Shown: one piece after another, positions 1 through 64,000 of the stretch
How the letters are laid out: every line of letters starts with the position of its first letter
Position numbering within the stretch: the first letter of the stretch is position 1
Origin: Paraconexibacter algicola
GTDB taxonomy: Bacteria; Actinomycetota; Thermoleophilia; Solirubrobacterales; Solirubrobacteraceae
Assembly: GCF_003044185.1 (NCBI RefSeq)
Contig: NZ_PYYB01000001.1
Location: forward strand, 2,438,978-2,502,977
Length of the DNA stretch: 64,000 bases
Direction: 5' to 3'
Translations under genes and position numbers: made by a program
Notes under the pieces: generated by a model
Databases searched by the model: none
What the model saw: the letters and a program-made list of their open reading frames with translations, nothing else
Told to the model about the DNA's origin: nothing

Positions 1-264
1 GTTGATCGGCCGCTCGTCGGCGAGCATCGCGTTGTAGGCGGCGGCGAACACCTCCTGCAGCACGTCCTCGGCGTCCTCGCGCGAGGACAGCATGTGGCGG
101 CAGAAGGCCAGCAGCCGTGCCTGGTAGCGGCCCACGAGCGCCTCGTACGCGCCCTGGTTGCCGCGGCGGGTGAGCGCGATCAGGCGGTCGTCGCTCTGCA
201 GGCGCAGCAGCGGCGTGGGGCCCCGGAGCCCGGGGGCGTGATCGAGCGTCGTGGAGAAGTCCAT
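1..264 (-). CDS. ECF-type RNA polymerase sigma factor, N-terminal part (cut by window edge)
   Basis: The reverse strand reads open from an ATG at 264 to the window edge, giving 88 residues that begin MDFSTTLDHAPGL. Residues 30-80 match sigma-70 region 2 of ECF factors: a helix with ALVGRYQARLLAFCRHML, then the core-binding motif DAEDVLQEVFAAAYNA at 64-79. Region 4 must lie outside the window. It would direct RNA polymerase to a small set of promoters. It is divergent from the mce operon, separated by about 260 bases, so it could share a control region with it. No anti-sigma gene can be seen. The family call is firm; the regulon is unknown. Confidence 0.85.
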   Translation of the reverse strand, partial: MDFSTTLDHAPGLRGPTPLLRLQSDDRLIALTRRGNQGAYEALVGRYQARLLAFCRHMLSSREDAEDVLQEVFAAAYNAMLADERPIN

Positions 265-528
265 GGACGAGGCGGTCCCAGAAGACCGAACACCAGGGTC
301 GCACGGAAGTTGTCCTGCGCGACAGGGTGCTCTCACGATCCCCTCACGTTCGGGTCGGGAAACCTCGTGGCGAACACCGCAAGTTTCCGCGCACATCGTC
401 GTTGGGTCCCTCAGGAGCCGGTTCGCGCTTGACGGACCGGAACGCGGGGCATTAGCGTGCGCCGCCGTGCCGGGTCTGGGGAGGCCGGGCGGAGCGGGTC
501 GGAGCAGGGAGAGGGAGCGCAGCGAGCA
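265..528. promoter_or_regulatory. Divergent intergenic region with a candidate mce promoter
   Basis: This gap separates the sigma gene from the mce operon. On the + strand TTGACG (429-434) is followed after 16 bases by ATTAGC (451-456), a plausible -35/-10 pair. Transcription from it would start at about 463, downstream of a possible GTG at 457. That supports the later GTG at 529, which also has a purine-rich ribosome site (GGGAGAGGGAG) about 10 bases upstream. Nothing else is recognised. Confidence 0.4.
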
Positions 529-1902
529 GTGCGGCACTCGAGGACCATCGGCAGGGCAGTCGCGCTCGGCGCCGGCGTCGTCGTGCTCGCCGCCGTGGCC
601 GTCGCCCTGCTCGCCGGCGGCGGGTCCGACTACACCGTCACCGCCCGCTTCATCAACGCCGGGCAGCTCGTGAAGGGCAACCTCGTCCAGGTCGCCGGAC
701 GGCCGGTCGGCGAGGTCACCGAGATCGACCTCTCCGACGACGGCCAGGCCGAGGTGACCCTCGCGATCACCGACGACGGCTACGCGCCGCTGCGCCGCGG
801 GACCACCGCGACCGTCCGGCAGGCCTCGCTCTCCGGGGTCGCCAACCGCTACGTCGACCTGCGCCTCGGTCCCGCCGACGGCGCCGAGGTCGCCGACGGG
901 GCCGTCCTGCGGACCGACGAGACCACCACCGCCGTCGACCTCGACCAGCTCTTCGACACCTTCGACGCCGACACCCGCAAGGGCCTGCAGCGCGTCGTCC
1001 AGGGCTTCGGCACCAGCAACGAGGGCCGCAGCCGCGAGATCAACCGCGGCTTTCTCTACCTCAACCCCTCGCTGGCCGCGTCCAGCCGCCTGTTCAGCGA
1101 GCTGAACCGCGACACCCCGTTCCTGCGCCGCTTCGTCGTCGACAGCAGCCGGCTCGTCACCGACCTCGCCGACCGCCGCGACGACCTCGCCGGCCTCGTC
1201 GACCGCCTCGCGGTCACCACCCGGGCGATCGGCAGCCGCAAGACCGAGCTGCGCGACGCGATCGGGCAGCTGCCCGACTTCATGCGGCGCTCCAACACGA
1301 CGTTCGTGAACCTCCGCCAGGCGCTCGACGACCTCGCGCCGCTCGTCGACGAGAGCACGCCGGTCGCCCGCAAGCTGCGGCCGTTCCTCGCCGAGCTGCG
1401 CCCGCTCGCCCGCGACGCCCGCCCGACGCTGCGCGACCTCAGCCGCCTGCTGCGCCGCGACGGCGCCGGCAACGACCTGATCGAGCTGACGCGCGCCGCG
1501 ATCCCGCTCGACGCGGCCGCCACCCGCGACACGCAGCGCAACGGCGCGACCCGGCAGGGTGCGTTCCCCGCCACCGTCGACGCGCTGAAGGTCGCCACCC
1601 CCGAGCTCGCCTACGCCCGCCCGTACGCGCCCGAGCTGACCGGCTGGTTCGACGACTTCGGGCACTCCGGCATCTACGACGCGCTCGGCGGCGCCAGCCG
1701 CGCCGCCCTGCACGTCAACGCGTTCACGCTCGTCGGGGGCCAGCTGCAGCCGATCCCGCCCGAGTTGCGCCAGCAGGCCTTCGCCGCCGGCGCGCAGACG
1801 CGGCAGCTCAACCGCTGCCCCGGCTCGATCGAGCGCGGCGCGGTCTGGAAGCCCACGCCCGACTACAACTGCGACGAGACGATGGTGCCCCCGGGGCCAT
1901 GA
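529..1902 (+). CDS. Mce/MlaD family protein, first of six
   Basis: About 457 residues: one N-terminal membrane anchor (roughly residues 10-29, AVALGAGVVVLAAVAVALL) followed by the MlaD/Mce beta-barrel domain (residues 35-115) and a long helical region rich in LVDRLA/LRDL-type heptads. Mce proteins form hexameric rings and tubes that move lipids or sterols across the cell envelope. The GTG at 529 is preferred over a GTG at 457 because it has a ribosome site and lies after the candidate promoter. The stop overlaps the next start by 4 bases (ATGA). In canonical mce operons two yrbE permease genes come first; here a sigma factor gene lies upstream instead. Substrate unknown. Confidence 0.85.
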   Translation: MRHSRTIGRAVALGAGVVVLAAVAVALLAGGGSDYTVTARFINAGQLVKGNLVQVAGRPVGEVTEIDLSDDGQAEVTLAITDDGYAPLRRGTTATVRQASLSGVANRYVDLRLGPADGAEVADGAVLRTDETTTAVDLDQLFDTFDADTRKGLQRVVQGFGTSNEGRSREINRGFLYLNPSLAASSRLFSELNRDTPFLRRFVVDSSRLVTDLADRRDDLAGLVDRLAVTTRAIGSRKTELRDAIGQLPDFMRRSNTTFVNLRQALDDLAPLVDESTPVARKLRPFLAELRPLARDARPTLRDLSRLLRRDGAGNDLIELTRAAIPLDAAATRDTQRNGATRQGAFPATVDALKVATPELAYARPYAPELTGWFDDFGHSGIYDALGGASRAALHVNAFTLVGGQLQPIPPELRQQAFAAGAQTRQLNRCPGSIERGAVWKPTPDYNCDETMVPPGP

Positions 1903-3491
1903 GGCGCATCGCGGCCATCCTCCTCGTCTGCTGCGCCGGTGCGCTCGCGCTCCTCGCCACCGGTGCCGGTGACGGCGACGCCCCCGACACGCGCTCCTAC
2001 AGCGCGGTGCTCGACAACGCCTTCGGGCTCGTCGAGGGCGGCGACCTGAAGATCGCCGGCGTGCGCGCCGGCAAGATCACCGACCTGCGGCTGGACCTGC
2101 GCACCAACCGCGCGGTCGTCGACTTCGACGTCACCGAGAACGGCTTCGGCTCACTGCGCACCGACGTGCGCTGCGAGGCCCGCCCGCAGTCGCTCATCGG
2201 CGAGTACTTCCTCGACTGCCTCCCGGGCACCGCGCCGCGGGAGCTGCCGGTCAGGTCGACGATCCCCGTCGAGCGGACCACCTCGACGATCGCCGGCGAC
2301 CTCGTCAACAACGTGCTGCGCCGGCCGTACCGGGAGCGCCTCGCGATCATCCTCGGCGAGCTCGGCGCCGGGGTGGCGGGCAACGGCGAGAACCTCAACG
2401 CGGCGATCCGCCGGGCCAGCCCCGCGCTGCGCCAGACCAACCGCGTCCTGCGGACGCTCGCCGGCCAGAACCGGATCCTCGCCGACCTCGTCGTCAACGC
2501 CGACGAGGTCCTCACCGACCTCGCCGCCAACCGCGACGACGTCGGCCGCTTCGTCACCGAGGCGGGGGAGACCGCCACCGCGTCCGCCGAACGCCGCGAC
2601 GACATCGCCGCCGGGCTGCGCAAGCTCCCGGGCTTCCTCGCGCAGCTCGAGCCGACGATGGCCGCGCTCGGCCGCACCGCCGACGCGCAGACCCCGGCGC
2701 TGCGCAACCTCCAGGCCTCGGCCGGCCAGCTCGAGCGCCTGCTCGACAACCTCGGGCCGCTCGCCCAGGCGTCCCGGCCCGCGGTCCGCAGCCTCGCCGC
2801 GGCCGCCGTCCCCGGCCGCGAGGCGGTCCTCTCCGCGCGCCCGTCCGTGCGGCAGCTGTCGACGTTCACCGATACCGCTCCCGAGGTCGGCACGAACCTC
2901 CGCTTCGTCCTCGAGCACCTCAACGACCGCGACAAGGCCGTCGAGGACGACCCGCGCAGCCCCGGCGGCAAGGGCTACACCGGCTTCGAGGCGCTGCTGC
3001 AGTACGTCTACGACCAGGTCCTCTCGGTCAACATCTACGACCAGAACGCGCACGTCCTGAACATCTCGGCGATCCCGCCGACCGACCCGTGCGCCAACTA
3101 CGCCGACGTCAAGCGCGCGAAGGACCCCGCGACCAAGGACTGCCAGAGCGCCCTGGGCCCCAACCAGCCCGGCATCAACTTCGTCGACCCCAGCGCCGGC
3201 GACGCGCCCGCCCTCGCGCAGGTGCGCAAGCGCACCGACGGCCAGCAGGCCCCCGCGCCGGGCGAGACCGTCCCCGCGCACAGCCTGCCGAGCACCGACC
3301 AGGCCCCGGCGCCCGCGCCCGCCCAGACCCCGCAGACGCCGCTGCTGCCGGGCCTGCCGAAGATCGAGCTGCCGCCGCTGCCCGGCCTGCCCGGCCTCAC
3401 CATCGGCGGCGGCCGGACCGACGGCCTGCTCGGCCGCGCGCAGACGCCGCAGGCACGCACCGCCCTCCTCGACTACCTCCTGGGCCGATGA
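1899..3491 (+). CDS. Mce/MlaD family protein, second of six
   Basis: 530 residues with an N-terminal hydrophobic segment (AAILLVCCAGALALLATGAG, residues 4-23) that can act as signal or anchor. The MlaD domain follows (SAVLDNAFGLVEGGDLKIAG, about residues 34-110), then a long helical part. The C-terminus is rich in Pro/Ala (about residues 445-505), a tail seen in some actinobacterial Mce proteins that extends beyond the helical tube. The start and stop overlap the neighbours by 4 bases, so all six genes are probably translated from one mRNA. The expected role is one ring of a hetero-hexameric lipid transporter. Confidence 0.85.
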   Translation: MRRIAAILLVCCAGALALLATGAGDGDAPDTRSYSAVLDNAFGLVEGGDLKIAGVRAGKITDLRLDLRTNRAVVDFDVTENGFGSLRTDVRCEARPQSLIGEYFLDCLPGTAPRELPVRSTIPVERTTSTIAGDLVNNVLRRPYRERLAIILGELGAGVAGNGENLNAAIRRASPALRQTNRVLRTLAGQNRILADLVVNADEVLTDLAANRDDVGRFVTEAGETATASAERRDDIAAGLRKLPGFLAQLEPTMAALGRTADAQTPALRNLQASAGQLERLLDNLGPLAQASRPAVRSLAAAAVPGREAVLSARPSVRQLSTFTDTAPEVGTNLRFVLEHLNDRDKAVEDDPRSPGGKGYTGFEALLQYVYDQVLSVNIYDQNAHVLNISAIPPTDPCANYADVKRAKDPATKDCQSALGPNQPGINFVDPSAGDAPALAQVRKRTDGQQAPAPGETVPAHSLPSTDQAPAPAPAQTPQTPLLPGLPKIELPPLPGLPGLTIGGGRTDGLLGRAQTPQARTALLDYLLGR

Positions 3492-5110
3492 CCCCGCGCC
3501 GGCGCAACCGCTCCTCGATCGTCGCGAACCCCGTCCTCGTCGGGGCCGTCACCACGCTCATCGTCGTCGTCGCCGTGTTCCTCGCCTACAACGCGAACAA
3601 CGGCCTGCCGTTCGTGCCGACCCGCGCGCTGGAGGTCCAGCTCCCCAACGGCGCGAACCTCGTGCCCGGCAACGAGGTCCGCTCGGGCGGCTTCCGCGTC
3701 GGCGTCGTCGAGGAGATGGAGCCGGTCGCGCTCCCCGGCGGCCGCACCGGCGCGCTGCTGCGGCTGAAGCTCGACGAGAAGCTCGGCGCGGTCCCGGTCG
3801 ACTCCACCGTCGTCGTGCGGCCGCGCTCCGCGCTGGGCCTGAAGTACGTGGAGCTGACCCTCGGCCGCAGCGCCCGCACGATCGCCGACGGCGGCACGCT
3901 GCCCGCCAGCCAGTCGTCCGCCTCGACCGAGCTCGACGAGGTCCTCAGCACCTTCGACGAGCCGACCCGCGCCGCCAGCCAGGTGAACCTCGAGGAGTTC
4001 GGGGACGCGTTCACGGGACGGGGCGCCGGGCTCAACGAGACGATCCGCATCGCCCCTGAGCTGCTCGGCCGCCTCGAGCGCGTCGCGGGCAACCTCGCCG
4101 ACCCGCGCAGCCGCCTGCCGCGCCTCTTCGCCGAGCTGGGTGACGCCGCCCGCGTCGTGGCCCCGCTGTCGGCGGTCAACGCGCAGACGTTCACGTTCCT
4201 CGCCAACACCTTCGAGGCGATCGGCCGCGATCCGCAGGCGCTGAAGGAGACGATCACGAAGTCGGTCGGCACGCTCGAGGTCGGCACCCGCTCGCTGCGC
4301 GCCCAGCGGCCGTTCCTCGTGCGGTTCGCCGGCCTCTCCGAGGACCTCGACGCGGCGAGCGCCGAGCTACGCGCGTCGCTGCCGACGATCAACCGCGCCG
4401 TCGAGACCGGCACCCCGGTGCTGCGCCGCTCCGTGCCGCTGAACGAGGACCTCGGGGCCACGATGGTCGCCCTGCGCGACCTCGCGCGCACCCCGACCAC
4501 GCTCGGTGCGCTGCGCGGCCTCACCGCCACCGTGCAGACACTGAACCCGACGCTGCGGTTCCTCGGCCCGTACGTGACCGTCTGCAACAGCTGGAACGTG
4601 TTCTGGACCTTCGCCGCCGAGCACCTCAGCTCCCCGACCGCCACCGGCGGCCAGCAGCGCGCGCTGCTCAACCAGGCCCCGCAGAACCTCCCGGGCGGCG
4701 ACGGCGTCGGCCAGATGGGCGCCAACGAGTTCGCGCACGGCAAGGAGAGCCCCGAGCCCGGCTCGACCAAGACCTACCTGCACAACGCGTTCTTCGGCCC
4801 GGCGATCACGAAGGACGGCCTGGCCAACTGCGGCACCGGTCAGCAGGGCTACGCCCAGAGCCAGAACCCGTACCGCGACCGCACGATCCCCGGGGACCCG
4901 TACCGCGACGTGTTCGTCGACACGCCCGACGTCGACGACGTCCCGCGCGTCGGCCCGAGCTACGCGAAGTACAACCGCGAGGGCCGCGGCATCGCGCTCA
5001 ACCCCGACCGGGTGCCCACCGGGCAGACCTTCAGCTACCGCCCGGACGGCCGCGGCGTCGACGTGCCGCGCGCGAAGCCCGAGAAGGCCGCGGGGGTGCC
5101 GGCCAAGTGA
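3488..5110 (+). CDS. Mce/MlaD family protein, third of six
   Basis: 540 residues starting MTPRRRNRSS with a membrane anchor at about residues 13-33 (NPVLVGAVTTLIVVVAVFLA). The MlaD domain (LEVQLPNGANLVPGNEVRSG, about 44-120) precedes heptad-rich helices. The C-terminal 150 residues contain Asn, Gly and Tyr-rich sequence and two Cys, as is common in Mce C-termini exposed in the envelope. The ATG overlaps the preceding TGA. Function is as for its neighbours, a subunit of an Mce lipid-transfer assembly. Confidence 0.85.
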   Translation: MTPRRRNRSSIVANPVLVGAVTTLIVVVAVFLAYNANNGLPFVPTRALEVQLPNGANLVPGNEVRSGGFRVGVVEEMEPVALPGGRTGALLRLKLDEKLGAVPVDSTVVVRPRSALGLKYVELTLGRSARTIADGGTLPASQSSASTELDEVLSTFDEPTRAASQVNLEEFGDAFTGRGAGLNETIRIAPELLGRLERVAGNLADPRSRLPRLFAELGDAARVVAPLSAVNAQTFTFLANTFEAIGRDPQALKETITKSVGTLEVGTRSLRAQRPFLVRFAGLSEDLDAASAELRASLPTINRAVETGTPVLRRSVPLNEDLGATMVALRDLARTPTTLGALRGLTATVQTLNPTLRFLGPYVTVCNSWNVFWTFAAEHLSSPTATGGQQRALLNQAPQNLPGGDGVGQMGANEFAHGKESPEPGSTKTYLHNAFFGPAITKDGLANCGTGQQGYAQSQNPYRDRTIPGDPYRDVFVDTPDVDDVPRVGPSYAKYNREGRGIALNPDRVPTGQTFSYRPDGRGVDVPRAKPEKAAGVPAK

Positions 5111-6681
5111 GACGCAACCAGCCGCCGCGCCTGAGCTACTTCGCCACCGGCCTGCTCGTCCTGGCGCTCGTCGGGATCGGCACCTACCTGGGCTTCAGCA
5201 AGGACATCCCGCTGGTCAACCAGCCCTACGAGGTCCGGGCCGTGTTCTCCAGCGCGAACAACATCCGCACGAACTCGCCGGTGCGCGTGGCGGGCGTCAA
5301 CGTCGGCAAGGTCACCGCGATCGAGCGCGTGCGGCCCGGGGCGGAGGCGGCGCGCGTCGTCATGGCGATCGAGCGCAAGGGCCTGCCGCTGCACACCGAC
5401 GCGCGGATGACGATCCGGCCGCGGATCTTCCTCGAGGGCAACTTCTTCGTCGACGTGAAGCCCGGGTCCCCGTCGGCTCCGGAGCTCCGGGACGGCGACA
5501 CGATCCCGATCAACCAGACCGCGACGCCCGTGCAGCTCGACCAGATCCTCACGGCGCTGCAGGACGACACCCGCGAGGACCTCCGCTCGCTCCTGCAGCA
5601 GCTCGGCGACGGCTTCGCCGACGGCGGCGCCGCCGCGAACAACCGCACCACCCGGTGGTGGGAGCCCGCCTACCGGGACTCGGCGATCGTCAACGACGCG
5701 ACGCTCGGACAGGCCCAGCGAGACCTCAGCGACTACGTCCGCGACGCCGGCGCCACCGCCGCCGCCCTCGACGCGGACCGCGACGCGCTCAAGTCGCTGA
5801 TCACCGACTTCAACGGCACCGCGCGGGCGTTCGCCGCCCGCGACACGGCGCTGCAGCAGGCGGTCGCCGAGCTGCCGCGCACCCTGCGCGCCGCGCTCCC
5901 CGCGTTCGCCGCGCTCAACCGCGCGTTCCCGCCGCTGCGGCGCTTCATCGCCGACGCCCGCCCGGGCGTGCGGTCCTCCGGGCCCGCGCTCGACGCCGGC
6001 CTGCCGTTCGTGCGGCAGGTCCGCGGGCTCGTGCAGCCCGCCGAGCTGCGCGGCCTGAGCGCCGACCTGCGGACGGTCGTCCCGTCGCTGACGCGGCTGT
6101 CGCAGCGCACCGTCCCGCTGCTAGCCCAGACCGCGCTCGCCTCGAGCTGCCAGAACGAGGTCATCCTGCCCTGGTCCAAGGACACCATCCAGGACAAGGA
6201 CTTCCCCGCGGTCGGCCCGGTCTTCCAGGACTCGCTCAAGGCGCTGCCGGGCCTGGCGGGCGAGAGCCGCTCGGGCGACGCCAACGGCCAGTGGTTCCGC
6301 GTCCTGGTGTCCGGCGGCAGCTACGTCACCCCGCTCGGGCAGGGCCAGCTGCTGCTCACCGACACGCCCGTCGGCGGCGTCAACCCGATGCCGCCCACCG
6401 GCGGCCGCTCGCCGCTGCGCGCCGACGTGCCCTGCGAGACGCAGGAGGCGCCCGACCTGCGCTCGACCCCCGGCCGGCTGCAGAGCCGCAAGGTCACCGT
6501 CCCCGCGTCCGGGCCCGGCCGCGAGCTCTACGACCGCTACGTCGCGAAGGCCGTGAAGAGCCTGCGCGGCGAGGCGAAGGCCCGCAAGCTGCCGCTCACC
6601 GTCACCGCCCGCGAGGCGACCACCGAGACCATCGCGAAGGTCCGCGCCGCCGCGCAGCGGGCCCGGAAGGGCGGACGATGA
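5107..6681 (+). CDS. Mce/MlaD family protein, fourth of six
   Basis: 524 residues starting at a GTG that overlaps the previous TGA. The anchor is at about residues 12-28 (FATGLLVLALVGIGTYL), and the MlaD domain at about 38-118 includes VRVAGVNVGKVTAIE, the typical G-V/I-x-V-G-x-V loop of the barrel. The helical region follows and the C-terminus is basic (ends RAAAQRARKGGR). Part of the same overlapping operon; one subunit of the envelope-spanning lipid transporter. Confidence 0.85.
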   Translation: MRRNQPPRLSYFATGLLVLALVGIGTYLGFSKDIPLVNQPYEVRAVFSSANNIRTNSPVRVAGVNVGKVTAIERVRPGAEAARVVMAIERKGLPLHTDARMTIRPRIFLEGNFFVDVKPGSPSAPELRDGDTIPINQTATPVQLDQILTALQDDTREDLRSLLQQLGDGFADGGAAANNRTTRWWEPAYRDSAIVNDATLGQAQRDLSDYVRDAGATAAALDADRDALKSLITDFNGTARAFAARDTALQQAVAELPRTLRAALPAFAALNRAFPPLRRFIADARPGVRSSGPALDAGLPFVRQVRGLVQPAELRGLSADLRTVVPSLTRLSQRTVPLLAQTALASSCQNEVILPWSKDTIQDKDFPAVGPVFQDSLKALPGLAGESRSGDANGQWFRVLVSGGSYVTPLGQGQLLLTDTPVGGVNPMPPTGGRSPLRADVPCETQEAPDLRSTPGRLQSRKVTVPASGPGRELYDRYVAKAVKSLRGEAKARKLPLTVTAREATTETIAKVRAAAQRARKGGR

Positions 6682-8000
6682 AGCGCGCGATCCGCAAGTC
6701 GTTCAAGGACTTCGCCGCGGTCATCGGCCTGATGGTCATCGCGGCCGTCGTCGGCGGCTACATCCTCAGCCAGCAGCGGCTGCGCTTCCCGCTCGTCGAG
6801 GACGCGCCGTTCACGCTGAAGGCCGAGTTCTCCACCGCGCAGGCCGTGACCCCCGGCCAGGGGCAGACCGTCCGCGTCTCCGGGGTGCGCATCGGCGACA
6901 TCGGCAAGGTCGAGCTGCGTGACGGCGTCGCCGTCGTCTCGATGGACATCGACCAGCAGTACCGCGAGGTCGTCCACACCGACGCGAAGGCGCTGCTGCG
7001 GCCCAAGACCGGGCTGAAGGACATGTTCATCGAGCTCGACCCGGGCAGCCGCTCCGCCCCGGTCGCGCGCGAGGGCTGGACGATGCCGGTCGCCAACACG
7101 CTCCCGGACGTCAACCCGGACGAGATCTTCGCCGCGCTGGACGCCGACACCCGCGACTACCTCACGCTGCTGGTCGACGGCGCGGGCAAGGGGCTGGCCG
7201 ACCGCGGCGACGACCTGCGCGAGGTCTTCCGTCGCTTCGAGCCGACCCACCGCGACCTCGCGAAGGTCACGGGCCTCGTCGCACAGCGCGACGAGCACCT
7301 GCGGCGGCTCGTCAACCGGCTCGCGCGCCTCAACGGCGCGCTCGCCGACAAGGACGACGAGCTCACCCGCCTGGTCTCCTCCAGCGCCTCGGTCCTGCGC
7401 GCGTTCTCCAGCGAGCAGGCCGGGATCACACAGGCGGTCGGACGCCTGCCCGGCACGCTGCGGCAGACCACCGCGACGCTCGGGAAGGTGCAGCGGCTCG
7501 CCGACACGCTCGGTCCGGCGACCACCGCGCTGCGACCCGCCGTCCGCCGGCTCGACGACGCCAACCGCGCGGTCGCCCCGTTCGTGACCGAGGCGGCGCC
7601 GCTGCTGCGCACCCGTGTGCGGCCGTTCGTGCGGGCCGCGCGCCCCACGGTCGCCGACCTGGCGGTGCCCGCCCGGCGCCTGGCCGAGACGACCCCCGAC
7701 CTGACCCGCGCGTTCACGGCCCTGAACGCGCTGCTGAACCTCGCCGCCTACAACCAGAACGGCAAGGAGGGCCCGGGCGTCAAGGACCGCGACGAGGGCT
7801 ACCTGTTCTGGGCGGCGTGGCTGCAGCACGTCGGCAACGCCCTGTTCTCCACCGGGGACGCCAACGGCCCGTTCCGCCCGGTGTCGGTCGGCGGCAGCTG
7901 CGGCACGATCTCGCAGGTCGCGAACTCCACGCCGCTGCTCGGCATGGTCCTCGCGCCGGTCCTCGCCGATCCGACCGTCTGCAAGGGCGTCCTGGGGTGA
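6678..8000 (+). CDS. Mce/MlaD family protein, fifth of six
   Basis: 440 residues. The anchor is at about residues 11-30 (FAAVIGLMVIAAVVGGYILS), then the MlaD domain with TVRVSGVRIGDIGKVEL (about 60-76) and TGLKDMFIELDPG, the two most typical strands of the fold. A long helical segment and a short C-terminal domain with two Cys follow. The ATG overlaps the upstream TGA. The gap to the next gene is only 7 bases. Confidence 0.85.
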   Translation: MKRAIRKSFKDFAAVIGLMVIAAVVGGYILSQQRLRFPLVEDAPFTLKAEFSTAQAVTPGQGQTVRVSGVRIGDIGKVELRDGVAVVSMDIDQQYREVVHTDAKALLRPKTGLKDMFIELDPGSRSAPVAREGWTMPVANTLPDVNPDEIFAALDADTRDYLTLLVDGAGKGLADRGDDLREVFRRFEPTHRDLAKVTGLVAQRDEHLRRLVNRLARLNGALADKDDELTRLVSSSASVLRAFSSEQAGITQAVGRLPGTLRQTTATLGKVQRLADTLGPATTALRPAVRRLDDANRAVAPFVTEAAPLLRTRVRPFVRAARPTVADLAVPARRLAETTPDLTRAFTALNALLNLAAYNQNGKEGPGVKDRDEGYLFWAAWLQHVGNALFSTGDANGPFRPVSVGGSCGTISQVANSTPLLGMVLAPVLADPTVCKGVLG

Positions 8001-8007
8001 TGCGCGC

Positions 8008-9468
8008 GTGGTGAAGCAGGCACCGACCTTCGGCCGCCTCATGACGATGGTGCTGTTCGCGCTGTCGTGCTTCGGGCTGCTCCTGTTCCTCTGGGTGAGC
8101 TTCGGCGGCTCGACGCCGCTGAAGCCCGAGGGCTACCGCTTCCGGGTCGCGCTCCCGGAGGCCACCCAGCTGGGCCTCGAGGCGGACGTACGCACCGCGG
8201 GGGTCTCGATCGGCAAGGTCCGCAAGAAGGACATCGACGTCGCCGGGCACCCCAACGCGACCGTCGCGACCGTCGAGGTCGACCCGCGGTTCGCGCCGAT
8301 CGCCTCCGACGCGCGCGTCGTGCTGCGCCAGAAGACGCTGCTCGGGGAGACCTACCTGGAGATCACCCCCGGCACGCGCCGTGCGCCGCGCGTGCCCGAG
8401 GGGGGCTGGCTGCCCGACGCACAGGTGCAGGACAGCACCCAGCTCGACGAGATCTTCGACGCCCTGGACCCGAAGACCCGCCAGGCGTTCAAGACCTGGC
8501 AGCAGGACCTCGCCGGCGGGGCGGCGGGCCGCGGACGCGACCTCAACGACGCGCTCGGCAACCTGCCCGCGTTCGCCGCGGACGCCGACGACGTGCTCGG
8601 GGTGCTGGACACCCAGGCCGGGGTCGTGCGGCGCCTCGTGCGCAACACCGGCGTCGTGTTCGGCGCGCTGACCGAGCGCGAGGACCAGCTCGCGACCCTG
8701 ATCCGCTCGAGCAACGACGTGTTCTCGGCCACGAGCGCCCAGCAGGAGGCGCTGGCCACGAGCTTCCGGATCTTCCCGACGTTCCTGGACGAGTCCAAGG
8801 CGACCTTCGCGCGCCTGGAGCGGTTCGCCGACGACACCGGACCGCTGGTGCGCGAGCTGGCGCCCGCCCTGCGCGACCTGCGGCCGGCCGTCGCGGACCT
8901 GCGCGCCGCGAGCCCCGACCTCGAGCGCTTCTTCCGGGACCTGTCGCCGCTCATCACCGTCGCGCGGCGCGGCCTGCCTGCGACGCGCAACGTCCTCGCC
9001 GGGACCACGCCGCTGCTCGGCGAGCTGCAGCCGTTCCTGGAGGAGCTCAACCCGATCCTCGAGTGGCTCGAGTACCACCAGATCACGATCGGGGACTTCA
9101 TCTCCAACGGGGCGGGCGCGCTCGCGGACACGATCCCGACGCGCAACGCGTTCGAGCGCGGCCACTACCTGCGGCAGCTCGGCCCCGTCGGCGCCGAGAC
9201 CGCGGCGATGTACACGACGCGGCCGCCGGCCTCGCGCGGCAACGCGTACCTGAACCCGGGCGCGATCCAGGGGATCGAGCGCGGCAAGCGGATGATCTTC
9301 GGGAACTTCGACTGCGCGAACACCGGCAAGGGCGGTGACGGCACCTACCAGACGAAGGTGCCCGACACGAACGACATGCCGTCCTGCTGGGTGCAGCCCG
9401 CCCCGCAGGTGCCCGCGGGCAACACCCGCAAGTACCCGCGGATCGTCAAGGCCGACTACTCGCGCTGA
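8008..9468 (+). CDS. Mce/MlaD family protein, sixth of six
   Basis: 486 residues from a GTG with a GGGGTGA ribosome site 9 bases upstream. The anchor is at about residues 11-30 (MTMVLFALSCFGLLLFLWVS), then the MlaD domain (VRTAGVSIGKVRKKDI; KTLLGETYLEITPG) and helical region. This is the last gene of the operon and is followed by a hairpin terminator candidate. The set of six matches the mceA-F arrangement, but which paralogue corresponds to which letter cannot be settled from sequence inspection alone. Confidence 0.85.
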   Translation: MVKQAPTFGRLMTMVLFALSCFGLLLFLWVSFGGSTPLKPEGYRFRVALPEATQLGLEADVRTAGVSIGKVRKKDIDVAGHPNATVATVEVDPRFAPIASDARVVLRQKTLLGETYLEITPGTRRAPRVPEGGWLPDAQVQDSTQLDEIFDALDPKTRQAFKTWQQDLAGGAAGRGRDLNDALGNLPAFAADADDVLGVLDTQAGVVRRLVRNTGVVFGALTEREDQLATLIRSSNDVFSATSAQQEALATSFRIFPTFLDESKATFARLERFADDTGPLVRELAPALRDLRPAVADLRAASPDLERFFRDLSPLITVARRGLPATRNVLAGTTPLLGELQPFLEELNPILEWLEYHQITIGDFISNGAGALADTIPTRNAFERGHYLRQLGPVGAETAAMYTTRPPASRGNAYLNPGAIQGIERGKRMIFGNFDCANTGKGGDGTYQTKVPDTNDMPSCWVQPAPQVPAGNTRKYPRIVKADYSR

Positions 9469-9500
9469 GCGCGGCCCGCGCGGGACCCCGCCGACGACAA

Positions 9501-9522
9501 CGGCCGCCGGGGTGGGCGGCCG
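9501..9522. terminator. Hairpin between convergent mce operon and HxlR gene
   Basis: CGGCCGCC and GGCGGCCG form a perfect 8-bp stem around a GGGGTG loop. It lies 32 bases after the mce stop and 33 bases before the stop of the convergent HxlR gene. There is no T-tract, which is usual in GC-rich actinobacteria, so it may work as a bidirectional terminator. Confidence 0.5.
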
Positions 9523-9555
9523 CTCTGGACGTGTCGGATGGGGCGGGGGGAGGGG

Positions 9556-10236
9556 TCAGGCGACCTGCGCCTCGGCGACCGCGACCGGGCTCAGCACGTC
9601 GAGCAGGGCGTTCGCGAGCCGGGCGTCGCCGCTGAGCTCGAGCTCGCCGCGGTCCTGGTCGGGGCCGAGCGCCTCGACCCAGGCGCGCTCGGCGCCGGCG
9701 ATGCGCGCGTCCGCGTCGGGCGCGGACCGCTCCTCGTAGGTGAGCGTGCCGCCCGCCGCCGTGAGCACGTAGCGCTTCAGCTGGCCGTCGCGCCGCTCCG
9801 CGGTGATCTCCACGACGCCGGAGACCGACGCGGGGACCGCGAGGCCGGGGCTCGAGCGGAACACGGCGCCGATGTCGATCGCCTCGTCGGGACGCGGCGG
9901 GCTCCACGCCCACTGCGAGCCCCAACGGGCGAGCGCGCCGATGACGGGCAGGAGGTCCCGCGCGCGCTCGGTCAGCTCGTAGTCGACGCGCGGCGGCACC
10001 TCGCGGTAGCGCTGGCGGGTGAGCAGGCCGTCGGCGACCATGCGGTTCAGCCGCGACCGCAGCTGCTCGGTCGAGATGCCGGGCAGGACGCGCTGGAGCT
10101 CGACGAAGCGGCGGGGACCGCCGACGAGATCACGGACGATCAGCAGCGTCCACTTGTCCCCGACCAGGTCGAGCGCGCGTGCATCGGGCGCCCACTGGTC
10201 GTAGGGGTGACGCTTGGGTGGGGGTACGGTGGGAAT
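9556..10236 (-). CDS. HxlR-family winged-helix regulator, apparent ATT start
   Basis: The reverse-strand frame encodes a classical HxlR DNA-binding domain: YDQWAPDARALDLVGDKWT, then LLIVRDLVGGPRRFVELQR and STEQLRSRLNRMVADGLL. A C-terminal domain of about 100 residues with an SCP2-like look (RLANALLDVLSPVAVAEA) follows. HxlR proteins repress or activate nearby genes. No ATG, GTG or TTG exists in frame ahead of the winged helix. The only internal ATG (10041) would remove most of that domain. The best start is ATT at 10236, 7 bases after GAGGAG, giving 226 residues. An undetected frameshift or strain mutation is the alternative. It is divergent from the DsbA-fold gene at 10532. Confidence 0.7.
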   Translation of the reverse strand: MPTVPPPKRHPYDQWAPDARALDLVGDKWTLLIVRDLVGGPRRFVELQRVLPGISTEQLRSRLNRMVADGLLTRQRYREVPPRVDYELTERARDLLPVIGALARWGSQWAWSPPRPDEAIDIGAVFRSSPGLAVPASVSGVVEITAERRDGQLKRYVLTAAGGTLTYEERSAPDADARIAGAERAWVEALGPDQDRGELELSGDARLANALLDVLSPVAVAEAQVA

Positions 10237-10531
10237 GGGGGTGCTCCTCGGAAATCGTGGGACGAAGTGCGACCTGACGGTGGACCTTAGCGGGGGTGGC
10301 CGACCGACGCGCCGGTTTTTCGGGCAAGACGGCAGCGCGTCCCGTCCTACGTGCGCCGTTCCGGTGTATCCCGTTCGCGTCGGCCTGAATCATCGTCGCC
10401 GCGCCACGCGGACGAGTGTTGGATCAATCACCGCCAGTTTCCGCCCGATCCTGCGTTTCAGCGCCTCAGGGACCCCGTGACCGGCAGGTGTCGCGGTGGG
10501 GGTAGCAGCGATCGGTTCCAGGAGGCAGACA
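10237..10531. other. Intergenic region between divergent hxlR-like and DsbA-fold genes
   Basis: About 295 bases that must hold both promoters. I see AGGAGG (10519-10524), which fixes the GTG at 10532, and the GAGGAG used by the HxlR gene on the other strand. No clear operator or -35/-10 pair stands out. Confidence 0.3.
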
Positions 10532-11251
10532 GTGGGTGACGTGATCAACTTGGCGGAGCGACGGGCACGGCGCGGCAGCGAGCCGCTCGCCACGGTCCCG
10601 GAGTACGTGGCGGAGGCGGACGTCGTGCTGCCCGCGATCGGGCGCTTCGACGGACACGCGACCGGCCCGTACGGCACCGCCGCCCGCCGCCCGGTGACCT
10701 TCTACTTCGACCCGGCGTCGCCCGAGGCCTACCTCGCCGCCGAGCGCGTCGACCGCGCCGGCCCGGCCGTGACCTGGGTGCCCGTGGGCGCGCTGGGCGT
10801 CGCGGCCCCCGCCGCGCAGGAGGCGCGCCGCCGCACGATCGCCGCGCGCGCCGCCGCGCTGCGCCTGCCGCTGGTGTGGCCGGACCCGAGCCCGGGTTCC
10901 GTCCGCGCGATCCGCGTCGCGACGCTCGCCGCCGAGCACGGTGCGCTGCCCGCGTTCGCGCTCGCCGCCGGACGGCTCGCCTACTGCGGCGGCTACGACC
11001 TCGACGACCCCGAGATCCTCGCCGAGGCGGCCGCGGCCGCCGGCCTGGGCGTCGACGCGGTCCTGCGGGCCGCCGGGGACGCGCTGCGCGACGTCGCGCC
11101 GCAGCGCACCGCCGCCGCGCTCGCATCGCGCGGGGCCGACGTGCTGCCGTGCTTCGAGGTCGGCGGCACGCTGTTCCACGGCGAGGCGCGCCTGCCCGAG
11201 GCGCTCGCCGCCGCGCGGACGCCCGCGCGTCCGCGTCCGCGCAGCCACTAG
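10532..11251 (+). CDS. DsbA-fold protein related to 2-hydroxychromene-2-carboxylate isomerase
   Basis: About 239 residues. FYFDPASPEAYLAAERV near residue 51 is the first strand and helix of the GST-kappa/HCCA-isomerase branch of the DsbA fold, with Ser in place of the CxxC cysteines. The C-terminal part has LAYCGGYDLDDPEILAEAA and the cis-Pro region DVLPCFEVGGTLFHGE typical of the fold. HCCA isomerases use glutathione in naphthalene breakdown; actinobacterial relatives have mostly unknown reactions, so only the fold is claimed. The GTG at 10532 has AGGAGG 7 bases upstream. It is divergent from the HxlR regulator, which could control it. Confidence 0.7.
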   Translation: MGDVINLAERRARRGSEPLATVPEYVAEADVVLPAIGRFDGHATGPYGTAARRPVTFYFDPASPEAYLAAERVDRAGPAVTWVPVGALGVAAPAAQEARRRTIAARAAALRLPLVWPDPSPGSVRAIRVATLAAEHGALPAFALAAGRLAYCGGYDLDDPEILAEAAAAAGLGVDAVLRAAGDALRDVAPQRTAAALASRGADVLPCFEVGGTLFHGEARLPEALAAARTPARPRPRSH

Positions 11252-11331
11252 GACGGTCCGGGGGACAGCCCCCGGGCGCCCCACGGGCCGCCCGCCTGTA
11301 CGGCGGGAGCCCGTGCCGTCACCATTCCTCC

Positions 11332-12915
11332 ATGTTCCGGGCGCCCCTGCGCTTCGCGTTCCGCCGGCTGGGACGCCGCTACCCGCGCATCGCGATGGTC
11401 GTGCAGTTCCAGTTCGCCCACGCGATCGTCATGGGCGGCGTCGGCCTGCTGCTCCTGTACGTGCCGATGAGCGGCGGCGAGTTCGGGCGGATCGTCGCGG
11501 TCTCGCAGGGCCTGCTGCTGCTGGAGAACGTGCTCGCCGTCCGGGCCGCGTGGGCGCTCGTGCGGCCCGCCGACCCGTGGCTGCGCGGCGACCGCTCCCC
11601 GTCCGCGGCGGTCGCGGCGTTCCGGGCGCTCGCCGGGCTGCCGGTCGCCTTCCTGCGCTCGCGCCGCTGGTGGCTCGTCTGGAGCCTGCTGCCGGTCAGC
11701 GCGTACATCACCTGGGAGATCGACGAGGGCTGGTGGCCGACGCTGCCGATCATCGTCGCGGGCGCCGCGGTGGTCCTGCTCTACGGCGCGCTGCTGCGGC
11801 TACTGGCGCTCGAGCTGATGCTGCGGCCCGTGCTGGAGCGGCTGTCGCTGGACCTGCCCGACGACGCGCCGCTGGGCCGCGCGACGCTGCCGCTGCAGCG
11901 CCGGCTGCTGCTCGTCCTCCCGGCGATCAACATCATCACCGGGGTCGTGGTGAGCGGGCTCGCGTCGCCCGGGCAGGACGGGCTGCTCGCGCTGGGCTTC
12001 GGCGTGGTGCTCGCCGTCGGCGTCGCGTTCACGCTGAGCTTCGAGCTGTCGCTGCTGCTCGCCCGCTCGATCGTCGAGCCGCTGAGCGACCTGCGGGCCG
12101 GGGCCGACGCGGTGGCGCGCGGGGACCTCGACGTCCACGTCCCGGTGCTCGGCACCGACGAGGCGGGTGCGCTGGCGATGTCCTTCAACCGGATGGTCGC
12201 GGGCCTGCGCGAGCGGGAGCGGCTGCACGGGGCGCTGGCGGCGTTCGTGGACCCGCAGCTGACCGACCGCGTCCTCGCGGAGGGGCACGAGCTGCCGGGG
12301 GAGGAGGTCGAGGTCAGCGTCCTGTTCCTCGACATCCGCGGCTTCACGCAGTTCGCGGAGCGGGCCAGCGCCGCCGAGGTCGTCGCGCGGCTGAACGACT
12401 TCTACGGCGTGGTCGTGCCCGAGCTGCTCGCCCACGGCGGGCACGTCAACGCGTTCATGGGTGACGGGCTGCTCGCCGTCTTCGGGGCGCCCACGCCGCT
12501 GCCGGACCACGCCGACCGAGCCGTCGCGGCGGCCCTGCGCGTCGCGGAGCTCGTGCGCGACCGCTACGGCGAGGAGCTGCGCATCGGGGTGGGCGTCAAC
12601 AGCGGCCCGGTCGTGGCGGGCACGATCGGCGGCGGGGGACGCGTCGACTTCACCGTCATCGGCGACCCCGTCAATACCGCGGCGCGCGTGGAGGAGGCGA
12701 CCCGGACGACCGGGGACGACGTGCTGCTCACCGCGGGCACGCGGGCCCTGCTGACCCGTGACCACGGCCCGTTCGTCGCGCGGGAGGAGATCGCGCTGAA
12801 GGGCAAGCGCGATCCGGTCACGCTCTACGCGCCGTCCGAGGACCTCACGGCTGAACGAGAGCGTTCAATGGGGCGCCATGGCGTCGCCGACCCCGCTAGG
12901 GTGGCCCGACCATGA
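11332..12915 (+). CDS. Membrane-bound class III adenylate/guanylate cyclase with HAMP domain
   Basis: 527 residues: about six hydrophobic segments (residues 20-245), a HAMP linker ([20 protein letters not shown] to SFNRMVAGL, about 244-291) and a class III cyclase domain (325-510). Metal-binding Asp are in FLDIRGFT (D334) and MGDG (D378); the transition-state pair is N448/R452 in VNTAARVE. The Lys that usually reads adenine (K in the xxKxxGD motif) is Ala here (A374), so substrate choice or activity may be altered. It should make cAMP (or cGMP) in response to a membrane signal. The stop overlaps the ThDP-enzyme start by 4 bases, so the two are co-translated. Confidence 0.85.
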
Positions 12916-14561
12916 GCACGGACACCGAGCCCACCACCCAGCTGCACGGAGGCCGGCTCGTCGCGCGCCGCCTCAAGGCCCACGGCGTGACGAAGCTGTT
13001 CACCCTCTCGGGTGGCCATCTCTTCTCGATCTACGACGGCTGCCGCGAGGAGGGCATCGACCTCGTCGACGTCCGCCACGAGCAGGCCGCCGCGTTCGCC
13101 GCCGAGGGCTGGGCGAAGGTCACCCGGCAGCCCGGCGTCGCCGCGCTGACCGCCGGTCCCGGCGTCACCAACGGCATGAGCGCGCTCGGCTCCGCGCAGA
13201 TGAACAACTCCCCGATGGTCGTGCTCGGCGGCCGGGCGCCCGCGCTGCGCTGGGGGCAGGGCTCGCTGCAGGAGATCGACCACGTGCCGTTCGTCGCGCC
13301 GCTGACGAAGTTCGCGGCGACCCCGCAGTCGACGGCCGAGATCCCCGGGCTCGTCGACCGCGCGCTCGCGACCGCGGTGGCGCCGCACAGCGGTCCGACG
13401 TTCGTGGACTTCCCGCTCGACTACGTGTTCATGGAGGGCGACGACGCCGGCGTCGAGCCCGTCACGCTGTCGATGGCCGACGGCCCGCAGCCGGACGGCG
13501 ACGCGATGGAGCGCGCGATCGCGCTGCTGCGCGGCGCCGAGCGCCCGGTCGTCATGGCCGGCACCAACCTCTACTGGGGGCACGGGGAGCAGGCGCTGCT
13601 CGCGCTCATCGAGGAGCTGCGGATCCCGACGTTCGTCAACGGCCTCGGTCGCGGCTGCGTGCCCGCCGACCACGAGCTGTACTTCTCGCGGGCCCGTGGC
13701 ACCGGCCTCAAGGGCGCGGACGTCGCGCTGGTGATCGGCGTGCCGATGGACTTCCGGCTGGGCTTCGGCGGCTCGTTCGGGGAGGACACGAAGCTCGTCG
13801 TGGTCGACCGCGCCGAGCCCGTCCGTCCGCACCCGCGACCGGTCGAGGCCGAGCTGTACGGCGGCATCCCGGCGATCCTCGAGGGGCTGCGCACCGGCGC
13901 GACCGGCGGCCCGGACCGCTCCGCCTGGGTGTCGACCGTCCGCGCCGACGAGACGGAGAAGCGCGCCGCCGAGGACGAGGAGCGCAACGACCCGCGCGGG
14001 CCGCTGCACCCGATGCGCCTCTACAAGGAGCTCTCCGAGGTCCTGGACCGCAACGCGATCATCATCGGCGACGGCGGCGACTTCGTCTCCTACGCGGGCC
14101 GCGTCATCGACTCCTACGAGCCCGGCTGCTGGCTGGACCCGGGCCCGTTCGGCTGCCTGGGCTGCGGCCCCGGCTACGCGATCGCCGCGAAGGTCGCGCA
14201 CCCCGACCGGCAGGTCGTGCTGCTCCAGGGCGACGGCGCGTTCGGCTTCAGCGCCATGGAGTACGACACGATGGCGCGCCTGGGGATCAACGTCGTGGGC
14301 GTGATGGGCAACAACGGCATCTGGGCGCTGGAGAAGCACCCGATGGAGTTCCTCTACGGCTACTCGGTCGCCGCCGACCTGCGACCGGAGACCCGGTACG
14401 ACCAGGTCATCGAGGCGCTCGGCGGTCACGGCGAGTTCGTCACGACCCCCGAGGAGGTCAAGCCCGCGCTGGCCCGCGCGTTCGCGGCCGGCAGGCCCGC
14501 GATGGTGAACATCTCCACGGACCCGACCGTCGTCTACCCGCGCAAGTCGAACCTCGCCTGA
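12912..14561 (+). CDS. Thiamine-diphosphate enzyme of the acetolactate synthase family
   Basis: 549 residues with the three domains of this family: N-terminal Pyr domain with the catalytic Glu in [20 protein letters not shown] (E57), a central domain, and the C-terminal PP domain with [19 protein letters not shown] beginning at residue 440 and NN at 467-468, the Mg-ThDP motif. Family members make acetolactate, or decarboxylate or ligate 2-keto acids and 2-hydroxyacyl-CoA. Without conserved substrate residues I cannot choose; no small regulatory subunit (ilvH/N) follows, which argues against a dedicated branched-chain role. It is translationally coupled to the cyclase. Confidence 0.8.
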
Positions 14562-14571
14562 CCCGGAAAGC

Positions 14572-14599
14572 TTGAGAGCCACCCGAAGGTGGCTCTCAA
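14572..14599. terminator. Strong hairpin after the ThDP-enzyme gene
   Basis: TTGAGAGCCACC and GGTGGCTCTCAA pair perfectly (12 bp) around a CGAA loop, 10 bases after the stop codon. There is no following T-run. It is the likely end of the cyclase-ThDP transcript. Confidence 0.7.
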
Positions 14600-14857
14600 A
14601 GGGTGGCCCCGACAGGACGGGCAGGGGTACGTGCCATGCAGGGCCGATTCGGGTGATCCGAGCGGCGGGAGGCGCCGTTTGGGTACGGCTACGCCCGGAT
14701 CTATGAGGCCGGTTGGACGGTGTTCGTCTGTTCGACGGACACCAGGTTGGACCCGGCTCGAGAAGTATCGGGCGTGGACGGTCTCCGGACAATCAGACAC
14801 CTGTCCACGTCCGTCCCCCGGAACTGGGGAGGGGCGGCTGCGCCAGAACGCCGCGGC

Positions 14858-15787
14858 TCACCCGCCGCGCGTCGCGAGCTCCAGCGCCGCGCCGCGCAGG
14901 ATGTCGTGCTCGCTGACCTCGATCTCGTCGAGGTCGTAGGCGCGCATCGCCTCGAGCAGCAGCAGGACGCCCTGGACGATCGTGGGCGCCCGGTCGGGGT
15001 GCAGGCCGGGCACGTCGCGGCGCTCCTGCACGTCCATCGTCGCCAGGCGCGCGAGCAGCAGCTCGCACGTCGCGCGGGCGAGCCGGTGCCCGTGCACGCG
15101 GTCCGGGTCGTACGGCTCGAGCTCGAGCTCCATCGCCGCGCACGACGTCGCCGTGCCGGCCACGCCGATCCCGGCGGCGACCGCCGCCCGCAGCTCGGCG
15201 GGGACCGCGCCCGCGAAGATGCCGCGCACCTCCTCGGCGACGGTCGCGAGCTCCTCGGGCTGCGGCGGGTCGTGGCGGATGTGGCGCTCGCCCTGCCGCA
15301 CGACGCCCGCCTGGGTGGAGACGTGGAAGCGCAGGCCGTCGCGGTCGCCGACGACGAACTCGGTGGAGCCGCCGCCGATGTCGATCACCACGACCGGGCC
15401 GGGGGCGTCGCCGGGGCGCTCGCTCGTCGCGCCGAGGTAGGTCATGCGGGCCTCCTCGTCGCCGCTGAGCGTCCGGGCGTCGAGGCCGAACCGCTCGCGC
15501 ACGGTCGCGGTGAACGCGGCGCCGTTGGCCGCGTCCCGGACGGCGCTGGTGAGCACGGCGAGGTTCGCGGTGACGCCGTGGTCGTCCATCGCCCGCCGGT
15601 AGTCGGCCAGGCAGTCGACGACCCGGGCGATCGCGTCCGGGTGCAGCTCCCCGGTGGCGTCGACGCCCTGGCCCAGGCGCGTCACGGTGGAGCGGCGGTC
15701 CAGCTCGGTGACCCGGCCCGCGGCGGTGACGTCGGCGACGAGCAGCCGGGTCGAGTTCGTGCCGATGTCGATGATCGCGACGCGCAT
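14858..15787 (-). CDS. Ppx/GppA-family phosphatase (exopolyphosphatase / pppGpp phosphohydrolase)
   Basis: 309 residues of the ASKHA fold. Phosphate-1 loop [14 protein letters not shown] at residues 5-18, phosphate-2 loop [15 protein letters not shown] at about 132-146, and [13 protein letters not shown] as the third nucleotide/phosphate loop. The length matches the short actinobacterial Ppx that lack the C-terminal HD domain. It hydrolyses polyphosphate and/or the 5' phosphate of pppGpp. It is the second gene of a probable two-gene operon, 21 bases after the dehydrogenase gene. The start MRVAIIDIG is conserved. Confidence 0.9.
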
Positions 15788-15808
15788 CGCGCGGACTGTA
15801 GTCCGTCG

Positions 15809-16741
15809 TCAGCGGCGGTCGGCCGGGTAGGGCATCGGCCGCCCGTCGAGCGCGGCGAGGAGGTTGTCGACGGCCCGGTCGGCCATCCGGCCGCGCGCGG
15901 CGTGGGTCGCCGAGCCGACGTGGGGGAGGACGAGCAGGTTCGGGGCGTCGAGCAATGGGTGGTCGTGGGGGAGCGGCTCGGGGTCGGTCACGTCCAGCGC
16001 GGCGGCGCCGAGGTGCCCGTCGTGCAGGGCCGCGGCCAGCGCGTCCTGGTCGACGAGCGCGCCGCGGGCGGTGTTGACGAGCAGGGCGCCCTGCGGCAGC
16101 CGGCGCAGCAGGGCGGCGTCGACGAGCCCGCGGGTGCGCTCCGTGAGCGGGCAGTGGAGGCTCACGACGTCGGCCCGGGCCGCGGCGGCGTGCAGGTCGT
16201 CGCCGCGGCCGACCGGGAGCACGTCCATGCCGAAGGCGGCGGCCCGCTCGTGCACGGCGCGCCCGATGCGGCCCGCGCCCCCGACGAGCACGAGCCGCGC
16301 GCCGCGGAGCTCCAGGCCCAGCCAGCCGGCGGGCTCCCACGTGCGCCAGCCGCCGGGACGGCGGACGGCCGCCGCGGCGTCGGGCAGCCCGCGGGCCGCG
16401 GCGAGCAGCAGCGCCATCGTCAGGTCCGCGGTCGCGTCGGTGAGCACGTCGGGCGTGTTGCCGACCGGGATCCCGCGACGGGCGGTCGCGTCCAGGTCGA
16501 CGTTGTCGACCCCGACCGCGTAGTTCGCGACGGCGCGAAGCCCCGGGGCGGCGTCCAGCAGCGCGTCGTCGACGCGATCGGTGAGCAGGCACAGCAGGCC
16601 CTCCGCGCCCGCCACGAGGGCGCGCAGCTCCGTGGCGGAGGGCGGCAGCGGGCCCGGCCAGACGCGCAGCTCGTGCCCGGCGGCGACGAGCCGGTCGAGT
16701 GCGTCACCGGGCAGGCGGCGGGTCACGGCGACGAGGGCCAC
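15809..16741 (-). CDS. D-isomer-specific 2-hydroxyacid dehydrogenase
   Basis: 310 residues. The NAD(P)-binding domain has [20 protein letters not shown]; the catalytic region shows [14 protein letters not shown] (Arg), [15 protein letters not shown] (Glu) and [12 protein letters not shown] (His), the Arg-Glu-His triad of the family. Closest in layout to glyoxylate/hydroxypyruvate reductases, which reduce glyoxylate or hydroxypyruvate with NAD(P)H; the true substrate is uncertain. It is the first gene of the unit with the Ppx/GppA gene. Confidence 0.85.
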
Positions 16742-16852
16742 GCGGCCGATGCTCGCAGTTCAAGCGCGTCGGCGCCCGGCCGACTATCGCGTGGGACGCG
16801 CATTCCGCCGGCGGCGGCCCGCGCACATGAGACCACCGCAGAAGGGAACGAA

Positions 16853-18709
16853 TTGTTCAACAGGAAGAAGGCCGGAAGCGACCCCGCCTTCCGTGACCTC
16901 AAGGCCCGGCTCGAGAGCCTCGACCAGAACTGCCTGTCCGGGCTGCAGCGCGGCCTGGCGGCGATGAGCACCGGTGACCTCACGGTCGAGGTGACCCCGG
17001 TGACGACCCCGATCGAGACGCGGTCGTCCGACCCCGACGTGCAGGCGCTCGTCGACCTCTTCAACACGATGCTGTCGCGCGCCCAGTCGACGCTCGGCTC
17101 CTACAACGCGACCCGCGGCGAGCTGCGCGAGGCGCTGGGCGACCAGTCGTGCCTCGGCGACCTGCGGGCACGGCTGCGCTCGCTCAACGACAACTGCCTG
17201 ACCGACCTCGAGGCGGGCGTGCGCGCGATGCAGTCCGGTGACCTGACCGTCCAGGTCGACCCGGTCACCACGCCGATCACGGCGGCGGACGGCGCCGCCG
17301 TGGGCGAGCTCGCCGTCGTGTTCAACTCGATGCTCAGCCGCGCGCAGAGCGCCCTCGTCGCCTACAACGCCACCCGCGAGGACCTGCGCGGCGCGCTCGG
17401 CGACCACTCGGTCCTCGAGCAGCTGCGCAGCCGCCTGGCGAGCCTCAACAGCAACTGCCTGACGAACCTCCAGGTCGGCCTGCAGGCGATGAGCGAGCAC
17501 GGCGACCTGTCGATCGAGGTCCACCCGGTCACCACCCCGGTGGAGAGCGAGACCGGCGCCCCGATCGGGGAGCTCGGCGAGATCTTCAACGGCATGCTCG
17601 GCCGCGCGCAGAGCTCGCTGGAGGCCTACAACGTCATGCGGTCGCAGCTGTCCGGCTTCGCGGACTCGGTCGCGCTCGTCGCCGACGGCGACCTGTCGGT
17701 GAGCGTCGCCACGAAGGGCGAGGCGGACGTGCTCGGCCACGCCTTCCACGACATGACCGACCGGCTCGGGGAGCTCGTCGGCGAGCTGACCGAGATGGCC
17801 GCCGAGCTCGGCGGCGCGTCGCAGCGGATGGCGCAGACCAGCGACGAGGCCGGCCGGGCGATCGGTGAGATCGCGCAGGCGGTCGGCGAGGTCGCGCACG
17901 GCGCGGAGCGGCAGGTCCGCACGGTCGAGAGCGCGCAGCGGATGACCGAGGAGATGGTCACGGCGACGCAGTCCAGCGCCGAGAGCGCCGACGAGGCGAC
18001 GAGCGCGGCCCGCGCGGCGCGCGACGTCGCGCACGAGGGTGCGCAGGCGGTCACGCAGGCGACCGAGGCGATGAGCGCGGTGCGCGAGTCCTCGGAGGCG
18101 GTCAGCGGCGTGATGGGCGACCTGGCGAAGAAGAGCGACCAGATCGGCGGGATCGTCGACACGATCACGAACATCGCCGAGCAGACGAACCTGCTGGCGC
18201 TGAACGCGGCGATCGAGGCCGCGCGGGCCGGGGACATGGGTCGCGGGTTCGCGGTCGTCGCCGAGGAGGTCCGCAAGCTCGCCGAGGAGTCCCAGCGGGC
18301 GGCCGCGTCGATCGGCGGGCTGATCACCGAGATCCAGGGCGAGACCCAGCGGGCGATCACCGCGGTGCGCGACGGTGCGCAGGCGACGGCGTCGGGGGCC
18401 TCGACGGTCGAGCAGGCGCGCGAGTCGTTCCTGCGGATCGGCGGGTCGGTCGACGACATGAACGATCGCGTCACGCAGATCGCCGCGGCGATCAAGCAGA
18501 TCGCGGACGCCTCCAGCCGGATGCAGGCGGACATGAGCGACGTCGCGAGCGTCGCCGAGCAGTCCTCCGCCAGCGCCCAGCAGGTCTCGGCGTCCACCCA
18601 GCAGACGAGCGCCTCCGCCCAGGAGATCGCGACGAGCGCCGCCGAGCTGGCGGGCCGCGCGACCACCCTGGAGCAGCTCGTCGGCCGCTTCAAGCTCGCG
18701 TCGGTCTAG
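16853..18709 (+). CDS. Soluble methyl-accepting chemotaxis-like protein with three tandem N-terminal repeats
   Basis: 618 residues from a TTG with AGAAGGG just upstream. No transmembrane segment is present. Residues 14-270 hold three copies of an 85-residue unit: RL-SLN-NCLT-L--G--AM--GDL...V-PVTTPI, then a FN-MLSRAQS-L--YN--R segment. These look like HAMP-type units. A further HAMP-like stretch (270-310) leads into the MCP signalling coiled coil, whose hairpin tip reads [19 protein letters not shown] (about 440-460). It would control a CheA kinase from the cytosol, with sensing through the repeat array. No che genes lie nearby. The region in frame ahead of 16853 is antisense to other genes and not part of it. 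Confidence 0.8.
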
Positions 18710-18770
18710 CCACCGACGCGCGGGGGAGTACCGCGTTCCTCGGGTGGTCCAGGCGCGTCCCCCGGTCCCA

Positions 18771-18805
18771 TCGGGCCCGTCCTCTCCTCGTGAGGGCGGG
18801 CCCGA
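18771..18805. terminator. Bidirectional hairpin terminator
   Basis: TCGGGCCCGTCCTC (18771-18784) pairs with GAGGGCGGGCCCGA (18792-18805), 14 bp with one G-T, around a 7-base loop. It sits between the convergent MCP and epimerase-like genes and can serve both. Confidence 0.65.
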
Positions 18806-18826
18806 CGCGTGCCTGCGCCCGGCGCC

Positions 18827-20485
18827 TCAGCGGCCGGCGCGCAGGGCGGCGCGGCGCTGGCGCTCGGCGCGGCGGTCGTCGGCCGCGCGGCGCTGCTCCT
18901 GCGCGCGCCGGACGGCCGCCCGGCGGCGGGCCAGTGCGCGCCGGCGGGCCACGGCGCGGCGGCGCTCGACGGCCCGTGCGATCTCCGCGCGCGAGCGCAG
19001 CACCCGGACCGTCCGCGCGCCACGGCCGACGGGGGGCGAGCCCGGTCCGGTCGCGGCGGCCCGCACCGTGTAGCGGCCGCGACGCGCCGGCGTCCAGGCG
19101 ATGCGGTGCCGGCCGCGCGGCAGCGTGGTGCGGCGCGCCAGCACGACCCGTCCGCGCGCGTCGCGGACGGTCACCGACACGGCGGAGACCTTCGAGATCC
19201 ACACCGCGACCCCGGTCGCGTCGCGCGCCCGTGGCCGCGACGGGACGCGCACCGTCACGCGGGTCGGCTCGCGCTCGTAGCGGCGGAACCGCCGTGCCGC
19301 GCTGCAGTAGCGCCGTCCGGCGTCGCGCTCGCAGAGGTCGGCGAGGAAGCCGGTGACGAGCCGGTGGTAGCCGAGGCTCGCCTCGCGACCCCGGTCGCTG
19401 TAGCGCGACCATGCCCCCGTGTCCGCCTCGCGCAGCTCGACGCGCGCGGCCCGCTCCCCGCGCCGGTAGAGGCGGAGCGCCTCCCCGGACTCGGCGAGCG
19501 AGGCGAGGTCCCGCAGCCCGGTCAGGGCGCGCAGGTGCCCGTTGAGGATCCGCAGGCTCGGCTCGGTCGAGTACATGACGAAGTGCGACCCGCCCGGTGC
19601 GCGCGTGGAGACGCCGAACGGCGCGCGGCGGTCGAACGCCCGCAGCGCCGCGCGCGCCCGCCGGGTGTCCGGGCGCGAGCGCAGGACCGTTCCGGTGCGG
19701 GTGAGCGCCTGGATGGCGGTCCCCTGCGTCATCGCGCTGATCCACGGGGCGCGCGCGCCGCCCCAGCGGAAGTAGCTCTCGAACCGCAGCACGCCGTCGC
19801 GCCGCACGCCGAGCGCGAGCAGCCGGTCGACCGCGGCGCGCAACCGCCGGCGCGGGCAGTGCGCGCGGTCGCGCAGGCAGTGGCCGGAGAGCGCTGCGAC
19901 GCGCCCCCAGCTGGCGAGCTGGTGCAGGACGAGGCCGCGGCCGGGCACGTAGCGCATCGTCACCGGGTCGCCGCCGCGCACGAGCGAGCGGCCGACGGCG
20001 GGGGCGCCACGGCGGGTCCACCAGTCCGTGTTGCGGCGCAGCGTCAGCAGCACGGCGGGCAGCCGGTCGGTGGTCAGGACCCCGTCGGCCGCGAGGTCCT
20101 GCGCGACCCGCAGCGCGGCACGCTGCTCGGCGCCGCGCGGCCCGCCGAGCCACCGGGCCGCGGCGCGGGCGTCGGCGAGCACGCGGCGCTGGGCCGCGTA
20201 CCCGGCGCGGTCGGTGCGGCGGGTCAGCCAGGCGCGGCGGATCACCGCGTCGACGGTCGCCGACCCGCGCAGCCGTCGAAGCTCGGTGCGGCGCACGCGC
20301 CGGTCGACCGCGCGCGCCGCGGTGGCGACGTCGCGCAGCGCCTCGGTCGTCGCGGTCACGGTGGCGGGCAGCAGCGGCAGCGGCAGTGGCCGGGGCGCGT
20401 CGGGGGACGGCTCGGGGCCCGCGCCGAGGAGCGCGAGCGAGCACAGGGCCAGGAGGAGCAGGTGGAGCGGGCGCCGACGGGACAC
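18827..20485 (-). CDS. Secreted D-glucuronyl C5-epimerase-like protein with Arg-rich tail
   Basis: 552 residues starting MSRRRPLHLLLLALCSLALL, a signal peptide. Residues 240-400 match the C5-epimerase C-terminal domain: YFRWGGARAPWISAMTQG with the W-I-S-x-M-x-Q-G motif, SLRILNGHLRALTGLRDLA (LNG motif) and DTGAWSRYSDRG (W-Y-D motif). That domain is an alpha-toroid acting on uronic-acid polymers in heparan or alginate-like sugars; bacterial substrates are mostly unknown. A beta-sandwich-like segment (WTPARRGRYTVRAAA) follows and the last 55 residues are almost all Arg/Ala/Glu, perhaps a wall-binding or nucleic-acid-like tail. Exported. Confidence 0.7.
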   Translation of the reverse strand: MSRRRPLHLLLLALCSLALLGAGPEPSPDAPRPLPLPLLPATVTATTEALRDVATAARAVDRRVRRTELRRLRGSATVDAVIRRAWLTRRTDRAGYAAQRRVLADARAAARWLGGPRGAEQRAALRVAQDLAADGVLTTDRLPAVLLTLRRNTDWWTRRGAPAVGRSLVRGGDPVTMRYVPGRGLVLHQLASWGRVAALSGHCLRDRAHCPRRRLRAAVDRLLALGVRRDGVLRFESYFRWGGARAPWISAMTQGTAIQALTRTGTVLRSRPDTRRARAALRAFDRRAPFGVSTRAPGGSHFVMYSTEPSLRILNGHLRALTGLRDLASLAESGEALRLYRRGERAARVELREADTGAWSRYSDRGREASLGYHRLVTGFLADLCERDAGRRYCSAARRFRRYEREPTRVTVRVPSRPRARDATGVAVWISKVSAVSVTVRDARGRVVLARRTTLPRGRHRIAWTPARRGRYTVRAAATGPGSPPVGRGARTVRVLRSRAEIARAVERRRAVARRRALARRRAAVRRAQEQRRAADDRRAERQRRAALRAGR

Positions 20486-20600
20486 GACGATCTGCGAGTC
20501 CTATCGGCAGGTGCGACGTGGTGCGCCAGTCCGTCCCCGTTCGTGAGAGGACTCTCATGGAAGAGGCGTGACCTCCGGGGCCCGAGCCCGTCTCAGGGAC

Positions 20601-21236
20601 ATGCCCCACGTGCGAACCACCCTCACCTCCGCCGCCGCGATCGCCGCGGTCGGCCTCGCCGGCGCCGGCGTCACCGGCGCGCTCGGCGCGTCCTCGACCC
20701 AGTCCCCCCGCTCCGCCCCGATCTCCGCGACCGTGGACGGCTTCGCCGCGGTCAAGGGACAGGGATCGGTCCGGCTGATCTTCCCCACCCGCTGGACGGC
20801 CAAGGCGTCGAAGACCGCCCTGACCGTTACGAAGGCCAGCGACACCTGCACCTACACCGTGACCGCGAAGGCCGACTTCGTGCTCGTCGACCGCGGCGCC
20901 GACGCGCAGGCGCTCGTGCAGGCGGCCACTCCCGGCACCGGCCCCTACGTGCTCGACGCGGGCACGCGCGGCACCAGCGCCTGGCGGGTCGTCCGGCGGC
21001 CCCGGACCGACGGCCGGACCGAGCTGCAGGCGATGCGGATCTCCCCGACGGGCGTGACCGCCGGGCGCCAGACCCCGACGCCGGCGGGCAAGCAGGTCTA
21101 CCTGCGCACGACCGTCCGCGCGCTCGACCGCCCGTCCGACGAGTGCCACACCGGGACCTACCGGGAGTCGCTCGGTCCCGCGATCGGGGACGCGCTGGCG
21201 ACCCAGACGTACCAGGGCTTCATCCAGAAGCGCTAG
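20601..21236 (+). CDS. Secreted protein of unknown function
   Basis: 211 residues. MPHVRTTLTSAAAIAAVGLA and the following Ala/Gly-rich stretch form a signal peptide that could be cut near LGASS. The mature part is a mixed beta-type sequence with two pairs of Cys positions (DTCTYT, DECHTG) that could form a disulfide. No family recognised. An earlier GTG at 20568 is possible but would place non-signal residues ahead of the signal peptide. It is divergent from the epimerase-like gene and its 3' end overlaps the convergent FrnE-like gene by 17 bases. Confidence 0.6.
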   Translation: MPHVRTTLTSAAAIAAVGLAGAGVTGALGASSTQSPRSAPISATVDGFAAVKGQGSVRLIFPTRWTAKASKTALTVTKASDTCTYTVTAKADFVLVDRGADAQALVQAATPGTGPYVLDAGTRGTSAWRVVRRPRTDGRTELQAMRISPTGVTAGRQTPTPAGKQVYLRTTVRALDRPSDECHTGTYRESLGPAIGDALATQTYQGFIQKR

Positions 21237-21873
21237 CGCCCGCGCGCTCGTGCGCGGTGCGCAGCCCCTGGAGCAGCACCTCCGGGGGCTGGGCGCCCGT
21301 GAGGCCCATGCGCCGGTCCAGCACGAACGCGGGCACGCCCTGCAGGCCGAACTCGACGGCCTGCTCGATGTCCGCGTCGACGGCGGTGGCGAACTCGTCG
21401 GAGCCGAGCACCGCGTCGACGCGCTCGGGCGGGAGCCCGGCGTCGACCGCGAGGCGCCGCAGCGTCGCCGGGTCGCCGAGGTGCTCGCCGTCGGCGTGGT
21501 AGGCCTGCAGGAACGCCTCCTTGAGCGCGTCCTGCCGGCCGCTCTCGTGGGCGAGCTGCAGCAGGCGGTGCGCGTCGCGCGTGTTGGTCATGCGCACGCG
21601 GTCGGGGTGCATCTCGATGCCGGCCTCGGCGGCCATGGCGACCATCCGCTCCTGCATCTGGCCGGCCTCCTCGAGCGACCGGCCGTACTTGCGGGCGAGG
21701 TACTCGGTCGAGGTCGCCTGCGTCGTCAGCGGCGCGTCGGGCGCGAGCTGGAAGCTGCGCCAGCGCACCTCCACCTGGTCGGCGTGCTCGAACTGCGCGA
21801 GCGCGGCCTCGAGGTTGCGCTTGCCGACGAAGCAGAACGGGCAGGCGACGTCCGACCAGATCTCCAGGAGCAT
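21220..21873 (-). CDS. FrnE-like DsbA-family thioredoxin-fold oxidoreductase
   Basis: 217 residues. MLLEIWSDVACPFCFVGKRN carries the CPFC active site at residues 11-14; GLQGVPAFVLDRRMGLTGAQ holds the cis-Pro loop and the usual FrnE ending. There is no signal peptide, so it acts in the cytosol, unlike true DsbA. FrnE relatives are disulfide isomerase-like proteins linked to oxidative stress or to polyketide tailoring. It follows the F420 gene closely (5 bases) and is probably co-transcribed with it. Confidence 0.85.
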   Translation of the reverse strand: MLLEIWSDVACPFCFVGKRNLEAALAQFEHADQVEVRWRSFQLAPDAPLTTQATSTEYLARKYGRSLEEAGQMQERMVAMAAEAGIEMHPDRVRMTNTRDAHRLLQLAHESGRQDALKEAFLQAYHADGEHLGDPATLRRLAVDAGLPPERVDAVLGSDEFATAVDADIEQAVEFGLQGVPAFVLDRRMGLTGAQPPEVLLQGLRTAHERAGASASG

Positions 21874-21877
21874 CGGC

Positions 21878-22906
21878 TCATCGTGACAGCTGCCCGACCT
21901 CGCCCTGGGCGATCGCGCGGCGCACCGCGGGCAGCACCTCGTCGCCGTAGAGCTCGATCGTCCCGAGCGGGTCGGCGCCCGCGACGTTCTGCAGGCAGAC
22001 GATGTCCGCCCCGAGCTCGACGAGCTGCAGGACGCGTTCGACGTGCACGGTCGGATCCGTGCTGAGGATCAGCTTCTCGCGCAGGTCGTCGTCGCCGATC
22101 TGCGGGGCGGCGACCGCCTGGATCTCCTCCGGGGTGCCGACCGCGTCGCGGTAGACCTCGGGCGGCTGCGGGCCGCGCCAGCCGCGCGACCCGTCCAGCA
22201 GCGCCGTCTCGTCCCGGGCGTAGGCGATGAGGCCCTGGAGGATGAGCTTCCCGGGGTCGCGGCCGTGGCGCTGCGCGGACTCGCGGTGGGCGGCGAGGAT
22301 CTCCGGCACCCGGTCGGGATCCCCCAGCGTCCACAGCCCGTCGCCGTGACGGCCGGAGACCTCCGCGGCCTGCGGCCCGAACGCGGAGACGTAGAGGTCC
22401 GGCCGGCGGTCGGCGCGCGAGTAGAGCTTCGCGTCGCGGACGGCGAACCAGCCGTGGTCGGCGGTGACCCGCTCCCCGGCCCACAGGCGGCGGATGACGT
22501 CGAGCGCCTGGTCCATGCGCTCGATCTGCTCGGCGGGGGAGGGCCAGTCCGCGCCGCAGGGGATCTCGTTGAGCGCCTCGCCGGACCCGACCCCGAGGAA
22601 CACGCGACCGGGGAAGAGGTCCTCGAGCGTCATGAACGTCTGCGCGACGACCGCCGGGTGGTAGCGGTGCACGAGCGCGGTCACGCCCGTGCCGAGCCGC
22701 CGGGACGACGTCGCCTGGCCTGCGGCGCCGAGCCACGCCCACGCCTGACCGGACTCCCCCTCCGGCCACCACGGGGCGAAGTGGTCCGAGCAGCCGATGC
22801 CGTCGAAGCCGGCGGCGTCCGCGGCGATCGCCTGCTGCAGCAGCTGGGACGGGGTGAACTGCTCGTGGGACGCGGCGAAGACGAACTCTGGGGTGGAGGG
22901 GGTCAT
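21878..22906 (-). CDS. F420-dependent luciferase-like oxidoreductase (G6PDH-type subgroup)
   Basis: 342 residues from an ATG at 22906 (MTPSTPEFVFAASHEQF); an in-frame GTG at 22927 is possible. The TIM-barrel signature of the F420-dependent glucose-6-phosphate dehydrogenase subgroup is visible: AASHEQFTPSQLLQQAIAA, GFDGIGCSDHFAPWWPE with the His of the F420 site, and LGVGSGEALNEIP. Members pass hydride between a sugar phosphate or alcohol and cofactor F420. The exact substrate is open because several paralogues usually coexist. Likely one operon with the thioesterase upstream and FrnE downstream. Confidence 0.85.
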   Translation of the reverse strand: MTPSTPEFVFAASHEQFTPSQLLQQAIAADAAGFDGIGCSDHFAPWWPEGESGQAWAWLGAAGQATSSRRLGTGVTALVHRYHPAVVAQTFMTLEDLFPGRVFLGVGSGEALNEIPCGADWPSPAEQIERMDQALDVIRRLWAGERVTADHGWFAVRDAKLYSRADRRPDLYVSAFGPQAAEVSGRHGDGLWTLGDPDRVPEILAAHRESAQRHGRDPGKLILQGLIAYARDETALLDGSRGWRGPQPPEVYRDAVGTPEEIQAVAAPQIGDDDLREKLILSTDPTVHVERVLQLVELGADIVCLQNVAGADPLGTIELYGDEVLPAVRRAIAQGEVGQLSR

Positions 22907-22934
22907 GTCCCGGGGGTGCCCGGGCACGCACCGC

Positions 22935-23381
22935 CTACGCGTCGCGCGCGCTGCCGTCGGGGAGCGGGACGATCGACTTCACCAGCGTGCCGGTGGCCAC
23001 GAGCCGGTCGCCGTCGTAGGCGCGCGCGCCGCAGAACGCGAGCGTGCGCCCGATGCGGTCCAGGTGCCCGACGAACCGCACGGTCGCCCCCTCCGGCACC
23101 GCGCGCGCCAGTGACGCCTGCGCCGTGTGCGTGACCGCGTTGGTCCCCGGTCGCAGGTGCGGCACCACGGTCAGGTACGCGGCGACGTCCAGCAGCGTCG
23201 GCACGAGCCCGCCGTGCAGCACCCGCTGCGGGTTCAGGGCCAGGCCGCGCACCGGCAGCAGCAGCCCCTGCGTCGGATCGTCCGGGTCGGCGAACCGCAC
23301 CTCGAGCGCCCGGTGGACGGGGACCTCGAGCACGGTCGCGAAGCGCGCGGCGAGCGCCGCCGGGTCGGGACGATCGGTCAT
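22935..23381 (-). CDS. Hotdog-fold thioesterase, PaaI family
   Basis: 148 residues with the PaaI motif VLHGGLVPTLLDVAAYLTV (about 66-84), in which HGG(x)xxxxxD forms the acyl-CoA active site. It should hydrolyse an acyl-CoA thioester. First gene of the F420/FrnE group, with 28 bases to the next ATG. No substrate clue. Confidence 0.8.
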   Translation of the reverse strand: MTDRPDPAALAARFATVLEVPVHRALEVRFADPDDPTQGLLLPVRGLALNPQRVLHGGLVPTLLDVAAYLTVVPHLRPGTNAVTHTAQASLARAVPEGATVRFVGHLDRIGRTLAFCGARAYDGDRLVATGTLVKSIVPLPDGSARDA

Positions 23382-23427
23382 CCGGGCATCCTCGCCGATC
23401 CCGGCTTTGCTATCGTCCTCTGTCCGC

Positions 23428-23501
<74 letters not shown>

Positions 23502-23504
23502 CTA

Positions 23505-23526
23505 GGGATGTTCTTCGGAACATCCC
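23505..23526 (+). terminator. UUCG-tetraloop hairpin directly after the tRNA
   Basis: GGGATGTTC and GAACATCCC form a perfect 9-bp stem closed by a TTCG loop, 3 bases after the tRNA discriminator base. It may be a 3' processing or termination signal, or part of an attachment site for the element. Confidence 0.5.
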
Positions 23527-23533
23527 CGACCGG

Positions 23534-23557
23534 AAGCCTCCTCTCGCCGGGAGGCTT
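23534..23557 (+). terminator. Second hairpin after the tRNA
   Basis: AAGCCTCC and GGAGGCTT (8 bp) around an 8-base loop, followed by a T-containing stretch (TCGTGTTT). It is a plausible intrinsic terminator for the tRNA. Confidence 0.55.
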
Positions 23558-23714
23558 TCGTGTTTCCGAGGCAAGCCGGGCACCGGCTGGGTCTCAATTT
23601 GGTCACATCTGTCCTCGGAAACGGTATCGGCACTCGCGGTTGGAGTCGGAGTCCGGCGTACGGGCACCCCACGAAGCGTGGGGCGTTGTCCGAGCGCGCG
23701 GACATGATGGATTC

Positions 23715-26700
23715 GTGAATGCTCCGCGCCCCGAGAGTCATTCGGCGCGGCTTTCTGAAGCGGAACTGGTCGACCGATCGCTCCGGCCTCCGCATCTCGT
23801 AGTCCCGGTCGTCGGGGCCGGCGTCAGCGCAGGAGCGCAGTTGCCGGACGCCGGCGCCCTTGCGCAAGCACTCCTGTCACGGGGCGTCTTTGTCGACGGG
23901 GATCCACCGGCTGCCGAGGTCCTCTTCGACGTGGTCGATGCTCTAGACCCCGGCTGGCGAGAGGACAATCTTGCTCGGGTCGTGGACGAGGTCCTCGGCG
24001 CCGAGCCGCTGCCCACCGACGACCCAATGGCGCGCGCGCTCGTGCAGGTTCCGTCGCGGTTCATCGTAACCCTGAACTACGACCTGCTGCTTGAGGCCAC
24101 AGCTGACGCGCTCGGCATCAGGCACCGCGTCCTGTCGAACACGAAGAGCGAGCTGAAAGAAGCGCACCGGCTCCTTGCTCGCGAGGCATGGCCTCTCGGG
24201 GAGCTCACGATTCTTCACCTGCACGGCATGGTGGGCCGTCCGGAAACGCTCGTCCTCGACGCTGACTCGTACTCGGACCTCATGTCGATGGCCGGGCAGA
24301 AGGAGGTGCTGCGGGAACTCTTGGTTCATCGCCGGATGGCGTTTTACGGCACGACGCTGAACGAGACCTACTTTCTCGAGGCCTGCCAGCGCCAGTTGAA
24401 TTCTGCGGACCACGTTCTCGTCTGTGCTGACCATGAGGTCGAGACCGTTAAGGGCGGCCGCCTCTCGATCTCGTATCCGCGCCATCACATCCGCATCAAG
24501 ACCGTCAGGTCGCACTCTGAGCTGCCAGATGATGTCGCACTGCTCACGACGCGAGCCGAGCCGCAGATCGGCCGTCGAGCGGTTACCGGAGCTCTCGAGC
24601 GGAGTGGCCTGCATCGATACATCCCCAACGAGTTTGCGGATCTGCGCAACCCGATTACCGAGGACCAGCGCGTCAAGGCCTGGGTCGAGGACGAGATCGA
24701 CGCCTTTGACGAGCCGAACGAGGACGACATCTTGGTCGGCCATCGGACACTGGTCGTCGGAGACGTGGGCGTCGGCAAATCAGAGCTGATCGAGGAACTG
24801 ACGGCGAATCCGCGTGCCAACCGCCCGACCGTCCTTGTCCGGCTCGGAAATCTTCGCTTTGCCGGGGGTCAGCTTTCGCGTGTGCTGCAGACCTGGGCAC
24901 AGTCTGCTGTGTCCGCCCACGGCGGCGTCGACGTCTCGCTAGACGCGGTCGAGGCAGGCGGTCTGCATTTTCTCCTCGACGGGCTTGATGAGGTCCCGGC
25001 CTCTGAGCAGGCTACTGCTGGGCGATTGATTCGCCAGGTGGCTGCTGGCCACCCGCAGCACGCGTTCACAGTCACCTCGCGGCCGTCGGCTGCGTCGGCT
25101 GAGTTCCAGACTTCGGGCGATGAGTGGGCGGTCTTGCAGCTCGCGCCATCGAGGATCTGGCAGGAGCGGTTTCTACACGCCCAGCAGGTCGACCTCGCCA
25201 CGCTCCGCGGAGAGATGGACGAGCTTGACGACCTCGACGAGCTCCTGACCACGCCGTTCTTTCTCGCGCGTATCGTCGAACTCCACCGAGCCAACCGGCT
25301 CGCCGGGCTGAGTGACCTAGGGACCCTGCTTGAGGAGATGATCTCGTGGCAGCTCGACCGCGAGGACGACCTCTTGGATGTCGATCTCACTGACGTCCGC
25401 CGCTGGCTCCAAGAGGTCGCCCTCTTCGGGCTGATCTTCAGCAAACGAGGCTTCACGTCAGGCGAGTTGCGCTGCTTCACCCTTCCGCCTGGAACCTACG
25501 GCGGACTCGACGGTCTCACCGAGGCCCTCGTGCACCGTCTCCTCTTGTCTGAGGCCGAGGACGGATACCGGTTCCCGCAGCGAATACTGGGCGAGCAACT
25601 GGCAGCCGAGCGCCTCGTCGGTCTGGAACCCGGCGAGGCGCTACTTGGCGCATTGGTGCCGCGTGCAGCAGCGGATGTTGGCGCCGTACGCGAGGACGCG
25701 CTGCTGTCCGTAACGCTCGCCTGCCGGCGGTCGAAGGTGTGGCGAAAGGCAGTTGCGGACCGGGACCCCATGGCGGCAGCCGTCGCGACGCCTCGCGGCG
25801 CGAGTGAAGGTGAACGGGACACGGCTGCCCTGAGCATCTGGCGTACGTACTCCGAGTGGCGCATTTGGATGTGGAGCCGCGGGCGGTCTTCGGTGCTTGA
25901 CCATGCGGCGAGTCTGGGGCGCCTTGTCGCAGGCAGGTCGCGATGTGCGCCGGCGAGGCTGCTCCAGGGAGCAATGCGAGGCGGGGGACGAGAGGAACAA
26001 GGGAACGCGATCAGAGCACTTGCGATCTCGCCGCCGCCCAACTTCATCTCCGAACTGCGGGCGGTCCTCGAGGACCCAACGCGTGATGGTGTTGTCCTTC
26101 GGCAAGCGGCGATTGCGGCGGAGGACCTCGGCTACGTCGACCTGCTCGATGCGCTTCTAGTGCTGGTCGAGACAGCGCTCGACGACACTGTCAAGCAGAC
26201 AGCCGGAGCGTCCGTCATTCAGCTCACACCCGAAGAACGTCTCGTAGAGGTTGGCCGTCGGCTGGCACGGACCACCGAGGCAGACCTCAGTCTCATCCGT
26301 CTTGCCGACCGACTCAGTTCCAGCGGGCTTGTGCTGGTGGCAGGGTCCACAGTTGCCAACGATGAGCCTCGCTTGCCGGACAGGGTGAGGCGACGGATTG
26401 CCGAAGCCGTCACAGACGTCGGGCCGGATCCCGGGGCGGAAGTCGCGGAGGCATCGGCGTACGCAATCGTTGTGCACCGGCTCGATGCCGCCATCGCGGA
26501 GGCGATCGCTGAGAGACAGCCGGAAGCGATGATGCGGGGCGTAAGCCGTGCGGTCGCAGATGGCGTGGATGACTGGGAGGCGATCCAACTTGGTTCGTAC
26601 CTCCCTCGCGAGACTCTCGAGCGGGCGGGGTTCGATCCCCGACTCGTGGAGTACGCCCAGCGCGCGCGAGAGGCCCGCGCCAGCCCACCGCCAGGCAGCC

Positions 26701-27788
26701 GGGTCCAACAGGTGCCCGCCGAGCCGGCTGCTTCCGAGGAGGTTTCCCTTGCCGGCCTTCTGGCGAACGACAGTGCTGCTGGCTCCGACCTGTTGCTCCG
26801 CGAGTACCGCCGGCTGGCGCCCCAAGTCGCTCAGCTGAGCGACCCGCTCAGAGAACAACTGGCGCACGTCGTCGAGCGGTGGCGGCCAGAGATCCCGTAC
26901 CGCGAAACGATCACTTTCATTCAGCGGAGGCACTGGAACCAGTGGGTCTCTGCGGCAGCGTGGGCCGCGTACTCGGCGCGCCTTCGCGCCGACATCGACC
27001 CATCGACATGGGCACAGATCGCGACCTGCGGCGTCGTCTTCGGGCCCGAACACGAATGGCTGCGGGCCACCGCGACCGATGACGGCCAAGTAGAAGCCGC
27101 GTGTCTGCTCGAGGGCGAGACGGACCCGGAGTTCTGGCTCGACATCTTCCAGAGTTGCGAGCCGCCCTACGCGCCGCGGTTGCTCCGAAGTGCGTGCGCA
27201 AATCTGGAGGGTGGTCGCGCCGACGACGTGCCGGAGAACGAAGACAGGATTGCCTGCCGGCGGCTCGTAGAAATCTTCGTTGACGCGCAGGAGCATGCGC
27301 TGGCCGCGCGGCTCGCGCAACGCCGACCGGCCCTGCAGGGAGACCTCGACGCGCTCTTCGCCCGGGGCGGCGACCTTCCGGCCCAGCTCCGGCTACTCCC
27401 TGATCTAGTGGCGCGAGCGGAGCGCGGCGAGCGTCTCTCCGACGAGGACGTGCAATGGATGTCCGGCGTCACACACGCCGATGCCCTCCCGCCCCTCTTT
27501 CGGGTCCTGGCCGCCGTATGGGTAACCCAGTCGGGACCGGTCCCTAGGTTCAGCAGCGGCAGCAGCCCTCGCGACCTAACGTCGCCCGTCATCGAGGCGA
27601 TCGCTCGGATCGGTGGCATTGCAGCGGTTCGGGGCTACGACGAACTTCTCGAGAGAGGAGACGATCTCCGCTGGCTGCGTAGTCCGCGCGACCAAGTTCT
27701 CGCGCGACTTCTGGCAACCATTGCTGAGCCCCTCGCAGCAGCAGCGGCTTCGGCGGCGGGCCTTCCAGAATTGTCCGCGGAGGACTAA
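23715..27788 (+). CDS. SIR2-STAND NTPase protein, Avs5-like predicted anti-phage effector
   Basis: 1357 residues from a GTG at 23715. Residues 25-300 are a SIR2-like NADase domain: VVPVVGAGVSAG (34-40), FIVTLNYDLLLE with T119/N121/D123, and HLHGMVG (168-174). A STAND/NACHT NTPase follows, with Walker A GDVGVGKS (349-356) and the NACHT-type Walker B FLLDGLDE (D422). The rest is a long helical-repeat region, the usual target sensor. SIR2-STAND proteins (Avs5 type) bind a phage protein, oligomerise and destroy NAD+ to stop infection; assignment to that role is by domain order. It is the first gene after the tRNA and is visibly richer in A/T than the genes to its left, as expected for transferred DNA. 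Earlier in-frame starts would run through the tRNA terminators. Confidence 0.85.
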   Translation: MNAPRPESHSARLSEAELVDRSLRPPHLVVPVVGAGVSAGAQLPDAGALAQALLSRGVFVDGDPPAAEVLFDVVDALDPGWREDNLARVVDEVLGAEPLPTDDPMARALVQVPSRFIVTLNYDLLLEATADALGIRHRVLSNTKSELKEAHRLLAREAWPLGELTILHLHGMVGRPETLVLDADSYSDLMSMAGQKEVLRELLVHRRMAFYGTTLNETYFLEACQRQLNSADHVLVCADHEVETVKGGRLSISYPRHHIRIKTVRSHSELPDDVALLTTRAEPQIGRRAVTGALERSGLHRYIPNEFADLRNPITEDQRVKAWVEDEIDAFDEPNEDDILVGHRTLVVGDVGVGKSELIEELTANPRANRPTVLVRLGNLRFAGGQLSRVLQTWAQSAVSAHGGVDVSLDAVEAGGLHFLLDGLDEVPASEQATAGRLIRQVAAGHPQHAFTVTSRPSAASAEFQTSGDEWAVLQLAPSRIWQERFLHAQQVDLATLRGEMDELDDLDELLTTPFFLARIVELHRANRLAGLSDLGTLLEEMISWQLDREDDLLDVDLTDVRRWLQEVALFGLIFSKRGFTSGELRCFTLPPGTYGGLDGLTEALVHRLLLSEAEDGYRFPQRILGEQLAAERLVGLEPGEALLGALVPRAAADVGAVREDALLSVTLACRRSKVWRKAVADRDPMAAAVATPRGASEGERDTAALSIWRTYSEWRIWMWSRGRSSVLDHAASLGRLVAGRSRCAPARLLQGAMRGGGREEQGNAIRALAISPPPNFISELRAVLEDPTRDGVVLRQAAIAAEDLGYVDLLDALLVLVETALDDTVKQTAGASVIQLTPEERLVEVGRRLARTTEADLSLIRLADRLSSSGLVLVAGSTVANDEPRLPDRVRRRIAEAVTDVGPDPGAEVAEASAYAIVVHRLDAAIAEAIAERQPEAMMRGVSRAVADGVDDWEAIQLGSYLPRETLERAGFDPRLVEYAQRAREARASPPPGSRVQQVPAEPAASEEVSLAGLLANDSAAGSDLLLREYRRLAPQVAQLSDPLREQLAHVVERWRPEIPYRETITFIQRRHWNQWVSAAAWAAYSARLRADIDPSTWAQIATCGVVFGPEHEWLRATATDDGQVEAACLLEGETDPEFWLDIFQSCEPPYAPRLLRSACANLEGGRADDVPENEDRIACRRLVEIFVDAQEHALAARLAQRRPALQGDLDALFARGGDLPAQLRLLPDLVARAERGERLSDEDVQWMSGVTHADALPPLFRVLAAVWVTQSGPVPRFSSGSSPRDLTSPVIEAIARIGGIAAVRGYDELLERGDDLRWLRSPRDQVLARLLATIAEPLAAAAASAAGLPELSAED

Positions 27789-27819
27789 GCCTGTCCGATC
27801 CTCTGCTCACGCTACAAGC

Positions 27820-28386
27820 GTGAACGAGCTCGTCCTCGCCGTAGTCGCGACCGCTGGAGCCCTCGGAGGCGCAAGCCTGGCTGGTTGGTTCACCCTCCGT
27901 GCCGGAGCGGTTGAGAGGCGTGCGCGAGAGGCCGGGGAACTGGCGGCCGTCGTGTCGGCCGTCAACCACGCGTTGGACCGCCTCGAACTGGAGCTCCGGC
28001 AGCTACCTCCGGACGTCGCTTCGCGGAGCAAGGACCTGACCGATCGAGCTCTCGAAAGGACTCCGCTCCTCGCTTGGGCGATTGCGCAGGCTTCGCGCCA
28101 CACCGTCGGTCGCCCGGCGATGCTGGCGCTCGACGGATACTCGGCCGCGGCCAGCCGCCTGCTCCTCGCTGGACCTGAGCCCGTGCTGCACGCGCTGGCG
28201 CCGATCAACGACCTGCTCGCCGACGTCGAGCATCGCGATGGTGAATGGTGGGTCGCGTGGCGAGGCGCACGAGGGGAGCTCATCCGCGTGGCGCGAGTTC
28301 AGACTGTCGTTAACGACAAAGGGACGCCGATCACCAAACGGAGGCCCGGTTCGCGAAGCATTACCCGGTCGGCCAGGAACTCCTGA
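27820..28386 (+). CDS. Small membrane-anchored helical protein of unknown function
   Basis: 188 residues from a GTG at 27820. Residues 2-23 (NELVLAVVATAGALGGASLA) form one membrane segment near the N-terminus, followed by a basic flank and a helical, partly coiled region (residues 30-150, e.g. ALDRLELELRQLPPDVASRS). No family recognised. It starts 31 bases after the SIR2-STAND stop on the same strand and could be its partner, or an independent gene. There is no good ribosome site, so translation may depend on upstream reading. Confidence 0.55.
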   Translation: MNELVLAVVATAGALGGASLAGWFTLRAGAVERRAREAGELAAVVSAVNHALDRLELELRQLPPDVASRSKDLTDRALERTPLLAWAIAQASRHTVGRPAMLALDGYSAAASRLLLAGPEPVLHALAPINDLLADVEHRDGEWWVAWRGARGELIRVARVQTVVNDKGTPITKRRPGSRSITRSARNS

Positions 28387-28401
28387 ACTCGGACCCGAGA
28401 G

Positions 28402-28419
28402 AGCGAACATATGTTCGCT
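28402..28419 (+). promoter_or_regulatory. LexA/SOS-type box with candidate -10
   Basis: AGCGAACATATGTTCGCT is an 18-base perfect palindrome that fits the GAAC-N4-GTTC box bound by LexA in actinobacteria and bacilli. TAGGCT (28419-28424) overlaps its right end as a possible -10, placing the transcript start just before the ATG at 28436. LexA binding here would block the promoter until DNA damage. Confidence 0.65.
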
Positions 28420-28435
28420 AGGCTTCTCGTTCTCA

Positions 28436-28753
28436 ATGGGGGATCACGGACACGCATACCCGCGCTTCCGCCGCGCCCTCCTGGCCAAGAACCTCTCGGT
28501 CGTAGACGCCGCAGCTCGTGAACTGCCTCACGTCGATCTCGCTGACGCACTTCGGATTCTCGTCCTGATGGCAGACCAGCATGATTCGCGCTTCCCGCGC
28601 GCAGCGGCGCGCTGGGCAGCACGCGCCACCGGCGAGCTCGGGCTCGACCTCGACCAGAGCCGGCGGCTCTTCGCTCTCGTCGATGCTCTTCCAGTAGCGC
28701 CCGAAGTGATCGCCGAGCACCTGCGCGGACTTCTGGCTCGCGCTGGCCGCTGA
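28436..28753 (+). CDS. 105-residue protein of unknown function under an SOS-like box
   Basis: 105 residues, MGDHGHAYPRFRRALLAKN..., all helical in appearance with no membrane segment. No family recognised. The ATG lies 16 bases after the palindromic LexA-type site and has no ribosome site, so the mRNA may be nearly leaderless. It is followed at once by the first copy of the element promoter. By position it may link DNA damage to activation of the element, but the protein itself gives no functional motif. Confidence 0.6.
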   Translation: MGDHGHAYPRFRRALLAKNLSVVDAAARELPHVDLADALRILVLMADQHDSRFPRAAARWAARATGELGLDLDQSRRLFALVDALPVAPEVIAEHLRGLLARAGR

Positions 28754-28757
28754 AACT

Positions 28758-28796
28758 CAGGGGGGAGTAGTTCGGCTCTCACGCGACTAAGAAGGT
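28758..28796 (+). promoter_or_regulatory. Element promoter, copy 1 (fused sigma-factor operon)
   Basis: CAGGGGGGAGTAG (from 28758; core GGGGGGAGT 28760-28768), 15 bases, then CGCGACTAAG with CGACTAAG at 28784-28791, 5 bases, then ATG at 28797. Copies 2 (37073) and 3 (51599, reverse strand) have the same boxes, the same 15-base spacer and the same 5-base distance to the start codon. This spacing fits an ECF promoter whose transcript begins at or next to the start codon (leaderless). Confidence 0.8.
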
Positions 28797-28970
28797 ATGG
28801 CCAGTCTTCTCTCCTCGGCACAGCACACCTCAGGCGGCCGACCCCCCGATCGTCGCAATGTCCTACCGCGCGGCGATTCGCAAAGTGCGCGAACGGGTAC
28901 GGCGCCCCGCGAGCAAGGGAGCGGCACGGTGTCGGACGCGTTCACCCGGAAGGCCCGACGGTGGCACTAG
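28797..28970 (+). CDS. 57-residue leaderless reading frame ahead of the sigma gene
   Basis: An ATG sits exactly 5 bases after the promoter box, as in the two other promoter copies. It opens a 57-codon frame (MASLLSSAQHTSGGRPPDRR..., basic, no motif) whose TAG overlaps the GTG start of the sigma gene by 10 bases. It may be a small protein or a leader whose translation delivers ribosomes to the sigma gene. The start position is supported by the three-way promoter comparison; no homologue is recognised. Confidence 0.5.
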   Translation: MASLLSSAQHTSGGRPPDRRNVLPRGDSQSARTGTAPREQGSGTVSDAFTRKARRWH

Positions 28971-30223
28971 CGCCACAGGCCGACGAGCGCGCGGAGCTCG
29001 ACCGAGCTTTCGAGGAGCATCGCGCCGCGATCATGACGATGCTGCGCCTCGAGTTCGCAGGCGTGGACGACCACGAGGACCTCTATCAGGAGGCCTGGGT
29101 CGAGGCGCTGGAGAAGATCAAGCAAGGGACTGAGGTCAGGAATCTCCGTGCGTTCCTTCGGTTGATCGCTTGGCGTCGCGCGAGGGACAAGCTCCGCAAC
29201 GTCGCGGCGACGCCCGAGGATCCCGAGGGCTACCTCCTTCGTGATCAGCTGGATAGCGGCCCGCTCCCTGACGAGATTGCCCAGGTCCACATCGACGCGA
29301 AGGCCGTCAGAAACGTCATCGACGAGCTCGACGAGCGGCGGGCCGCCGCTGTGAAGATGCGCTTCGACCTCGGCATGAGCTCGACCGAGATCGAGCGTGC
29401 GCTCGGGATCAGCCGCAAACGGCTCGACAAGCTACTCGGGAGCGCGTACCGACTGATCGAGGAACAGCTGGTCGCCGATGAGACCGGCGAGGCGCCGTGG
29501 ACCCGGAGACAGCGAAGCCTCCTCTTCACGTGTTTGTCGGGTATGGCGAGCGAAGGGCAGCGCGCGCGGGCTCAGCGGTTGGTCGACACCGATCCGGCCT
29601 GCAGGGCGATGCTCGCGCAGATGCGCGCGTCGCTCGACAAGGTCGCGGCGGCGCTGCCTGTGCCCGTCGTGCTCGAAGGTGAGACGGAACGCTCGTTGCC
29701 CTTCTTCGACCAGCTTCAGAACGCCGTCACGAGCGTCCGCGAGACGGTGGCGTCCCTGCTTGGACGCTCTGGAGGCCAGGCGTCGACGTTCGAGCCGGTG
29801 GCCGGTGGCCTCGCCGGGGTCAGCGCCGCGGGCGCCGCCAAGGTCGTCGTCGTCTGCATAAGCCTCGGGGCAGGGGCGGCGACGTGCGTCGAGTTCGGCG
29901 TGGTTGGCGGAGACCCGAAACCGGAGAACGCCCAGGCCAAGGAGTACGAGAAGCGGCCGGCCGCGAAGGAGGAGCAGGTGGCGGCTGTCGCACCAAGGCC
30001 GACGCCGACTCCACGGCCCGTAGTACGGAAACGATCGAAGCCGAAGGCCGCGACTCCGGCGGCGACACCGTCCGCTCCGGTCCCCAAGACCAACGGGCCG
30101 GCGGCAGCATCGCCGGCGCCCGCCGGAAGCGTCGAGTTCGGGCCCGGCTCAGTCGGGTCAGTCCCGGCATCGCGGCAGCCGGCAGCGGCGCCCGTCGACG
30201 GCGGAGGCGAGTTCACACCATGA
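28961..30223 (+). CDS. ECF sigma factor fused to an anti-sigma-like, membrane-spanning tail
   Basis: 420 residues from a GTG with GGAAGG 7 bases upstream. Residues 14-80 are sigma region 2 (DDHEDLYQEAWVEALEKIK) and 105-165 region 4 (STEIERALGISRKRLDKLL). Residues 185-232 resemble a zinc-finger anti-sigma helix bundle without its Cys/His ligands. A transmembrane segment lies at about 284-309 (VSAAGAAKVVVVCISLGAG), and the remaining 110 residues are Pro/Ala/Lys-rich and would face outside. So the sigma factor may be held at the membrane until released. It probably reads the three element promoters, including its own. The stop overlaps the region before the next ATG by 4 bases (ATGA at 30220). 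Confidence 0.75.
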   Translation: MALAPQADERAELDRAFEEHRAAIMTMLRLEFAGVDDHEDLYQEAWVEALEKIKQGTEVRNLRAFLRLIAWRRARDKLRNVAATPEDPEGYLLRDQLDSGPLPDEIAQVHIDAKAVRNVIDELDERRAAAVKMRFDLGMSSTEIERALGISRKRLDKLLGSAYRLIEEQLVADETGEAPWTRRQRSLLFTCLSGMASEGQRARAQRLVDTDPACRAMLAQMRASLDKVAAALPVPVVLEGETERSLPFFDQLQNAVTSVRETVASLLGRSGGQASTFEPVAGGLAGVSAAGAAKVVVVCISLGAGAATCVEFGVVGGDPKPENAQAKEYEKRPAAKEEQVAAVAPRPTPTPRPVVRKRSKPKAATPAATPSAPVPKTNGPAAASPAPAGSVEFGPGSVGSVPASRQPAAAPVDGGGEFTP

Positions 30224-30240
30224 TCGAGGAGCGGAGCAAG

Positions 30241-32397
30241 ATGAGGATCCGGCTTGTCAACCTGCTGGTGGTCGTGGGCTTGGCCATGGTCCTCGCCCCG
30301 TCCGTGGCGCAAGCAGGGACCTATGACGTCCACGCTTGCAACCCAGCCGTCGCCGGCGGTGCCAACAACGCGTTCTTCCCGCTGAACAACGGCGGTCTGA
30401 CCGCGTTCGCCGAATGCCCTGCGGGTCAGGGGATCACGGTGCGCAACGGCTGGGACAACGGTCAGAGTTCCTTCCTCGAAGGTGCGTACATGGTCTTCGA
30501 CGCCCCGAGCGGGAACCTCGTGGAGAGCGTGCAGTTCCAGGCGGGCTTCGAGCGACACGACTGCTCTTGGGGCACCGGTGTCATCGCGAGCGGCTACGAC
30601 CTTGGCGGCACCCGCGTCTGGGGCTTCGCCCCCGGCGCCGATTGCGGCTCGGGCCAGACACCCGGGCCGACGAGCTTCTTCCCGAGCCGATTGGACTTCC
30701 CGATCAACCAGCCGCGCGTGCGCTTCGAGACTCGCTGCGGGGCGGGCTCCTGCCCGCGAACCGGCATTGCCGCGTTCCGAGTTCGCGACGTGCTCGTCCG
30801 GGTGCGCGACGACGCGGGACCAACGCTTGCCGGCGGTCGCGGAGCGTTGTGGACCAGCGACGGCTGGTTGGCCGGAAGCCACACGGCAGGCTTCGACGCG
30901 AGCGATCCGTCAGGCATCCGCGAGATCGGAATCTCGGTCGACGGCAAGCGAGTCGGCACGAGCTCCCCGCCGTGCGACTTCACCCGCCCGACACCCTGCC
31001 CGCCGGCGTCCATCGAGGAGCCGCAGAACACATCCGGATGGGGTGGCGACGGTGAGCACACGGTGACGCTCACCGCTGTGGATGCCGCTGGAAACGCGTC
31101 GACCTCGAGCCGTACCGTGAAGGTGGACAACACCGCACCTGATGCGCCGACCGATGTCATCGTCGAAGGCGGCTCGGGCTGGCGCCCGAGCAACGGCTTC
31201 AACGTCCGATGGACGAACCCGGAGCAGACGGCCTCGCCCATCGCCGGCGTGAACTGGGAGCTCTGCACGCCAGGCGGCAAGGAGTGCAAGCGCGGCAGCG
31301 AGGAGCGGGCTGACATCAATGTTCTCGACAAGCTCGAGCTGCCGGCGCCGGGCGAGTACGTCCTGAAGCTCTGGCTCCGAGACGCGGCAGGCAATCAAGA
31401 GGAGCGCCTCGCGTCGGCTCCGATGACGCTCCGCTACGACGACGCCAGCCCGGAGGTGGAGTTGGAGCCGCTCACCGCTGAGGATCCGACTCGCGTCACC
31501 GCGAGGGTTTCTGACCGGGGCTCGGGCGTCGTGTCCGGTGCGATCGAACTACGGCGAGTCGGAGCAACAGAATGGACCGCACTCGAGACGACAGTCGACG
31601 CCGGGCATCTGATCGCACGCATCAACGACGAGGGGCTCGGTGACGGGCTGTTCGAGCTGCGAGCTCGCGCCGCGGACCATGCTGGCAACGAACGGTCGAC
31701 GACGACGATGAAGGACGGTCGGACCGCGCAGATCACGCTTCCGCTTCGGCTGAAGACGAAACTCGCCGTCGGCGTCGTCAAGCGGAGCCGTCGCGGCGAG
31801 AAGCTCGTGTCCGCGGCCCGCGTCAGCTACGGACAGCTCGTTCGCGTGCGGGGTCGGATGACGTCACCAGAGGGCAACCCGCTGCAGGATCTCGAGGTCC
31901 AGGCCATTTCGCAGGTCCTCGACGGCGTGACGCCGCCACGCGTCATCGCGACCGTCAAGACCTCGCGCACGGGCAGGTTCTCCTTCCTCGTGCGCAAGGG
32001 GCCGAGCCGCAGCATCACGGTCCGCTACGCCGGCGCGCCTCAGGTGCGCTCGGTCACCCGAGACCTCAAGCTGAACGTCCGCTCGCGTACGACGCTCCGG
32101 CCGAACCGCCGCTCCTTCGTGAACGGCGACACGGTGCGCTTCCGCGGTGCGGTGACGACAGGGAGAATCCCAGGGGCCGGCAAGCTGATCGAGGTCCAGG
32201 TGCTGTCCCGCGGGAAGTGGCGAACCTTTGCAACGACGCGCACGGGGAAGAAGGGCACGTGGCGTCACGACTATCGCTTCGACGGAACGAACGGCCGCGT
32301 CACGTACCGATTCCGCGCGCGCGTTCCGCGGGAGAGTGGCTACCCGTTCGTCACGGGCGGCTCGCGCAGCATCCGCGTTCGAGTTCGCGGGTTGTAG
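30241..32397 (+). CDS. Large secreted surface protein with Ig-like repeats
   Basis: 718 residues from ATG 30241 (GAGGAG 9 bases upstream; ATG 30220 is an alternative). Signal peptide MRIRLVNLLVVVGLAMVLAP...AQA, then AGTYDVHACNPAVAGG, a beginning I associate with Thermoleophilia exported proteins. A lectin/jelly-roll-like N-terminal domain is followed by Ig/fibronectin-like units (DAAGNASTSSRTVKVDNTAP; RDAAGNQEERLASAP; RAADHAGNERSTT) and Ig-like beta-domains at the end. There is no sortase motif. Likely a cell-surface adhesion or cell-contact protein. It stands in the same transcription unit as the fused sigma factor, so it may be made when the element is active. Confidence 0.7.
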   Translation: MRIRLVNLLVVVGLAMVLAPSVAQAGTYDVHACNPAVAGGANNAFFPLNNGGLTAFAECPAGQGITVRNGWDNGQSSFLEGAYMVFDAPSGNLVESVQFQAGFERHDCSWGTGVIASGYDLGGTRVWGFAPGADCGSGQTPGPTSFFPSRLDFPINQPRVRFETRCGAGSCPRTGIAAFRVRDVLVRVRDDAGPTLAGGRGALWTSDGWLAGSHTAGFDASDPSGIREIGISVDGKRVGTSSPPCDFTRPTPCPPASIEEPQNTSGWGGDGEHTVTLTAVDAAGNASTSSRTVKVDNTAPDAPTDVIVEGGSGWRPSNGFNVRWTNPEQTASPIAGVNWELCTPGGKECKRGSEERADINVLDKLELPAPGEYVLKLWLRDAAGNQEERLASAPMTLRYDDASPEVELEPLTAEDPTRVTARVSDRGSGVVSGAIELRRVGATEWTALETTVDAGHLIARINDEGLGDGLFELRARAADHAGNERSTTTMKDGRTAQITLPLRLKTKLAVGVVKRSRRGEKLVSAARVSYGQLVRVRGRMTSPEGNPLQDLEVQAISQVLDGVTPPRVIATVKTSRTGRFSFLVRKGPSRSITVRYAGAPQVRSVTRDLKLNVRSRTTLRPNRRSFVNGDTVRFRGAVTTGRIPGAGKLIEVQVLSRGKWRTFATTRTGKKGTWRHDYRFDGTNGRVTYRFRARVPRESGYPFVTGGSRSIRVRVRGL

Positions 32398-32441
32398 GGG
32401 AGAGAACCCGCGGCACGCCGCTAGGAGGAGGAGCGCAAACC

Positions 32442-32465
32442 ATGCGGAACGGAGGAACGACGTGA
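32442..32465 (+). CDS. Seven-codon leader reading frame
   Basis: A strong ribosome site (AGGAGGAGGAG, about 32423-32433) precedes ATG and six more codons (MRNGGTT), whose TGA overlaps the GTG start of the next gene (GTGA). The second ribosome site GGAGG lies inside it. It may couple translation, or be chance. Confidence 0.3.
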   Translation: MRNGGTT

Positions 32466-33016
32466 TCGATCGATGCAAGGCCAACCTGAGCTACGCGAAC
32501 GTCATGGCGACGTTCGCAGTCTTCGTCGCCCTCGGCGGGAGCTCCTACGCGGCGATCACGCTGCCGCGGAACAGCGTGGGGGACAAGCAGATCCGGACCG
32601 CAGCGGTCCGATCGAGCGAGGTCCGCGACCGTTCGCTCGGCGTCCGCGACCTAAGCCTCGACGCTCGCAAGTCGCTTCGCGGTGTGGCTGGCCCTGCAGG
32701 TCCCGCAGGCACGCAAGGTCCAGCGGGGCAGAGCGCGACAGCGTTCTTCGCCGTCGTCGCCCCGAGCGGCTCCTTCGTTCGAGGGAACGCGTCGAGCGGA
32801 GGGAAAGCGGGTGGGTTCGGTTCATACAACGTCGTCTTTCCTACTCCGGTGAGCGGGTGCGGCTTCGCGGCGACGCTCGCTTCAACAGACGGCAGTCCCA
32901 CGCAGGGCGGTCGAGTCACCGTCGCGGATTCTGGCTCGGGCGGTGTCGCAGTCCAGACGTTCGACGCGGCGGGGACGGCGGCCGATCTGGGATTCCATCT
33001 GCTGGTTGCGTGTTGA
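32462..33016 (+). CDS. Secreted collagen-like protein typical of Thermoleophilia
   Basis: 184 residues from a GTG with GGAGG 6 bases upstream. The N-terminus NVMATFAVFVALGGSSYAAI is a signal/anchor, followed by LPRNSVGDKQIRTAAVRSSE, a conserved beginning in many Solirubrobacterales exported proteins. A short collagen-like GPAGPAGTQGPAG stretch (about residues 79-91) leads to a C-terminal beta domain. Exported or surface-bound; function unknown. It lies 64 bases after the larger surface gene and shares its transcription direction. Confidence 0.7.
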   Translation: MIDRCKANLSYANVMATFAVFVALGGSSYAAITLPRNSVGDKQIRTAAVRSSEVRDRSLGVRDLSLDARKSLRGVAGPAGPAGTQGPAGQSATAFFAVVAPSGSFVRGNASSGGKAGGFGSYNVVFPTPVSGCGFAATLASTDGSPTQGGRVTVADSGSGGVAVQTFDAAGTAADLGFHLLVAC

Positions 33017-33020
33017 CCGG

Positions 33021-36000
33021 TCACCCGACCTGGGGTTTCCAGCCGGGAGCTAGCGGGTCGTCGCCGACGAGCCGCAATTGCTCCGAAATCGGGAGTCGGC
33101 TGAAGGCATGCCACACTGGCAGTGGACCGCTGGATGTCGCGCGCGCCCGCTGCGTTACCTCCGCCATTGCCAGGTCGATTGGATCCGGGCCGGATCCGGT
33201 GTGCCGCCTCAGACTGCGGAACAGACTCGTCAGGTAGCCGGCGGCCAAAGGGGCCGGCGACGCGAGCGTCGCGAGAACGAGCAGCGTCGCGCAACTGCTC
33301 AGATCGGTGCCACGACCAACTGCGCTCGCTCGCAGAACGGAGTGAACCAAGTCGTCCAGGGTGTCGGGGCGTTCGACGTAGCTAGCCGCGAGCGCGGCGT
33401 GCCATGCAGCAAGCAGTACGGCTGGCTCGACCGCCCATCCTTCGGGCGCGAGGACCGTGGTTGCGGTGGCGCGCGTCAACTCGAAACCGTCAGCTCTTAC
33501 CCGAGCGGTCAGGTCGTTGGCGGATACCGACAGGTATCGACCCCCGCCGGACCGAAGATCCCACAGCGCAGCGTCAAGTTGGGCCTGCGAAATAGCTCCT
33601 CTGGCCTCAAGCGCTGCGAGGAGCCCCACGGTGCCAAAGGTGGGCACCCCGAGCTGACGAGCAAACCGCCTCAGATACCGGTCGTCGCTGAAGAAGGGAA
33701 GGTTGGCCTGTTGCGCGACCGCGATTGCACCTAGCCACGTCGACGCCGAGGGGTCGAGGTCAGTGTCGCGCAGAGCTCGCTCGAGATCCTGCTCTCCGCT
33801 GGCGTCAGGGTCTCTCACAACTAGACGTGCAAGGCTGCTTTCCGCGCTGTCCAGACGGTCGCGCATGCCGTTCAGGACATCGAGGTTGTTCTCGACGATC
33901 TGAAGCGACTGTCCGTCGCTGTCGAAGGTGAATGACCCGGGGGACCGGTCCGGGTCGAGCGAGGCCAGCCCGTGACGTGCGCGCGGGAAGTCGGCGGCGG
34001 CGGCGCGGGCGATCGTCGACCCGGGTAGCGAACTCGCCATAAGCTCTCGTAGGTCCGCGCCCAGCAGGGTGTGGACGGCCAACGTTGAGAGGTCCCAAGA
34101 TGCGGCGCCGGCAATTGCTGCATCGGCTGCCTTCCGTTCGTCGCGGTTCTCGGCGTCCACCGGATACGTCAGCGGGAGGACGTTCGAAAACAGCCAGACC
34201 TCGAGCGGAGTCCTCCCTAGGAGACAAAGCAGCGAAAGAGACGCCTGCCCACGCCAGATCTGCTCCTGAATTCTGCGCGCGAAAAGGTGTCGGTGTTTCG
34301 CCTGCGCCTCCAACCGGCGGATCCAGTCCGACCCATCATCGATGGGTTCGGCTTGGATGATTTCGGACTCAGGGAAGCGTTCGGAGAAATCAGTGAACGT
34401 CAGTCTCACTCGCGCTTCGAGTTCCGGCGGGAGGTCGTCCTTCGCTTCGCCGGCGGAGACCGTGATCAGCATCGCCTCGAGCCGCTCATCGCGACGGTCG
34501 ATCTCGTCGGAGAGGTCGGCTATCCGTTGGAGTGCTTCGGGTAGCGAAAGGCTCTGGGATGCCAGCTGCGCGACCAGAAGACGTTCGTTGTCCGAACCGG
34601 GTTCGAGAGAAGCGGCGTCGAGGATCGAGAGCGCGGCCACGGGATCTCCGACACGAGCGAGCGCGTCTGCGGCCGCCCACGGTGCTTTCGGGCTTGCAGG
34701 AAGTACGGCGTGCCAGCGTGTAGCGAACTCAGCCAGCGCACCCCATTGCTGGCGCTCGGCGAGGGAGCTCGCCGCGCGGAAGGCGGCCTGCTCGCGCCGG
34801 AAGTACGACAGCTTTTCGTCGTTTAGCAGCTCCGTCCACAGCTCCTCGGCCTCCGTAATCCGTCCGATCTCGTGCAGCGCCACGGCCTTGCGGAAAAGCT
34901 CGACCTTCGGAGGATCGGTTCCCAGGGACTCAACGAGACTCAGCACCTTTTCCCACTGTTGCTGCTCGGCCAGAAGGTCGATCAGCGCGCGTTTGCCGTT
35001 AACCGTGTCGCTGTATGGCAGAAGCACCATCTCTGCATCGCCGATGCGATCGCGACGGGAAAGGTGGGCGGCATGCAGAGCGGCGGCGTACAGTTTGCGA
35101 TCGTCGAGCAGCTCTGCCGCGGATTCGTTCCATTCGGCGTCGAAGTCAGACGATGCGATCAGACGAGCATGGGCCACCTCGCTGCGCAGCCTCGCTTCGA
35201 GCGACTCGTCGGCCAGAAGCGCATCCAGCGTTTCGACAGCGGCTTCGATCCGTCCTTCGGCGAGCGCGACGCGTGCCATAAGCAACCGACTGGCGGGCGA
35301 AGCCGGCGCACGGGCGGGCGCGAACCTCCGCGCAAGCGCGAGCTCATCGCAGTCCAGCAAAGCCAGCGCCATCGTCGTTCGAGCATCCGTTGGCAGCGTG
35401 TCGATCCCGCTCACAAGCCACCACTCGGCGAGCTCAGGCACGAGTTCCGGGCGCCCCAGTCTTTGCAGAACACCGAGGAGCCGCGAATCAATCTGAAGAG
35501 CCATTCCTGGCTGTTCAGTCGCGAGCGATTCGACGGCAACCTGTGAGAGCAAATCGGCTGCCTCCACGTACGCCGCCGCGTCGGGCGATGCCGCGCTCTC
35601 CTCGCGGCGGAGCAGCATGATGGCAAGGCGTTCAGCCAGCAAAGGACTCCAGCGCAGAGCCAACGCCGCCCGGACATCGGCGATGCCGTCAGCGTCGCGC
35701 CCGAGCGCCGAGAGCGCAGAAGCCATTCCGGCTACCAGGAGCGCTCGTTGGCGGTCGCTAGATGCGGTGATACAGCGGAGTGCTTCAAGCTGGCTGTCGG
35801 GTGCTTCAAGACGCAGCGCCTCCCGAATGGCATACCCCGAGTTGGTGGGCTGGGCCCGTGCCGCTGCGTGCAACCTCTCCTCCGCCTCGTCGCTCGGATC
35901 GTGATCGGCGATAAGGCCGAGGAGCTCTACGCGCGGAGCATCGGGTTCGTCTATCCGTCGGTTCAGCGCCTGCACCGCGGGTGAAACACGTTCGAGAACG

Positions 36001-36992
36001 AGCAACATGCGGGCCGCGGCCTCAAGGCGAAGTCCGACGGCTTGTTCCGCAATCGCCTCAAGTGACCTCGCGTCGTCGGCAATTGCTCTTGAGAGGGTGG
36101 TTGCACCCTCGGGATCGTCAGTCGACAGTTCGTCAACGATGCGACGGAGCTGAAGCGACGTTGACAGAGACGCGCTCGCGCGTTCGTCGATCCGTAGCAG
36201 GTCGGAGGCGATATCAAGGACAGGTCCATCTGGCTCAACGGCTCCGTCTGGGTCGTCGTTCCCGGCGAAGCTCTTGGCGGTTGTTCGGGGTTCTTCGGCT
36301 TGGCCGGTCGCGTAGAAATAGCTCGAAAGCCTCACCGGCGACCGGGGGGCAACTTGGAGCGTGTCCTGGACGGTTGCCAGCCACCGAGCCCAAGCGTCTT
36401 GACCCTCGTCATGGCACTCCACTGGCCCGAGTGCGGTCACACAGGCCGACCCGAGCACGAGCAAACCGTTGATTGCTCCCGGCGGACCGTGCACGGCGCA
36501 CGCGTCTTCGGCGGCCTTTGACAAGTTCGCGGCAGTCAGGCCCTTAAAGCCAAAAGCGAAGACGGCAGGAATGGGACGCTCGCCAGCCTGTCCGACGTGC
36601 ATCGCTCGAAGCTCTGCGGCGGCCTCGGCGCACTCCTCAATTGCGGCCGTGTTTAGGTTGGATTTCACGGAGACGACGGCGAGGACAGCTTCGATCCCGA
36701 CGATGCCGGGCTGCGAGTCGCCGGTCAGGTTCAGCCCTACCGTGCTGTCGTAAACGATCACGTCCCATTCGCGGCTGGGGCCGAGATCAGGAGCGGTAAT
36801 TTCCCCGCGGACGTAGCCGTACGCTGGCATGTACTGCATGAGGCGGCCGCGGACGAGCTCCTCGCGGGCCGAGCCGATGGACGGCCCGTGCTCTGACGAG
36901 GATGCATGGATTTCAGCTTGTGCGGCGAGCGCTCGCTGATCGGCTCGGAAGCTCTCGAGGATGCGTTCGCGTGATGCCACCTCGCCCAGCAT
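33021..36992 (-). CDS. Giant nuclease-like / helical-repeat / PIN-like protein, possible new defence protein
   Basis: 1323 residues from ATG 36992 (a GTG near 37034 is also possible). Residues 15-180 resemble the DUF6602-type PD-(D/E)xK-like domain: SAREELVRGRLMQYMP, EWDVIVYD (D77, D82), GIEAVLAVVSVKSNL. The usual Glu before x-K is Ser (S108-V-K110), so the nuclease may be inactive or use E101. Residues 200-1000 are repeated helix pairs of TPR type (e.g. LALAEGRIEAAVETLDALLA). Residues 1075-1150 read like the second half of a PIN ribonuclease (FFSDDRYLRRFARQLGVPTF, D1103/D1104, then GTVGLLAALEARG). The sensor-plus-two-effectors layout fits a defence protein, but no described system is recognised. 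It is transcribed away from the secretion operon, and its 5' region abuts promoter copy 2. Confidence 0.65.
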   Translation of the reverse strand: MLGEVASRERILESFRADQRALAAQAEIHASSSEHGPSIGSAREELVRGRLMQYMPAYGYVRGEITAPDLGPSREWDVIVYDSTVGLNLTGDSQPGIVGIEAVLAVVSVKSNLNTAAIEECAEAAAELRAMHVGQAGERPIPAVFAFGFKGLTAANLSKAAEDACAVHGPPGAINGLLVLGSACVTALGPVECHDEGQDAWARWLATVQDTLQVAPRSPVRLSSYFYATGQAEEPRTTAKSFAGNDDPDGAVEPDGPVLDIASDLLRIDERASASLSTSLQLRRIVDELSTDDPEGATTLSRAIADDARSLEAIAEQAVGLRLEAAARMLLVLERVSPAVQALNRRIDEPDAPRVELLGLIADHDPSDEAEERLHAAARAQPTNSGYAIREALRLEAPDSQLEALRCITASSDRQRALLVAGMASALSALGRDADGIADVRAALALRWSPLLAERLAIMLLRREESAASPDAAAYVEAADLLSQVAVESLATEQPGMALQIDSRLLGVLQRLGRPELVPELAEWWLVSGIDTLPTDARTTMALALLDCDELALARRFAPARAPASPASRLLMARVALAEGRIEAAVETLDALLADESLEARLRSEVAHARLIASSDFDAEWNESAAELLDDRKLYAAALHAAHLSRRDRIGDAEMVLLPYSDTVNGKRALIDLLAEQQQWEKVLSLVESLGTDPPKVELFRKAVALHEIGRITEAEELWTELLNDEKLSYFRREQAAFRAASSLAERQQWGALAEFATRWHAVLPASPKAPWAAADALARVGDPVAALSILDAASLEPGSDNERLLVAQLASQSLSLPEALQRIADLSDEIDRRDERLEAMLITVSAGEAKDDLPPELEARVRLTFTDFSERFPESEIIQAEPIDDGSDWIRRLEAQAKHRHLFARRIQEQIWRGQASLSLLCLLGRTPLEVWLFSNVLPLTYPVDAENRDERKAADAAIAGAASWDLSTLAVHTLLGADLRELMASSLPGSTIARAAAADFPRARHGLASLDPDRSPGSFTFDSDGQSLQIVENNLDVLNGMRDRLDSAESSLARLVVRDPDASGEQDLERALRDTDLDPSASTWLGAIAVAQQANLPFFSDDRYLRRFARQLGVPTFGTVGLLAALEARGAISQAQLDAALWDLRSGGGRYLSVSANDLTARVRADGFELTRATATTVLAPEGWAVEPAVLLAAWHAALAASYVERPDTLDDLVHSVLRASAVGRGTDLSSCATLLVLATLASPAPLAAGYLTSLFRSLRRHTGSGPDPIDLAMAEVTQRARATSSGPLPVWHAFSRLPISEQLRLVGDDPLAPGWKPQVG

Positions 36993-37070
36993 CTCACCGA
37001 GCGCGGGTGGAACCCGCTCCGGTGCGCGGACCACCGCGCCCCCGGAGCCGCCGGACTGCGCGGCAGAACT

Positions 37071-37109
37071 CAGGGGGGAGTAGTTCCCGACTCGCGCGAC
37101 TAAGTAGGT
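37071..37109 (+). promoter_or_regulatory. Element promoter, copy 2 (secretion operon)
   Basis: CAGGGGGGAGTAG (GGGGGGAGT 37073-37081), 15 bases, CGACTAAG 37097-37104, 5 bases, GTG at 37110. Boxes and both distances are identical to copies 1 and 3. It drives the type IV secretion operon and overlaps the upstream region of the divergent giant gene. Confidence 0.8.
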
Positions 37110-37400
37110 GTGACCCCTCCGACCGTAGCGACCGAGAAGCGCGGCTTTCGCATCTCTGGTGACGGCGTCCTCCCCGTCCAGCCAGCGCGACGCCCCGTAC
37201 CTGCAGCCTCCCGCCGCGGGCTCGCGACGATTCTGGCCATCGGCGCGAGCCTCGTTGCTGCAGGGCTTGTCGCTACGGGGAGGGGGGATCACAACCCGCA
37301 GGTTCCGTTCTCGATCGCGGCTCCCCGCGGCGAAGTGCGTATCGAAGAAGGGCCTGCACCCACTGACCACGCTCAGCCACGTCTCGTAAAGGCGCGCTGA
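37110..37400 (+). CDS. Small single-pass membrane protein opening the secretion operon
   Basis: 96 residues from a GTG placed 5 bases after the promoter box, the same distance as at the other two promoters. A basic N-terminus (residues 1-35) is followed by one membrane segment (GLATILAIGASLVAAGLVAT, about 37-56) and a short outer tail. No family recognised. Its TGA overlaps the ATG of the TcpC-like gene by one base. It is probably a minor component or regulator of the conjugation machine. Confidence 0.6.
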   Translation: MTPPTVATEKRGFRISGDGVLPVQPARRPVPAASRRGLATILAIGASLVAAGLVATGRGDHNPQVPFSIAAPRGEVRIEEGPAPTDHAQPRLVKAR

Positions 37401-38221
37401 TGCTCGAGGTGGCGACGCAGCGCCTTCATACGACGCGGTGGCTCGCGCGTGCACCGCGCGCCGGGCTTCTCGCTACGTGCGCCGTCCTGAGTGCCGTCGG
37501 GCTTCGAGATCTGTTCGTGACGCCGGCAGCGCCTGCGCCGCGACAGTCAGCGCCAGCGCAAGCCGATCCGGGGTCGCAGGCCTTCGCCGAAGCGTTCGCG
37601 CGCGACTACCTGACGTGGGACCGCGACGGCTCGGAGTCCTCGACGACCCTGGCTGCGTACGGCGTCGACCTGATCCCGCCGCGGCCGCCCGGTGGACTCG
37701 ATCAACGAGTCCGGTGGACCTCCGTCGCGGGTGCTCGGCGCGCGACCGGTGGCACCGAGGTTGTCACGGTCATGGCGCAGACGACGCGCGGGCGCGTCGC
37801 ACTCTCCGTGACCGTTCGGCGAGATGTGGCGGGCGCACGCCAGGTGGTTGGTCAGCCGGCGGTGGTCGGCGCTCTTCCCCGTGCCGAGAACCCGGCGAGA
37901 CCAGGAGCCGGCCGCGAGGTCACCGAACCGCAGCTCGTTGCAGCTGTGGAACGGGCACTGCGGAACTACCTCGCGCGCGATGGCTCGGATCTTCGCGCCG
38001 ACCTCTCGAGCGACGCGAAGCTCGTGCTCCCCGACCGTGCCCAACGTGTCCTCTCGGCGGACCCGGTGATCTGGGTGCGTCTCGGGTCGCGGGTCGCGAC
38101 GACCGTTCGCACGGCAGACCGAGATGGCGTCCAGATGACCCTGCGGTACGAGCTGGCGGTCACAAGGCAGGCGGGGCGATGGCTCGTACGCGCGATCCAC
38201 ACCAACCCGGAGGTGCAGTGA
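37400..38221 (+). CDS. TcpC-like (VirB8-type) conjugation protein
   Basis: 273 residues: membrane segment at about 20-37 (AGLLATCAVLSAVGLRDLF), then two NTF2/VirB8-like halves. FARDYLTWDRDGSESSTTLAAYG near residue 70 is the typical TcpC beginning (FA..YLtW...R...L..y), and VERALRNYLARDGSDLRADL starts the second half. TcpC-type proteins form the VirB8-like ring on the outer membrane face in Gram-positive conjugation systems. One base overlaps the start of the next gene. Confidence 0.8.
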   Translation: MLEVATQRLHTTRWLARAPRAGLLATCAVLSAVGLRDLFVTPAAPAPRQSAPAQADPGSQAFAEAFARDYLTWDRDGSESSTTLAAYGVDLIPPRPPGGLDQRVRWTSVAGARRATGGTEVVTVMAQTTRGRVALSVTVRRDVAGARQVVGQPAVVGALPRAENPARPGAGREVTEPQLVAAVERALRNYLARDGSDLRADLSSDAKLVLPDRAQRVLSADPVIWVRLGSRVATTVRTADRDGVQMTLRYELAVTRQAGRWLVRAIHTNPEVQ

Positions 38222-38514
38222 TGAGGCTTGTCCTGATGACAGCGGCGGCGCTCGCCGTCTACGCGGCGGTGCCGGCGCTGGCGCTCGCCGAGACCAGTGA
38301 CGTCGGGCAGAACCTGGGCGAGGAGATCAAGACCTGGGCCACGACGCTCCTGCTGGGTGTTGCGGCGCTGGTGTCGATCCCGGTTCTCGCCAAGCGCGAC
38401 ATCAACGGCGGGCTCGTGCTCGCCCTGCTCGTGATGATCGTCGGAGGGTTCGCGTTCGCCCCCGACCAGGTGAAGGGCGTGATCGTTTCGCTCTGGGGCT
38501 CGGTCGCGGACTGA
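38221..38514 (+). CDS. Small hydrophobic conjugation protein, VirB2/TrbC-like
   Basis: 97 residues with a signal-like N-terminus (MRLVLMTAAALAVYAAVPAL, then ALA) and two further membrane segments (TTLLLGVAALVSIPVLA; LVLALLVMIVGGFAF). Size and topology match pilin-like VirB2/TrbC proteins, which lie between VirB8-like and VirB3/TcpE genes. The similarity is structural rather than by motif. Overlaps both neighbours by one base. Confidence 0.6.
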   Translation: MRLVLMTAAALAVYAAVPALALAETSDVGQNLGEEIKTWATTLLLGVAALVSIPVLAKRDINGGLVLALLVMIVGGFAFAPDQVKGVIVSLWGSVAD

Positions 38515-39095
38515 TGCGCGAGCGCGACGAGATCGTGATCCGCTCGTTCCGCGTCGTGTTTCAGCTCGACCGACGGCTCCACCGGATCGATCGCTGGCGT
38601 CTACCCCTGCCGTACGGGCTGCCGCTCCGCAGCCTGGGGTACGCCGCCGGGGCGCTGCTGCTCGTCCTTGTAGTCGGGCAGCTCCCCGTCCTGGGCACGG
38701 TTGTCGGAGCGCTGCCTGCACCAGTGCGACTGGCCTTGATCCCGGGCGCAGCCGCGTACGCGCTGACGTCGATCCAAGTCGATGGCCGGCCGGCGCACGA
38801 GGCGTTCATCGCTCTCGTCGTCTGGAGGATCCGGCCGCGGGTCGTAACGGCGTGGAAGCGAGGAACGAGGCCTGGACAGCAGGCGCGGCTCCTCGACGTC
38901 CGGGTGGCACCGGACGCGAGCGGTCCCAGGCTCCGGCGAGGCCGTGTTCGTGGGCCGGCAACCGCCGTCGTGCGCGTCGCCGCCACAGCGGACGAGCGCG
39001 GTCGCCGACTGACCTTGCGAGGCGAGGAAGGCGCAGCGCTCGAGGAGGGCTTCGAGATCATCTTTGATCAGTCACGCCGGCTGGTGATCCGGTGA
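38514..39095 (+). CDS. TcpE/VirB3-like conjugation membrane protein
   Basis: 193 residues starting MRERDEIVIRSFRVVFQLDR. Two adjacent membrane segments (about 43-60 and 66-85) follow the amphipathic N-terminus, as in TcpE. The C-terminal half is soluble and basic. Its place directly ahead of the VirB4 gene and the 4-base overlap (GTGA) support a VirB3/TcpE role, docking the ATPase to the membrane. Confidence 0.7.
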   Translation: MRERDEIVIRSFRVVFQLDRRLHRIDRWRLPLPYGLPLRSLGYAAGALLLVLVVGQLPVLGTVVGALPAPVRLALIPGAAAYALTSIQVDGRPAHEAFIALVVWRIRPRVVTAWKRGTRPGQQARLLDVRVAPDASGPRLRRGRVRGPATAVVRVAATADERGRRLTLRGEEGAALEEGFEIIFDQSRRLVIR

Positions 39096-41485
39096 GACAG
39101 CCGATCACCTTCGTTCACGGCAACCTCGTCTTCGGTGCCGGAGGCGCGGACGACGCGTGGGCGCTCTACCGGCTCACCACCCGGTCGTACGCAGGGCTGA
39201 CGTCCGCGCGCAAGCGAGAGCTGCTCGGCGAGATCGCTGGGTTCGCTTACACGATCGCCGCGGACTTCCAGATTCTCCGCGTCAGCAGATCCACTTCGGT
39301 GGAGGACTACGCCGACATGGCCTACGGACTCGCCGACGCCCCTGAGCCGGAGTCCGCGCTCCTCGATCGCATGGTGTCTGCGCAGCGGGCACGGGTCTCG
39401 CTCCTTGCGTCAGTCACCCCAGAGGTCTTCCTCGCAGTCGCGCTGCGAGCAGAGCCCGCGCGCGATCTTCGCGCGAGCGTTTCGCGTGCCCTCGGCCTCC
39501 GGGACCCACGCGCTCTCACGGCGCGCGCCATGGCGAAGCTGATCCAGGAGGAGAGCAAGGTCCATGCGCGCGTTGCCGACTTCCTGGACTGTGAGCGAGC
39601 CACGACCGGGGATCTCCAGTGGCTCGTCCGGCGGGCCTTCTGCCGAGGTCTCGGCGAACCGGAGAGCGATCCCCGGTGGCTGCCGCAAGCTCTCGTCCTG
39701 GACAGCGACGACGAGGACGGCGGGTGGCGGTTCGAGCCGCTCGAGTCGGACATCCTGCGGCTGTTCGACGCGCCGATCGAGGTCGGGGCTCGGGCGCTCG
39801 TGACGCACTCCGAGCTGGGAGAGACGCACCAGGCTTTCCTGGCCATTGGCGCACTGCCCGAGACCGTGGCCTTCCCCGGCAGCCAGGCCGAGCTTCTCTT
39901 CGCGCCGCTCGAGGCGCTGCCGTTCCCGGTCGATGCGGTCTTCACGGCCCAGTGGCTCGCAAACGACCGCGCGGTCGCGCTGACCCGACGCCGACTGGTC
40001 GACGCCGACAACGTCTTCGCTGAGGAGCAGGACGGGCACCACGGCGCGACCGCCTTGACTGCCGCCCGCCCGGCCGTCGCGCGCGAGCTCGAGGAGTACC
40101 TGACGTCTTCCGAGCGGCCGCCGCTGCTGCGGTCGACGATCTCGCTCGCGGTCAGCGCATCGACCAGCGACGAGCTCGAGCATGCGGTGGAGCGCGTCCG
40201 CGCGCAGTACGCACCAATCACGCTGCATCGTCCTGCGGGATCGCAGCTCGAGCTGTTCACGACGCACCTCCCCGGCCAGCGCGCGGGCACGCGCGCGTAC
40301 GAGGACGTCCTCCTGTGCGAGCAACTCGGCGCGATGGTCCCGACCGCGACGCACCAGGTGGGCTCGGACTGCGGCTTCTACATCGGCGCAACGCTGACGG
40401 GCGCACCGCATCCGGTGCTTATGGACCTGACGGAGGCACCGCGGACATCCAGGCCGCCGGCGATGCTGTGCTCCGGGACGCTCGGCTCCGGGAAGACCCT
40501 GGCGGCCGAGCTGCTCGCGCTTCAGGCGTTCGCCGCCGGCTCCCGCGTGGTTAGCGTCGACCCGAAGGGGGACCACCGGCTCGATGCCGTCGTCGACCCG
40601 GAGGACGTCGAGCACATCTCGCTCTCGCCGGACCCCGAGTTCCGCGGCCTCCTGGATCCGCTGCGGATCGGACCGCAGGACACCCGCACCGATCTCGCCT
40701 ACGGCTTCCTGATCGACATCCTGCCGTCTCCCGTTCCGGCGTCATGGCAGACCGAGATCCGGCGGGCAGTCGACGTGGTGGGGGAGAGTCTTCTGGCGTC
40801 GTGCGCGGAGGTCGTGGACCGGCTGATCAACGGCCGTGACGACGCGACCGAGGCCGGCCGTGCGCTGGAGACCTACGCGCAAGGCGGGCTGCTTCGACTC
40901 GCGTTCGCCGAGGCGGACAGCCCCACACGGCCGGCGCTCGCAAAGCGGCTGACGGTGCTGCGGATCGCCAATCTGGTTCTCCCGCTGCCAGGCACGCCTC
41001 GCGCGGAGATAAGTTCAGACGAGCGCACGGGCCAGGCGCTTCTGCGCCTGCTCGCCACGTATGCGACGCACCTCATGGCGAGCGACACGAGCCGCCACAA
41101 GGTCCTGCTCTTCGACGAGGCTTGGATGCTGCTCGGCGATGCAGCCGGACGCGCCCTCGTCCAGCGAATCAACCGACTTTGCCGAAGCCAGAACGCAACG
41201 CCGATCCTGGCCACCCAGGCCCTCGCCGACGTGGGGGACCTCGACAACCTCCTCGGCGCCCTGTTCTGCTTCGGGGTGGAGACCGACCACGAAGCGCGTC
41301 AGGTCCTGGACCTGCTCGGCCTCGACCCTGAGGACGCTCCGCTTCGCTCACGCCTGCAGAGCTTCCGGCGCGGGCGCTGCCTCATGCGCGACTACGAGGG
41401 CCGCGTCGGAGCTGTCCAAATCGATCTCGCCGACCAGGACCTTCTCGACGTCCTCGACACCTCCCCGGCCCACGCTCGAGGATGA
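39092..41485 (+). CDS. VirB4-family conjugation ATPase
   Basis: 797 residues from a GTG. Walker A GTLGSGKT at 462-469 and Walker B KVLLFDEAW at 670-678 (D675/E676); VDPKGDHRLDAVVDPED and TPILATQALADV are also typical of the VirB4/TraE AAA+ domain. The N-terminal 400 residues are the membrane-contact domain. It energises assembly of the secretion channel. Overlaps the preceding and following genes by 4 bases each. Confidence 0.9.
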   Translation: MRQPITFVHGNLVFGAGGADDAWALYRLTTRSYAGLTSARKRELLGEIAGFAYTIAADFQILRVSRSTSVEDYADMAYGLADAPEPESALLDRMVSAQRARVSLLASVTPEVFLAVALRAEPARDLRASVSRALGLRDPRALTARAMAKLIQEESKVHARVADFLDCERATTGDLQWLVRRAFCRGLGEPESDPRWLPQALVLDSDDEDGGWRFEPLESDILRLFDAPIEVGARALVTHSELGETHQAFLAIGALPETVAFPGSQAELLFAPLEALPFPVDAVFTAQWLANDRAVALTRRRLVDADNVFAEEQDGHHGATALTAARPAVARELEEYLTSSERPPLLRSTISLAVSASTSDELEHAVERVRAQYAPITLHRPAGSQLELFTTHLPGQRAGTRAYEDVLLCEQLGAMVPTATHQVGSDCGFYIGATLTGAPHPVLMDLTEAPRTSRPPAMLCSGTLGSGKTLAAELLALQAFAAGSRVVSVDPKGDHRLDAVVDPEDVEHISLSPDPEFRGLLDPLRIGPQDTRTDLAYGFLIDILPSPVPASWQTEIRRAVDVVGESLLASCAEVVDRLINGRDDATEAGRALETYAQGGLLRLAFAEADSPTRPALAKRLTVLRIANLVLPLPGTPRAEISSDERTGQALLRLLATYATHLMASDTSRHKVLLFDEAWMLLGDAAGRALVQRINRLCRSQNATPILATQALADVGDLDNLLGALFCFGVETDHEARQVLDLLGLDPEDAPLRSRLQSFRRGRCLMRDYEGRVGAVQIDLADQDLLDVLDTSPAHARG

Positions 41486-43827
41486 CTCGGCGGCTCGGAG
41501 CCGTGATCCTCGTAGCAGTCGCGCTGGCAGCGCCCGCGTCCGCCAGCGCGGATGCCGTCGTCCTCGAAGCCGTGCCACGAGCGGCGGCGACGCCCGACCC
41601 GACGCCCGCGCCGACTCCGGGAGTGACCGCAGCACCGGCGGCACCGTCAACGTCCACTTCGAAGGGCGACTACGCCGACCCGCTCTCTGCACTGGGGGCG
41701 GGGTCGCCTGGGTGTCGCCGGCCCAGCGGCGCTCAGGCCCGAAAGAACTGCACGAGATCCGGCTCCGTCGCGCACTCCTATCCGGTCAGCGCCTACGGTT
41801 TCGATGTCCAGGTCGGCTTCTCGGTCACGAACCTCGGCGACAGCTTCCTGGGTGCGCTGCAGAGCATCGCGGCGCTCATCTGGATGGCGTTGGTCTATCT
41901 CGTGAAAGCGGTGCTCCTCCTCCTCGAGTGGGCGTTCTCGCTTGACCTGCTGGGCGCCGCGATGACCGACGTGCGCGAGACGCTCGATCGGCTGCACCGC
42001 GACGTCTTCGGTGAGACGTGGTTCATCACGGCGCTGTCGATCGCCGCCCTGTGGGGCACGTGGCGCGGACTCGTCCAGGGCAGGACCTCACAGACGATCA
42101 CGGGGCTGGGCGCGACCGTCGGGCTGATGGTGGTCGGCCTCGTGATCGTTTCCAACCCACTCGGGACGGTCGGCCACGCCTCCAAGCTGGCCAACGACGC
42201 GGCGGTCGGAATCCTCGCCGCCTCTACCGGAAGCCCGGTCGACGATCCCGAGCGTGCACTCTCGGATGCCGTCTCAGGGATCTTCGACCAGACCGTTCGC
42301 GATCCGTGGTGCGCGCTGCAGTTCGGGTCCGTCGAGTACTGCGATCAGGCTGCGAAGGGCGAGCAGACGATCAGCAATGCCGACGTATGGCTGGAGTACC
42401 CGGCGGCCTCACGACAGCGCCGCGGGCTCTACCACCTGCTTAAGGGCGAGGATGCCGAAGGGGGAGGGCGACCAGGCGTCGTAGACGCGCTCGCCGGCCC
42501 GCTCGGCGGAGCTGCGCTGGACGCGGTTGGGATCGGGGACGGGGAGGACCCGAAGTTGCCGGACGAGGTTCGCGATCGCGTCGCGAAGAACCCGGAGCGG
42601 GCCAGCATGCAAGAGGCAGGTGGGACCGTGCCTCGCTTCGCCCTTCTCGCGCTGATCGCCGTCGGCATGACCGGGGCGATCGTTCTCCTCGCGTACATCG
42701 GGGTGCGGCTCCTCCTCGCATCCATCCTGACCCTCCTGCTGCTGCTGTTCGCGCCGGTCGTCCTGCTGGCTCCGGCGTTCGGTGAGTCAGGGCGAGCGAC
42801 GTTCGTGGCGTGGGGGAAGCGGCTTGCCGGGGCGCTCGTGGCGAAGCTCCTCTACTCGGTGTTCCTCGCGGTCGTCTTGGCAGTCGCGGCGACGGTGGCA
42901 CGGCTCGACGTCGGCTGGTTCGGCGTCTGGCTGGTCCAGATCGCCCTGTGGTGGGGCGTCTTCCTCAAGCGCCAAGAGCTGCTCGGCTTCGCGACTGCGG
43001 GCACGTCCCAGAAGCTCGCAGGGCAGCAAGGCGGGTCGATGATGAGCACCGCCTATCACGGCGCCCAGCTTGCCTGGATGGGCTCCCGCATCGGCCGCAA
43101 GCTTGCGGCACCGGCGACCGCGCCCGCGTCGAAGCTGGGCGCCCTCGCGGGGGAGAGACGTGAGGCACGCGGAGCAGCGCTCGCGGGTCTCGCGTCGGAG
43201 GCTCTCGACTCCCAGGGCGAGCGCGCCGTCGCACACCAGCAAGCGGCGGCCTCCAGGCGGGTCGGCCAGACGCAGCAGGCTCGGCGCGAACTGCGCGTGA
43301 TCGATCGGCGCCTTGCGTCCTACGACGACCTTCACACCTCCGCCCGGGCCGAGGGCCTGCCCGTCCCGACCCCCGACGCCGACCAGGCGATGCTGCTCAA
43401 GCGCCGCGCCGAGCTCCTGAAGGATGTCGAGAGCCCGGAGGCGGTCCGCGCCGAGCACGTCGCGCGACGCGCCGTGACGAGTCATGCGCAGAGCGGATCA
43501 CCGGTCAGCCCGCGGGACCTCAGCGAGTACAGGGAGGCGCGCATTCGCGATCACGCTGCAGGGCTTCCGCTCGACGACGATCGGCACCTCCGCGCCGCCG
43601 GCGTCGACCCTGTCGCGTATCGAGCGGCCGCGCCAGCCGAGCAAGAGGTGCTCCGAGCTTCCGTCCAAGGGCATCTCGATCGTGAGCAGCGGCTCATGCG
43701 CGCTGCGGAGGGAAATGGGGAAGTCCGCTTCGATCCGCAGCTGGTCCGCCGTCGCACAGCGGAGGAACGCGCTCGCATGCGCGCCGAGCGACGTGCCCGG
43801 CAGATCCATCCGCGGAGATCTCGGTGA
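41482..43827 (+). CDS. VirB6/TrbL-like polytopic conjugation protein
   Basis: 781 residues: signal peptide (AVILVAVALAAPASASA), a Pro/Thr-rich stretch, then about six to eight membrane segments between residues 115 and 510 (e.g. SIAALIWMALVYLVKAVLLL; GMTGAIVLLAYIGVRLLLAS; VFLAVVLAVAATVARL), and a soluble coiled, Arg/Ala-rich C-terminus of about 260 residues that would lie in the cytosol. This layout matches VirB6/TrbL-type channel proteins of Gram-positive elements. Overlaps neighbours by 4 bases. Confidence 0.8.
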   Translation: MTRRLGAVILVAVALAAPASASADAVVLEAVPRAAATPDPTPAPTPGVTAAPAAPSTSTSKGDYADPLSALGAGSPGCRRPSGAQARKNCTRSGSVAHSYPVSAYGFDVQVGFSVTNLGDSFLGALQSIAALIWMALVYLVKAVLLLLEWAFSLDLLGAAMTDVRETLDRLHRDVFGETWFITALSIAALWGTWRGLVQGRTSQTITGLGATVGLMVVGLVIVSNPLGTVGHASKLANDAAVGILAASTGSPVDDPERALSDAVSGIFDQTVRDPWCALQFGSVEYCDQAAKGEQTISNADVWLEYPAASRQRRGLYHLLKGEDAEGGGRPGVVDALAGPLGGAALDAVGIGDGEDPKLPDEVRDRVAKNPERASMQEAGGTVPRFALLALIAVGMTGAIVLLAYIGVRLLLASILTLLLLLFAPVVLLAPAFGESGRATFVAWGKRLAGALVAKLLYSVFLAVVLAVAATVARLDVGWFGVWLVQIALWWGVFLKRQELLGFATAGTSQKLAGQQGGSMMSTAYHGAQLAWMGSRIGRKLAAPATAPASKLGALAGERREARGAALAGLASEALDSQGERAVAHQQAAASRRVGQTQQARRELRVIDRRLASYDDLHTSARAEGLPVPTPDADQAMLLKRRAELLKDVESPEAVRAEHVARRAVTSHAQSGSPVSPRDLSEYREARIRDHAAGLPLDDDRHLRAAGVDPVAYRAAAPAEQEVLRASVQGHLDREQRLMRAAEGNGEVRFDPQLVRRRTAEERARMRAERRARQIHPRRSR

Positions 43828-44807
43828 GCATCAAGGCCCTCGCACTTGGGACGGCAGCCGCCGGAGGAGTGATCACCTTCCTGGCTGCGGTCCTTGTGGC
43901 GTGGATGGCTGCCGCGGCCGGCGCTGGAGCGGGGACGCCGAGCAGCGCAGCCGGCGCCTGTGGCGGGGCTGTGAGCGGCGAGGTCCCGCCCGAGCTCCGG
44001 CCGATCTTCCGCGATGCCGCGGCACGCTACGAGCTCGGGTCCCGAGGCCCTTCGATCCTTGCCGGGCTCACGAGCATCGAGTCCGGGTTCGGGCAGAACA
44101 TGGGGCCGTCGAGTGCCGGCGCAATCGGGTGGACACAGTTCCTCCCGAGCACCTGGACGGCATACGGCGTCGATGCTGACGGCGACGGCAAGCGCGATCC
44201 GTACAACGCCGTCGACGCGATTCACAGCGCGGCGAACTACCTTCGCGCGAGCGGTGCACCCGGCTCGTGGCGTGACGCGCTCTTTGCCTACAACCACGCT
44301 CAGTGGTATGTCGACAAGGTCCTTCGCGAGGCTGAGCGGCTGAGCGCGCCCGGGGTCGAACCGACCTGCGAGACCGGCATCGTCACGCAGGCGACGGGTA
44401 CTCGGCGGATCACCGGCGGGGGACGCATCGTCGGGATCCCGGGCATGCCGGGGGAGAGCATCGACGAGCGCATCCTCCCCGACCTCCTCGCGCTCATCGC
44501 CGCATACCGCCTGAAGGTGAGCGACGGCTACGCCCCGACCGGGCACGCGGCCGACGGGGAGCATCCGCTCGGTCTCGGCGTCGACCTGGTGCCGGGGCCG
44601 CATGGCTCCTGGGACGACATCGACCGACTCGCCCGGTGGGCCGAACCGCAGCAGGGCAGGCCACGCCCGCCGTTCCGATGGGTCGGTTACGACGGCGACA
44701 GCAACCACGGCCGCGGGCATCACCTCCACCTGTCCTGGAATCACGCGCCGGCCCCTGCCCGGCGTCCGCCAGCGGCGTGGGTCGACGTATTCGGAACCGA
44801 TGGCTGA
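43824..44807 (+). CDS. Lytic transglycosylase fused to an LAS-type peptidase-like domain
   Basis: 327 residues from a GTG. One N-terminal membrane segment (about 9-30), then an MltB-like transglycosylase domain with catalytic E86 in GLTSIESGFGQN and GAIGWTQFLPSTWTAYGVD. The C-terminal domain shows the metal-binding pattern of M15/LAS peptidases, HPLGLGVDL (H-x6-D) and GHHLHLSW (H-x-H). Together they would cut glycan and peptide links in the cell wall so that the conjugation channel can pass, the role of VirB1-like enzymes. It overlaps the VirD4 gene by 8 bases. Confidence 0.85.
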   Translation: MSIKALALGTAAAGGVITFLAAVLVAWMAAAAGAGAGTPSSAAGACGGAVSGEVPPELRPIFRDAAARYELGSRGPSILAGLTSIESGFGQNMGPSSAGAIGWTQFLPSTWTAYGVDADGDGKRDPYNAVDAIHSAANYLRASGAPGSWRDALFAYNHAQWYVDKVLREAERLSAPGVEPTCETGIVTQATGTRRITGGGRIVGIPGMPGESIDERILPDLLALIAAYRLKVSDGYAPTGHAADGEHPLGLGVDLVPGPHGSWDDIDRLARWAEPQQGRPRPPFRWVGYDGDSNHGRGHHLHLSWNHAPAPARRPPAAWVDVFGTDG

Positions 44808-46464
44808 TCGAACGGCAGAAGACGATCCGTGGGTAGCGATCGAGATGGCCGCGGTCGTCGGCATCGCGGCCGTGACGCTGATCTCGATCCCGTGCGCCAC
44901 ACAGGTCGTCAACGCGAGGACGGTCGTCGGCCTCGACGTCGCCTCGGCGCTCGTCAGCTGTCTTCGGATAGCCGTCGACGGCCAGTGGGCCGACCCGGCG
45001 CAAGCCTTCCCGCCTGAAGCGCGGGCGGCGATGCCGGGTCCGATCTTGTGGTGGCTGACCGCGTCGATCGTCGCCGTCGCGGCCGGCACCATCGCTGCGC
45101 TGACCTGGCGGCGCGTCGACGCGCACGTCTCCCGGGCATCGCTTGCGCGGCGACCGTACGACGCGCAGGGGAGCCGGCAGCGGACATGGGCCCGGCGCCG
45201 TGATCTCGGAGACACGATCGTCCGGTCGCGCCAGCCGGGCCGCTTCACTCTCGGCCGTCTCGATGGTCGGCTCGTCGCCTCGCACCCTGAGTCTCACGTT
45301 GCCCTGATAGCACCGACTCGGTCAGGCAAGACGACGCGCTACGTGATTCCTTGGTTGCTCGAGCACGACGGTCCAGCTGTCGTCACGAGCACGAAGCTCG
45401 ATGTCGTCGAGGCGACGGCCGAGGCCCGTGGACGGAACAACGGACGCGTCTGGATCTGGGATCCGTTCGGCGCCGACTCGGCGACGTGGTCTCCTCTCCG
45501 CGGGTGCGATCACTGGAGCTACGCGCTGGCGCAGGCGCAGTGGATCGCCGACGCGGCCGACGGAGGTGACTCGGAGATTGCGGCCTACTGGCGGGGAGAG
45601 GCGGCGAAGCTGCTCGCGCCGTTGCTGCACGCTGCAGCGCTCGACAAGCAATCCATGTCGACCGTCCTCTCATGGGTCGACGCGCAGGAGACGGCGAAGC
45701 CCGCGAGCATCCTGAGCGATGCGGCCCGCGCGGACGCGAAGCGGCAGATCGATGCCGTCAACAAGCTCGACGACCGCAACAAGGGCACGACCTACATGTC
45801 GGCCGGCTCCCTGCTCGCGGCGTACCGATACCCCGAGCTCGAACGCGCGGGAGACGAGTTCACACTCGATGAGTTCTTGAGCGGGGGCAAATCGACGCTG
45901 TACGTAGTGGCAAGCGCTCGTCACCAGCGTCTCCTCGCGCCGCTGGTCGTCGGACTGCTCTCGTCGATCCTCCACGAGGCCGCCGATCGCACGCGGCAGC
46001 AGAAGCCGCTCGAGCGGACGCTTCGACTGTTGCTTGACGAGACGGCGAACATCGCGCCGCTGCGTGACCTGCCGAGCCACCTCTCGCAGGCGGCCGGGAA
46101 CGGCGTCCGCATCGCGACCATCTGGCAGTCGCTCGCACAGATCCACGAGCGCTACCCGCGGGGGGTGGACGGTGTCCTCGCCAACAGCATCACGAAGCTG
46201 TTCTTGGGGCCTGTGACCGACGAGAAGACGCGCCGGTTCATCCAAGGGCTGATCGGCGAAGAGCCCAAAGTCACCACGTCGAAGACTGTTGCCGGCGCAT
46301 TCGGCGATGCCGCGCGGGCGTCGCGGACTCGGTCCCAGCACGCCCGTAGCGCTGCGTCGGCACCTCAGCTCCAGCAACTTGCGCGAGACCGAGCACTGCT
46401 CGTCGAGGGCGCGCAGAAGCCGGCCATACTGACCACGGCCGCTTGGTGGGATCACCGCTCGTAG
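44800..46464 (+). CDS. VirD4/TraG-family type IV coupling ATPase
   Basis: 554 residues from ATG 44800. Two membrane segments (about residues 15-35 and 82-103), then Walker A PTRSGKTT (172-179), KLDVVEATAEARG, and Walker B LLLDETANI (D413/E414). GNGVRIATIWQSLAQIHERY is the conserved VirD4 motif. It brings the relaxase-DNA complex to the secretion channel. Last gene of the secretion operon that began at 37110. Confidence 0.9.
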   Translation: MADRTAEDDPWVAIEMAAVVGIAAVTLISIPCATQVVNARTVVGLDVASALVSCLRIAVDGQWADPAQAFPPEARAAMPGPILWWLTASIVAVAAGTIAALTWRRVDAHVSRASLARRPYDAQGSRQRTWARRRDLGDTIVRSRQPGRFTLGRLDGRLVASHPESHVALIAPTRSGKTTRYVIPWLLEHDGPAVVTSTKLDVVEATAEARGRNNGRVWIWDPFGADSATWSPLRGCDHWSYALAQAQWIADAADGGDSEIAAYWRGEAAKLLAPLLHAAALDKQSMSTVLSWVDAQETAKPASILSDAARADAKRQIDAVNKLDDRNKGTTYMSAGSLLAAYRYPELERAGDEFTLDEFLSGGKSTLYVVASARHQRLLAPLVVGLLSSILHEAADRTRQQKPLERTLRLLLDETANIAPLRDLPSHLSQAAGNGVRIATIWQSLAQIHERYPRGVDGVLANSITKLFLGPVTDEKTRRFIQGLIGEEPKVTTSKTVAGAFGDAARASRTRSQHARSAASAPQLQQLARDRALLVEGAQKPAILTTAAWWDHRS

Positions 46465-46481
46465 CCGCAGGGCAGCGGTTT

Positions 46482-46544
46482 TTGACGGTTTTGCGTCACG
46501 GCTTACGACCGCGCATTGACGTTTTCGCGTAACGCGTTACGATC
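46482..46544 (+). promoter_or_regulatory. Repeated promoter/operator of the abiE pair
   Basis: Two 29-base direct repeats (46482-46510 and 46516-46544; 23 of 29 bases equal) each carry TTGACG and, 16 bases later, TACGAC or TACGAT. The second copy contains the perfect palindrome CGTAACGCGTTACG (46528-46541). AbiEi antitoxins repress their own promoter by binding such repeats; the same is inferred here. Confidence 0.65.
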
Positions 46545-46552
46545 ATTAAGCC

Positions 46553-47260
46553 ATGTCAAAAGTCGCCGCAGATCGCTCGATCTCTCGCAAAGTCACGCGC
46601 CGCGTACTCGCTGGCGGCGAGCGCGCGTGGTCGGTCTCGGACTTCGACGACCTTGGCACGCCGGACGCGATCAACAGCGCTTTGCGCCGCCTCGTCGAAG
46701 ACAAGCAACTGCGGCGCGTCCGGCGCGGCGTCTATTGGCGTGGGCGCGAGAGCAAGTTCGGGATGACGCCCACTCCGGGGCATGCCGTCGTTCGCGAGGT
46801 CCTCGGCGACCACGAGGCCATCGGCGCCGCCGAGTGGAGCGCCACCAACGCATTGGGCCTGTCCACGCAGGTCCCCAGGCAGCTGACGCTGGCGATCTCT
46901 ACGCGCTCCCCGCGCAACCTGCCGCGCGACGTCAAGGTTGTTCGACGCGACGCGCGCCGCGGCAGGCGCACGTCGGAGCTCAACGAGGCTGAGGTCACGC
47001 TGCTGGAGGCCCTGGACGCGTGGGACCGCTATGTCGAGGTCCCTGCCGACGAGGCGCTCGACCGCTTCGCGCGTGCGCTGCGTTCCCGCGAGGTCCGCAT
47101 CGACCGAATCGTTCGCGCCAGCACGACCGAACCTCCTGCGGTTCGCGAACGCCTGCGCGCGGTCCTGCAGCACGCCGGGCACGCACAAGCGGCCGGGCGG
47201 GTGCCGCGCGCCCGCGACAAGCGAACAGCCGACAAAGCTCTGCGGGTCCTCGTCGGATGA
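46553..47260 (+). CDS. abiEi: AbiEi-family antitoxin (type IV toxin-antitoxin)
   Basis: 235 residues. An N-terminal winged helix (AWSVSDFDDLGTPDAINSAL, RRLVEDKQLRRVRRGVYWR) precedes the AbiEi antitoxin domain (GDHEAIGAAEWSATNALGLS). It neutralises the toxin without direct binding and represses the operon. ATG 46553 lies 8 bases after the operator repeats. The ATGA overlap with the toxin gene couples translation. Such pairs stabilise mobile elements and can abort phage infection. Confidence 0.85.
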   Translation: MSKVAADRSISRKVTRRVLAGGERAWSVSDFDDLGTPDAINSALRRLVEDKQLRRVRRGVYWRGRESKFGMTPTPGHAVVREVLGDHEAIGAAEWSATNALGLSTQVPRQLTLAISTRSPRNLPRDVKVVRRDARRGRRTSELNEAEVTLLEALDAWDRYVEVPADEALDRFARALRSREVRIDRIVRASTTEPPAVRERLRAVLQHAGHAQAAGRVPRARDKRTADKALRVLVG

Positions 47261-48231
47261 CGCTCCTGCGCGACGACGGCGACGACTTCGACGGCGCCGT
47301 CGGCCTGGCGGCCGAGCGGACTGGCTACCAGCCCGTCTTCATCGAAAAGGACTACTGGGTCTGCCAGGTCCTGCGGGTGCTCTGCGGCCCCGATGGGTAC
47401 GGGGCGGACGTCGTCTTCAAGGGCGGGACCAGCCTGTCGAAAGGGTACGAGCTGATCGACCGGTTCTCCGAGGACGTCGACATCCTCGTGCAGAAGACCG
47501 AGGCCCAAAGCCGCAAGGAGTGCGAGCGGCTGCTTGAGCAGATGTCCACGCGGGTGGCTGGCCAGCTCGGCTTGACCAGTAACGAGGCTCGGCCACCCGG
47601 GCGTGGCAAATGGCCCAACCGCGCCGACATCCTGGTCTATCCCACCAGGTTGGAGGCGCCGGCCATCGAGGGCATCATCGCCGGGGGCGTTCAGCTGGAA
47701 CTCGGTTACGCCGGCGGTGAGTGGCCAAGCCAGGGTGTGGAGATCACCCCGCTGCTGCTGCTGGCTCAGGAGGTCGCTGCGGAAGGGTACGAGGACCTCG
47801 GGTCGTTCCGAGTCCGGGCGCTGCTGCCCGTTCGAACCTTGCTGGAGAAGCTCTCGGTGCTGCACCACGTCGGCGCACAGTTCGTCGACTCCTCGACCGC
47901 CAACGATGGGCGCTTCGGTCGCCATTACTACGACGTGTTCCAAATCCTCGGGCACGCAGACACGCTCGCGCGCCTCGCCGACCGCGAAGCCTTCGACGGC
48001 GTCGTCGAGGACGTGCGCCGAATCAGCTCCAATCACTACGGCGGCTCGACTCCTCGGCCCGACGGCGGGTACGCCGACAGCCCTGCGTTCGCGCCGGGCT
48101 CCGACTCCGAGCTACGGGGCTACCTCGAAGACAACTACGAGCGCGCCCGGGCGCTTGCCGCACGTGACGCGGTTTGGCCGAGCCTCGGCTCGATCTTCAA
48201 GCGAGTCGCGGAACAGCGCGACCTGCTCTGA
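47257..48231 (+). CDS. abiEii: AbiEii-family nucleotidyltransferase toxin
   Basis: 324 residues with the nucleotidyltransferase core: VVFKGGTSLSKGYELIDRFS with GGTSLSK at 56-62, and SEDVDI with D73 and D75. The C-terminal region (RFGRHYYDVFQILGHAD) is also typical. AbiEii toxins add nucleotides to tRNA acceptor ends and stop growth. Full length and apparently intact. Confidence 0.88.
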   Translation: MTLLRDDGDDFDGAVGLAAERTGYQPVFIEKDYWVCQVLRVLCGPDGYGADVVFKGGTSLSKGYELIDRFSEDVDILVQKTEAQSRKECERLLEQMSTRVAGQLGLTSNEARPPGRGKWPNRADILVYPTRLEAPAIEGIIAGGVQLELGYAGGEWPSQGVEITPLLLLAQEVAAEGYEDLGSFRVRALLPVRTLLEKLSVLHHVGAQFVDSSTANDGRFGRHYYDVFQILGHADTLARLADREAFDGVVEDVRRISSNHYGGSTPRPDGGYADSPAFAPGSDSELRGYLEDNYERARALAARDAVWPSLGSIFKRVAEQRDLL

Positions 48232-48274
48232 GACGTCGGGCAGCCGCCCCGTGCTGGTCGGACGCTGAATGAAC

Positions 48275-48643
48275 TCACTGACGCGCGGGATCTCCGATCC
48301 GGACGCTCAGGGCGAAGTCGTGCAACTGGAAGCCTTCTGAGAGCACCTCGTTCAGGCGCTCCCACAGCGGGAAACTGCCGAGGATCGCGTCGCAGTGGAC
48401 ACAGCCGTTGCTCACGTACAGACCACGCGTGCGTGACCGCCTCGGCTTGATCGGCCCGATCCCGCCGACGCGGAGCACTTCGGGATTGAGCACGTTCGCG
48501 AGCGATTCGGCGACCTCGTCGAACTCGCGGAACACGGTGCCCGTCGACCGGGGGGCGAGAACGCCGACGATGCCTCGCGTGACTCCTCCGCAGCGGTAGC
48601 AGCGTTCTGGAATGGCGACGACCTGAATGGTGTTGGGGAGCAT
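48275..48643 (-). CDS. Small zinc-ribbon protein of unknown function
   Basis: 122 residues with two CxxC pairs: ERCYRCGGVT (about residues 14-18) and NGCVHCDAILG (about 80-83), which should bind one zinc ion. YVSNGCVHCDAILGSFPLW is the most distinctive part. No named family or function. It is on the same strand as the relaxase and follows it by 36 bases, so it may belong to the mobilisation transcript. Confidence 0.65.
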   Translation of the reverse strand: MLPNTIQVVAIPERCYRCGGVTRGIVGVLAPRSTGTVFREFDEVAESLANVLNPEVLRVGGIGPIKPRRSRTRGLYVSNGCVHCDAILGSFPLWERLNEVLSEGFQLHDFALSVRIGDPARQ

Positions 48644-48679
48644 GTCCTCGATAGAGAGCGCCGGGACGAATTCGCCCCC

Positions 48680-51562
48680 CTACGGCCCGAGGTCCGGACC
48701 AGCCTCGATCTGCGGAGCGACGTCCGGAGCGTCGACCTCGGGCAGGTCAGCGGTCTGAGCGTCCGCCAAGTCGAGACCACGTAGCTCGAGCTCGGCGGCG
48801 AACGAGCCGTGCCGTCCGAGCGCTTCGTCGACTTCGGCCTGGAGCTCTGCGCCCCGTCCTCGCCATTCCGTAGTGATTGCCTGCTGTCGCTCGAGCGCCT
48901 CGCCTAGAGCGGCCCGCGCTGCCCGCTTCCTCCGTGGCGTCGACTCGAGCTCTGCCGCGAGTTCGCCCTGACGCGCCTCAGCCTCGGCCAAGAGCCGCGC
49001 GATCCTGTCGCGCTCCTCGCTCGCCCGTCGCAGATCTCGCTCCGCAGCTCGCAGATCGCCGAACGTCCCGACCGGCCGTTCGCTCTCGTCGATCTCCTGA
49101 CCCTTGGTCGAGTCGAGCGCGAGCTGCTTGCGTCGCGAGGGCTTGAGCGCGGCGTTGAGGTCCTCGATGAGCGGATCGGGCTCGGGCTCGACACCGGGGA
49201 GCGTCGGCTCGGGACGACCCAGCGAGACCGTGTAGTAGCGCGCCTCGATGCGGTGGCGACTGAGCGCGGTGTAGCCCCACTCGCGATAGAGGTCGTCCGA
49301 GCCGAGGACGAACGACTTGTCGACGGTCGCTCCCTGCGCCGCGTGCGCGGTGAGCGCATAACCGTGGTCGAGGTGGCCGGCGTCGAGGTACCCCGCATCG
49401 AGCTTCACGGTGTCGCCGCCGGCCACTTCCACCAAGATGGCGCGGCGGTCCGGGTCTACGTCCACCACGACCCCGCGCGCGCCGTTGACGATGTCGAGCC
49501 GGCGGTCGTTGCGCTTGGCGAGGACGCGATCCCCGACGGCGAAGTCGCGTTCGTGCGCGGTCACCTCGGCGTCCCCGAGTCGCCCGTCGGCCATCATGAG
49601 CTGCCGCGCGCGGTGGTTGAGATCGGCGACGTCGGTGCGGCGGTGGGCGATCATCACCGTGTCCAGCTGAGGGTCGCGGGCGGCGATCCACCAGTCGGAG
49701 ACGAGCGAGCGCCGCGTGGACTCGGCGGTGGGGCTGGAGACGATCCGTCCGCGGTCCCGGTAGGCCTCGGCCCACTGCTCGATCCGCCCGCTGCGAAGGT
49801 GCGCCAGTGCCTCCCGGTCCCATTCACTCTGCTGGCGCATGACGGTCCGAAGCTGCAGCGCTCCGATCCGCTTCGCGATGCCGCTCAGTCCGCCGCCGGC
49901 ATCAATCTCCGGAAGCTGATGGTCGTCGCCGACGAGGACGAGCTTCGCGTCGGCGCGCTCGGCGGCGGATGCGAGAGCCGCGAGCTGGCGGGAGCCGACC
50001 ATGCCGGCTTCGTCGACGACCAGGACGCCGCCCTTCGGCACGCCGTGTCCCTGCGCGATCTGCCGCTGGAGGCGAGCGACGGTGTCGCTGCGGATGCCCG
50101 ACTGCGACTCCAGTTCGACGGCCGCTCGGGCAGAGAGTGCGCAGCCGACGACCGGTACGCCGCTCTCGGCCCACGCCTCGCGGGCCGCGTCGAGCGCGAA
50201 CGTCTTGCCGGTACCGGCCGCGGCACGAACAACCTGGACCCCGTCGCCGGAGCGGGTGAGCCCGCGGATGACCACCGCCTGCTCCTGGGTCAGTGTCGGT
50301 CGGCCGTCGATCGCCTCTTCGACGGCTTCCGGTCGCGCGCGCGCCACGTCTGCCGAACGCCTGCGGTGGCTGCCGTCGATGAGCTCGCGCTCGATGGCGA
50401 GCATCTCGCGCGTGGAGTACCGGCTACCGCCGGCCGGGGTGGCGGCCTGCGCGGGCAGGGGCACCGCTGCGTCGGACGCGAGCCAGACGTCGGTAAGTCG
50501 CTCGAGCTGTTCGACCGACGCTCCTGCGCGGTGCTCGGTGGCCCAGTCGCGCAGGACGTCGCGCCTGTCGAAGGTGCTCGCGTTCTTCGTCACGCCGTGC
50601 GGACTGGCGAGCCGCTCGGCGGCTTCGAGGACGGGACGGGGCGAGTCGTCCTGAGGTCGAGCACGACCAAGCACCGCGTCGATCTCATCGCAGCCAAAGC
50701 CGAGCTCGGCGGCGCGCGCTCGCCAGACCTGATGCAGCCGGTCGGGTGCCACGGAGTAGTCCTTTCGCTTTCGCGTCTCGAGGATGGCGAGCTCACGCGC
50801 GCGCCGTCCGCGGCTTCCGACTTCGTTCAGGTGCTGCTCGACCTCGTGAGCCCGCTGCGAGAAATGCCGGAGGACGCCCGGGTCCACACCGCGGATCTCC
50901 GCCATGCCGTTCTCGACGGCGAGCCATTCCACGCCGAGGTCCCGGGTGAGCTGTTCGCGCAGCGCTGCTTGGTAGAGGTAGCCGGCGGTCTTCGCGTGGG
51001 CGTAGAGCATCCGGCCATCGAGGGTCGACCAGGTGCCCTCCGCCTTCCCCGCGTTGGCGACGACCGTGTGGGTATGGAGCTGCGGATCTCCCGCACGTGA
51101 CGAGCGGTGACGGAACGCTGCAGCAACGACCCCGGACGCGGGGAGCACGCGCTTCCCGCCGGCTCCGCGACGGACCTGGCAGGCCTCGCGCTCGAGGTAG
51201 CCGAGTGCCTGGCGGACGGCTTCGTCATGCGCCTCGCGGGCGAGCCGGGACGTCCGCTCGTCGCCCACGCCGTAGAGAAGAGAGACGGACTTCGGCGCAC
51301 TGAAGGTGAGGTCGTACCCGTCGACGGTGACCTTCGCCGTCGCTGGCCGCAAGGAGGTCTTCTGGTCCGGCGTCGTGCCTCGGATGATCGCCGTGAACTT
51401 GTCAGGCTCGACCGTGCCGCTGAGCCCGAGCTCGTCCGCGCCGGTCCCGATCCAGGACCCAGGTGCTTCGCCGCTGCCGGTGTAGTAGTCGTCCCGGCCT
51501 TGGGCGACGGATTCGATGTAGTACTGCTCCTTGCCAGCGGCGAGTTTTCCGATCGACAGCAC
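48680..51562 (-). CDS. MobF-family conjugative relaxase-helicase (TraA/TrwC-like)
   Basis: 960 residues from a GTG 5 bases after promoter copy 3. The relaxase domain has Tyr pairs Y14/Y15 and Y26/Y27 and the HUH metal site in DPQLHTHTVVAN (H163, H165; H152 nearby). The helicase domain has AAAGTGKT (447-454) and VVDEAG (D517/E518) and the late motif HGYALTAHAAQGATVD. The C-terminus is an acidic coiled coil. It nicks oriT, stays bound to the 5' end and unwinds the strand for transfer through VirD4. MobF relaxases with a TcpC/TcpE-like channel are an actinobacterial combination. Confidence 0.92.
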   Translation of the reverse strand: MLSIGKLAAGKEQYYIESVAQGRDDYYTGSGEAPGSWIGTGADELGLSGTVEPDKFTAIIRGTTPDQKTSLRPATAKVTVDGYDLTFSAPKSVSLLYGVGDERTSRLAREAHDEAVRQALGYLEREACQVRRGAGGKRVLPASGVVAAAFRHRSSRAGDPQLHTHTVVANAGKAEGTWSTLDGRMLYAHAKTAGYLYQAALREQLTRDLGVEWLAVENGMAEIRGVDPGVLRHFSQRAHEVEQHLNEVGSRGRRARELAILETRKRKDYSVAPDRLHQVWRARAAELGFGCDEIDAVLGRARPQDDSPRPVLEAAERLASPHGVTKNASTFDRRDVLRDWATEHRAGASVEQLERLTDVWLASDAAVPLPAQAATPAGGSRYSTREMLAIERELIDGSHRRRSADVARARPEAVEEAIDGRPTLTQEQAVVIRGLTRSGDGVQVVRAAAGTGKTFALDAAREAWAESGVPVVGCALSARAAVELESQSGIRSDTVARLQRQIAQGHGVPKGGVLVVDEAGMVGSRQLAALASAAERADAKLVLVGDDHQLPEIDAGGGLSGIAKRIGALQLRTVMRQQSEWDREALAHLRSGRIEQWAEAYRDRGRIVSSPTAESTRRSLVSDWWIAARDPQLDTVMIAHRRTDVADLNHRARQLMMADGRLGDAEVTAHERDFAVGDRVLAKRNDRRLDIVNGARGVVVDVDPDRRAILVEVAGGDTVKLDAGYLDAGHLDHGYALTAHAAQGATVDKSFVLGSDDLYREWGYTALSRHRIEARYYTVSLGRPEPTLPGVEPEPDPLIEDLNAALKPSRRKQLALDSTKGQEIDESERPVGTFGDLRAAERDLRRASEERDRIARLLAEAEARQGELAAELESTPRRKRAARAALGEALERQQAITTEWRGRGAELQAEVDEALGRHGSFAAELELRGLDLADAQTADLPEVDAPDVAPQIEAGPDLGP

Positions 51563-51601
51563 ACATACTTAGTCGCGCGAGAGGCTGTCGACTCCCCCCT
51601 G
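51563..51601 (-). promoter_or_regulatory. Element promoter, copy 3 (relaxase)
   Basis: On the reverse strand CAGGGGGGAGTCG (GGGGGGAGT 51599-51591), 15 bases, CGACTAAG (51575-51568), 5 bases, then the relaxase GTG at 51562. Boxes and distances are identical to copies 1 and 2. The short distance leaves no room for a ribosome site, so the relaxase mRNA should be leaderless. Confidence 0.8.
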
Positions 51602-51611
51602 GATCGAGCTC

Positions 51612-51654
51612 GCACTCGAAGGAGTGCAACTGTATGCCGGTCCAGTTGCTCCTT
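51612..51654. other. Inverted repeats ahead of the relaxase: candidate oriT
   Basis: GCACTC-GAAG-GAGTGC (51612-51627) forms a small hairpin. Overlapping it, AAGGAGTGCAACTG (51619-51632) pairs with CAGTTGCTCCTT (51643-51654) with a 2-base bulge. MobF nick regions usually lie beside the relaxase gene and have such inverted repeats. The nick site itself cannot be read from sequence. Confidence 0.4.
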
Positions 51655-51680
51655 GGGGCGGAGGCTGGACAGGGTCGTCG

Positions 51681-52172
51681 TCAGGCGAGGTCGTGACCGT
51701 GCTGGCGAAGGGTGGAGCGGGCTTTGACGAGCTGCTTGTTGACGGCGGTCAGGGAGAAGCCGGTGGCCCTGGCGATCTCGGTGTAGCTGTGACCGGCGAT
51801 GAGCAGGGCGAGGCATTGACGGCGGCGCTGCGGAAGGCTCGCGACGGAGTTGAGGAGGTCGCGGAAGGCCACCTGCTCCTCGATGTCCGCTGCGACACCG
51901 GGGTGCCCCGTGTCCGCACGCGACGTGCCGGTGATGCCGGTCGCGCGATCCTCGGCGACGAGCCGCCACGCTTCCCGCGTGGCGACCTGCACGAGCCACG
52001 GGAACACCGTCTCGCGGTCGGGCCCATACCGCAGCAGCTGCATCCACGCGAAGCTGCAGGCGTCCTCAACCAGCGCTTGGTCGCCGCCGCGGACGCGTGT
52101 GCGGACGACACGCTGAAGGCGGTCGGCGTGCTCGCGGTACAGGGCGGTCTCATCGCCGCGCAGGGCACTCAT
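51681..52172 (-). CDS. ECF-like sigma-70 factor encoded by the element
   Basis: 163 residues. Region 2 at about 8-75 (LYREHADRLQRVVRTRVRGG, VEDACSFAWMQLLRY, VFPWLVQVATREAWRLV) and region 4 at 104-155 (LPQRRRQCLALLIAGHSYTE, GFSLTAVNKQLVKARSTLRQ). It is short and without a C-terminal extension. It is a second candidate for reading the three shared promoters. Last gene of a four-gene chain with 4-base overlaps, upstream of and parallel to the relaxase. Confidence 0.8.
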   Translation of the reverse strand: MSALRGDETALYREHADRLQRVVRTRVRGGDQALVEDACSFAWMQLLRYGPDRETVFPWLVQVATREAWRLVAEDRATGITGTSRADTGHPGVAADIEEQVAFRDLLNSVASLPQRRRQCLALLIAGHSYTEIARATGFSLTAVNKQLVKARSTLRQHGHDLA

Positions 52173-52396
52173 GACGCGCCTCCCGGGTGGAGCGCCTCGT
52201 AGAAGGCGATGAGGTCGCGCATCTGGGAGATGGCCTGGTGGCCGTGTTCGCCTGCGGCGGTGAGGAGGTCGAGGACCTCGGGGGTGGTGCGGTGTGCGCG
52301 GCGGGTGACGTAGTCGCCGAGGAGCTGGGCGAGGGCGCGGTCGGTCTCGTCGGCGGCGAGCCGTTCGGCGGGGTCGGGGTAGTCGAGCGGGCTCAT
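52169..52396 (-). CDS. 75-residue protein, sigma operon gene 3
   Basis: 75 residues (MSPLDYPDPAERLAADETDR...), helical and acidic, no membrane segment or known motif. Its stop overlaps the sigma start and its start overlaps the stop of the gene before it, each by 4 bases, so the set is translated together. It might be a regulator of the sigma factor by position only. Confidence 0.6.
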   Translation of the reverse strand: MSPLDYPDPAERLAADETDRALAQLLGDYVTRRAHRTTPEVLDLLTAAGEHGHQAISQMRDLIAFYEALHPGGAS

Positions 52397-52686
52397 GCTG
52401 CGTCTCGCTCTCCGCGGACCCAGCCGGGGGCGTCGGGGTAGATGCGGCGCAGGTCCATGGGGACGAGGCCGCTGAGCTCGGTCTGGGCGAGGTAGTCCAT
52501 GACGACCGCACGGAGCTCCTCGACGTCCGGGATGTCGGCCTCCACGAGGTAGGCCTGACCCTCGCCCGCGGCGGCGGGGAGGTCGTTGAGGCGGTAGCCG
52601 CGCGATCCGCGGAGCGCCTGCAGGATGCGGTCCTCGCCGGCGGCGGTGGTGTAGGCGGCGACTTGGACGGAGGTGAGCGGGCTCAT
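52393..52686 (-). CDS. 97-residue protein, sigma operon gene 2
   Basis: 97 residues (MSPLTSVQVAAYTTAAGEDR...), mixed alpha/beta, with ADIPDVEELRAVVMDYLAQ in the middle. No family recognised. 4-base overlaps on both sides. Shares the initial MSPL with the next gene, probably because of the overlap sequence rather than homology. Confidence 0.6.
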   Translation of the reverse strand: MSPLTSVQVAAYTTAAGEDRILQALRGSRGYRLNDLPAAAGEGQAYLVEADIPDVEELRAVVMDYLAQTELSGLVPMDLRRIYPDAPGWVRGERDAA

Positions 52687-52988
52687 GCGTTGCGCTCCTT
52701 CCAGGCGGCGGTGCTGCCGTGGCCTTCGAGCTCGTGGTCGCGCACGCGCGCCGCGTCCCCGCGGGACTGCATGTCCCTCTGGACGTTGCGGATCTCCCGG
52801 GTGCGGTCCGACCTGGAGTCGGGGGTTCGGGCCTTGAGCGCGGCGATCTGCCGCGAGGCGTCGGCCTTGCTGTTGGGCGGCGTGAAGCTCACGCCGCGAT
52901 CGAGTGCGAGCTGGCGCAGGTAGCGCAGCTGCTTGCTGGTCGGAGGCGGCCCGCTCTTTGAGCTGTCGGCCTTGTGGTGTTCGGACAT
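52683..52988 (-). CDS. DUF3072-like small protein, sigma operon gene 1
   Basis: 101 residues. PTSKQLRYLRQLALDRGVSF followed by TPPNSKADASRQIAALKAR is the DUF3072-type motif (P-T-x-x-Q-x-x-Y-L-x-x-L), frequent on actinobacterial mobile elements. Function unknown; it may bind DNA or a protein partner. First gene of the chain that ends in the sigma factor. Confidence 0.65.
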   Translation of the reverse strand: MSEHHKADSSKSGPPPTSKQLRYLRQLALDRGVSFTPPNSKADASRQIAALKARTPDSRSDRTREIRNVQRDMQSRGDAARVRDHELEGHGSTAAWKERNA

Positions 52989-53018
52989 GGCCGTGCGCCC
53001 GCGACCGAGCCGGTGCGT

Positions 53019-53067
53019 GTCAAGCCCGGTCCGTCAGGACTCGCCGAAGGCGACCCGCGGGCTTGAC
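53019..53067. repeat. Perfect 10-base inverted repeat
   Basis: GTCAAGCCCG (53019-53028) and CGGGCTTGAC (53058-53067) are separated by 29 bases, upstream of the sigma operon. It may be an operator or recombination site; no further clue. The surrounding 52989-53206 has no gene. Confidence 0.5.
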
Positions 53068-53206
53068 TCGTGCCGGTGAAGGGCGCAAGCCTTGAGGCCG
53101 GGTTCGAACACCACCCGGTCGACAGCGGACCACTCAACTCCCCGTCGACCTCCAAGCCCCGACCAGGACCTCCCAACCTCTCCTGCCTCTCCCGGTTCTG
53201 AAGACC

Positions 53207-53545
53207 ATGAAGGGGGGTCAGTCAGGGAGCGCGGTCACCACGTACGCCGGCATCTATGTGCGCGCAGTCCAGGGTGAGCGCACCCACATCACATGCTGCG
53301 TGCGTAGCAACCGTGGCGGGCGGAGCGAGCTGGTGCTCGCCTCCGGATCGCGGGTGCTCCTGGACTGGGAGACCACGGCCGACAAAGGGCACGTCGCGGC
53401 CGTCGTACTGCGGCACTGGCTCGGCCGCCCGCCGAACCGCACCGAGCTCCACGTCTTCCTGGACGAGATCGCCGCAGCGTGGGGTGCCGGCCAGCCGTGG
53501 GAGCTGACCGGCACCCAGCTGGCTGCCGCCGGCTTCGCGAGCTAG
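53207..53545 (+). CDS. 112-residue protein of unknown function, faintly DUF6166-like
   Basis: 112 residues (MKGGQSGSAVTTYAGIYVRA...). The pattern of a central beta region, VLRHWLGRPPNRTELHVFLD and an ending WELTGTQLAAAGF resembles DUF6166 proteins found on plasmids and elements, but the similarity is weak. Convergent with the ArdC-like gene, overlapping it by 4 bases. Confidence 0.5.
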   Translation: MKGGQSGSAVTTYAGIYVRAVQGERTHITCCVRSNRGGRSELVLASGSRVLLDWETTADKGHVAAVVLRHWLGRPPNRTELHVFLDEIAAAWGAGQPWELTGTQLAAAGFAS

Positions 53546-54465
53546 GCGCCCGGGATCGGGACGAGCGGACTGCCGGGCGGGTCGCCGACGCAGTCCTCGA
53601 TGCGCTTGGCGATCTGGTCGACCCACGCCGCGCAGCGCTCCACGACCTCCATCGGCGTCCGCTCGCTCCAGGAGGTGAGGAAGGGGATGGAATAGTCGCT
53701 GGTATCCAGTCCGATCGAGCCGCACACCGTGTAGGCGACCGACTCCACGACGAGCTCTTCCTGGGAGTAGGTCAGCTCGACCTCGCCCTTCTCGATCGAC
53801 CAGCGCATCAGCGCGTGCCCAAGCTCGTGCACCATCGTCTTGACCTGATGGTTCACCGAGTTCGCCTCGTTCAGGGAGATGACGCGCAGCTCGGGCATGA
53901 AGCACCCGCCGGTCCCGTCGGGCATCCGCTCGATCACCACGCCGCAGCCCAGCTCGCCGGCCAGTGCACACAGGCGCGGGAACGCCCAACCCAGCGAGTC
54001 GCCCTCGGGCTCGATGATCGGCGGGTCCAACGGGACCGGCTCGGCCGGCGGCGGCAGCGGCACGACCTGCGAGCGGTCGAACACCGGTCCGAGCCGGAAC
54101 CGCACGCGCGGCTTCTCATTGGCCGGGGCCCCGGCCTCCATCCACTCCTTCAGCTGCGCCTTGGACGGCGGCATCGGGACCCACACCCGGATCGCCCGCT
54201 CGCCCTTAGCCACGCAGTAGCCCAGCCGTAGCCACGCCCGGAACCCCGCGACCCTCGACGCCTCCGGCATCTGCAACGCGATCAGCAACTGGTTCGAGAG
54301 CGAGTACCGGTGGAAGTGCCGGCGCAACCCCAGCCACCGCTGCCACCCCTCGCTCGACCGCAGCGCCTCGACCGCCTCCTGCGCCCGCTGACGGTCCGTC
54401 TCCCGGCGCGCCTGGCGCTCCTCCTCCGTCTCCTTCGACGGTCGCTGCTTGGTACTCGTCGACAT
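53542..54465 (-). CDS. ArdC-like antirestriction protein with ImmA/IrrE-type metallopeptidase domain
   Basis: 307 residues from ATG 54465 (GGAGG 6 bases upstream). The N-terminal ArdC single-strand-DNA-binding domain has HRYSLSNQLLIALQMPEASR and FRAWLRLGYCVAKGERAIRV (about residues 40-85). The C-terminal zinc peptidase has MVHELGHALM (HExxH) and EELVVESVAYTVC (the E/A helix). ArdC proteins protect incoming single-stranded conjugative DNA from host restriction. Its presence marks this region as still belonging to the mobile element. Confidence 0.8.
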   Translation of the reverse strand: MSTSTKQRPSKETEEERQARRETDRQRAQEAVEALRSSEGWQRWLGLRRHFHRYSLSNQLLIALQMPEASRVAGFRAWLRLGYCVAKGERAIRVWVPMPPSKAQLKEWMEAGAPANEKPRVRFRLGPVFDRSQVVPLPPPAEPVPLDPPIIEPEGDSLGWAFPRLCALAGELGCGVVIERMPDGTGGCFMPELRVISLNEANSVNHQVKTMVHELGHALMRWSIEKGEVELTYSQEELVVESVAYTVCGSIGLDTSDYSIPFLTSWSERTPMEVVERCAAWVDQIAKRIEDCVGDPPGSPLVPIPGA

Positions 54466-54622
54466 CCGACGCCTCCGATGCATCTCGGTGGCCCCGCCCG
54501 GTGCGGGACCGATCCCCAACGACCAGGCACGGCAGGGATGCCGTGCCACGATCGAAAGGGGTCGGTGTTGCAACGGAGCCGGGGGCGCGCGCCGCCTGGG
54601 CCGGAGCGTCCCGCCCACGCCG

Positions 54623-55699
54623 TTACTGAATTCGCCCAGCCTTGACGTCTTCGAGCCACGCGGCTGCGAACTGCTTGATCGCCGAGACGTCGTGGCGCTG
54701 GCAGCTCATCTTCCGTCTGGCGGTCGTGGCCACGAGTGCTTGGCGTTGCTTGGGGTCCGGTGCGGCGGCGATCGCGCGGTCCGATCCGTCGATCCACGTC
54801 TGCAGGGCCCGGACCTGCGCCGGGGTGGCGGTCGCGCTGTAGCGGACGATCACCCAGCCGTCGCCGCGGACGTGTGCGAGGTCCTCCTCCGGGACCTGCT
54901 CCGCGGGTCCGAAGAACTTCTTGGCCGGGTGTTGACCTGCGAGGCCCCCGACGGGCGTCTCGTCGACGGTCGTACACACGCCCGCGGTTGCGGAGCTGAC
55001 GTTCCGGTCGGGTGTCGCGTTGGGCTGGTCGTCCTCGCCCTGCACGGCGAGGACCACGGCGGCCAGGAGGCCGGCCACGCCGATGACGGCGAACATGCTG
55101 CGCCGGACCTCGGTCCAGCGCGCGATGCGCTTGGCCAGGAGGAAGACGATCGCGAACATGATCAGGACGGCGACGAGCTGGCCGATCTCGACGCCGACGT
55201 TGAAGGCGATGGTCTTGCCCAGGAGTCCGTCGTCGGGGATGCCGAGGTCCTGCAGTCGTGTGGAGAGGCCGAGGCCGTGGATCAGGCCGAAGCCGAGGGT
55301 GGTGGCGGCGGGCCAGACGGCGCGGTCGTCGAGTCGTTCGCGTTGCAGGCCGAGGGCGGCGACGAACACCACGCTGAGCGCGATGGCCACGTCGACGAGC
55401 GTGGGGGAGACGCGCCATTCGGCGAGGGTCGCGACGATCAGGGTGAAGCTGTGTCCGGCGACGAAGAACGAGATGAGCTTGGCGGCACGCATGGGGGCGC
55501 GTGCGAGCAGCACGATTCCCAGGACGAACAGCAGGTGGTCCCAGCCGAGCAGCATGTGCTCGATGCCGAGCGGGACGTATTCCAGGGTGGTCTTGTCGGT
55601 GGCGTCGCCCGAGATTCCGTGGGCCGCCGCGGTGGCGGGCAGCAGGAGCAGGGCGAGGCCGGCGGCGGCGCAGAGGCGGCCGCGTGCAGGCAGGGTCAT
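54623..55699 (-). CDS. HupE/UreJ-like membrane protein fused to a DUF3105-like domain
   Basis: 358 residues. After a signal peptide (RLCAAAGLALLLLPATAAA, HG...), residues 40-225 have about six membrane segments with the HupE/UreJ_2 motifs YVPLGIEHMLLGWDHLLFVL (His and Asp near the first helix) and VAGHSFTLIVATL. Residues 235-358 resemble DUF3105 (HVRGDGWVIVRYSATATPAQ, then P-x-x-x-x-x-LVATTARRKMSC). HupE/UreJ proteins are putative Ni/Co or other metal permeases or accessory proteins; the metal is not evident. The fusion is unusual. ATG 55699 has GGAGG 4-5 bases upstream. Chromosomal or element membership is unclear. Confidence 0.7.
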   Translation of the reverse strand: MTLPARGRLCAAAGLALLLLPATAAAHGISGDATDKTTLEYVPLGIEHMLLGWDHLLFVLGIVLLARAPMRAAKLISFFVAGHSFTLIVATLAEWRVSPTLVDVAIALSVVFVAALGLQRERLDDRAVWPAATTLGFGLIHGLGLSTRLQDLGIPDDGLLGKTIAFNVGVEIGQLVAVLIMFAIVFLLAKRIARWTEVRRSMFAVIGVAGLLAAVVLAVQGEDDQPNATPDRNVSSATAGVCTTVDETPVGGLAGQHPAKKFFGPAEQVPEEDLAHVRGDGWVIVRYSATATPAQVRALQTWIDGSDRAIAAAPDPKQRQALVATTARRKMSCQRHDVSAIKQFAAAWLEDVKAGRIQ

Positions 55700-55769
55700 G
55701 GATCCTCCGAGAGGTCTGGTCGAGAACGGTGTCAGCGCGGGCCTTCCGGCTGGAAGGCGACGTCGTGCT

Positions 55770-56384
55770 TCAGACCGTTCGGGGAGGACCGCGGCCCGCG
55801 CGGTGGCGCAGGGGAGCGGCCCGCGGGACCACAACGTCCCGGAAGGCGAACCGCAGCGCGGGAGCCGCGGGGACGAGCCGGATCTCGAGCGCGATCGCGC
55901 CGGCGTCCCGGGCTTTCCTGACGGCGGCGTCGGCGATCCTAACCGTGAAGGCGAGGGCGGCTCCGATCGCGATCGCGGTGGGCATCGCCATCCAGCCGCC
56001 GGAGCCGAAGACGGCTGCGAAGCGCTCGGGGTGATGGTGGGCGAGCGCACCCTCCAGCAGCTCCTGCCCCGCGTAGAGTCCGAAGACCCCGGCGCTCAGT
56101 AGCGGCCACAGCCGGGCCACGCGCAGGACGGAGGCCGGCGTCGTCGAGGCCGCCGCCGCAGCACGGAGCACGCCGGTGGCGAGCACCAGCGCAGCGACCA
56201 TGCCCACGAGCGGGGACACCAGGGCGAGGTATCCGTGGCCCCCGCCGTGGGAGGCCTCCAGCGCCTGTCCGGACGGCAGTGCGTAGCGGACCTCGTGCAG
56301 GGCCAGCGATCCGAGGACGAGCAGGGCGTAGAGCCGGATGAGGCCGATGCGGTCAACCACGGGCGTCAAAGGGAACCACACCAC
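55770..56384 (-). CDS. Membrane protein of unknown function
   Basis: 204 residues from a GTG, with four or five hydrophobic segments (e.g. LYALLVLGSLALHEV; ALVSPLVGMVAALVLATGVL; WPLLSAGVFGLYAGQELLEG; MAMPTAIAIGAALAFTV). His-rich points (SHGGGHGY, ALAHHHPE) suggest metal binding. It lies 70 bases upstream of the HupE-like gene on the same strand; together they may handle a metal. The C-terminus is basic. Confidence 0.6.
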   Translation of the reverse strand: MVWFPLTPVVDRIGLIRLYALLVLGSLALHEVRYALPSGQALEASHGGGHGYLALVSPLVGMVAALVLATGVLRAAAAASTTPASVLRVARLWPLLSAGVFGLYAGQELLEGALAHHHPERFAAVFGSGGWMAMPTAIAIGAALAFTVRIADAAVRKARDAGAIALEIRLVPAAPALRFAFRDVVVPRAAPLRHRAGRGPPRTV

Positions 56385-56484
56385 GCACCTCGCTGCGCGG
56401 GAGAAGAGTAGCGACGTCGCTCGGGGCCGACCTGGACGTGGCGCCTACCTCTTCCCGCCCGAGGGGGTTGCGCGGTCGAGCTGC

Positions 56485-57678
56485 TCAGCGGCCCAAGAGG
56501 TCCCGCGCGATGATGATCCGCCGCACCTCGTTGGTCCCGGCGCCGATCTGCAGCAGCTTGCCGGCCCGGTAGAGCCGATTGACCTCCATCTCCCAGATGT
56601 AGCCCGACCCGCCGTGGATCTGCACGGCGCGGTCGACGCAGCGCATCAGCACGAGCCCGGCCTGCAGCACGACCGCGGCGGCGCGCTTGCTGACGTGCTG
56701 GCGGTTGGCACCGTGCTCGAGGTCATTGACCTCGGCGCCCACCTGGTAGCAGAAGGCCCGCAGCGACTCGGTCTCCGCGTAGATGTCGGCGACCATGCCC
56801 TGCACGAACTGGAAGGTCCCGATCGCCTGCCCGAACTGCTCGCGCGACTTCGCGTAGTCGACGCTGAGCTCCAGGGCCCGCTCGCACATCCCGATCATCA
56901 TGAACGCCAGGCCGATGCGCTCGAGGTCCAGGCCGCTCATCACGACCCGCACGCCCTTGTCGACCTCGCCGACGACGTTCTCGACCGGCACGCGGCAGCC
57001 GTCCAGGACGATCTCCGCGGTCTGGCTGCCGCGGAAGCCCATCTTGATCATCTTCTGCGCGACCTCGAAGCCCGGCGTGTCGGTCTCGACGGCGAAGGCC
57101 GTGATGCCGTGCGCGCCGTTCTCCGGGGTCGTCTTCGCGTAGACGAGGACGACGTCGGCGATCGGGCCGTTGGTGATGTAGAGCTTCGTGCCGTTCAGGA
57201 CGTAGTGGTCGCCGTCGCGCCTGGCGGTCGTCCGCATGCTGCCCAGGGCGTCGGAGCCCGCGCCCGGCTCGGTCAGCCCGAGGGCGCCCACGATCGTCCC
57301 GTCGCTCATGCCGGGGATGAACCGCTCGACGAGGTCCGGGGACCCGTTGGCGAGGATGTTGTTGAGGCAGAGGTTCTCGTGGGCGAGGACCGCCAGGCCG
57401 ACAGCGGGGTTCCACTTGGACAGCGCTTGCGCGACCAGCGCCGAGGAGAAGAAGTCCAGGCCGGCACCGCCCAGCTCCGTGGGGACGGTGCAGCCCAGAT
57501 AGCCGGCTTCGCCGAGGGCCGGGAACGCGTCGTCGGGCCACCACTCCTCGGTGTCCATCCGCTCCTGCACCGGCCAGAAGCGGTCCCTGGCGAAGCGCTC
57601 GACCTGCTCGAGGATGAGCCGGTGGTCGTGCCCGAGAGCGAACCAGGGCGAGGAGGTTCCGGTCGACTCGAGCGTCAT
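56485..57678 (-). CDS. Acyl-CoA dehydrogenase, isovaleryl-CoA-dehydrogenase-like
   Basis: 397 residues. FAD-binding GALGLTEPGAGSDALGSM (about 150-167), YVLNGTKLYITNGPIADV, and the catalytic Glu in VMSGLDLERIGLAFMM at the position used by isovaleryl-CoA dehydrogenase. The C-terminus has QIHGGSGYIWEMEVNRLYR and GTNEVRRIIIARDLLGR. It would oxidise a branched short-chain acyl-CoA, passing electrons to ETF. The gap to the SCP2-like gene upstream is about 115 bases, so joint transcription is possible but not certain. Confidence 0.88.
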   Translation of the reverse strand: MTLESTGTSSPWFALGHDHRLILEQVERFARDRFWPVQERMDTEEWWPDDAFPALGEAGYLGCTVPTELGGAGLDFFSSALVAQALSKWNPAVGLAVLAHENLCLNNILANGSPDLVERFIPGMSDGTIVGALGLTEPGAGSDALGSMRTTARRDGDHYVLNGTKLYITNGPIADVVLVYAKTTPENGAHGITAFAVETDTPGFEVAQKMIKMGFRGSQTAEIVLDGCRVPVENVVGEVDKGVRVVMSGLDLERIGLAFMMIGMCERALELSVDYAKSREQFGQAIGTFQFVQGMVADIYAETESLRAFCYQVGAEVNDLEHGANRQHVSKRAAAVVLQAGLVLMRCVDRAVQIHGGSGYIWEMEVNRLYRAGKLLQIGAGTNEVRRIIIARDLLGR

Positions 57679-57793
57679 GGGCGGAGCCTACGAGGAGGCC
57701 GCGGGCAGACCGCGCCCTGCCGGGGGGACGAGGGCGCTGGTCGCTGCTGAAGCGCTCCACCGATGGTGTGGGCCAACACGGGTCGGGTTCCTC

Positions 57794-58306
57794 TCAGTCG
57801 GTGATGGGCGCGACGAGCGGTGAACGCAGCCCTGGCTCGTCTTCGGCAGCGAGGCCGCTGTCGAGCGCCTGGGCTGCGAAATCCGCGACGAGTCGGCGTG
57901 CGATCGGGACGATGCGCAGCAGCTTTCGGACGGGCCCGCTGTAGTCGACGTGGCCTGCGGCGATGGCCATCGCCAGGTGCATGTCCCCGGTCCAGAAGCG
58001 CAGGACGTCCTGCGTGTCGATGAACAGCTCGACGTCGGCCTGCCCGACTGCGCCGTGGGCGATCTCGACGGGCGAGCGATCGAACAGCAGGGTGAGCGCC
58101 AGTTCCTGGGGGGCGTCACGCAGGTGCACGTGCGCGACAATGTCCGCGAAACTCAGCCGGCTGCTGATCTCCGAGTGCAGCGTGGCCTTCGTCATCACGT
58201 CGACGAACGCGTCGTAGACGGCCTGTGCCCGCTCGGCACTCGGCGGCGTCGCGGCCCGCTCCACGCCGAGACCGGCCCGGTCGGCTCGCCGATTTGGCGT
58301 GCTCAT
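57794..58306 (-). CDS. SCP2 sterol-carrier-like protein
   Basis: 170 residues. The segment PQELALTLLFDRSPVEIAHG...ADVELFIDTQDVLRFWTGDM then AIAAGHVDYSGPVRKLLRIV matches the SCP2 lipid-binding fold. It may hold a sterol or other hydrophobic substrate for the P450 and oxidoreductase encoded next to it. The start codon overlaps the GMC stop (TGATG). Third gene of the P450-GMC-SCP2 unit. Confidence 0.65.
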   Translation of the reverse strand: MSTPNRRADRAGLGVERAATPPSAERAQAVYDAFVDVMTKATLHSEISSRLSFADIVAHVHLRDAPQELALTLLFDRSPVEIAHGAVGQADVELFIDTQDVLRFWTGDMHLAMAIAAGHVDYSGPVRKLLRIVPIARRLVADFAAQALDSGLAAEDEPGLRSPLVAPITD

Positions 58307-59931
58307 CAGGCGACCTGGCCGATCAGCTGACCGTGCGATGCTGCGGGCCGGTCGGTGCTGCCGGCACGTACGAAGTCGGCGCAGCGTTCGCCGATCATGA
58401 TCGTGGGTGCGTGCGTGTTGCCGCGGGTGATGGTCGGCATCGCCGAGGCGTCCGCGATGCGGAGGCCCTCGACGCCGTGGACGCGCAGCCGGGCGTCGCA
58501 GGCCCCGTCCTGGGGGGAGCCGATCCGGGCGGTGCAGGCCGGGTGGTAGGTGTGCTCGACGGTGCCCCGGATGTACTCGCCGACCGCCTCGGAAGTCCGG
58601 ACCCACGGGCCCGGGTTGATCTCCATCCCGCACATCTCGCGGAGTGCGGGCTGCGCGGCGACCTCGCGGGCTCGCTCGATCCCGGTGGCGATGGCGGTGA
58701 CCTCGGCCGGGTCGCTGAGCATGCGCAACTTGACGCGCGCCTTGTCGGTCGGGTCGCTGGAGCGGATCATGACCGAGCCGCGACTGGTCGGGGCGATGTA
58801 GGACAGGCCGATCGAGAACGCCGGCCGGGGGTGCTGGCGCTTGCCGTGCTCCCAGAAGAACAGCGGTGCGATGACGAACTCCATGTCCGGCGCCGGGAGC
58901 GACCGGTCGGTGCGGAAGAACGCGAGTGCCTCGCCGACGTTGCTGGCCAGCTTGCCCTTGCGGGTGGCGACCCAGCGTGCGAGGTGCTTGGGGTGGGAGA
59001 TGTCGGCGAGCCCGAGGTCGGCGCCCTTGAGCTCCCAGTTGACGAACTGGAACGGGTGCTCCATCAGGTTGCGACCGACCGCCGGCAGATCGATCTCGAC
59101 GGGTACGCCGACGCTGCGCAGGTGGTCGGCAGGACCGATGCCCGAGCGCTGCAGGATCTCCGGGGTGCCGAACGCGCCGGCGCTCAGGACGATGTCGCCG
59201 GCCGCGCGGAAGATCTCGCGGTCCTTGCCGAAGGAGACCTCCACGCCGTCGGCTCGGCCGTCGCGCAGGAGCACGCGGTGCACGAGGGCTCCGGTGCGCA
59301 CGGTGAGGTTGGGGCGCCTGCGGGCAGGCTGCAGGAAGGCCGTGGCGGTGTCGTGGCGGACGCCCTTGTGCTGGTTGACCTGCGTGAAGGTCACGCCCTC
59401 CTGACGTTCGCCGTTGATGTCGTCACGGCGCTCGAAGCCGGCCTCGACGCAGGCCTCGACCACGCGGCGGGTGACCGGGTCCGGCGTCACCGTGCAGACG
59501 CTCATCGGGCCGTCGGTGCCGTGGTAGGGGCCGGCGAGGTCGGCGTTGCGCTCGGAGCGGCGGAAGAACGGGAGCACCTCTTCGGCCGACCAGCCGTCGG
59601 CTCCCTGCTGGACCCACGAGTCGTAGTCGTAGGCGTTGCCGCGGACGTACATCATCGCGTTCATCGAGGAGCAGCCGCCCAGGAGCTTGCCGCGTGGCTC
59701 GTGCAGGCTGCGGCCGAACAGGTTCTCCTCGGGCTCGGTCCAGTACTCCCAGTCGAGCTTGGTGCCGAACTGGCTGGAGAACGCCGCAGGGGCCTTCACC
59801 GACAGTCGGCGGTTGTGGCCGCCGGCTTCGAGCAGGAGGACCTTGCGGTCGGGATCCTCGCTCAGTCGCGCGGCGACGACGCAGCCTGCCGCGCCGCCGC
59901 CGATGACGATGTTGTCGTAGGTCTGGGTCAT
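58306..59931 (-). CDS. GMC-family FAD oxidoreductase (alcohol/choline dehydrogenase-like)
   Basis: 541 residues. FAD site VIGGGAAGCVVAARLSED (about 9-26), LLLEAGGHNRR, LGGCSSMNAMMYVRG (GMC signature 1), AGAFGTPEILQRSGIG (signature 2) and HPACTARIG with the active-site His. Family members oxidise alcohols to aldehydes or acids. In this operon it probably oxidises the alcohol formed by the P450. 38 bases separate it from the P450 gene. Confidence 0.9.
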   Translation of the reverse strand: MTQTYDNIVIGGGAAGCVVAARLSEDPDRKVLLLEAGGHNRRLSVKAPAAFSSQFGTKLDWEYWTEPEENLFGRSLHEPRGKLLGGCSSMNAMMYVRGNAYDYDSWVQQGADGWSAEEVLPFFRRSERNADLAGPYHGTDGPMSVCTVTPDPVTRRVVEACVEAGFERRDDINGERQEGVTFTQVNQHKGVRHDTATAFLQPARRRPNLTVRTGALVHRVLLRDGRADGVEVSFGKDREIFRAAGDIVLSAGAFGTPEILQRSGIGPADHLRSVGVPVEIDLPAVGRNLMEHPFQFVNWELKGADLGLADISHPKHLARWVATRKGKLASNVGEALAFFRTDRSLPAPDMEFVIAPLFFWEHGKRQHPRPAFSIGLSYIAPTSRGSVMIRSSDPTDKARVKLRMLSDPAEVTAIATGIERAREVAAQPALREMCGMEINPGPWVRTSEAVGEYIRGTVEHTYHPACTARIGSPQDGACDARLRVHGVEGLRIADASAMPTITRGNTHAPTIMIGERCADFVRAGSTDRPAASHGQLIGQVA

Positions 59932-59969
59932 GAGATGCTCCTCGTGGGTGCTGGTGGCGCGGTCGGGAC

Positions 59970-61202
59970 TCAGGCGGTGCCGAGTCGCACCGGCAGCGTG
60001 GTGAGCTGGTTCACGAAGATCGCGGTGGCGTACCGCGGCCGCCCGGCGAACTCGAGGTCGGGGTAGCGGCCGAGGAACTCCTCGAACATGACCTTCAGCT
60101 CCAGCCGGGCCAGAGCGGTCCCGAGGCAGAAGTGACGGCCGCCGGCCCCGAACGCCTGGTGCTCGGGGTTGCGCTCGACGCGGAACGCCTCGGGCTCGTC
60201 GTAGACGGCTTCGTCGTAGCCGGTCGCCGGGTACCACATCATGACCTTGTCGCCCTTCTTGATCGGGCAGCCGCCGAGCTCGGTGTCCTCGGTCGCCGTC
60301 CGGCGGAAGTGCGCGAACGCCGGGAACATCCGCAGGCACTCCTCGACCATGCTCGGGATCAGCGCGGGATCGGCGATGACCTTCGCGCGCTCGTCGGGGT
60401 TCTCGATGAGCGCCTTGACGCCGCTGCAGAAGGTGGCCTTCGTGCTGTCGTTGCCCGCGGTCACGAGCAGGATGAAGCCCATGACGATCTCCCAGTCGCT
60501 GAGCTTGTCGCCGTCGACCTCCGCGTTGACCAGGATGCTCATGAGATCGTCGGTCGGGTTCTCGCGTCGCTCGTCGATGAGCACCTGGCAGCGCTCGACG
60601 ATCATCGGGATGACCGTCTCGATGACGTCCTGCGGTCCCTCGGGATTCATCTCGGCGTCGTCGCCGCCGACCAGTCGGTTCATCAGCTCCGCCCACATCG
60701 CGTCGTCCTCCGGGGCGATGCCCATGAAGCTGCCGATGACGCGTGAGACGACCGGCTGTGCGTAGTCGGTGACGACGTCGATCTCCTCGCGGCCGTCGAG
60801 CCTGTCCAGGGCCTGGCGGGCGATCGCGCGGATCGCGTCCTCGTGCTCGGCGATCCGCTTGGGCGTGAACCCGCGCTGGAAGAGCGACTTGAGCCGGCCG
60901 TGCTTGGGCGGGTCCATGCCGATGAACATCCCGTTCTGCACCTCGAGCTGCACCCACGGCATGCCGACCATGCCACCGAGCTCGGAGGAGTACAGCTGCC
61001 AGTTGCGGCTGACCTCGTGGACGAGCTCCTGGTTGGTCACCGACCAGAACCCGGGCTCGTCGGGGAAGCTCGTCATGCCCGAGCTCCAGTGCACGGGACA
61101 CGCGCTGCGCAGCTGCTTGAACAGCTCCAGCGGCGCGCCCTCGCGCCAGTGCTCCGGATCGGCGACTCGGACGTTCTTCAGATCAGGCGACGACGTAGAC
61201 AT
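59970..61202 (-). CDS. Cytochrome P450, actinobacterial sterol/terpenoid-type
   Basis: 410 residues. I-helix AGNDST (249-254), ExxR as EECLR (E288/R291) and heme loop FGAGGRHFCLG (351-361, Cys359). The layout resembles the CYP125/142 and related soluble P450s that hydroxylate sterol side chains or monoterpenes, with ferredoxin as electron donor; no ferredoxin gene is present here. First gene of the unit P450-GMC-SCP2, divergent from the TetR gene at 61333. The substrate cannot be given. Confidence 0.9.
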   Translation of the reverse strand: MSTSSPDLKNVRVADPEHWREGAPLELFKQLRSACPVHWSSGMTSFPDEPGFWSVTNQELVHEVSRNWQLYSSELGGMVGMPWVQLEVQNGMFIGMDPPKHGRLKSLFQRGFTPKRIAEHEDAIRAIARQALDRLDGREEIDVVTDYAQPVVSRVIGSFMGIAPEDDAMWAELMNRLVGGDDAEMNPEGPQDVIETVIPMIVERCQVLIDERRENPTDDLMSILVNAEVDGDKLSDWEIVMGFILLVTAGNDSTKATFCSGVKALIENPDERAKVIADPALIPSMVEECLRMFPAFAHFRRTATEDTELGGCPIKKGDKVMMWYPATGYDEAVYDEPEAFRVERNPEHQAFGAGGRHFCLGTALARLELKVMFEEFLGRYPDLEFAGRPRYATAIFVNQLTTLPVRLGTA

Positions 61203-61332
61203 GCGGGACGGCTCTCCTCGACTCGCGACTCCAGGGACGACAGCGAGCCTAACCAGATGTTTTACAGGCTGTCAAGAGCAGCGTCAGAATGGGTGAAAAG
61301 TCCATGGTCGACGTCGTGTATCGTCTCCGGAG
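61203..61332. promoter_or_regulatory. Divergent P450/TetR control region
   Basis: On the reverse strand TTGACA (61275-61270) is followed after 18 bases by TAGGCT, a good promoter for the P450 operon. The -35 lies in an imperfect inverted repeat TTTTACA-GGC-TGTCAAG (61260-61276) that could be the TetR operator. Confidence 0.5.
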
Positions 61333-61938
61333 ATGAGCGTGCTCTCCAAGCGTCCAGCGAGCGGTCAGACCGCGGCGGTCAACCGGGACTCGATTCTCGA
61401 GGCGACCGTGCAGCTGCTGGGGCGGGGGGTCTCCTACGCCGAGGTCAGCGTCGCCGCGATCGCGGCGGAGGCCTCGATCTCGAGGCCGACCTTCTACGCG
61501 TACTTCGTGGACAAGCGCGATCTGATCCTCGCTCTGGGTGCCCGCTTCGAACGACGGACGCACGTCGCCGCGGACGCCTGGCTCGAGCTGCGGGACGACG
61601 ATCTGCACTCGACGCTCCGCGGTGTTCTGGAGGCGTTCCGCGGTGACCACGCGACGCTCAGGGCGATCGTCGAGGCGTCCACCTACGACCCCGAGGTCGC
61701 CGTCTTCTGGCGGGAGTTCCACGCCCGGTTCATCGAGGCCGTGGTCGAGCGCGCCAGCGAGCTCACTCCGGATCGTCCGGCCGGCGCCATCCGTGCGGAC
61801 GCCTTCGCGCTGGTCTGGATGACCCAGCGTTCGCTGGCCGAGCATCTCGACGCGCCGCAGGTCGAGGACGAGGACCTCCTCGCCGCCCTCGTGCGCCTGT
61901 GGCGCTCCGTGCTGCCGGAGATCACCGCCGGCGCGTGA
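61333..61938 (+). CDS. TetR-family regulator of the P450 operon
   Basis: 201 residues with the TetR helix-turn-helix VSVAAIAAEASISRPTFYAYFVDKRDL (about residues 37-63; the recognition helix is RPTFYAYF). The C-terminal helical domain has an EthR-like character. It is divergent from the P450 gene across 130 bases with a likely operator, so it probably represses that operon until a lipid ligand binds. RBS: CGGAG next to the ATG. Confidence 0.85.
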   Translation: MSVLSKRPASGQTAAVNRDSILEATVQLLGRGVSYAEVSVAAIAAEASISRPTFYAYFVDKRDLILALGARFERRTHVAADAWLELRDDDLHSTLRGVLEAFRGDHATLRAIVEASTYDPEVAVFWREFHARFIEAVVERASELTPDRPAGAIRADAFALVWMTQRSLAEHLDAPQVEDEDLLAALVRLWRSVLPEITAGA

Positions 61939-61947
61939 CGATCGAGG

Positions 61948-62973
61948 TCAGCGGGCGATCCAGCGCTCCAGCTCCTCGACGAGCCGGTGCTCGGCCGCCA
62001 CGACACCGGCGAGGACCTCCGTGCCCGTCTCGTGATCACCTGACCGCGCGGCTGCCGCCAGCGATCGCCAGCCTTCAGCGAGCCCGTCCGCCGTGCGAGC
62101 CGTATCGGCCAGGGCGGCGTCGTCGAGGAGTGTCGCGGAGTCCGACAGGAACTCGGCGTACAGCGAGCGGAACAGTGCGCCCCCGGTTCCGGCCTTGACG
62201 ATGAAGATCGACAGCGCGGACAGGATGGTGGGAAGGTCCTCGCCGAAGGTCTGCGGCCACCGCGCGTAGTCCTCGGCGAACCGGTTCACGCCCTCGAGTC
62301 CTGCCGGGGCCTCCATGCCTCCGAGCCGGGCCCCGCCGTCGCGCATGTTCGCGATGCTCCCGCGGATCGAGCGCGTGATCGCCGCGGCGGGATCGGCGAG
62401 GCGGTCCGGCCAGTCATAGACGAAGGTGCGGTGCAGATTGGGACCGGGGAAACCACTGGAGGAGCGTGCGCGGGCGAGAGACTCCAGCGAGCACGGCTGC
62501 AGGCCGTCACGGTCGTTGTCGGCCACGAGCGCGACACCCGCCTCCTCGTCGACCTCCACGACGACGATCGCGTGTCGGGTGTTGGACATCCGAACCCGCA
62601 GGTACTCGAGCTCGGCGATGTCCGTCCACACGATCGAGGGCCGGCCGCGCTCGAGCTCCTCGCGGACCCAGCGCAGCCCGGTCGCCGCACCGTCCGTGTC
62701 TCTGATCGAGAGCGGAACGTCGAGGTTCAGGGCAAAGCTCTCCTCGAGCGCCTCGGTCCTGCCCACGACGTAGATCGGCGGCGTCACCTGCGGGACCGGC
62801 GCGTACATGAAGCCCAGACCGCTCCCTAGCCCGAAGCACATCCCCTCCGACAGGGGGCCACGGCCGTAGTCGAGCCCATGGAAGGCGAGGACGTCGCGAA
62901 GGCTTCCCGACGCACAGTGGCCGGCCCGGACGTGCGTGAACCGGTGTGCGACCGTGGACGCTGTGCCGGTCAT
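61948..62973 (-). CDS. BtrH-like/DUF4872 protein
   Basis: 341 residues. GHCASGSLRDVLAFHGLDYG near the start, followed by LSEGMCFGLGSGLGFMYAP, is the BtrH N-terminal papain-like motif (catalytic Cys at about residue 20); a later His/Asp partner is likely in SNTRHAIVVVEVDEEAG. BtrH transfers an acyl chain from a carrier protein in butirosin synthesis; relatives of unknown role are common in actinobacteria. No carrier protein gene nearby. Convergent with the TetR gene at 61333 (9-base gap). Confidence 0.65.
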   Translation of the reverse strand: MTGTASTVAHRFTHVRAGHCASGSLRDVLAFHGLDYGRGPLSEGMCFGLGSGLGFMYAPVPQVTPPIYVVGRTEALEESFALNLDVPLSIRDTDGAATGLRWVREELERGRPSIVWTDIAELEYLRVRMSNTRHAIVVVEVDEEAGVALVADNDRDGLQPCSLESLARARSSSGFPGPNLHRTFVYDWPDRLADPAAAITRSIRGSIANMRDGGARLGGMEAPAGLEGVNRFAEDYARWPQTFGEDLPTILSALSIFIVKAGTGGALFRSLYAEFLSDSATLLDDAALADTARTADGLAEGWRSLAAAARSGDHETGTEVLAGVVAAEHRLVEELERWIAR

Positions 62974-63004
62974 GCGGGCCTCCGGACTCGCGCGGGGGGT
63001 GTGA

Positions 63005-63117
63005 CGGGGGGGGGGGGGCGGGGCGGCGCACGGGATCTCCTTGCTGGCTCGGGGTGTCCTGAACGGGCCGACACATAGCCTGACACACTGTAAGAGAAGA
63101 TGTCCAGGCCGTGTCAG
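63005..63117. promoter_or_regulatory. G-run and inverted repeat upstream of the BtrH-like gene
   Basis: A run of about 13 G starts near 63006, and CTGACAC (63080-63086) with GTGTCAG (63111-63117) forms an inverted repeat with 24 bases between. The repeat could be an operator for one of the TetR proteins. A long G-run can vary in length during replication and between sequencing reads. Confidence 0.35.
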
Positions 63118-63163
63118 ACGGCCCCCGGTCGAGACGGCGTAGGGCGCCCCGGTCCGGCGTTCG

Positions 63164-63766
63164 TCAGCTGGCCACGTGCACGACCCAGGCCTGGAACTCG
63201 GCGATCGAGCGTTCGAGGTCTGGGGTGGTGCCGCGGGCCAGCCATTCCAGTGCCAGGCCCTGGATGCCGGCGAGCACCAGGGTCTGGAGGGTCGCGGACG
63301 GGATGCGCAGGGCGCCGCCGCGTGCCTGGTGCTCGGTGATGAGCTGGGCGAAGAGTCCGCGCAGGCGACCCGTTGCGGCGTCGGCGACGGGTTGGAGCTC
63401 GGGGTTGGTGATGGCTTCGGTCTGCAGACCGAACCAGGCGATCATGAGTCCGCGGTCCTGGGTGAGCGCGTCCCAAAGGGCGTGGAAGCCGATGTCGACC
63501 ACGGCGGGGGCGTTGTCGAGGCCGGCGACCGCTTCCTGGACCTGGTCCACGAAGCGGGCGACGATCGCCGGGATGACGTGGGCGAAGAGCTGGTCGCGGC
63601 TGCCGTAGTAGTAGAGGACCGACCGCTTCGGGATCCCGGCCTCGTCGGCGATCCGCTGGATCGAGGCGCCGGCGTAGCCGTCTGTCGCCAGGCATCGCAG
63701 GGTGGCCTCGATGATGAGGCGCGCGCGGGCGTCGCCCTTGGCGGTGAGGTGTGTCGGTGTGCTCAC
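63164..63766 (-). CDS. TetR-family regulator next to an MMPL transporter
   Basis: 200 residues. Helix-turn-helix [28 protein letters not shown] (about residues 34-61). Its ATG overlaps the stop of the MMPL gene by 4 bases, so it is co-translated with it and probably controls it in answer to a lipid-like compound. Intact. Confidence 0.85.
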
Positions 63767-64000
63767 AGCTGGCGGGCTGTCGCCGGGGCCGGGGGGGTGC
63801 AGATCGTGGGCTGTGACGGGCCCTCAAGGGCCAATCGCGGGAGACGCCTGTCGAGCCATGCGGGCAGCCAGAAGCACCACCGGCCGGCCAGTCGCATCGT
63901 CGCGGGCAGCAGGACGAGTCTGACGAGGGTGGCGTCGATGACGACGGCGGTGACGAGCCCGGCTCCGGGCTGGCGGACGGTCTGCAGCTTGGTCGCCATG
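63763..64000 (-). CDS. MMPL/RND-family transporter, C-terminal end (cut by window edge)
   Basis: Only the last 79 residues or so are inside. [20 protein letters not shown], then [19 protein letters not shown], is the characteristic last membrane helix and ending of MMPL/MmpL proteins, which export lipids or lipopeptides with proton energy. The rest lies to the right of the window. Confidence 0.75.

What the first reader, a model, noticed from the sequence alone, without database searches (positions are those of the whole stretch)
28961..30223. Sigma factor fused to its own membrane tether and anti-sigma-like domain
One chain holds sigma regions 2 and 4, an anti-sigma-like helical bundle without zinc ligands, one membrane segment and an outer Pro/Lys-rich tail. 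This would put the sigma factor on the membrane until an outside signal (for example a mating partner) frees it by proteolysis. Its gene is headed by the shared promoter, so it would amplify itself.
Basis: partly seen in the sequence, partly recalled or inferred. Interest (0 to 1): 0.7.

Follow-up and report, generated by a model that had tools for sequence, protein, structure and literature searches.

The report
Membrane-tethered sigma factor running conjugation
A transcription switch (sigma factor) built as one protein with its own brake, membrane anchor and outer tail sits in a 98.5-kb self-transferring DNA element, and its promoter signature precedes every module the element needs to excise and move to another bacterium.

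Summary
In detail: ORF 28961-30223 is an ECF sigma (sigma2, sigma4) fused to a three-helix anti-sigma-type domain that lost three of four zinc ligands, then one hydrophobic segment and a ~110-residue Pro-rich tail ending EFTP. The gene lies 5.5 kb inside a 98.5-kb integrative conjugative element (ICE), delimited by a 45-bp repeat of tRNA-Met. A 44-nt promoter-like motif occurs exactly four times in the ICE, ending at a start codon: before the sigma gene, the type IV secretion (T4SS) operon, the TrwC relaxase and xis-int. In three other lineages sigma gene and T4SS operon share a different, lineage-specific motif; in two of these a mobilisation-region gene has it too. Tethered sigmas sit beside the T4SS in 9 of 17 VirB4 loci, untethered sigmas in 4 more. 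Most sigma tails, and the first T4SS-operon membrane protein in other lineages, end in the same EF motif. Works like ECF52/SCO4117 and IutY; a new variant, newly linked to conjugation.

The parts
28961..30223 (+). Tethered ECF sigma factor, 420 aa
   Evidence: homologs
29015..29200 (+). Sigma region 2 (residues 19-80)
   Evidence: Pfam PF04542
29303..29434 (+). Sigma region 4 (residues 115-158)
   Evidence: Pfam PF08281
29495..29653 (+). Anti-sigma-type three-helix domain (residues 179-231), zinc ligands C,H,C replaced by W,L,D
   Evidence: AlphaFold2; alignment; zf-HC2 in relatives
29798..29878 (+). Single hydrophobic (membrane) segment, about residues 280-306, with Cys 299; Cys 309 lies just after it
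   Evidence: hydropathy; both Cys invariant
29879..30220 (+). Predicted outer Pro/Lys-rich tail with EFGP (30134-30145) and terminal EFTP (30209-30220)
28754..28797 (+). ECF-type promoter-like motif of the sigma gene; ATG of a 57-codon leader frame at 28797
30220..32397 (+). Secreted Ig-like partner protein, 725 aa, start overlaps the sigma stop (ATGA)
   Evidence: Pfam Big_13; downstream in 21 of 24 family loci
37067..37110 (+). Same motif before the T4SS operon, GTG at 37110
37110..37400 (+). First T4SS operon gene, 96 aa, one hydrophobic segment; counterparts elsewhere end in EFF/EFGP/EFGFE
37400..38221 (+). TcpC/VirB8-like T4SS protein
   Evidence: Pfam TpcC E 0.0019, below the curated cut-off; homolog in P. 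antarcticus
38514..39095 (+). TcpE-like T4SS protein
   Evidence: Pfam 5e-6, just below the curated cut-off
39092..41485 (+). VirB4-type ATPase
   Evidence: Pfam AAA_10; homologs
41482..43827 (+). VirB6/TrbL-like protein
   Evidence: Pfam E 3e-4, below the curated cut-off; homologs
43824..44807 (+). Transglycosylase (SLT)
   Evidence: Pfam
44602..46464 (+). Coupling protein VirD4/TraG (start codon not settled)
   Evidence: Pfam
51562..51605 (-). Diverged copy of the motif, ending at the relaxase start codon (GTG 51562)
   Evidence: score 33.1 with a matrix built without this site, shuffle maximum 12.6
48680..51562 (-). TrwC (MobF) relaxase
   Evidence: Pfam 1e-82
51681..52169 (-). Second, soluble ECF-like sigma (162 aa) upstream of the relaxase; no motif before it; rival reader of the motif
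23459..23503 (.). attL: 45-bp 3' part of tRNA-Met (23428-23502), repeated exactly at G000:C1:2560944-2560988 (attR)

Best explanation
The protein is the self-amplifying master switch of a 98.5-kb ICE. At rest the sigma domain is held at the inner face of the membrane by its own C-terminal anti-sigma-type domain (now independent of zinc), with the tail outside, probably in contact with the co-encoded secreted Ig-like protein. An outside cue acting on tail and partner leads to cleavage of the outer part and then inside the membrane, freeing the sigma domain. It then directs RNA polymerase to the ECF-type motif and turns on its own gene and partner, the T4SS, the relaxase and xis-int together, so excision, DNA processing and pore building start at once. 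Shown: domain order, ICE borders, motif at four ICE modules, conserved link to T4SS and partner across lineages. Inferred: that this sigma reads the motif, inhibition by the fused domain, membrane topology, proteolysis, and the cue.
For: Domains and fold. Motif at exactly four places in the ICE, each ending at a start codon, and at one further TrwC relaxase on contig C6. ICE borders, integrase and Xis-like HTH. Independent lineages: a shared but different motif before sigma and T4SS genes in G035, G074 and G065 (1, 0 and 0 of 400 random pairs as good), and before a mobilisation-region gene in G074 and G065. Tethered sigma within about 10 kb of VirB4 in 9 of 17 T4SS loci, from several sigma branches, and an untethered sigma in 4 more. 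Secreted partner downstream in 21 of 24 tethered family members and in none of four untethered loci. Host genome encodes M50 site-2 and S41 tail-specific proteases.
Against: A second soluble ECF-like sigma is encoded in the same ICE beside the relaxase and could read the motif. No shared motif was found in G007 or G045. Four T4SS loci have no such sigma in reach. AlphaFold gave no membrane helix and no reliable packing of the fused domain on the sigma domains. M50 and S41 proteases are very common, so their presence says little.
Confidence: 0.6

Rival explanations
1. The second, soluble ECF-like sigma (51681-52169) reads the shared motif and switches the ICE on; the tethered sigma is one of its targets and reports surface state for other genes.
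For: It lies beside the relaxase, and sigma genes of similar place lie downstream of the T4SS in G035, G065 and G074.
Against: No motif precedes its own gene in the window, whereas the tethered sigma gene carries the motif in four lineages, the usual sign of ECF autoregulation. In G020, G040 and G054 a sigma of the other kind heads the T4SS operon itself.
Confidence: 0.2
2. The tethered sigma regulates the ICE, but without proteolysis: the fused domain changes shape on a signal and the sigma acts from the membrane, or the tether only tunes its level.
For: ECF41 and ECF238 fused domains act by conformational change (PMC8999054); a conserved Cys pair at the membrane segment (18 of 24) could be a redox or metal sensor.
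Against: The anti-sigma-type domain, single membrane segment and outer tail match the group known or proposed to be released by proteolysis (IutY, ECF52; PMC8999054).
Confidence: 0.25
3. A general envelope-stress tethered sigma that happens to ride on an ICE as cargo and has no role in transfer.
For: Many family members lie in genomes without a related VirB4 (G063, G071, G072, G087, G089 and others).
Against: Shared motif at all four transfer modules, repeated with other motifs in other lineages, and repeated linkage to T4SS from several sigma branches.
Confidence: 0.07

Closest known systems
ECF52 sigma factors, SCO4117 of Streptomyces coelicolor (PMC5826349)
   Same: ECF sigma, fused zinc-finger-type anti-sigma domain, membrane segment, Pro-rich outer region; suspected release by proteolysis; autoregulation
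   Different: SCO4117 keeps the zinc finger and carries a carbohydrate-binding domain on the same chain; it controls development. Here the zinc ligands are lost, the outer part is a short EF-ended tail with a separate secreted partner, and the likely regulon is a conjugative element
IutY of Pseudomonas putida, ECF243 (PMC8999054)
   Same: Sigma fused to a membrane-bound anti-sigma part; the released sigma part is active
   Different: IutY belongs to an iron-siderophore cell-surface signalling system and is cut by Prc and RseP; release is untested here
sigmaE-RseA-RseB with DegS/RseP (PMC10202637)
   Same: Sigma, membrane anti-sigma and an exported partner protein; exported C-terminal ends as signals
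   Different: RseA is a separate protein; no sequence or fold relation of partner or tail was tested
TcpC/TcpE/VirB4-type conjugative elements of Gram-positive bacteria (Tn916/pCW3-like, from general knowledge)
   Same: T4SS gene set, relaxase, tyrosine integrase, Xis-like HTH
   Different: Known regulation of such elements, as far as I know, does not use a membrane-tethered ECF sigma with a secreted partner

Membership tests
ECF sigma factor (sigma-70 group 4) | Sigma regions 2 and 4 only, ECF model over cut-off | tested here: met
   fold matches
ECF52 group (SCO4117) | Intact zinc finger of anti-sigma type | tested here: not met
   C,H,C replaced by W,L,D; no zf-HC2 hit for the window protein; other family members do have it
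ECF52 group (SCO4117) | Carbohydrate-binding domain at the C-terminus of the same chain | tested here: not met
   no such Pfam hit; the tail is low complexity
ECF52 group (SCO4117) | Membrane segment followed by Pro-rich extension | tested here: met
   hydropathy and composition; topology not tested
ECF sigma activated by proteolysis of a fused anti-sigma part (ECF48/52/53/243 kind) | Fused anti-sigma-type domain plus membrane segment | tested here: met
ECF sigma activated by proteolysis of a fused anti-sigma part (ECF48/52/53/243 kind) | Release of an active sigma fragment by site-1 and site-2 proteases | not testable with these tools
   candidate M50 and S41 proteases exist in the genome
A numbered ECF group | Match to the group's HMM in the 2021 classification | not tested
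   group HMMs are not available here; the paper is not held
Integrative conjugative element | Integrase, att direct repeats at a tRNA, relaxase, T4SS and coupling protein | tested here: met
Integrative conjugative element | Excision and transfer | not testable with these tools
   needs an experiment

The most novel reading that the evidence does not exclude
Conjugation in a broad set of Thermoleophilia ICEs is gated by surface sensing: a membrane-tethered sigma and a bitopic T4SS protein show the same C-terminal EF motif on the outside, and a secreted Ig-like protein or a protease that reads this motif couples the state of the mating pore, or contact with a mating partner, to release of the sigma and so to transfer-gene transcription.
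Probability: 0.25. Interest if true: 0.88.

Novelty: new variant of a known kind. Interest (0 to 1): 0.72.

Why it matters
ICE switches described so far are, to my knowledge, mostly repressors, phage-like regulators or peptide sensors. A tethered ECF sigma with an exported tail and a secreted partner would make transfer answer to the cell surface, and its promoter signature defines a testable transfer regulon in bacteria with almost no genetics. The EF-ended tail, shared with a T4SS protein, is a concrete handle on what is sensed. My searches of the held literature returned no description of this.

Tried and rejected
Single-protein scan of genome contigs found nothing; the alignment scan gave five loci. 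Viral contigs and plasmids: no relative. PDB sequence search: no hit. Search for a shared sigma/T4SS motif in G007 and G045: none. Numbering by ECF group not possible. AlphaFold of the secreted partner was poor, mean pLDDT 48, so no fold search was made with it. 32473-33237, listed as an ORF, shows no sign of being a gene. The part of the ICE beyond the window was scanned for further motif copies: none but the xis one. One EFGP-stop hit in G099 (C72:11010) falls in no convincing frame.

Full report
What is there. ORF 28961-30223 (+) encodes 420 residues. Pfam finds sigma regions 2 and 4 and NCBIfam the ECF superfamily. A five-sequence AlphaFold2 model shows the sigma helices and then three further helices (179-231) at moderate confidence; everything after residue 239 is unmodelled. 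The fold's best matches are ECF sigmas.

The fused domain. In a family of 24 relatives the three-helix part carries the C..HxxxCxxC pattern of zinc anti-sigma domains in most members (alignment), with Pfam zf-HC2 hits over the cut-off in three of the eight scanned. The window protein and its three closest kin have W or Y, a hydrophobic residue, D and C at the four ligand places, so the zinc site is lost but the helices stay. A hydrophobic segment follows at about 280-306, with a pair of Cys about 7-11 residues apart conserved in 18 of 24 members, and then a Pro/Ala/Ser-rich tail.

The tail motif. The tail ends with E-F-x-P in most members and usually has a second EF motif 28-70 residues before the end. 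A search of ten genomes for the DNA of EFGP followed by a stop gave 16 hits; four of these read TGG rather than a stop, and of the 12 with a true stop, 11 end a tethered sigma or the first gene of a T4SS operon and one is unassigned. The motif is thus close to specific for this system.

The partner. The sigma stop overlaps the start of a secreted Ig-like protein by four bases (30220-32397; Pfam Big_13). Such a protein lies downstream (in G007 behind an inserted transposase-like gene) in 21 of 24 tethered members, including loci whose sigma belongs to a distant branch, and in none of the four T4SS loci with an untethered sigma.

The element. The window lies in a 4.7-Mb genome. A 45-bp exact repeat of the 3' part of tRNA-Met stands at window 23459-23503 and at C1:2560944-2560988; just inside the second copy are a Xis-like HTH gene and a tyrosine integrase. 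Between them are a VirB4/VirD4/TcpE-type T4SS and a TrwC relaxase: a 98.5-kb ICE.

The promoter. Motifs of the form AACTCAGGGGGGAGTAGTTC-N8-CGCGACTAAG (44 nt to the start codon) occur before the sigma gene (28754), the T4SS operon (37067), the relaxase (51605, minus; found with a matrix built without it, score 33.1 against a shuffle maximum of 12.6) and xis-int (C1:2560829, minus). No other copy was found in the ICE, and the only other copy in the genome within three mismatches precedes a second TrwC relaxase on contig C6. Each ends at an ATG or GTG 43-44 nt from its first base, which suggests leaderless messages (inference).

Other lineages. VirB4 relatives were found in 18 of 101 related genomes. 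Of 17 loci with enough flank, 9 have a tethered sigma nearby, 4 a sigma without tether, 4 none. In G035, G074 and G065 the sigma gene and the first T4SS gene share a motif that differs from the window's and from each other's, with a common CGAC core in the -10 part; random pairs do as well in 1, 0 and 0 of 400 trials. In G074 and G065 a third copy stands before related genes of the mobilisation region, weakly like MobC replication-relaxation proteins. In the Conexibacter MAG RYN_248 three sigma copies keep a G035-type motif.

The first T4SS gene. In nine T4SS loci a protein with one strong hydrophobic segment stands about 1.7-2.1 kb before VirB4 and ends in EFF, EFGP or EFGFE (the window's own copy, 96 aa, lacks this end). 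In three loci with untethered sigma it directly follows the sigma gene. So tail-end motif, sigma and T4SS belong together.

History. The sigma tree, weak in its deep forks, shows T4SS-linked members in several separate branches, so the link is unlikely to be one accident of descent.

Mechanism and limits. I judge most likely a self-amplifying sigma held by its fused domain, with release by proteolysis after an outside cue. Steps shown: domain order, ICE, promoter distribution, conserved neighbours. Steps inferred: which sigma reads the motif, inhibition, topology, cleavage, cue. The strongest rival reader is the second soluble sigma at 51681-52169, which has no motif before its own gene.

Comparison. 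It works like ECF52/SCO4117 (PMC5826349) and IutY (PMC8999054), but fails two defining features of ECF52 (zinc finger, carbohydrate-binding domain), so I do not file it there. New: the link to conjugation, the EF tail shared with a T4SS protein, and the separate secreted partner.

Noticed in passing
window 51681-52169 (-): A second, soluble ECF-like sigma (162 aa) upstream of the relaxase; similar genes in the elements of G035, G065 and G074.
   Followed up: partly
G000 contig C6:1326-2236 (L058): A second TrwC relaxase near a contig end carries the same promoter motif, so a second element or a detached piece may answer to the same sigma.
   Followed up: partly
window 29855-29887, residues 299 and 309 of the sigma protein: A Cys pair about 7-11 residues apart at the membrane segment is conserved in 18 of 24 family members.
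   Followed up: partly
window 23508-27788 (+): First gene inside attL: SIR2-like plus NACHT/HEAT protein, a likely defence gene.
   Followed up: no
window 33021-37454 (-): DUF6602 and PIN-TPR-GreABC protein between the sigma pair and the T4SS operon, probably cargo; its longest ORF overlaps the T4SS promoter, so the true start is likely further in.
   Followed up: no
window 46553-48231 (+) and 53542-54618 (-): AbiEi/AbiEii-type toxin-antitoxin pair and an ArdC-like anti-restriction protein in the ICE.
   Followed up: no
L113 (Paraconexibacter antarcticus NZ_CP098502.1) 11230-14850: A transposase-like gene sits between sigma and partner, and the partner reading frame is broken near residue 160.
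   Followed up: partly
L095, L098, L100 (T4SS loci of G040, G020, G054): Sigma is unfused and heads the T4SS operon, followed by a bitopic protein ending in EFGFE.
   Followed up: partly
window 28797-28970 (+): A 57-codon leader frame from the promoter's ATG overlaps the sigma start codon, perhaps for translational coupling.
   Followed up: no

What the first reader, a model, noticed from the sequence alone, without database searches (positions are those of the whole stretch)
51681..52988. Four-gene chain ending in a second sigma factor, with two small unknown proteins
All four frames overlap by 4 bases. The first is DUF3072-like and two have no known relatives. A second sigma factor on one element suggests a cascade, or that this one reads the shared promoter while the fused one is a sensor. 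The small proteins could be non-classical anti-sigma factors.
Basis: partly seen in the sequence, partly recalled or inferred. Interest (0 to 1): 0.5.

Follow-up and report, generated by a model that had tools for sequence, protein, structure and literature searches.

The report
First-entering operon of conjugative element
The four small genes sit beside the point where this soil bacterium's transferable DNA is probably cut and sent, so they are likely the first genes to enter a new cell, and a folded DNA signal in front of them, shared with other early genes, may let them switch on at once.

Summary
The chain is real: four minus-strand frames (52988 to 51681), each overlapping the next by 4 bases. 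The two 'unknown' proteins have relatives in other genomes of the same family and order, and the linkage is conserved: DUF3072 and the 97-aa protein are adjacent or fused in 21 of 28 DUF3072 loci.

Context changes the meaning. A TrwC-type nic hairpin (51612-51636) lies between the sigma gene and the MobF relaxase gene. By homology with TrwC, the transferred strand leaves through the chain first, as its template. The chain is then the leading (establishment) operon.

In front of it is a covarying hairpin (53019-53067) with no Rfam match. It recurs before DUF3072, 97-aa, SSB, DUF4326, HTH_17 and related sigma genes; other strong hairpins precede many ArdC and some ParB genes. Mismatch asymmetry suggests that the template strand folds, as an ssDNA promoter (Frpo/ssi type) would need. 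No -10 box is evident in the window copy, so that step is inference.

Anti-sigma role: unsupported for the 97-aa protein; open for the 75-aa protein, since 5 of 6 genomes with it hold this sigma subfamily. The shared promoter (three exact copies in 4.74 Mb) more likely belongs to the membrane-anchored fused sigma.

The parts
52683..52988 (-). DUF3072-like protein, 101 aa (gene 1 of the chain)
52393..52686 (-). 97-aa protein (P2), predicted beta-beta-beta-beta-alpha domain, no Pfam family
52169..52396 (-). 75-aa protein (P3), predicted three-helix bundle, no Pfam family
51681..52172 (-). ECF-type sigma factor (P4), 163 aa; conserved subfamily linked to ArdC
53019..53067 (-). covarying branched hairpin (models R1/R2) 30 nt before the ATG of gene 1; GTCAAG...CTTGAC ends; best place in the whole genome
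51612..51636 (+). candidate oriT/nic: hairpin GCACTC-GAAG-GAGTGC followed by AACTGTATG, TrwC type; exact nick base not determined
48680..51562 (-). MobF (TrwC/TraI-type) relaxase-helicase
53542..54465 (-). ArdC-type anti-restriction metallopeptidase, predicted leading-region gene
   Evidence: scanned as 53542-54618; start
54508..54566 (-). strong hairpin before ArdC (different sequence from the chain's)
51568..51598 (-). shared promoter-like motif GGGGGAGT-N15-CGACTAAG before MobF
37074..37104 (+). same motif upstream of the type IV secretion operon
28761..28791 (+). same motif upstream of the fused sigma factor
28961..30223 (+). fused sigma factor: sigma domains plus a C-terminal extension with a hydrophobic segment (about 280-315) and a conserved tail

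Best explanation
The chain is the leading (establishment) operon of a MobF conjugative element. Nicking at the oriT-like site at about 51.63 kb would send the plus strand rightwards, so the templates of sigma, 75-aa, 97-aa and DUF3072 enter the recipient first. The hairpin in front of DUF3072 would fold on that single strand and start transcription of the operon towards oriT before the second strand is made, as Frpo/ssi promoters do. The products would then act in the recipient: P2 as a helper of the incoming DNA, the sigma factor as an early switch. Shown: gene order, linkage, covarying structure, recurrence before establishment-type genes, and a conserved nic-like site. By homology: the direction of transfer. 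Inferred: that the hairpin is a promoter, and what P2, P3 and the sigma factor do.
For: Position: a TrwC-type hairpin plus AACTGTRTG lies about 45 nt from the sigma stop codon. A strict pattern for it is met upstream of 8 of 30 MobF genes (the window's own and seven others) and in 0 of 369 control windows, and once in the 64-kb window. The relaxase matches TrwC and TraI structures, and in TrwC the hairpin is 5' of the cut (PMC4176350, passages). Sibling element G035 has the order ArdC, P2, P3, a 179-aa gene, sigma, nic site, MobF. Hairpin: on 12 sequences not used to build model R1, 14 of 22 pairs show two-sided changes and 0 of 500 shuffles reach that. Its 22 non-redundant true-strand hits of 29 bits or more in 47 sources lie before DUF3072 (12), P2 (7) or SSB (2), one at a contig end. 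It lies directly before a related sigma gene in L195/L162 and L197. Control: ArdC upstreams reach fold z -3 in 11 of 19 cases against 28 of 310 other genes, Fisher p 6e-7; DUF3072 upstreams in 6 of 20, p 0.010. Strand: 16 A.C against 6 G.T cells on the coding strand (35 rows) means G.T on the template strand, so the template strand is the likelier folder (p 0.026). TTGAC, the -35 consensus, ends the 3' arm in 44 of 51 hits (the model itself favours it).
Against: In the window copy the hexamer 17 nt after TTGACA is GGGCGC, and the chain-type group (16 rows) shows little A+T rise there (0.25 against 0.12). Only the other group (35 rows) does (0.55 against 0.20), and it includes uncertain hits. 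TAnnnT-like hexamers are not enriched over shuffles. The model reaches 29 bits before only 12 of 28 DUF3072 genes; the others fold into other hairpins by eye. G035's chain has no model hit in front of it. Weaker R2 hits often lie near transposase-like genes (named by eye). In the eight seed sequences the number of pairs with two-sided changes does not exceed shuffles (3 against 2.6). The nic pattern was shaped on some of the same upstream stretches. The direction of transfer rests on homology. The mismatch count is small and its rows are related. A limited look found no integrase or tRNA-end repeat for this element.
Confidence: 0.55

Rival explanations
1. The hairpin works as RNA or as an insulator, not as an ssDNA promoter. 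[quoted passage not shown]
For: EGeRS1 regions are structured stretches before ArdC and other establishment genes of a Gram-positive plasmid; the tested one showed no constitutive promoter and blocked read-through (PMC8708921, sections 13 and 20). No -10 box is evident in the window copy. The structure stands close before the start codon or ribosome site.
Against: Mismatch asymmetry is the reverse of what a coding-strand RNA should show: 16 A.C against 6 G.T cells. In pLS20 the non-template strand is transferred; here the template strand is predicted. The GTCAAG/CTTGAC end is nearly fixed while the stem above it varies.
Confidence: 0.3
2. One reading: a sigma cascade in which the small proteins restrain the chain's sigma factor as non-classical anti-sigma factors.
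For: P3 co-occurs with this sigma subfamily: 5 of 6 genomes with P3 have it, four (G000, G007, G035, G036) and G408 on the same contig. Direct P1-P2-sigma chains are seen in L076 and in L080/L081, which are near-identical.
Against: P2 has no such sigma in the stretch read in 21 of 31 loci, is fused to DUF3072 (four loci) and to MobF (one), and is predicted beta-rich with no Pfam match. In L018 P3 is present with no sigma on a 14-kb contig; in L023 the sigma lies beyond ArdC.
Confidence: 0.2
3. The hairpin is a single-strand initiation site for making the second DNA strand (priming) more than a gene promoter.
For: Frpo was described for both transcription and primer RNA synthesis (title in the reference list of PMC11541004). 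In L030 copies stand before SSB and before DUF3072, with a primase-like gene between them.
Against: Two copies in one element, each closely before a gene start (L030, L064), fit gene control better than one priming site.
Confidence: 0.15

Closest known systems
Frpo/ssi single-strand promoters of F and ColIb-P9 leading regions
   Same: Structured stretch closely before SSB and other leading-type genes, two copies in some elements, predicted template-strand transfer, TTGAC at the stem end.
   Different: Different sequence and branched tip; actinobacterial; no -10 box evident in the window copy; a sigma factor is in the operon; activity untested.
EGeRS1 regions of pLS20
   Same: Gram-positive conjugative element, inverted repeats directly before ArdC and other establishment genes, several copies.
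   Different: EGeRS1 is 400-600 bp; in pLS20 the non-template strand is transferred; here the core is about 50 nt and the template strand is predicted to enter.
R388 TrwC oriT (nic site)
   Same: Small GC-rich hairpin directly 5' of an unpaired stretch with TGT, next to a MobF relaxase gene.
   Different: Stretch after the hairpin is AACTGTATG instead of GTATTGTCT; no nick mapped.
ECF sigma factors
   Same: Regions 2 and 4, 163 aa; best solved relative RpoE/SigE of 2q1z (E 6.5e-4).
   Different: Encoded in a predicted leading operon near ArdC; no adjacent recognised anti-sigma gene; below the cut-off in the 25 best of 49 NCBIfam rows shown.

Membership tests
Frpo/ssi single-strand promoter | stable hairpin in ssDNA before leading-region genes | tested here: met
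   DNA fold of the predicted transferred strand z -4.13, 0 of 200 shuffles; recurrence and covariation
Frpo/ssi single-strand promoter | -35 and -10 boxes rebuilt in the stem | tested here: inconclusive
   TTGAC in 44 of 51; A+T rise at spacer 17 only in the non-chain group; window has GGGCGC
Frpo/ssi single-strand promoter | transferred strand is the template | tested here: inconclusive
   predicted from the TrwC-type nic hairpin; not mapped
Frpo/ssi single-strand promoter | transcription by RNA polymerase from ssDNA | not testable with these tools
   needs an in vitro or conjugation assay
EGeRS1 (pLS20) | non-template strand transferred | tested here: inconclusive
   the opposite is predicted here; the feature in pLS20 is from PMC8708921
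MobF oriT | hairpin next to nic beside a TrwC/TraI-type relaxase | tested here: met
   window and seven other MobF upstreams of 30 by a strict pattern, 0 of 369 control windows; relaxase match; the nick itself is untested
ECF sigma factor | sigma-70 regions 2 and 4 without region 3 | tested here: met
   Pfam hits at 11-72 and 105-155 of 163 aa; r2 half a bit below cut-off
Anti-sigma factor (for P2 and P3) | known anti-sigma domain | tested here: inconclusive
   no Pfam match for either; folds have no significant match
DUF3072 | score above Pfam gathering cut-off | tested here: not met
   23 bits against 27.5; called DUF3072-like only
Rfam families | match at gathering score to the hairpin | tested here: not met
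   only the tRNA in window 23-56 kb, and only three tRNAs in 16 loci, most of them with related hairpins

The most novel reading that the evidence does not exclude
Actinobacterial conjugative elements carry their own family of single-strand promoters and place a sigma factor in the first operon read from them, so that the incoming strand reprograms the recipient's RNA polymerase before it is even double-stranded.
Probability: 0.22. Interest if true: 0.85.

Novelty: new variant of a known kind. Interest (0 to 1): 0.62.

Why it matters
In the papers I saw, single-strand promoters are shown for plasmids F and ColIb-P9; for pLS20, a Gram-positive plasmid, the same explanation was considered and judged highly unlikely by its authors, and candidates by similarity reach further in PMC11541004. 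A covarying hairpin family before establishment-type genes of Solirubrobacterales elements would extend the idea to Actinomycetota and give a direct, cheap test. It would also put a sigma factor among the first genes to enter, which my searches of the held library did not find described. It could serve as a marker for leading regions and counter-defence genes in a poorly known group.

Tried and rejected
Hairpin as the oriT itself: rejected because two copies occur in one element, each before a gene (L030, L064), and a separate TrwC-type site exists. Known RNA family: no match at gathering score; the permissive search gave one chance-level miRNA row elsewhere in the chain. P2 as PUR, PC4 or WGR fold: top Foldseek rows are PURA (E 0.58) and PC4 (E 0.13), best VIA-align Z 6.7, none significant; P3 no significant match. 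Shared promoter beside distant fused-sigma relatives (G065, G074, G071, G067, G089): one loose match each in G065 (inside the TrbL gene) and G089, two bare CGACTAAG in G074 away from the secretion genes, and no repeated 36-nt stretch in the two elements compared, G065 and G074. Chain on annotated plasmids: no tblastn match for L018's P2 or for the window's sigma. Direct repeat of the tRNA-Met 3' end: none in the window. Integrase by similarity to G035's: none. Full fused-sigma genome search gave no answer twice; its C-terminal part was searched instead in 199 genomes. Papers by search listing only: (one search found none). Passages: PMC11541004, PMC9849209, PMC3264647, PMC4176350. Passages and sections 13 and 20: PMC8708921.

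Full report
Observation. The four frames are on the minus strand at 52988-52683, 52686-52393, 52396-52169 and 52172-51681, each overlapping the next by 4 bases. The last is an ECF-type sigma factor, the first a weak DUF3072 match (23 bits, cut-off 27.5), and the middle two have no Pfam family. Downstream on the same strand is a MobF relaxase; upstream are a 112-aa frame on the other strand and an ArdC-type gene. The element has a type IV secretion operon (about 37.9-46.5 kb), AbiEi/AbiEii and a second sigma factor with a C-terminal extension at 28961-30223. The named loci with a P2 relative are Solirubrobacterales, Conexibacter, Paraconexibacter, Svornostia and Thermoleophilaceae (11 loci). 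No integrase was found by the limited look taken, so 'conjugative element' rests on relaxase and secretion genes.

Relatives and linkage. The 97-aa protein (P2) has relatives in 15 of 101 genomes, own included; the DUF3072-like profile hits 46 of 399 class genomes, many weakly. In 37 sequence stretches searched with profiles, 28 loci hold a DUF3072-like gene at E below 1e-14, and P2 is adjacent (gap under 200 nt) or fused in 21 of them, fused in one frame in 4 (L077, L078, L079, L082); L080 and L081 are near-identical. The seven exceptions are L028 and L033 (P2 elsewhere on the contig), L066, L067, L074 (contig edge), L075 and L083. In L029 P2 is the C-terminal part of a MobF relaxase. Relaxases travel with the DNA (established for TrwC), which suggests that P2 acts in the recipient. 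Of 31 loci with P2, 10 have a chain-type sigma of 50 bits or more in the stretch read and 21 do not, some on short contigs. P3 is in 6 of 146 family genomes, and 5 of the 6 hold a close chain-type sigma; the sixth, G010, shows none on its 14-kb contig. Eleven rows reach 150 bits; of the nine with a locus, eight have an ArdC relative inside it, and in the ninth, G035, ArdC is about 1.5 kb away.

The oriT. Between sigma and MobF the plus strand reads GCACTC-GAAG-GAGTGC-AACTGTATG (51612-51636). Similar hairpins with CACACAGTTGCAC on the MobF strand stand before other MobF genes. A strict pattern is met in 8 of 30 upstream stretches, the window's own among them, and in 0 of 369 control windows. 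The pattern was shaped after reading these stretches, and where the match began inside the protein the stretch may miss the true upstream. Further variants (L225, L226, L236, L237, L243) were seen by eye and are not counted. The relaxase N-terminus matches TrwC and TraI in the PDB. In TrwC the hairpin lies 5' of the cut, in the oligonucleotide GCGCACCGAAAGGTGCGTATTGTCT-ATAGCC (PMC4176350, passages). By that homology the transferred strand is the plus strand, leaving rightwards through the sigma, P3, P2 and DUF3072 templates and then ArdC. In F, most tested leading genes are read from the transferred strand as template, ygfA being the exception (PMC9849209, passages). This geometry matches.

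The hairpin. Model R1 was built on eight loci; within these seeds the covariation score and cells exceed all shuffles, but the number of pairs with two-sided changes does not (3 against 2.6). R1 found the window copy, not in the seed, with 56.5 bits at 53019-53067; in the whole genome nothing else exceeds 23 bits. One search (47 sources, 730 kb) gave 30 rows of 29 bits or more; four duplicates of the same contig and four opposite-strand rows of the palindromes were dropped, leaving 22: before DUF3072 12, P2 7, SSB 2, contig end 1. In L019 the hairpin lies inside the called frame, ahead of the conserved part of P2. The loci had been chosen by DUF3072 or P2, so nearness to them is partly selected; the SSB copies and the position close before the start are not. 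On the 12 non-seed sequences 14 of 22 pairs show two-sided changes, 92% of cells pair, 0 of 500 shuffles reach either, and slid partners give 32-52%; that alignment was fitted to the model and leans towards it. Model R2 on 146 family genomes gave 57 rows in 33 genomes. Of the 26 rows of 48 bits or more, 12 precede DUF3072, 2 SSB, 2 DUF4326, 4 HTH_17-like genes (one checked by Pfam, three by eye) and 6 are unassigned. Rows below 48 bits often lie near transposase-like genes (by eye) and are uncertain, except L162/L195 (46 bits), which stands 31 nt before a related sigma gene; L197 (56 bits) does likewise. Both those sigma genes are outside the closest subfamily (114-119 bits).

Control for hairpins in general. 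For 402 called genes in the window element and 29 loci, the best fold z-score of three upstream windows was computed. At -3 or lower: ArdC 11 of 19, DUF3072 6 of 20, genes outside the named families 28 of 310 (Fisher 6e-7 and 0.010); SSB only 2 of 11, sigma 1 of 8, P2 1 of 25. Of the 28 outliers I identified 11: six ParB, one DUF932, one primase-like, and three ordinary ones (a dehydrogenase, a TPR and a MOSC protein). As ssDNA on the predicted transferred strand the window copies fold with z -4.13 (chain) and -3.39 (ArdC).

Which strand folds. In 35 distinct hairpins read on the coding strand (nine opposite-strand rows of A10 dropped), 22 pairs give 676 Watson-Crick cells, 6 G.T, 16 A.C and 48 others. 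If the coding-strand RNA were selected, G.U should exceed A.C. The reverse is seen (p 0.026; 14 against 4 in the 25 rows outside the R1 seed loci, p 0.015). Rows are related and numbers small, so this is a lean, not a proof.

Promoter reading. The outer pairs GTCAAG/CTTGAC are nearly fixed while the inner pairs vary. TTGAC is found in 44 of 51 hits; five of 56 rows (L141, L142, L145, L146, L152) were dropped by eye beforehand, and the model itself favours TTGAC. After it an A+T rise stands at positions 19-22, after a 17-nt spacer, over all 51; split by group it is 0.55 in the rest and only 0.25 in the chain-type group, and the window reads GGGCGC there. TAnnnT-like hexamers are no commoner than in shuffles. 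So a classic -10 is not shown for the window copy. RNA polymerase with another sigma, an atypical -10, or a non-promoter role all remain possible.

The two sigma factors. The pattern GGGGAGT-N14-17-CGACTAAG occurs exactly three times in the 4.74-Mb genome, with none for the reversed control: before the fused sigma, the secretion operon and MobF. In G035 related motifs precede the secretion operon, the gene after the fused sigma, MobF and, more weakly, the fused sigma. In the stretches read of G007 (60 kb), G064 (40 kb) and G016 (three stretches, 59.5 kb) there is a chain-type sigma, no fused sigma by tblastn, and no exact motif; one-mismatch matches (the G007 one lies inside P2) and three bare CGACTACGT were not followed. 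The fused sigma has a hydrophobic segment near 280-315 and a conserved tail ending GGGEFTP. Distant relatives lie with secretion genes in G065 and G074 but show no such motif. I therefore give the transfer-gene promoter to the fused sigma, as inference, and the chain's sigma to establishment. What the chain's sigma reads is unknown.

Small proteins. P2 is predicted as four strands and a helix (pLDDT 76, 11 sequences) and P3 as three helices (pLDDT 85, 4 sequences), both without significant structural matches. P2 as a nucleic-acid binder is a guess from topology.

Literature. DUF3072 is in no paper of the held library. Searches for leading regions with actinobacteria, with sigma factors, and for ssDNA promoters with Streptomyces or actinobacteria listed no paper whose title or abstract describes this. 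Closest are Frpo/ssi (PMC11541004, PMC9849209, passages) and EGeRS1 of pLS20 (PMC8708921, sections 13 and 20).

Verdict. The chain as the first-entering operon is well supported (about 0.8). The hairpin as a single-strand promoter is the likeliest single role, at less than even odds (about 0.45). The stated confidence of 0.55 covers the combination with a DNA-level role of the hairpin.

Noticed in passing
28961-30223: Sigma factor with a predicted membrane segment and a conserved C-terminal tail (GGGEFTP), followed with a 4-base overlap by an Ig-like protein with a signal-like N terminus; relatives of the pair lie with secretion genes in G035, G065 and G074.
   Followed up: partly
L029 5505-8195: A MobF relaxase carries the P2 domain as its C terminus.
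   Followed up: partly
L077, L078, L079, L082: DUF3072 and P2 fused in one reading frame.
   Followed up: yes
33021-37454: 1477-aa frame with DUF6602 and PIN-TPR-GreABC domains between the fused sigma and the secretion operon; a possible defence gene.
   Followed up: no
23508-27788: SIR2-domain protein right after the tRNA-Met gene; a possible defence gene at the element's edge.
   Followed up: no
46553-48231: AbiEi/AbiEii toxin-antitoxin pair between secretion genes and relaxase.
   Followed up: no
L138, L145, L164: R2-like hairpins beside what look, by eye only, like IS110-type transposase genes.
   Followed up: no
whole genome G000, contig 6 at 1257-2192: A second MobF relaxase (48% identical N-terminus) in the same genome.
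   Followed up: no
L131, L151, L155, L160: Hairpins followed by a further GC-rich inverted repeat and an HTH_17-like gene (only L131 checked by Pfam), with an integrase-like gene downstream in some, by eye.
   Followed up: partly
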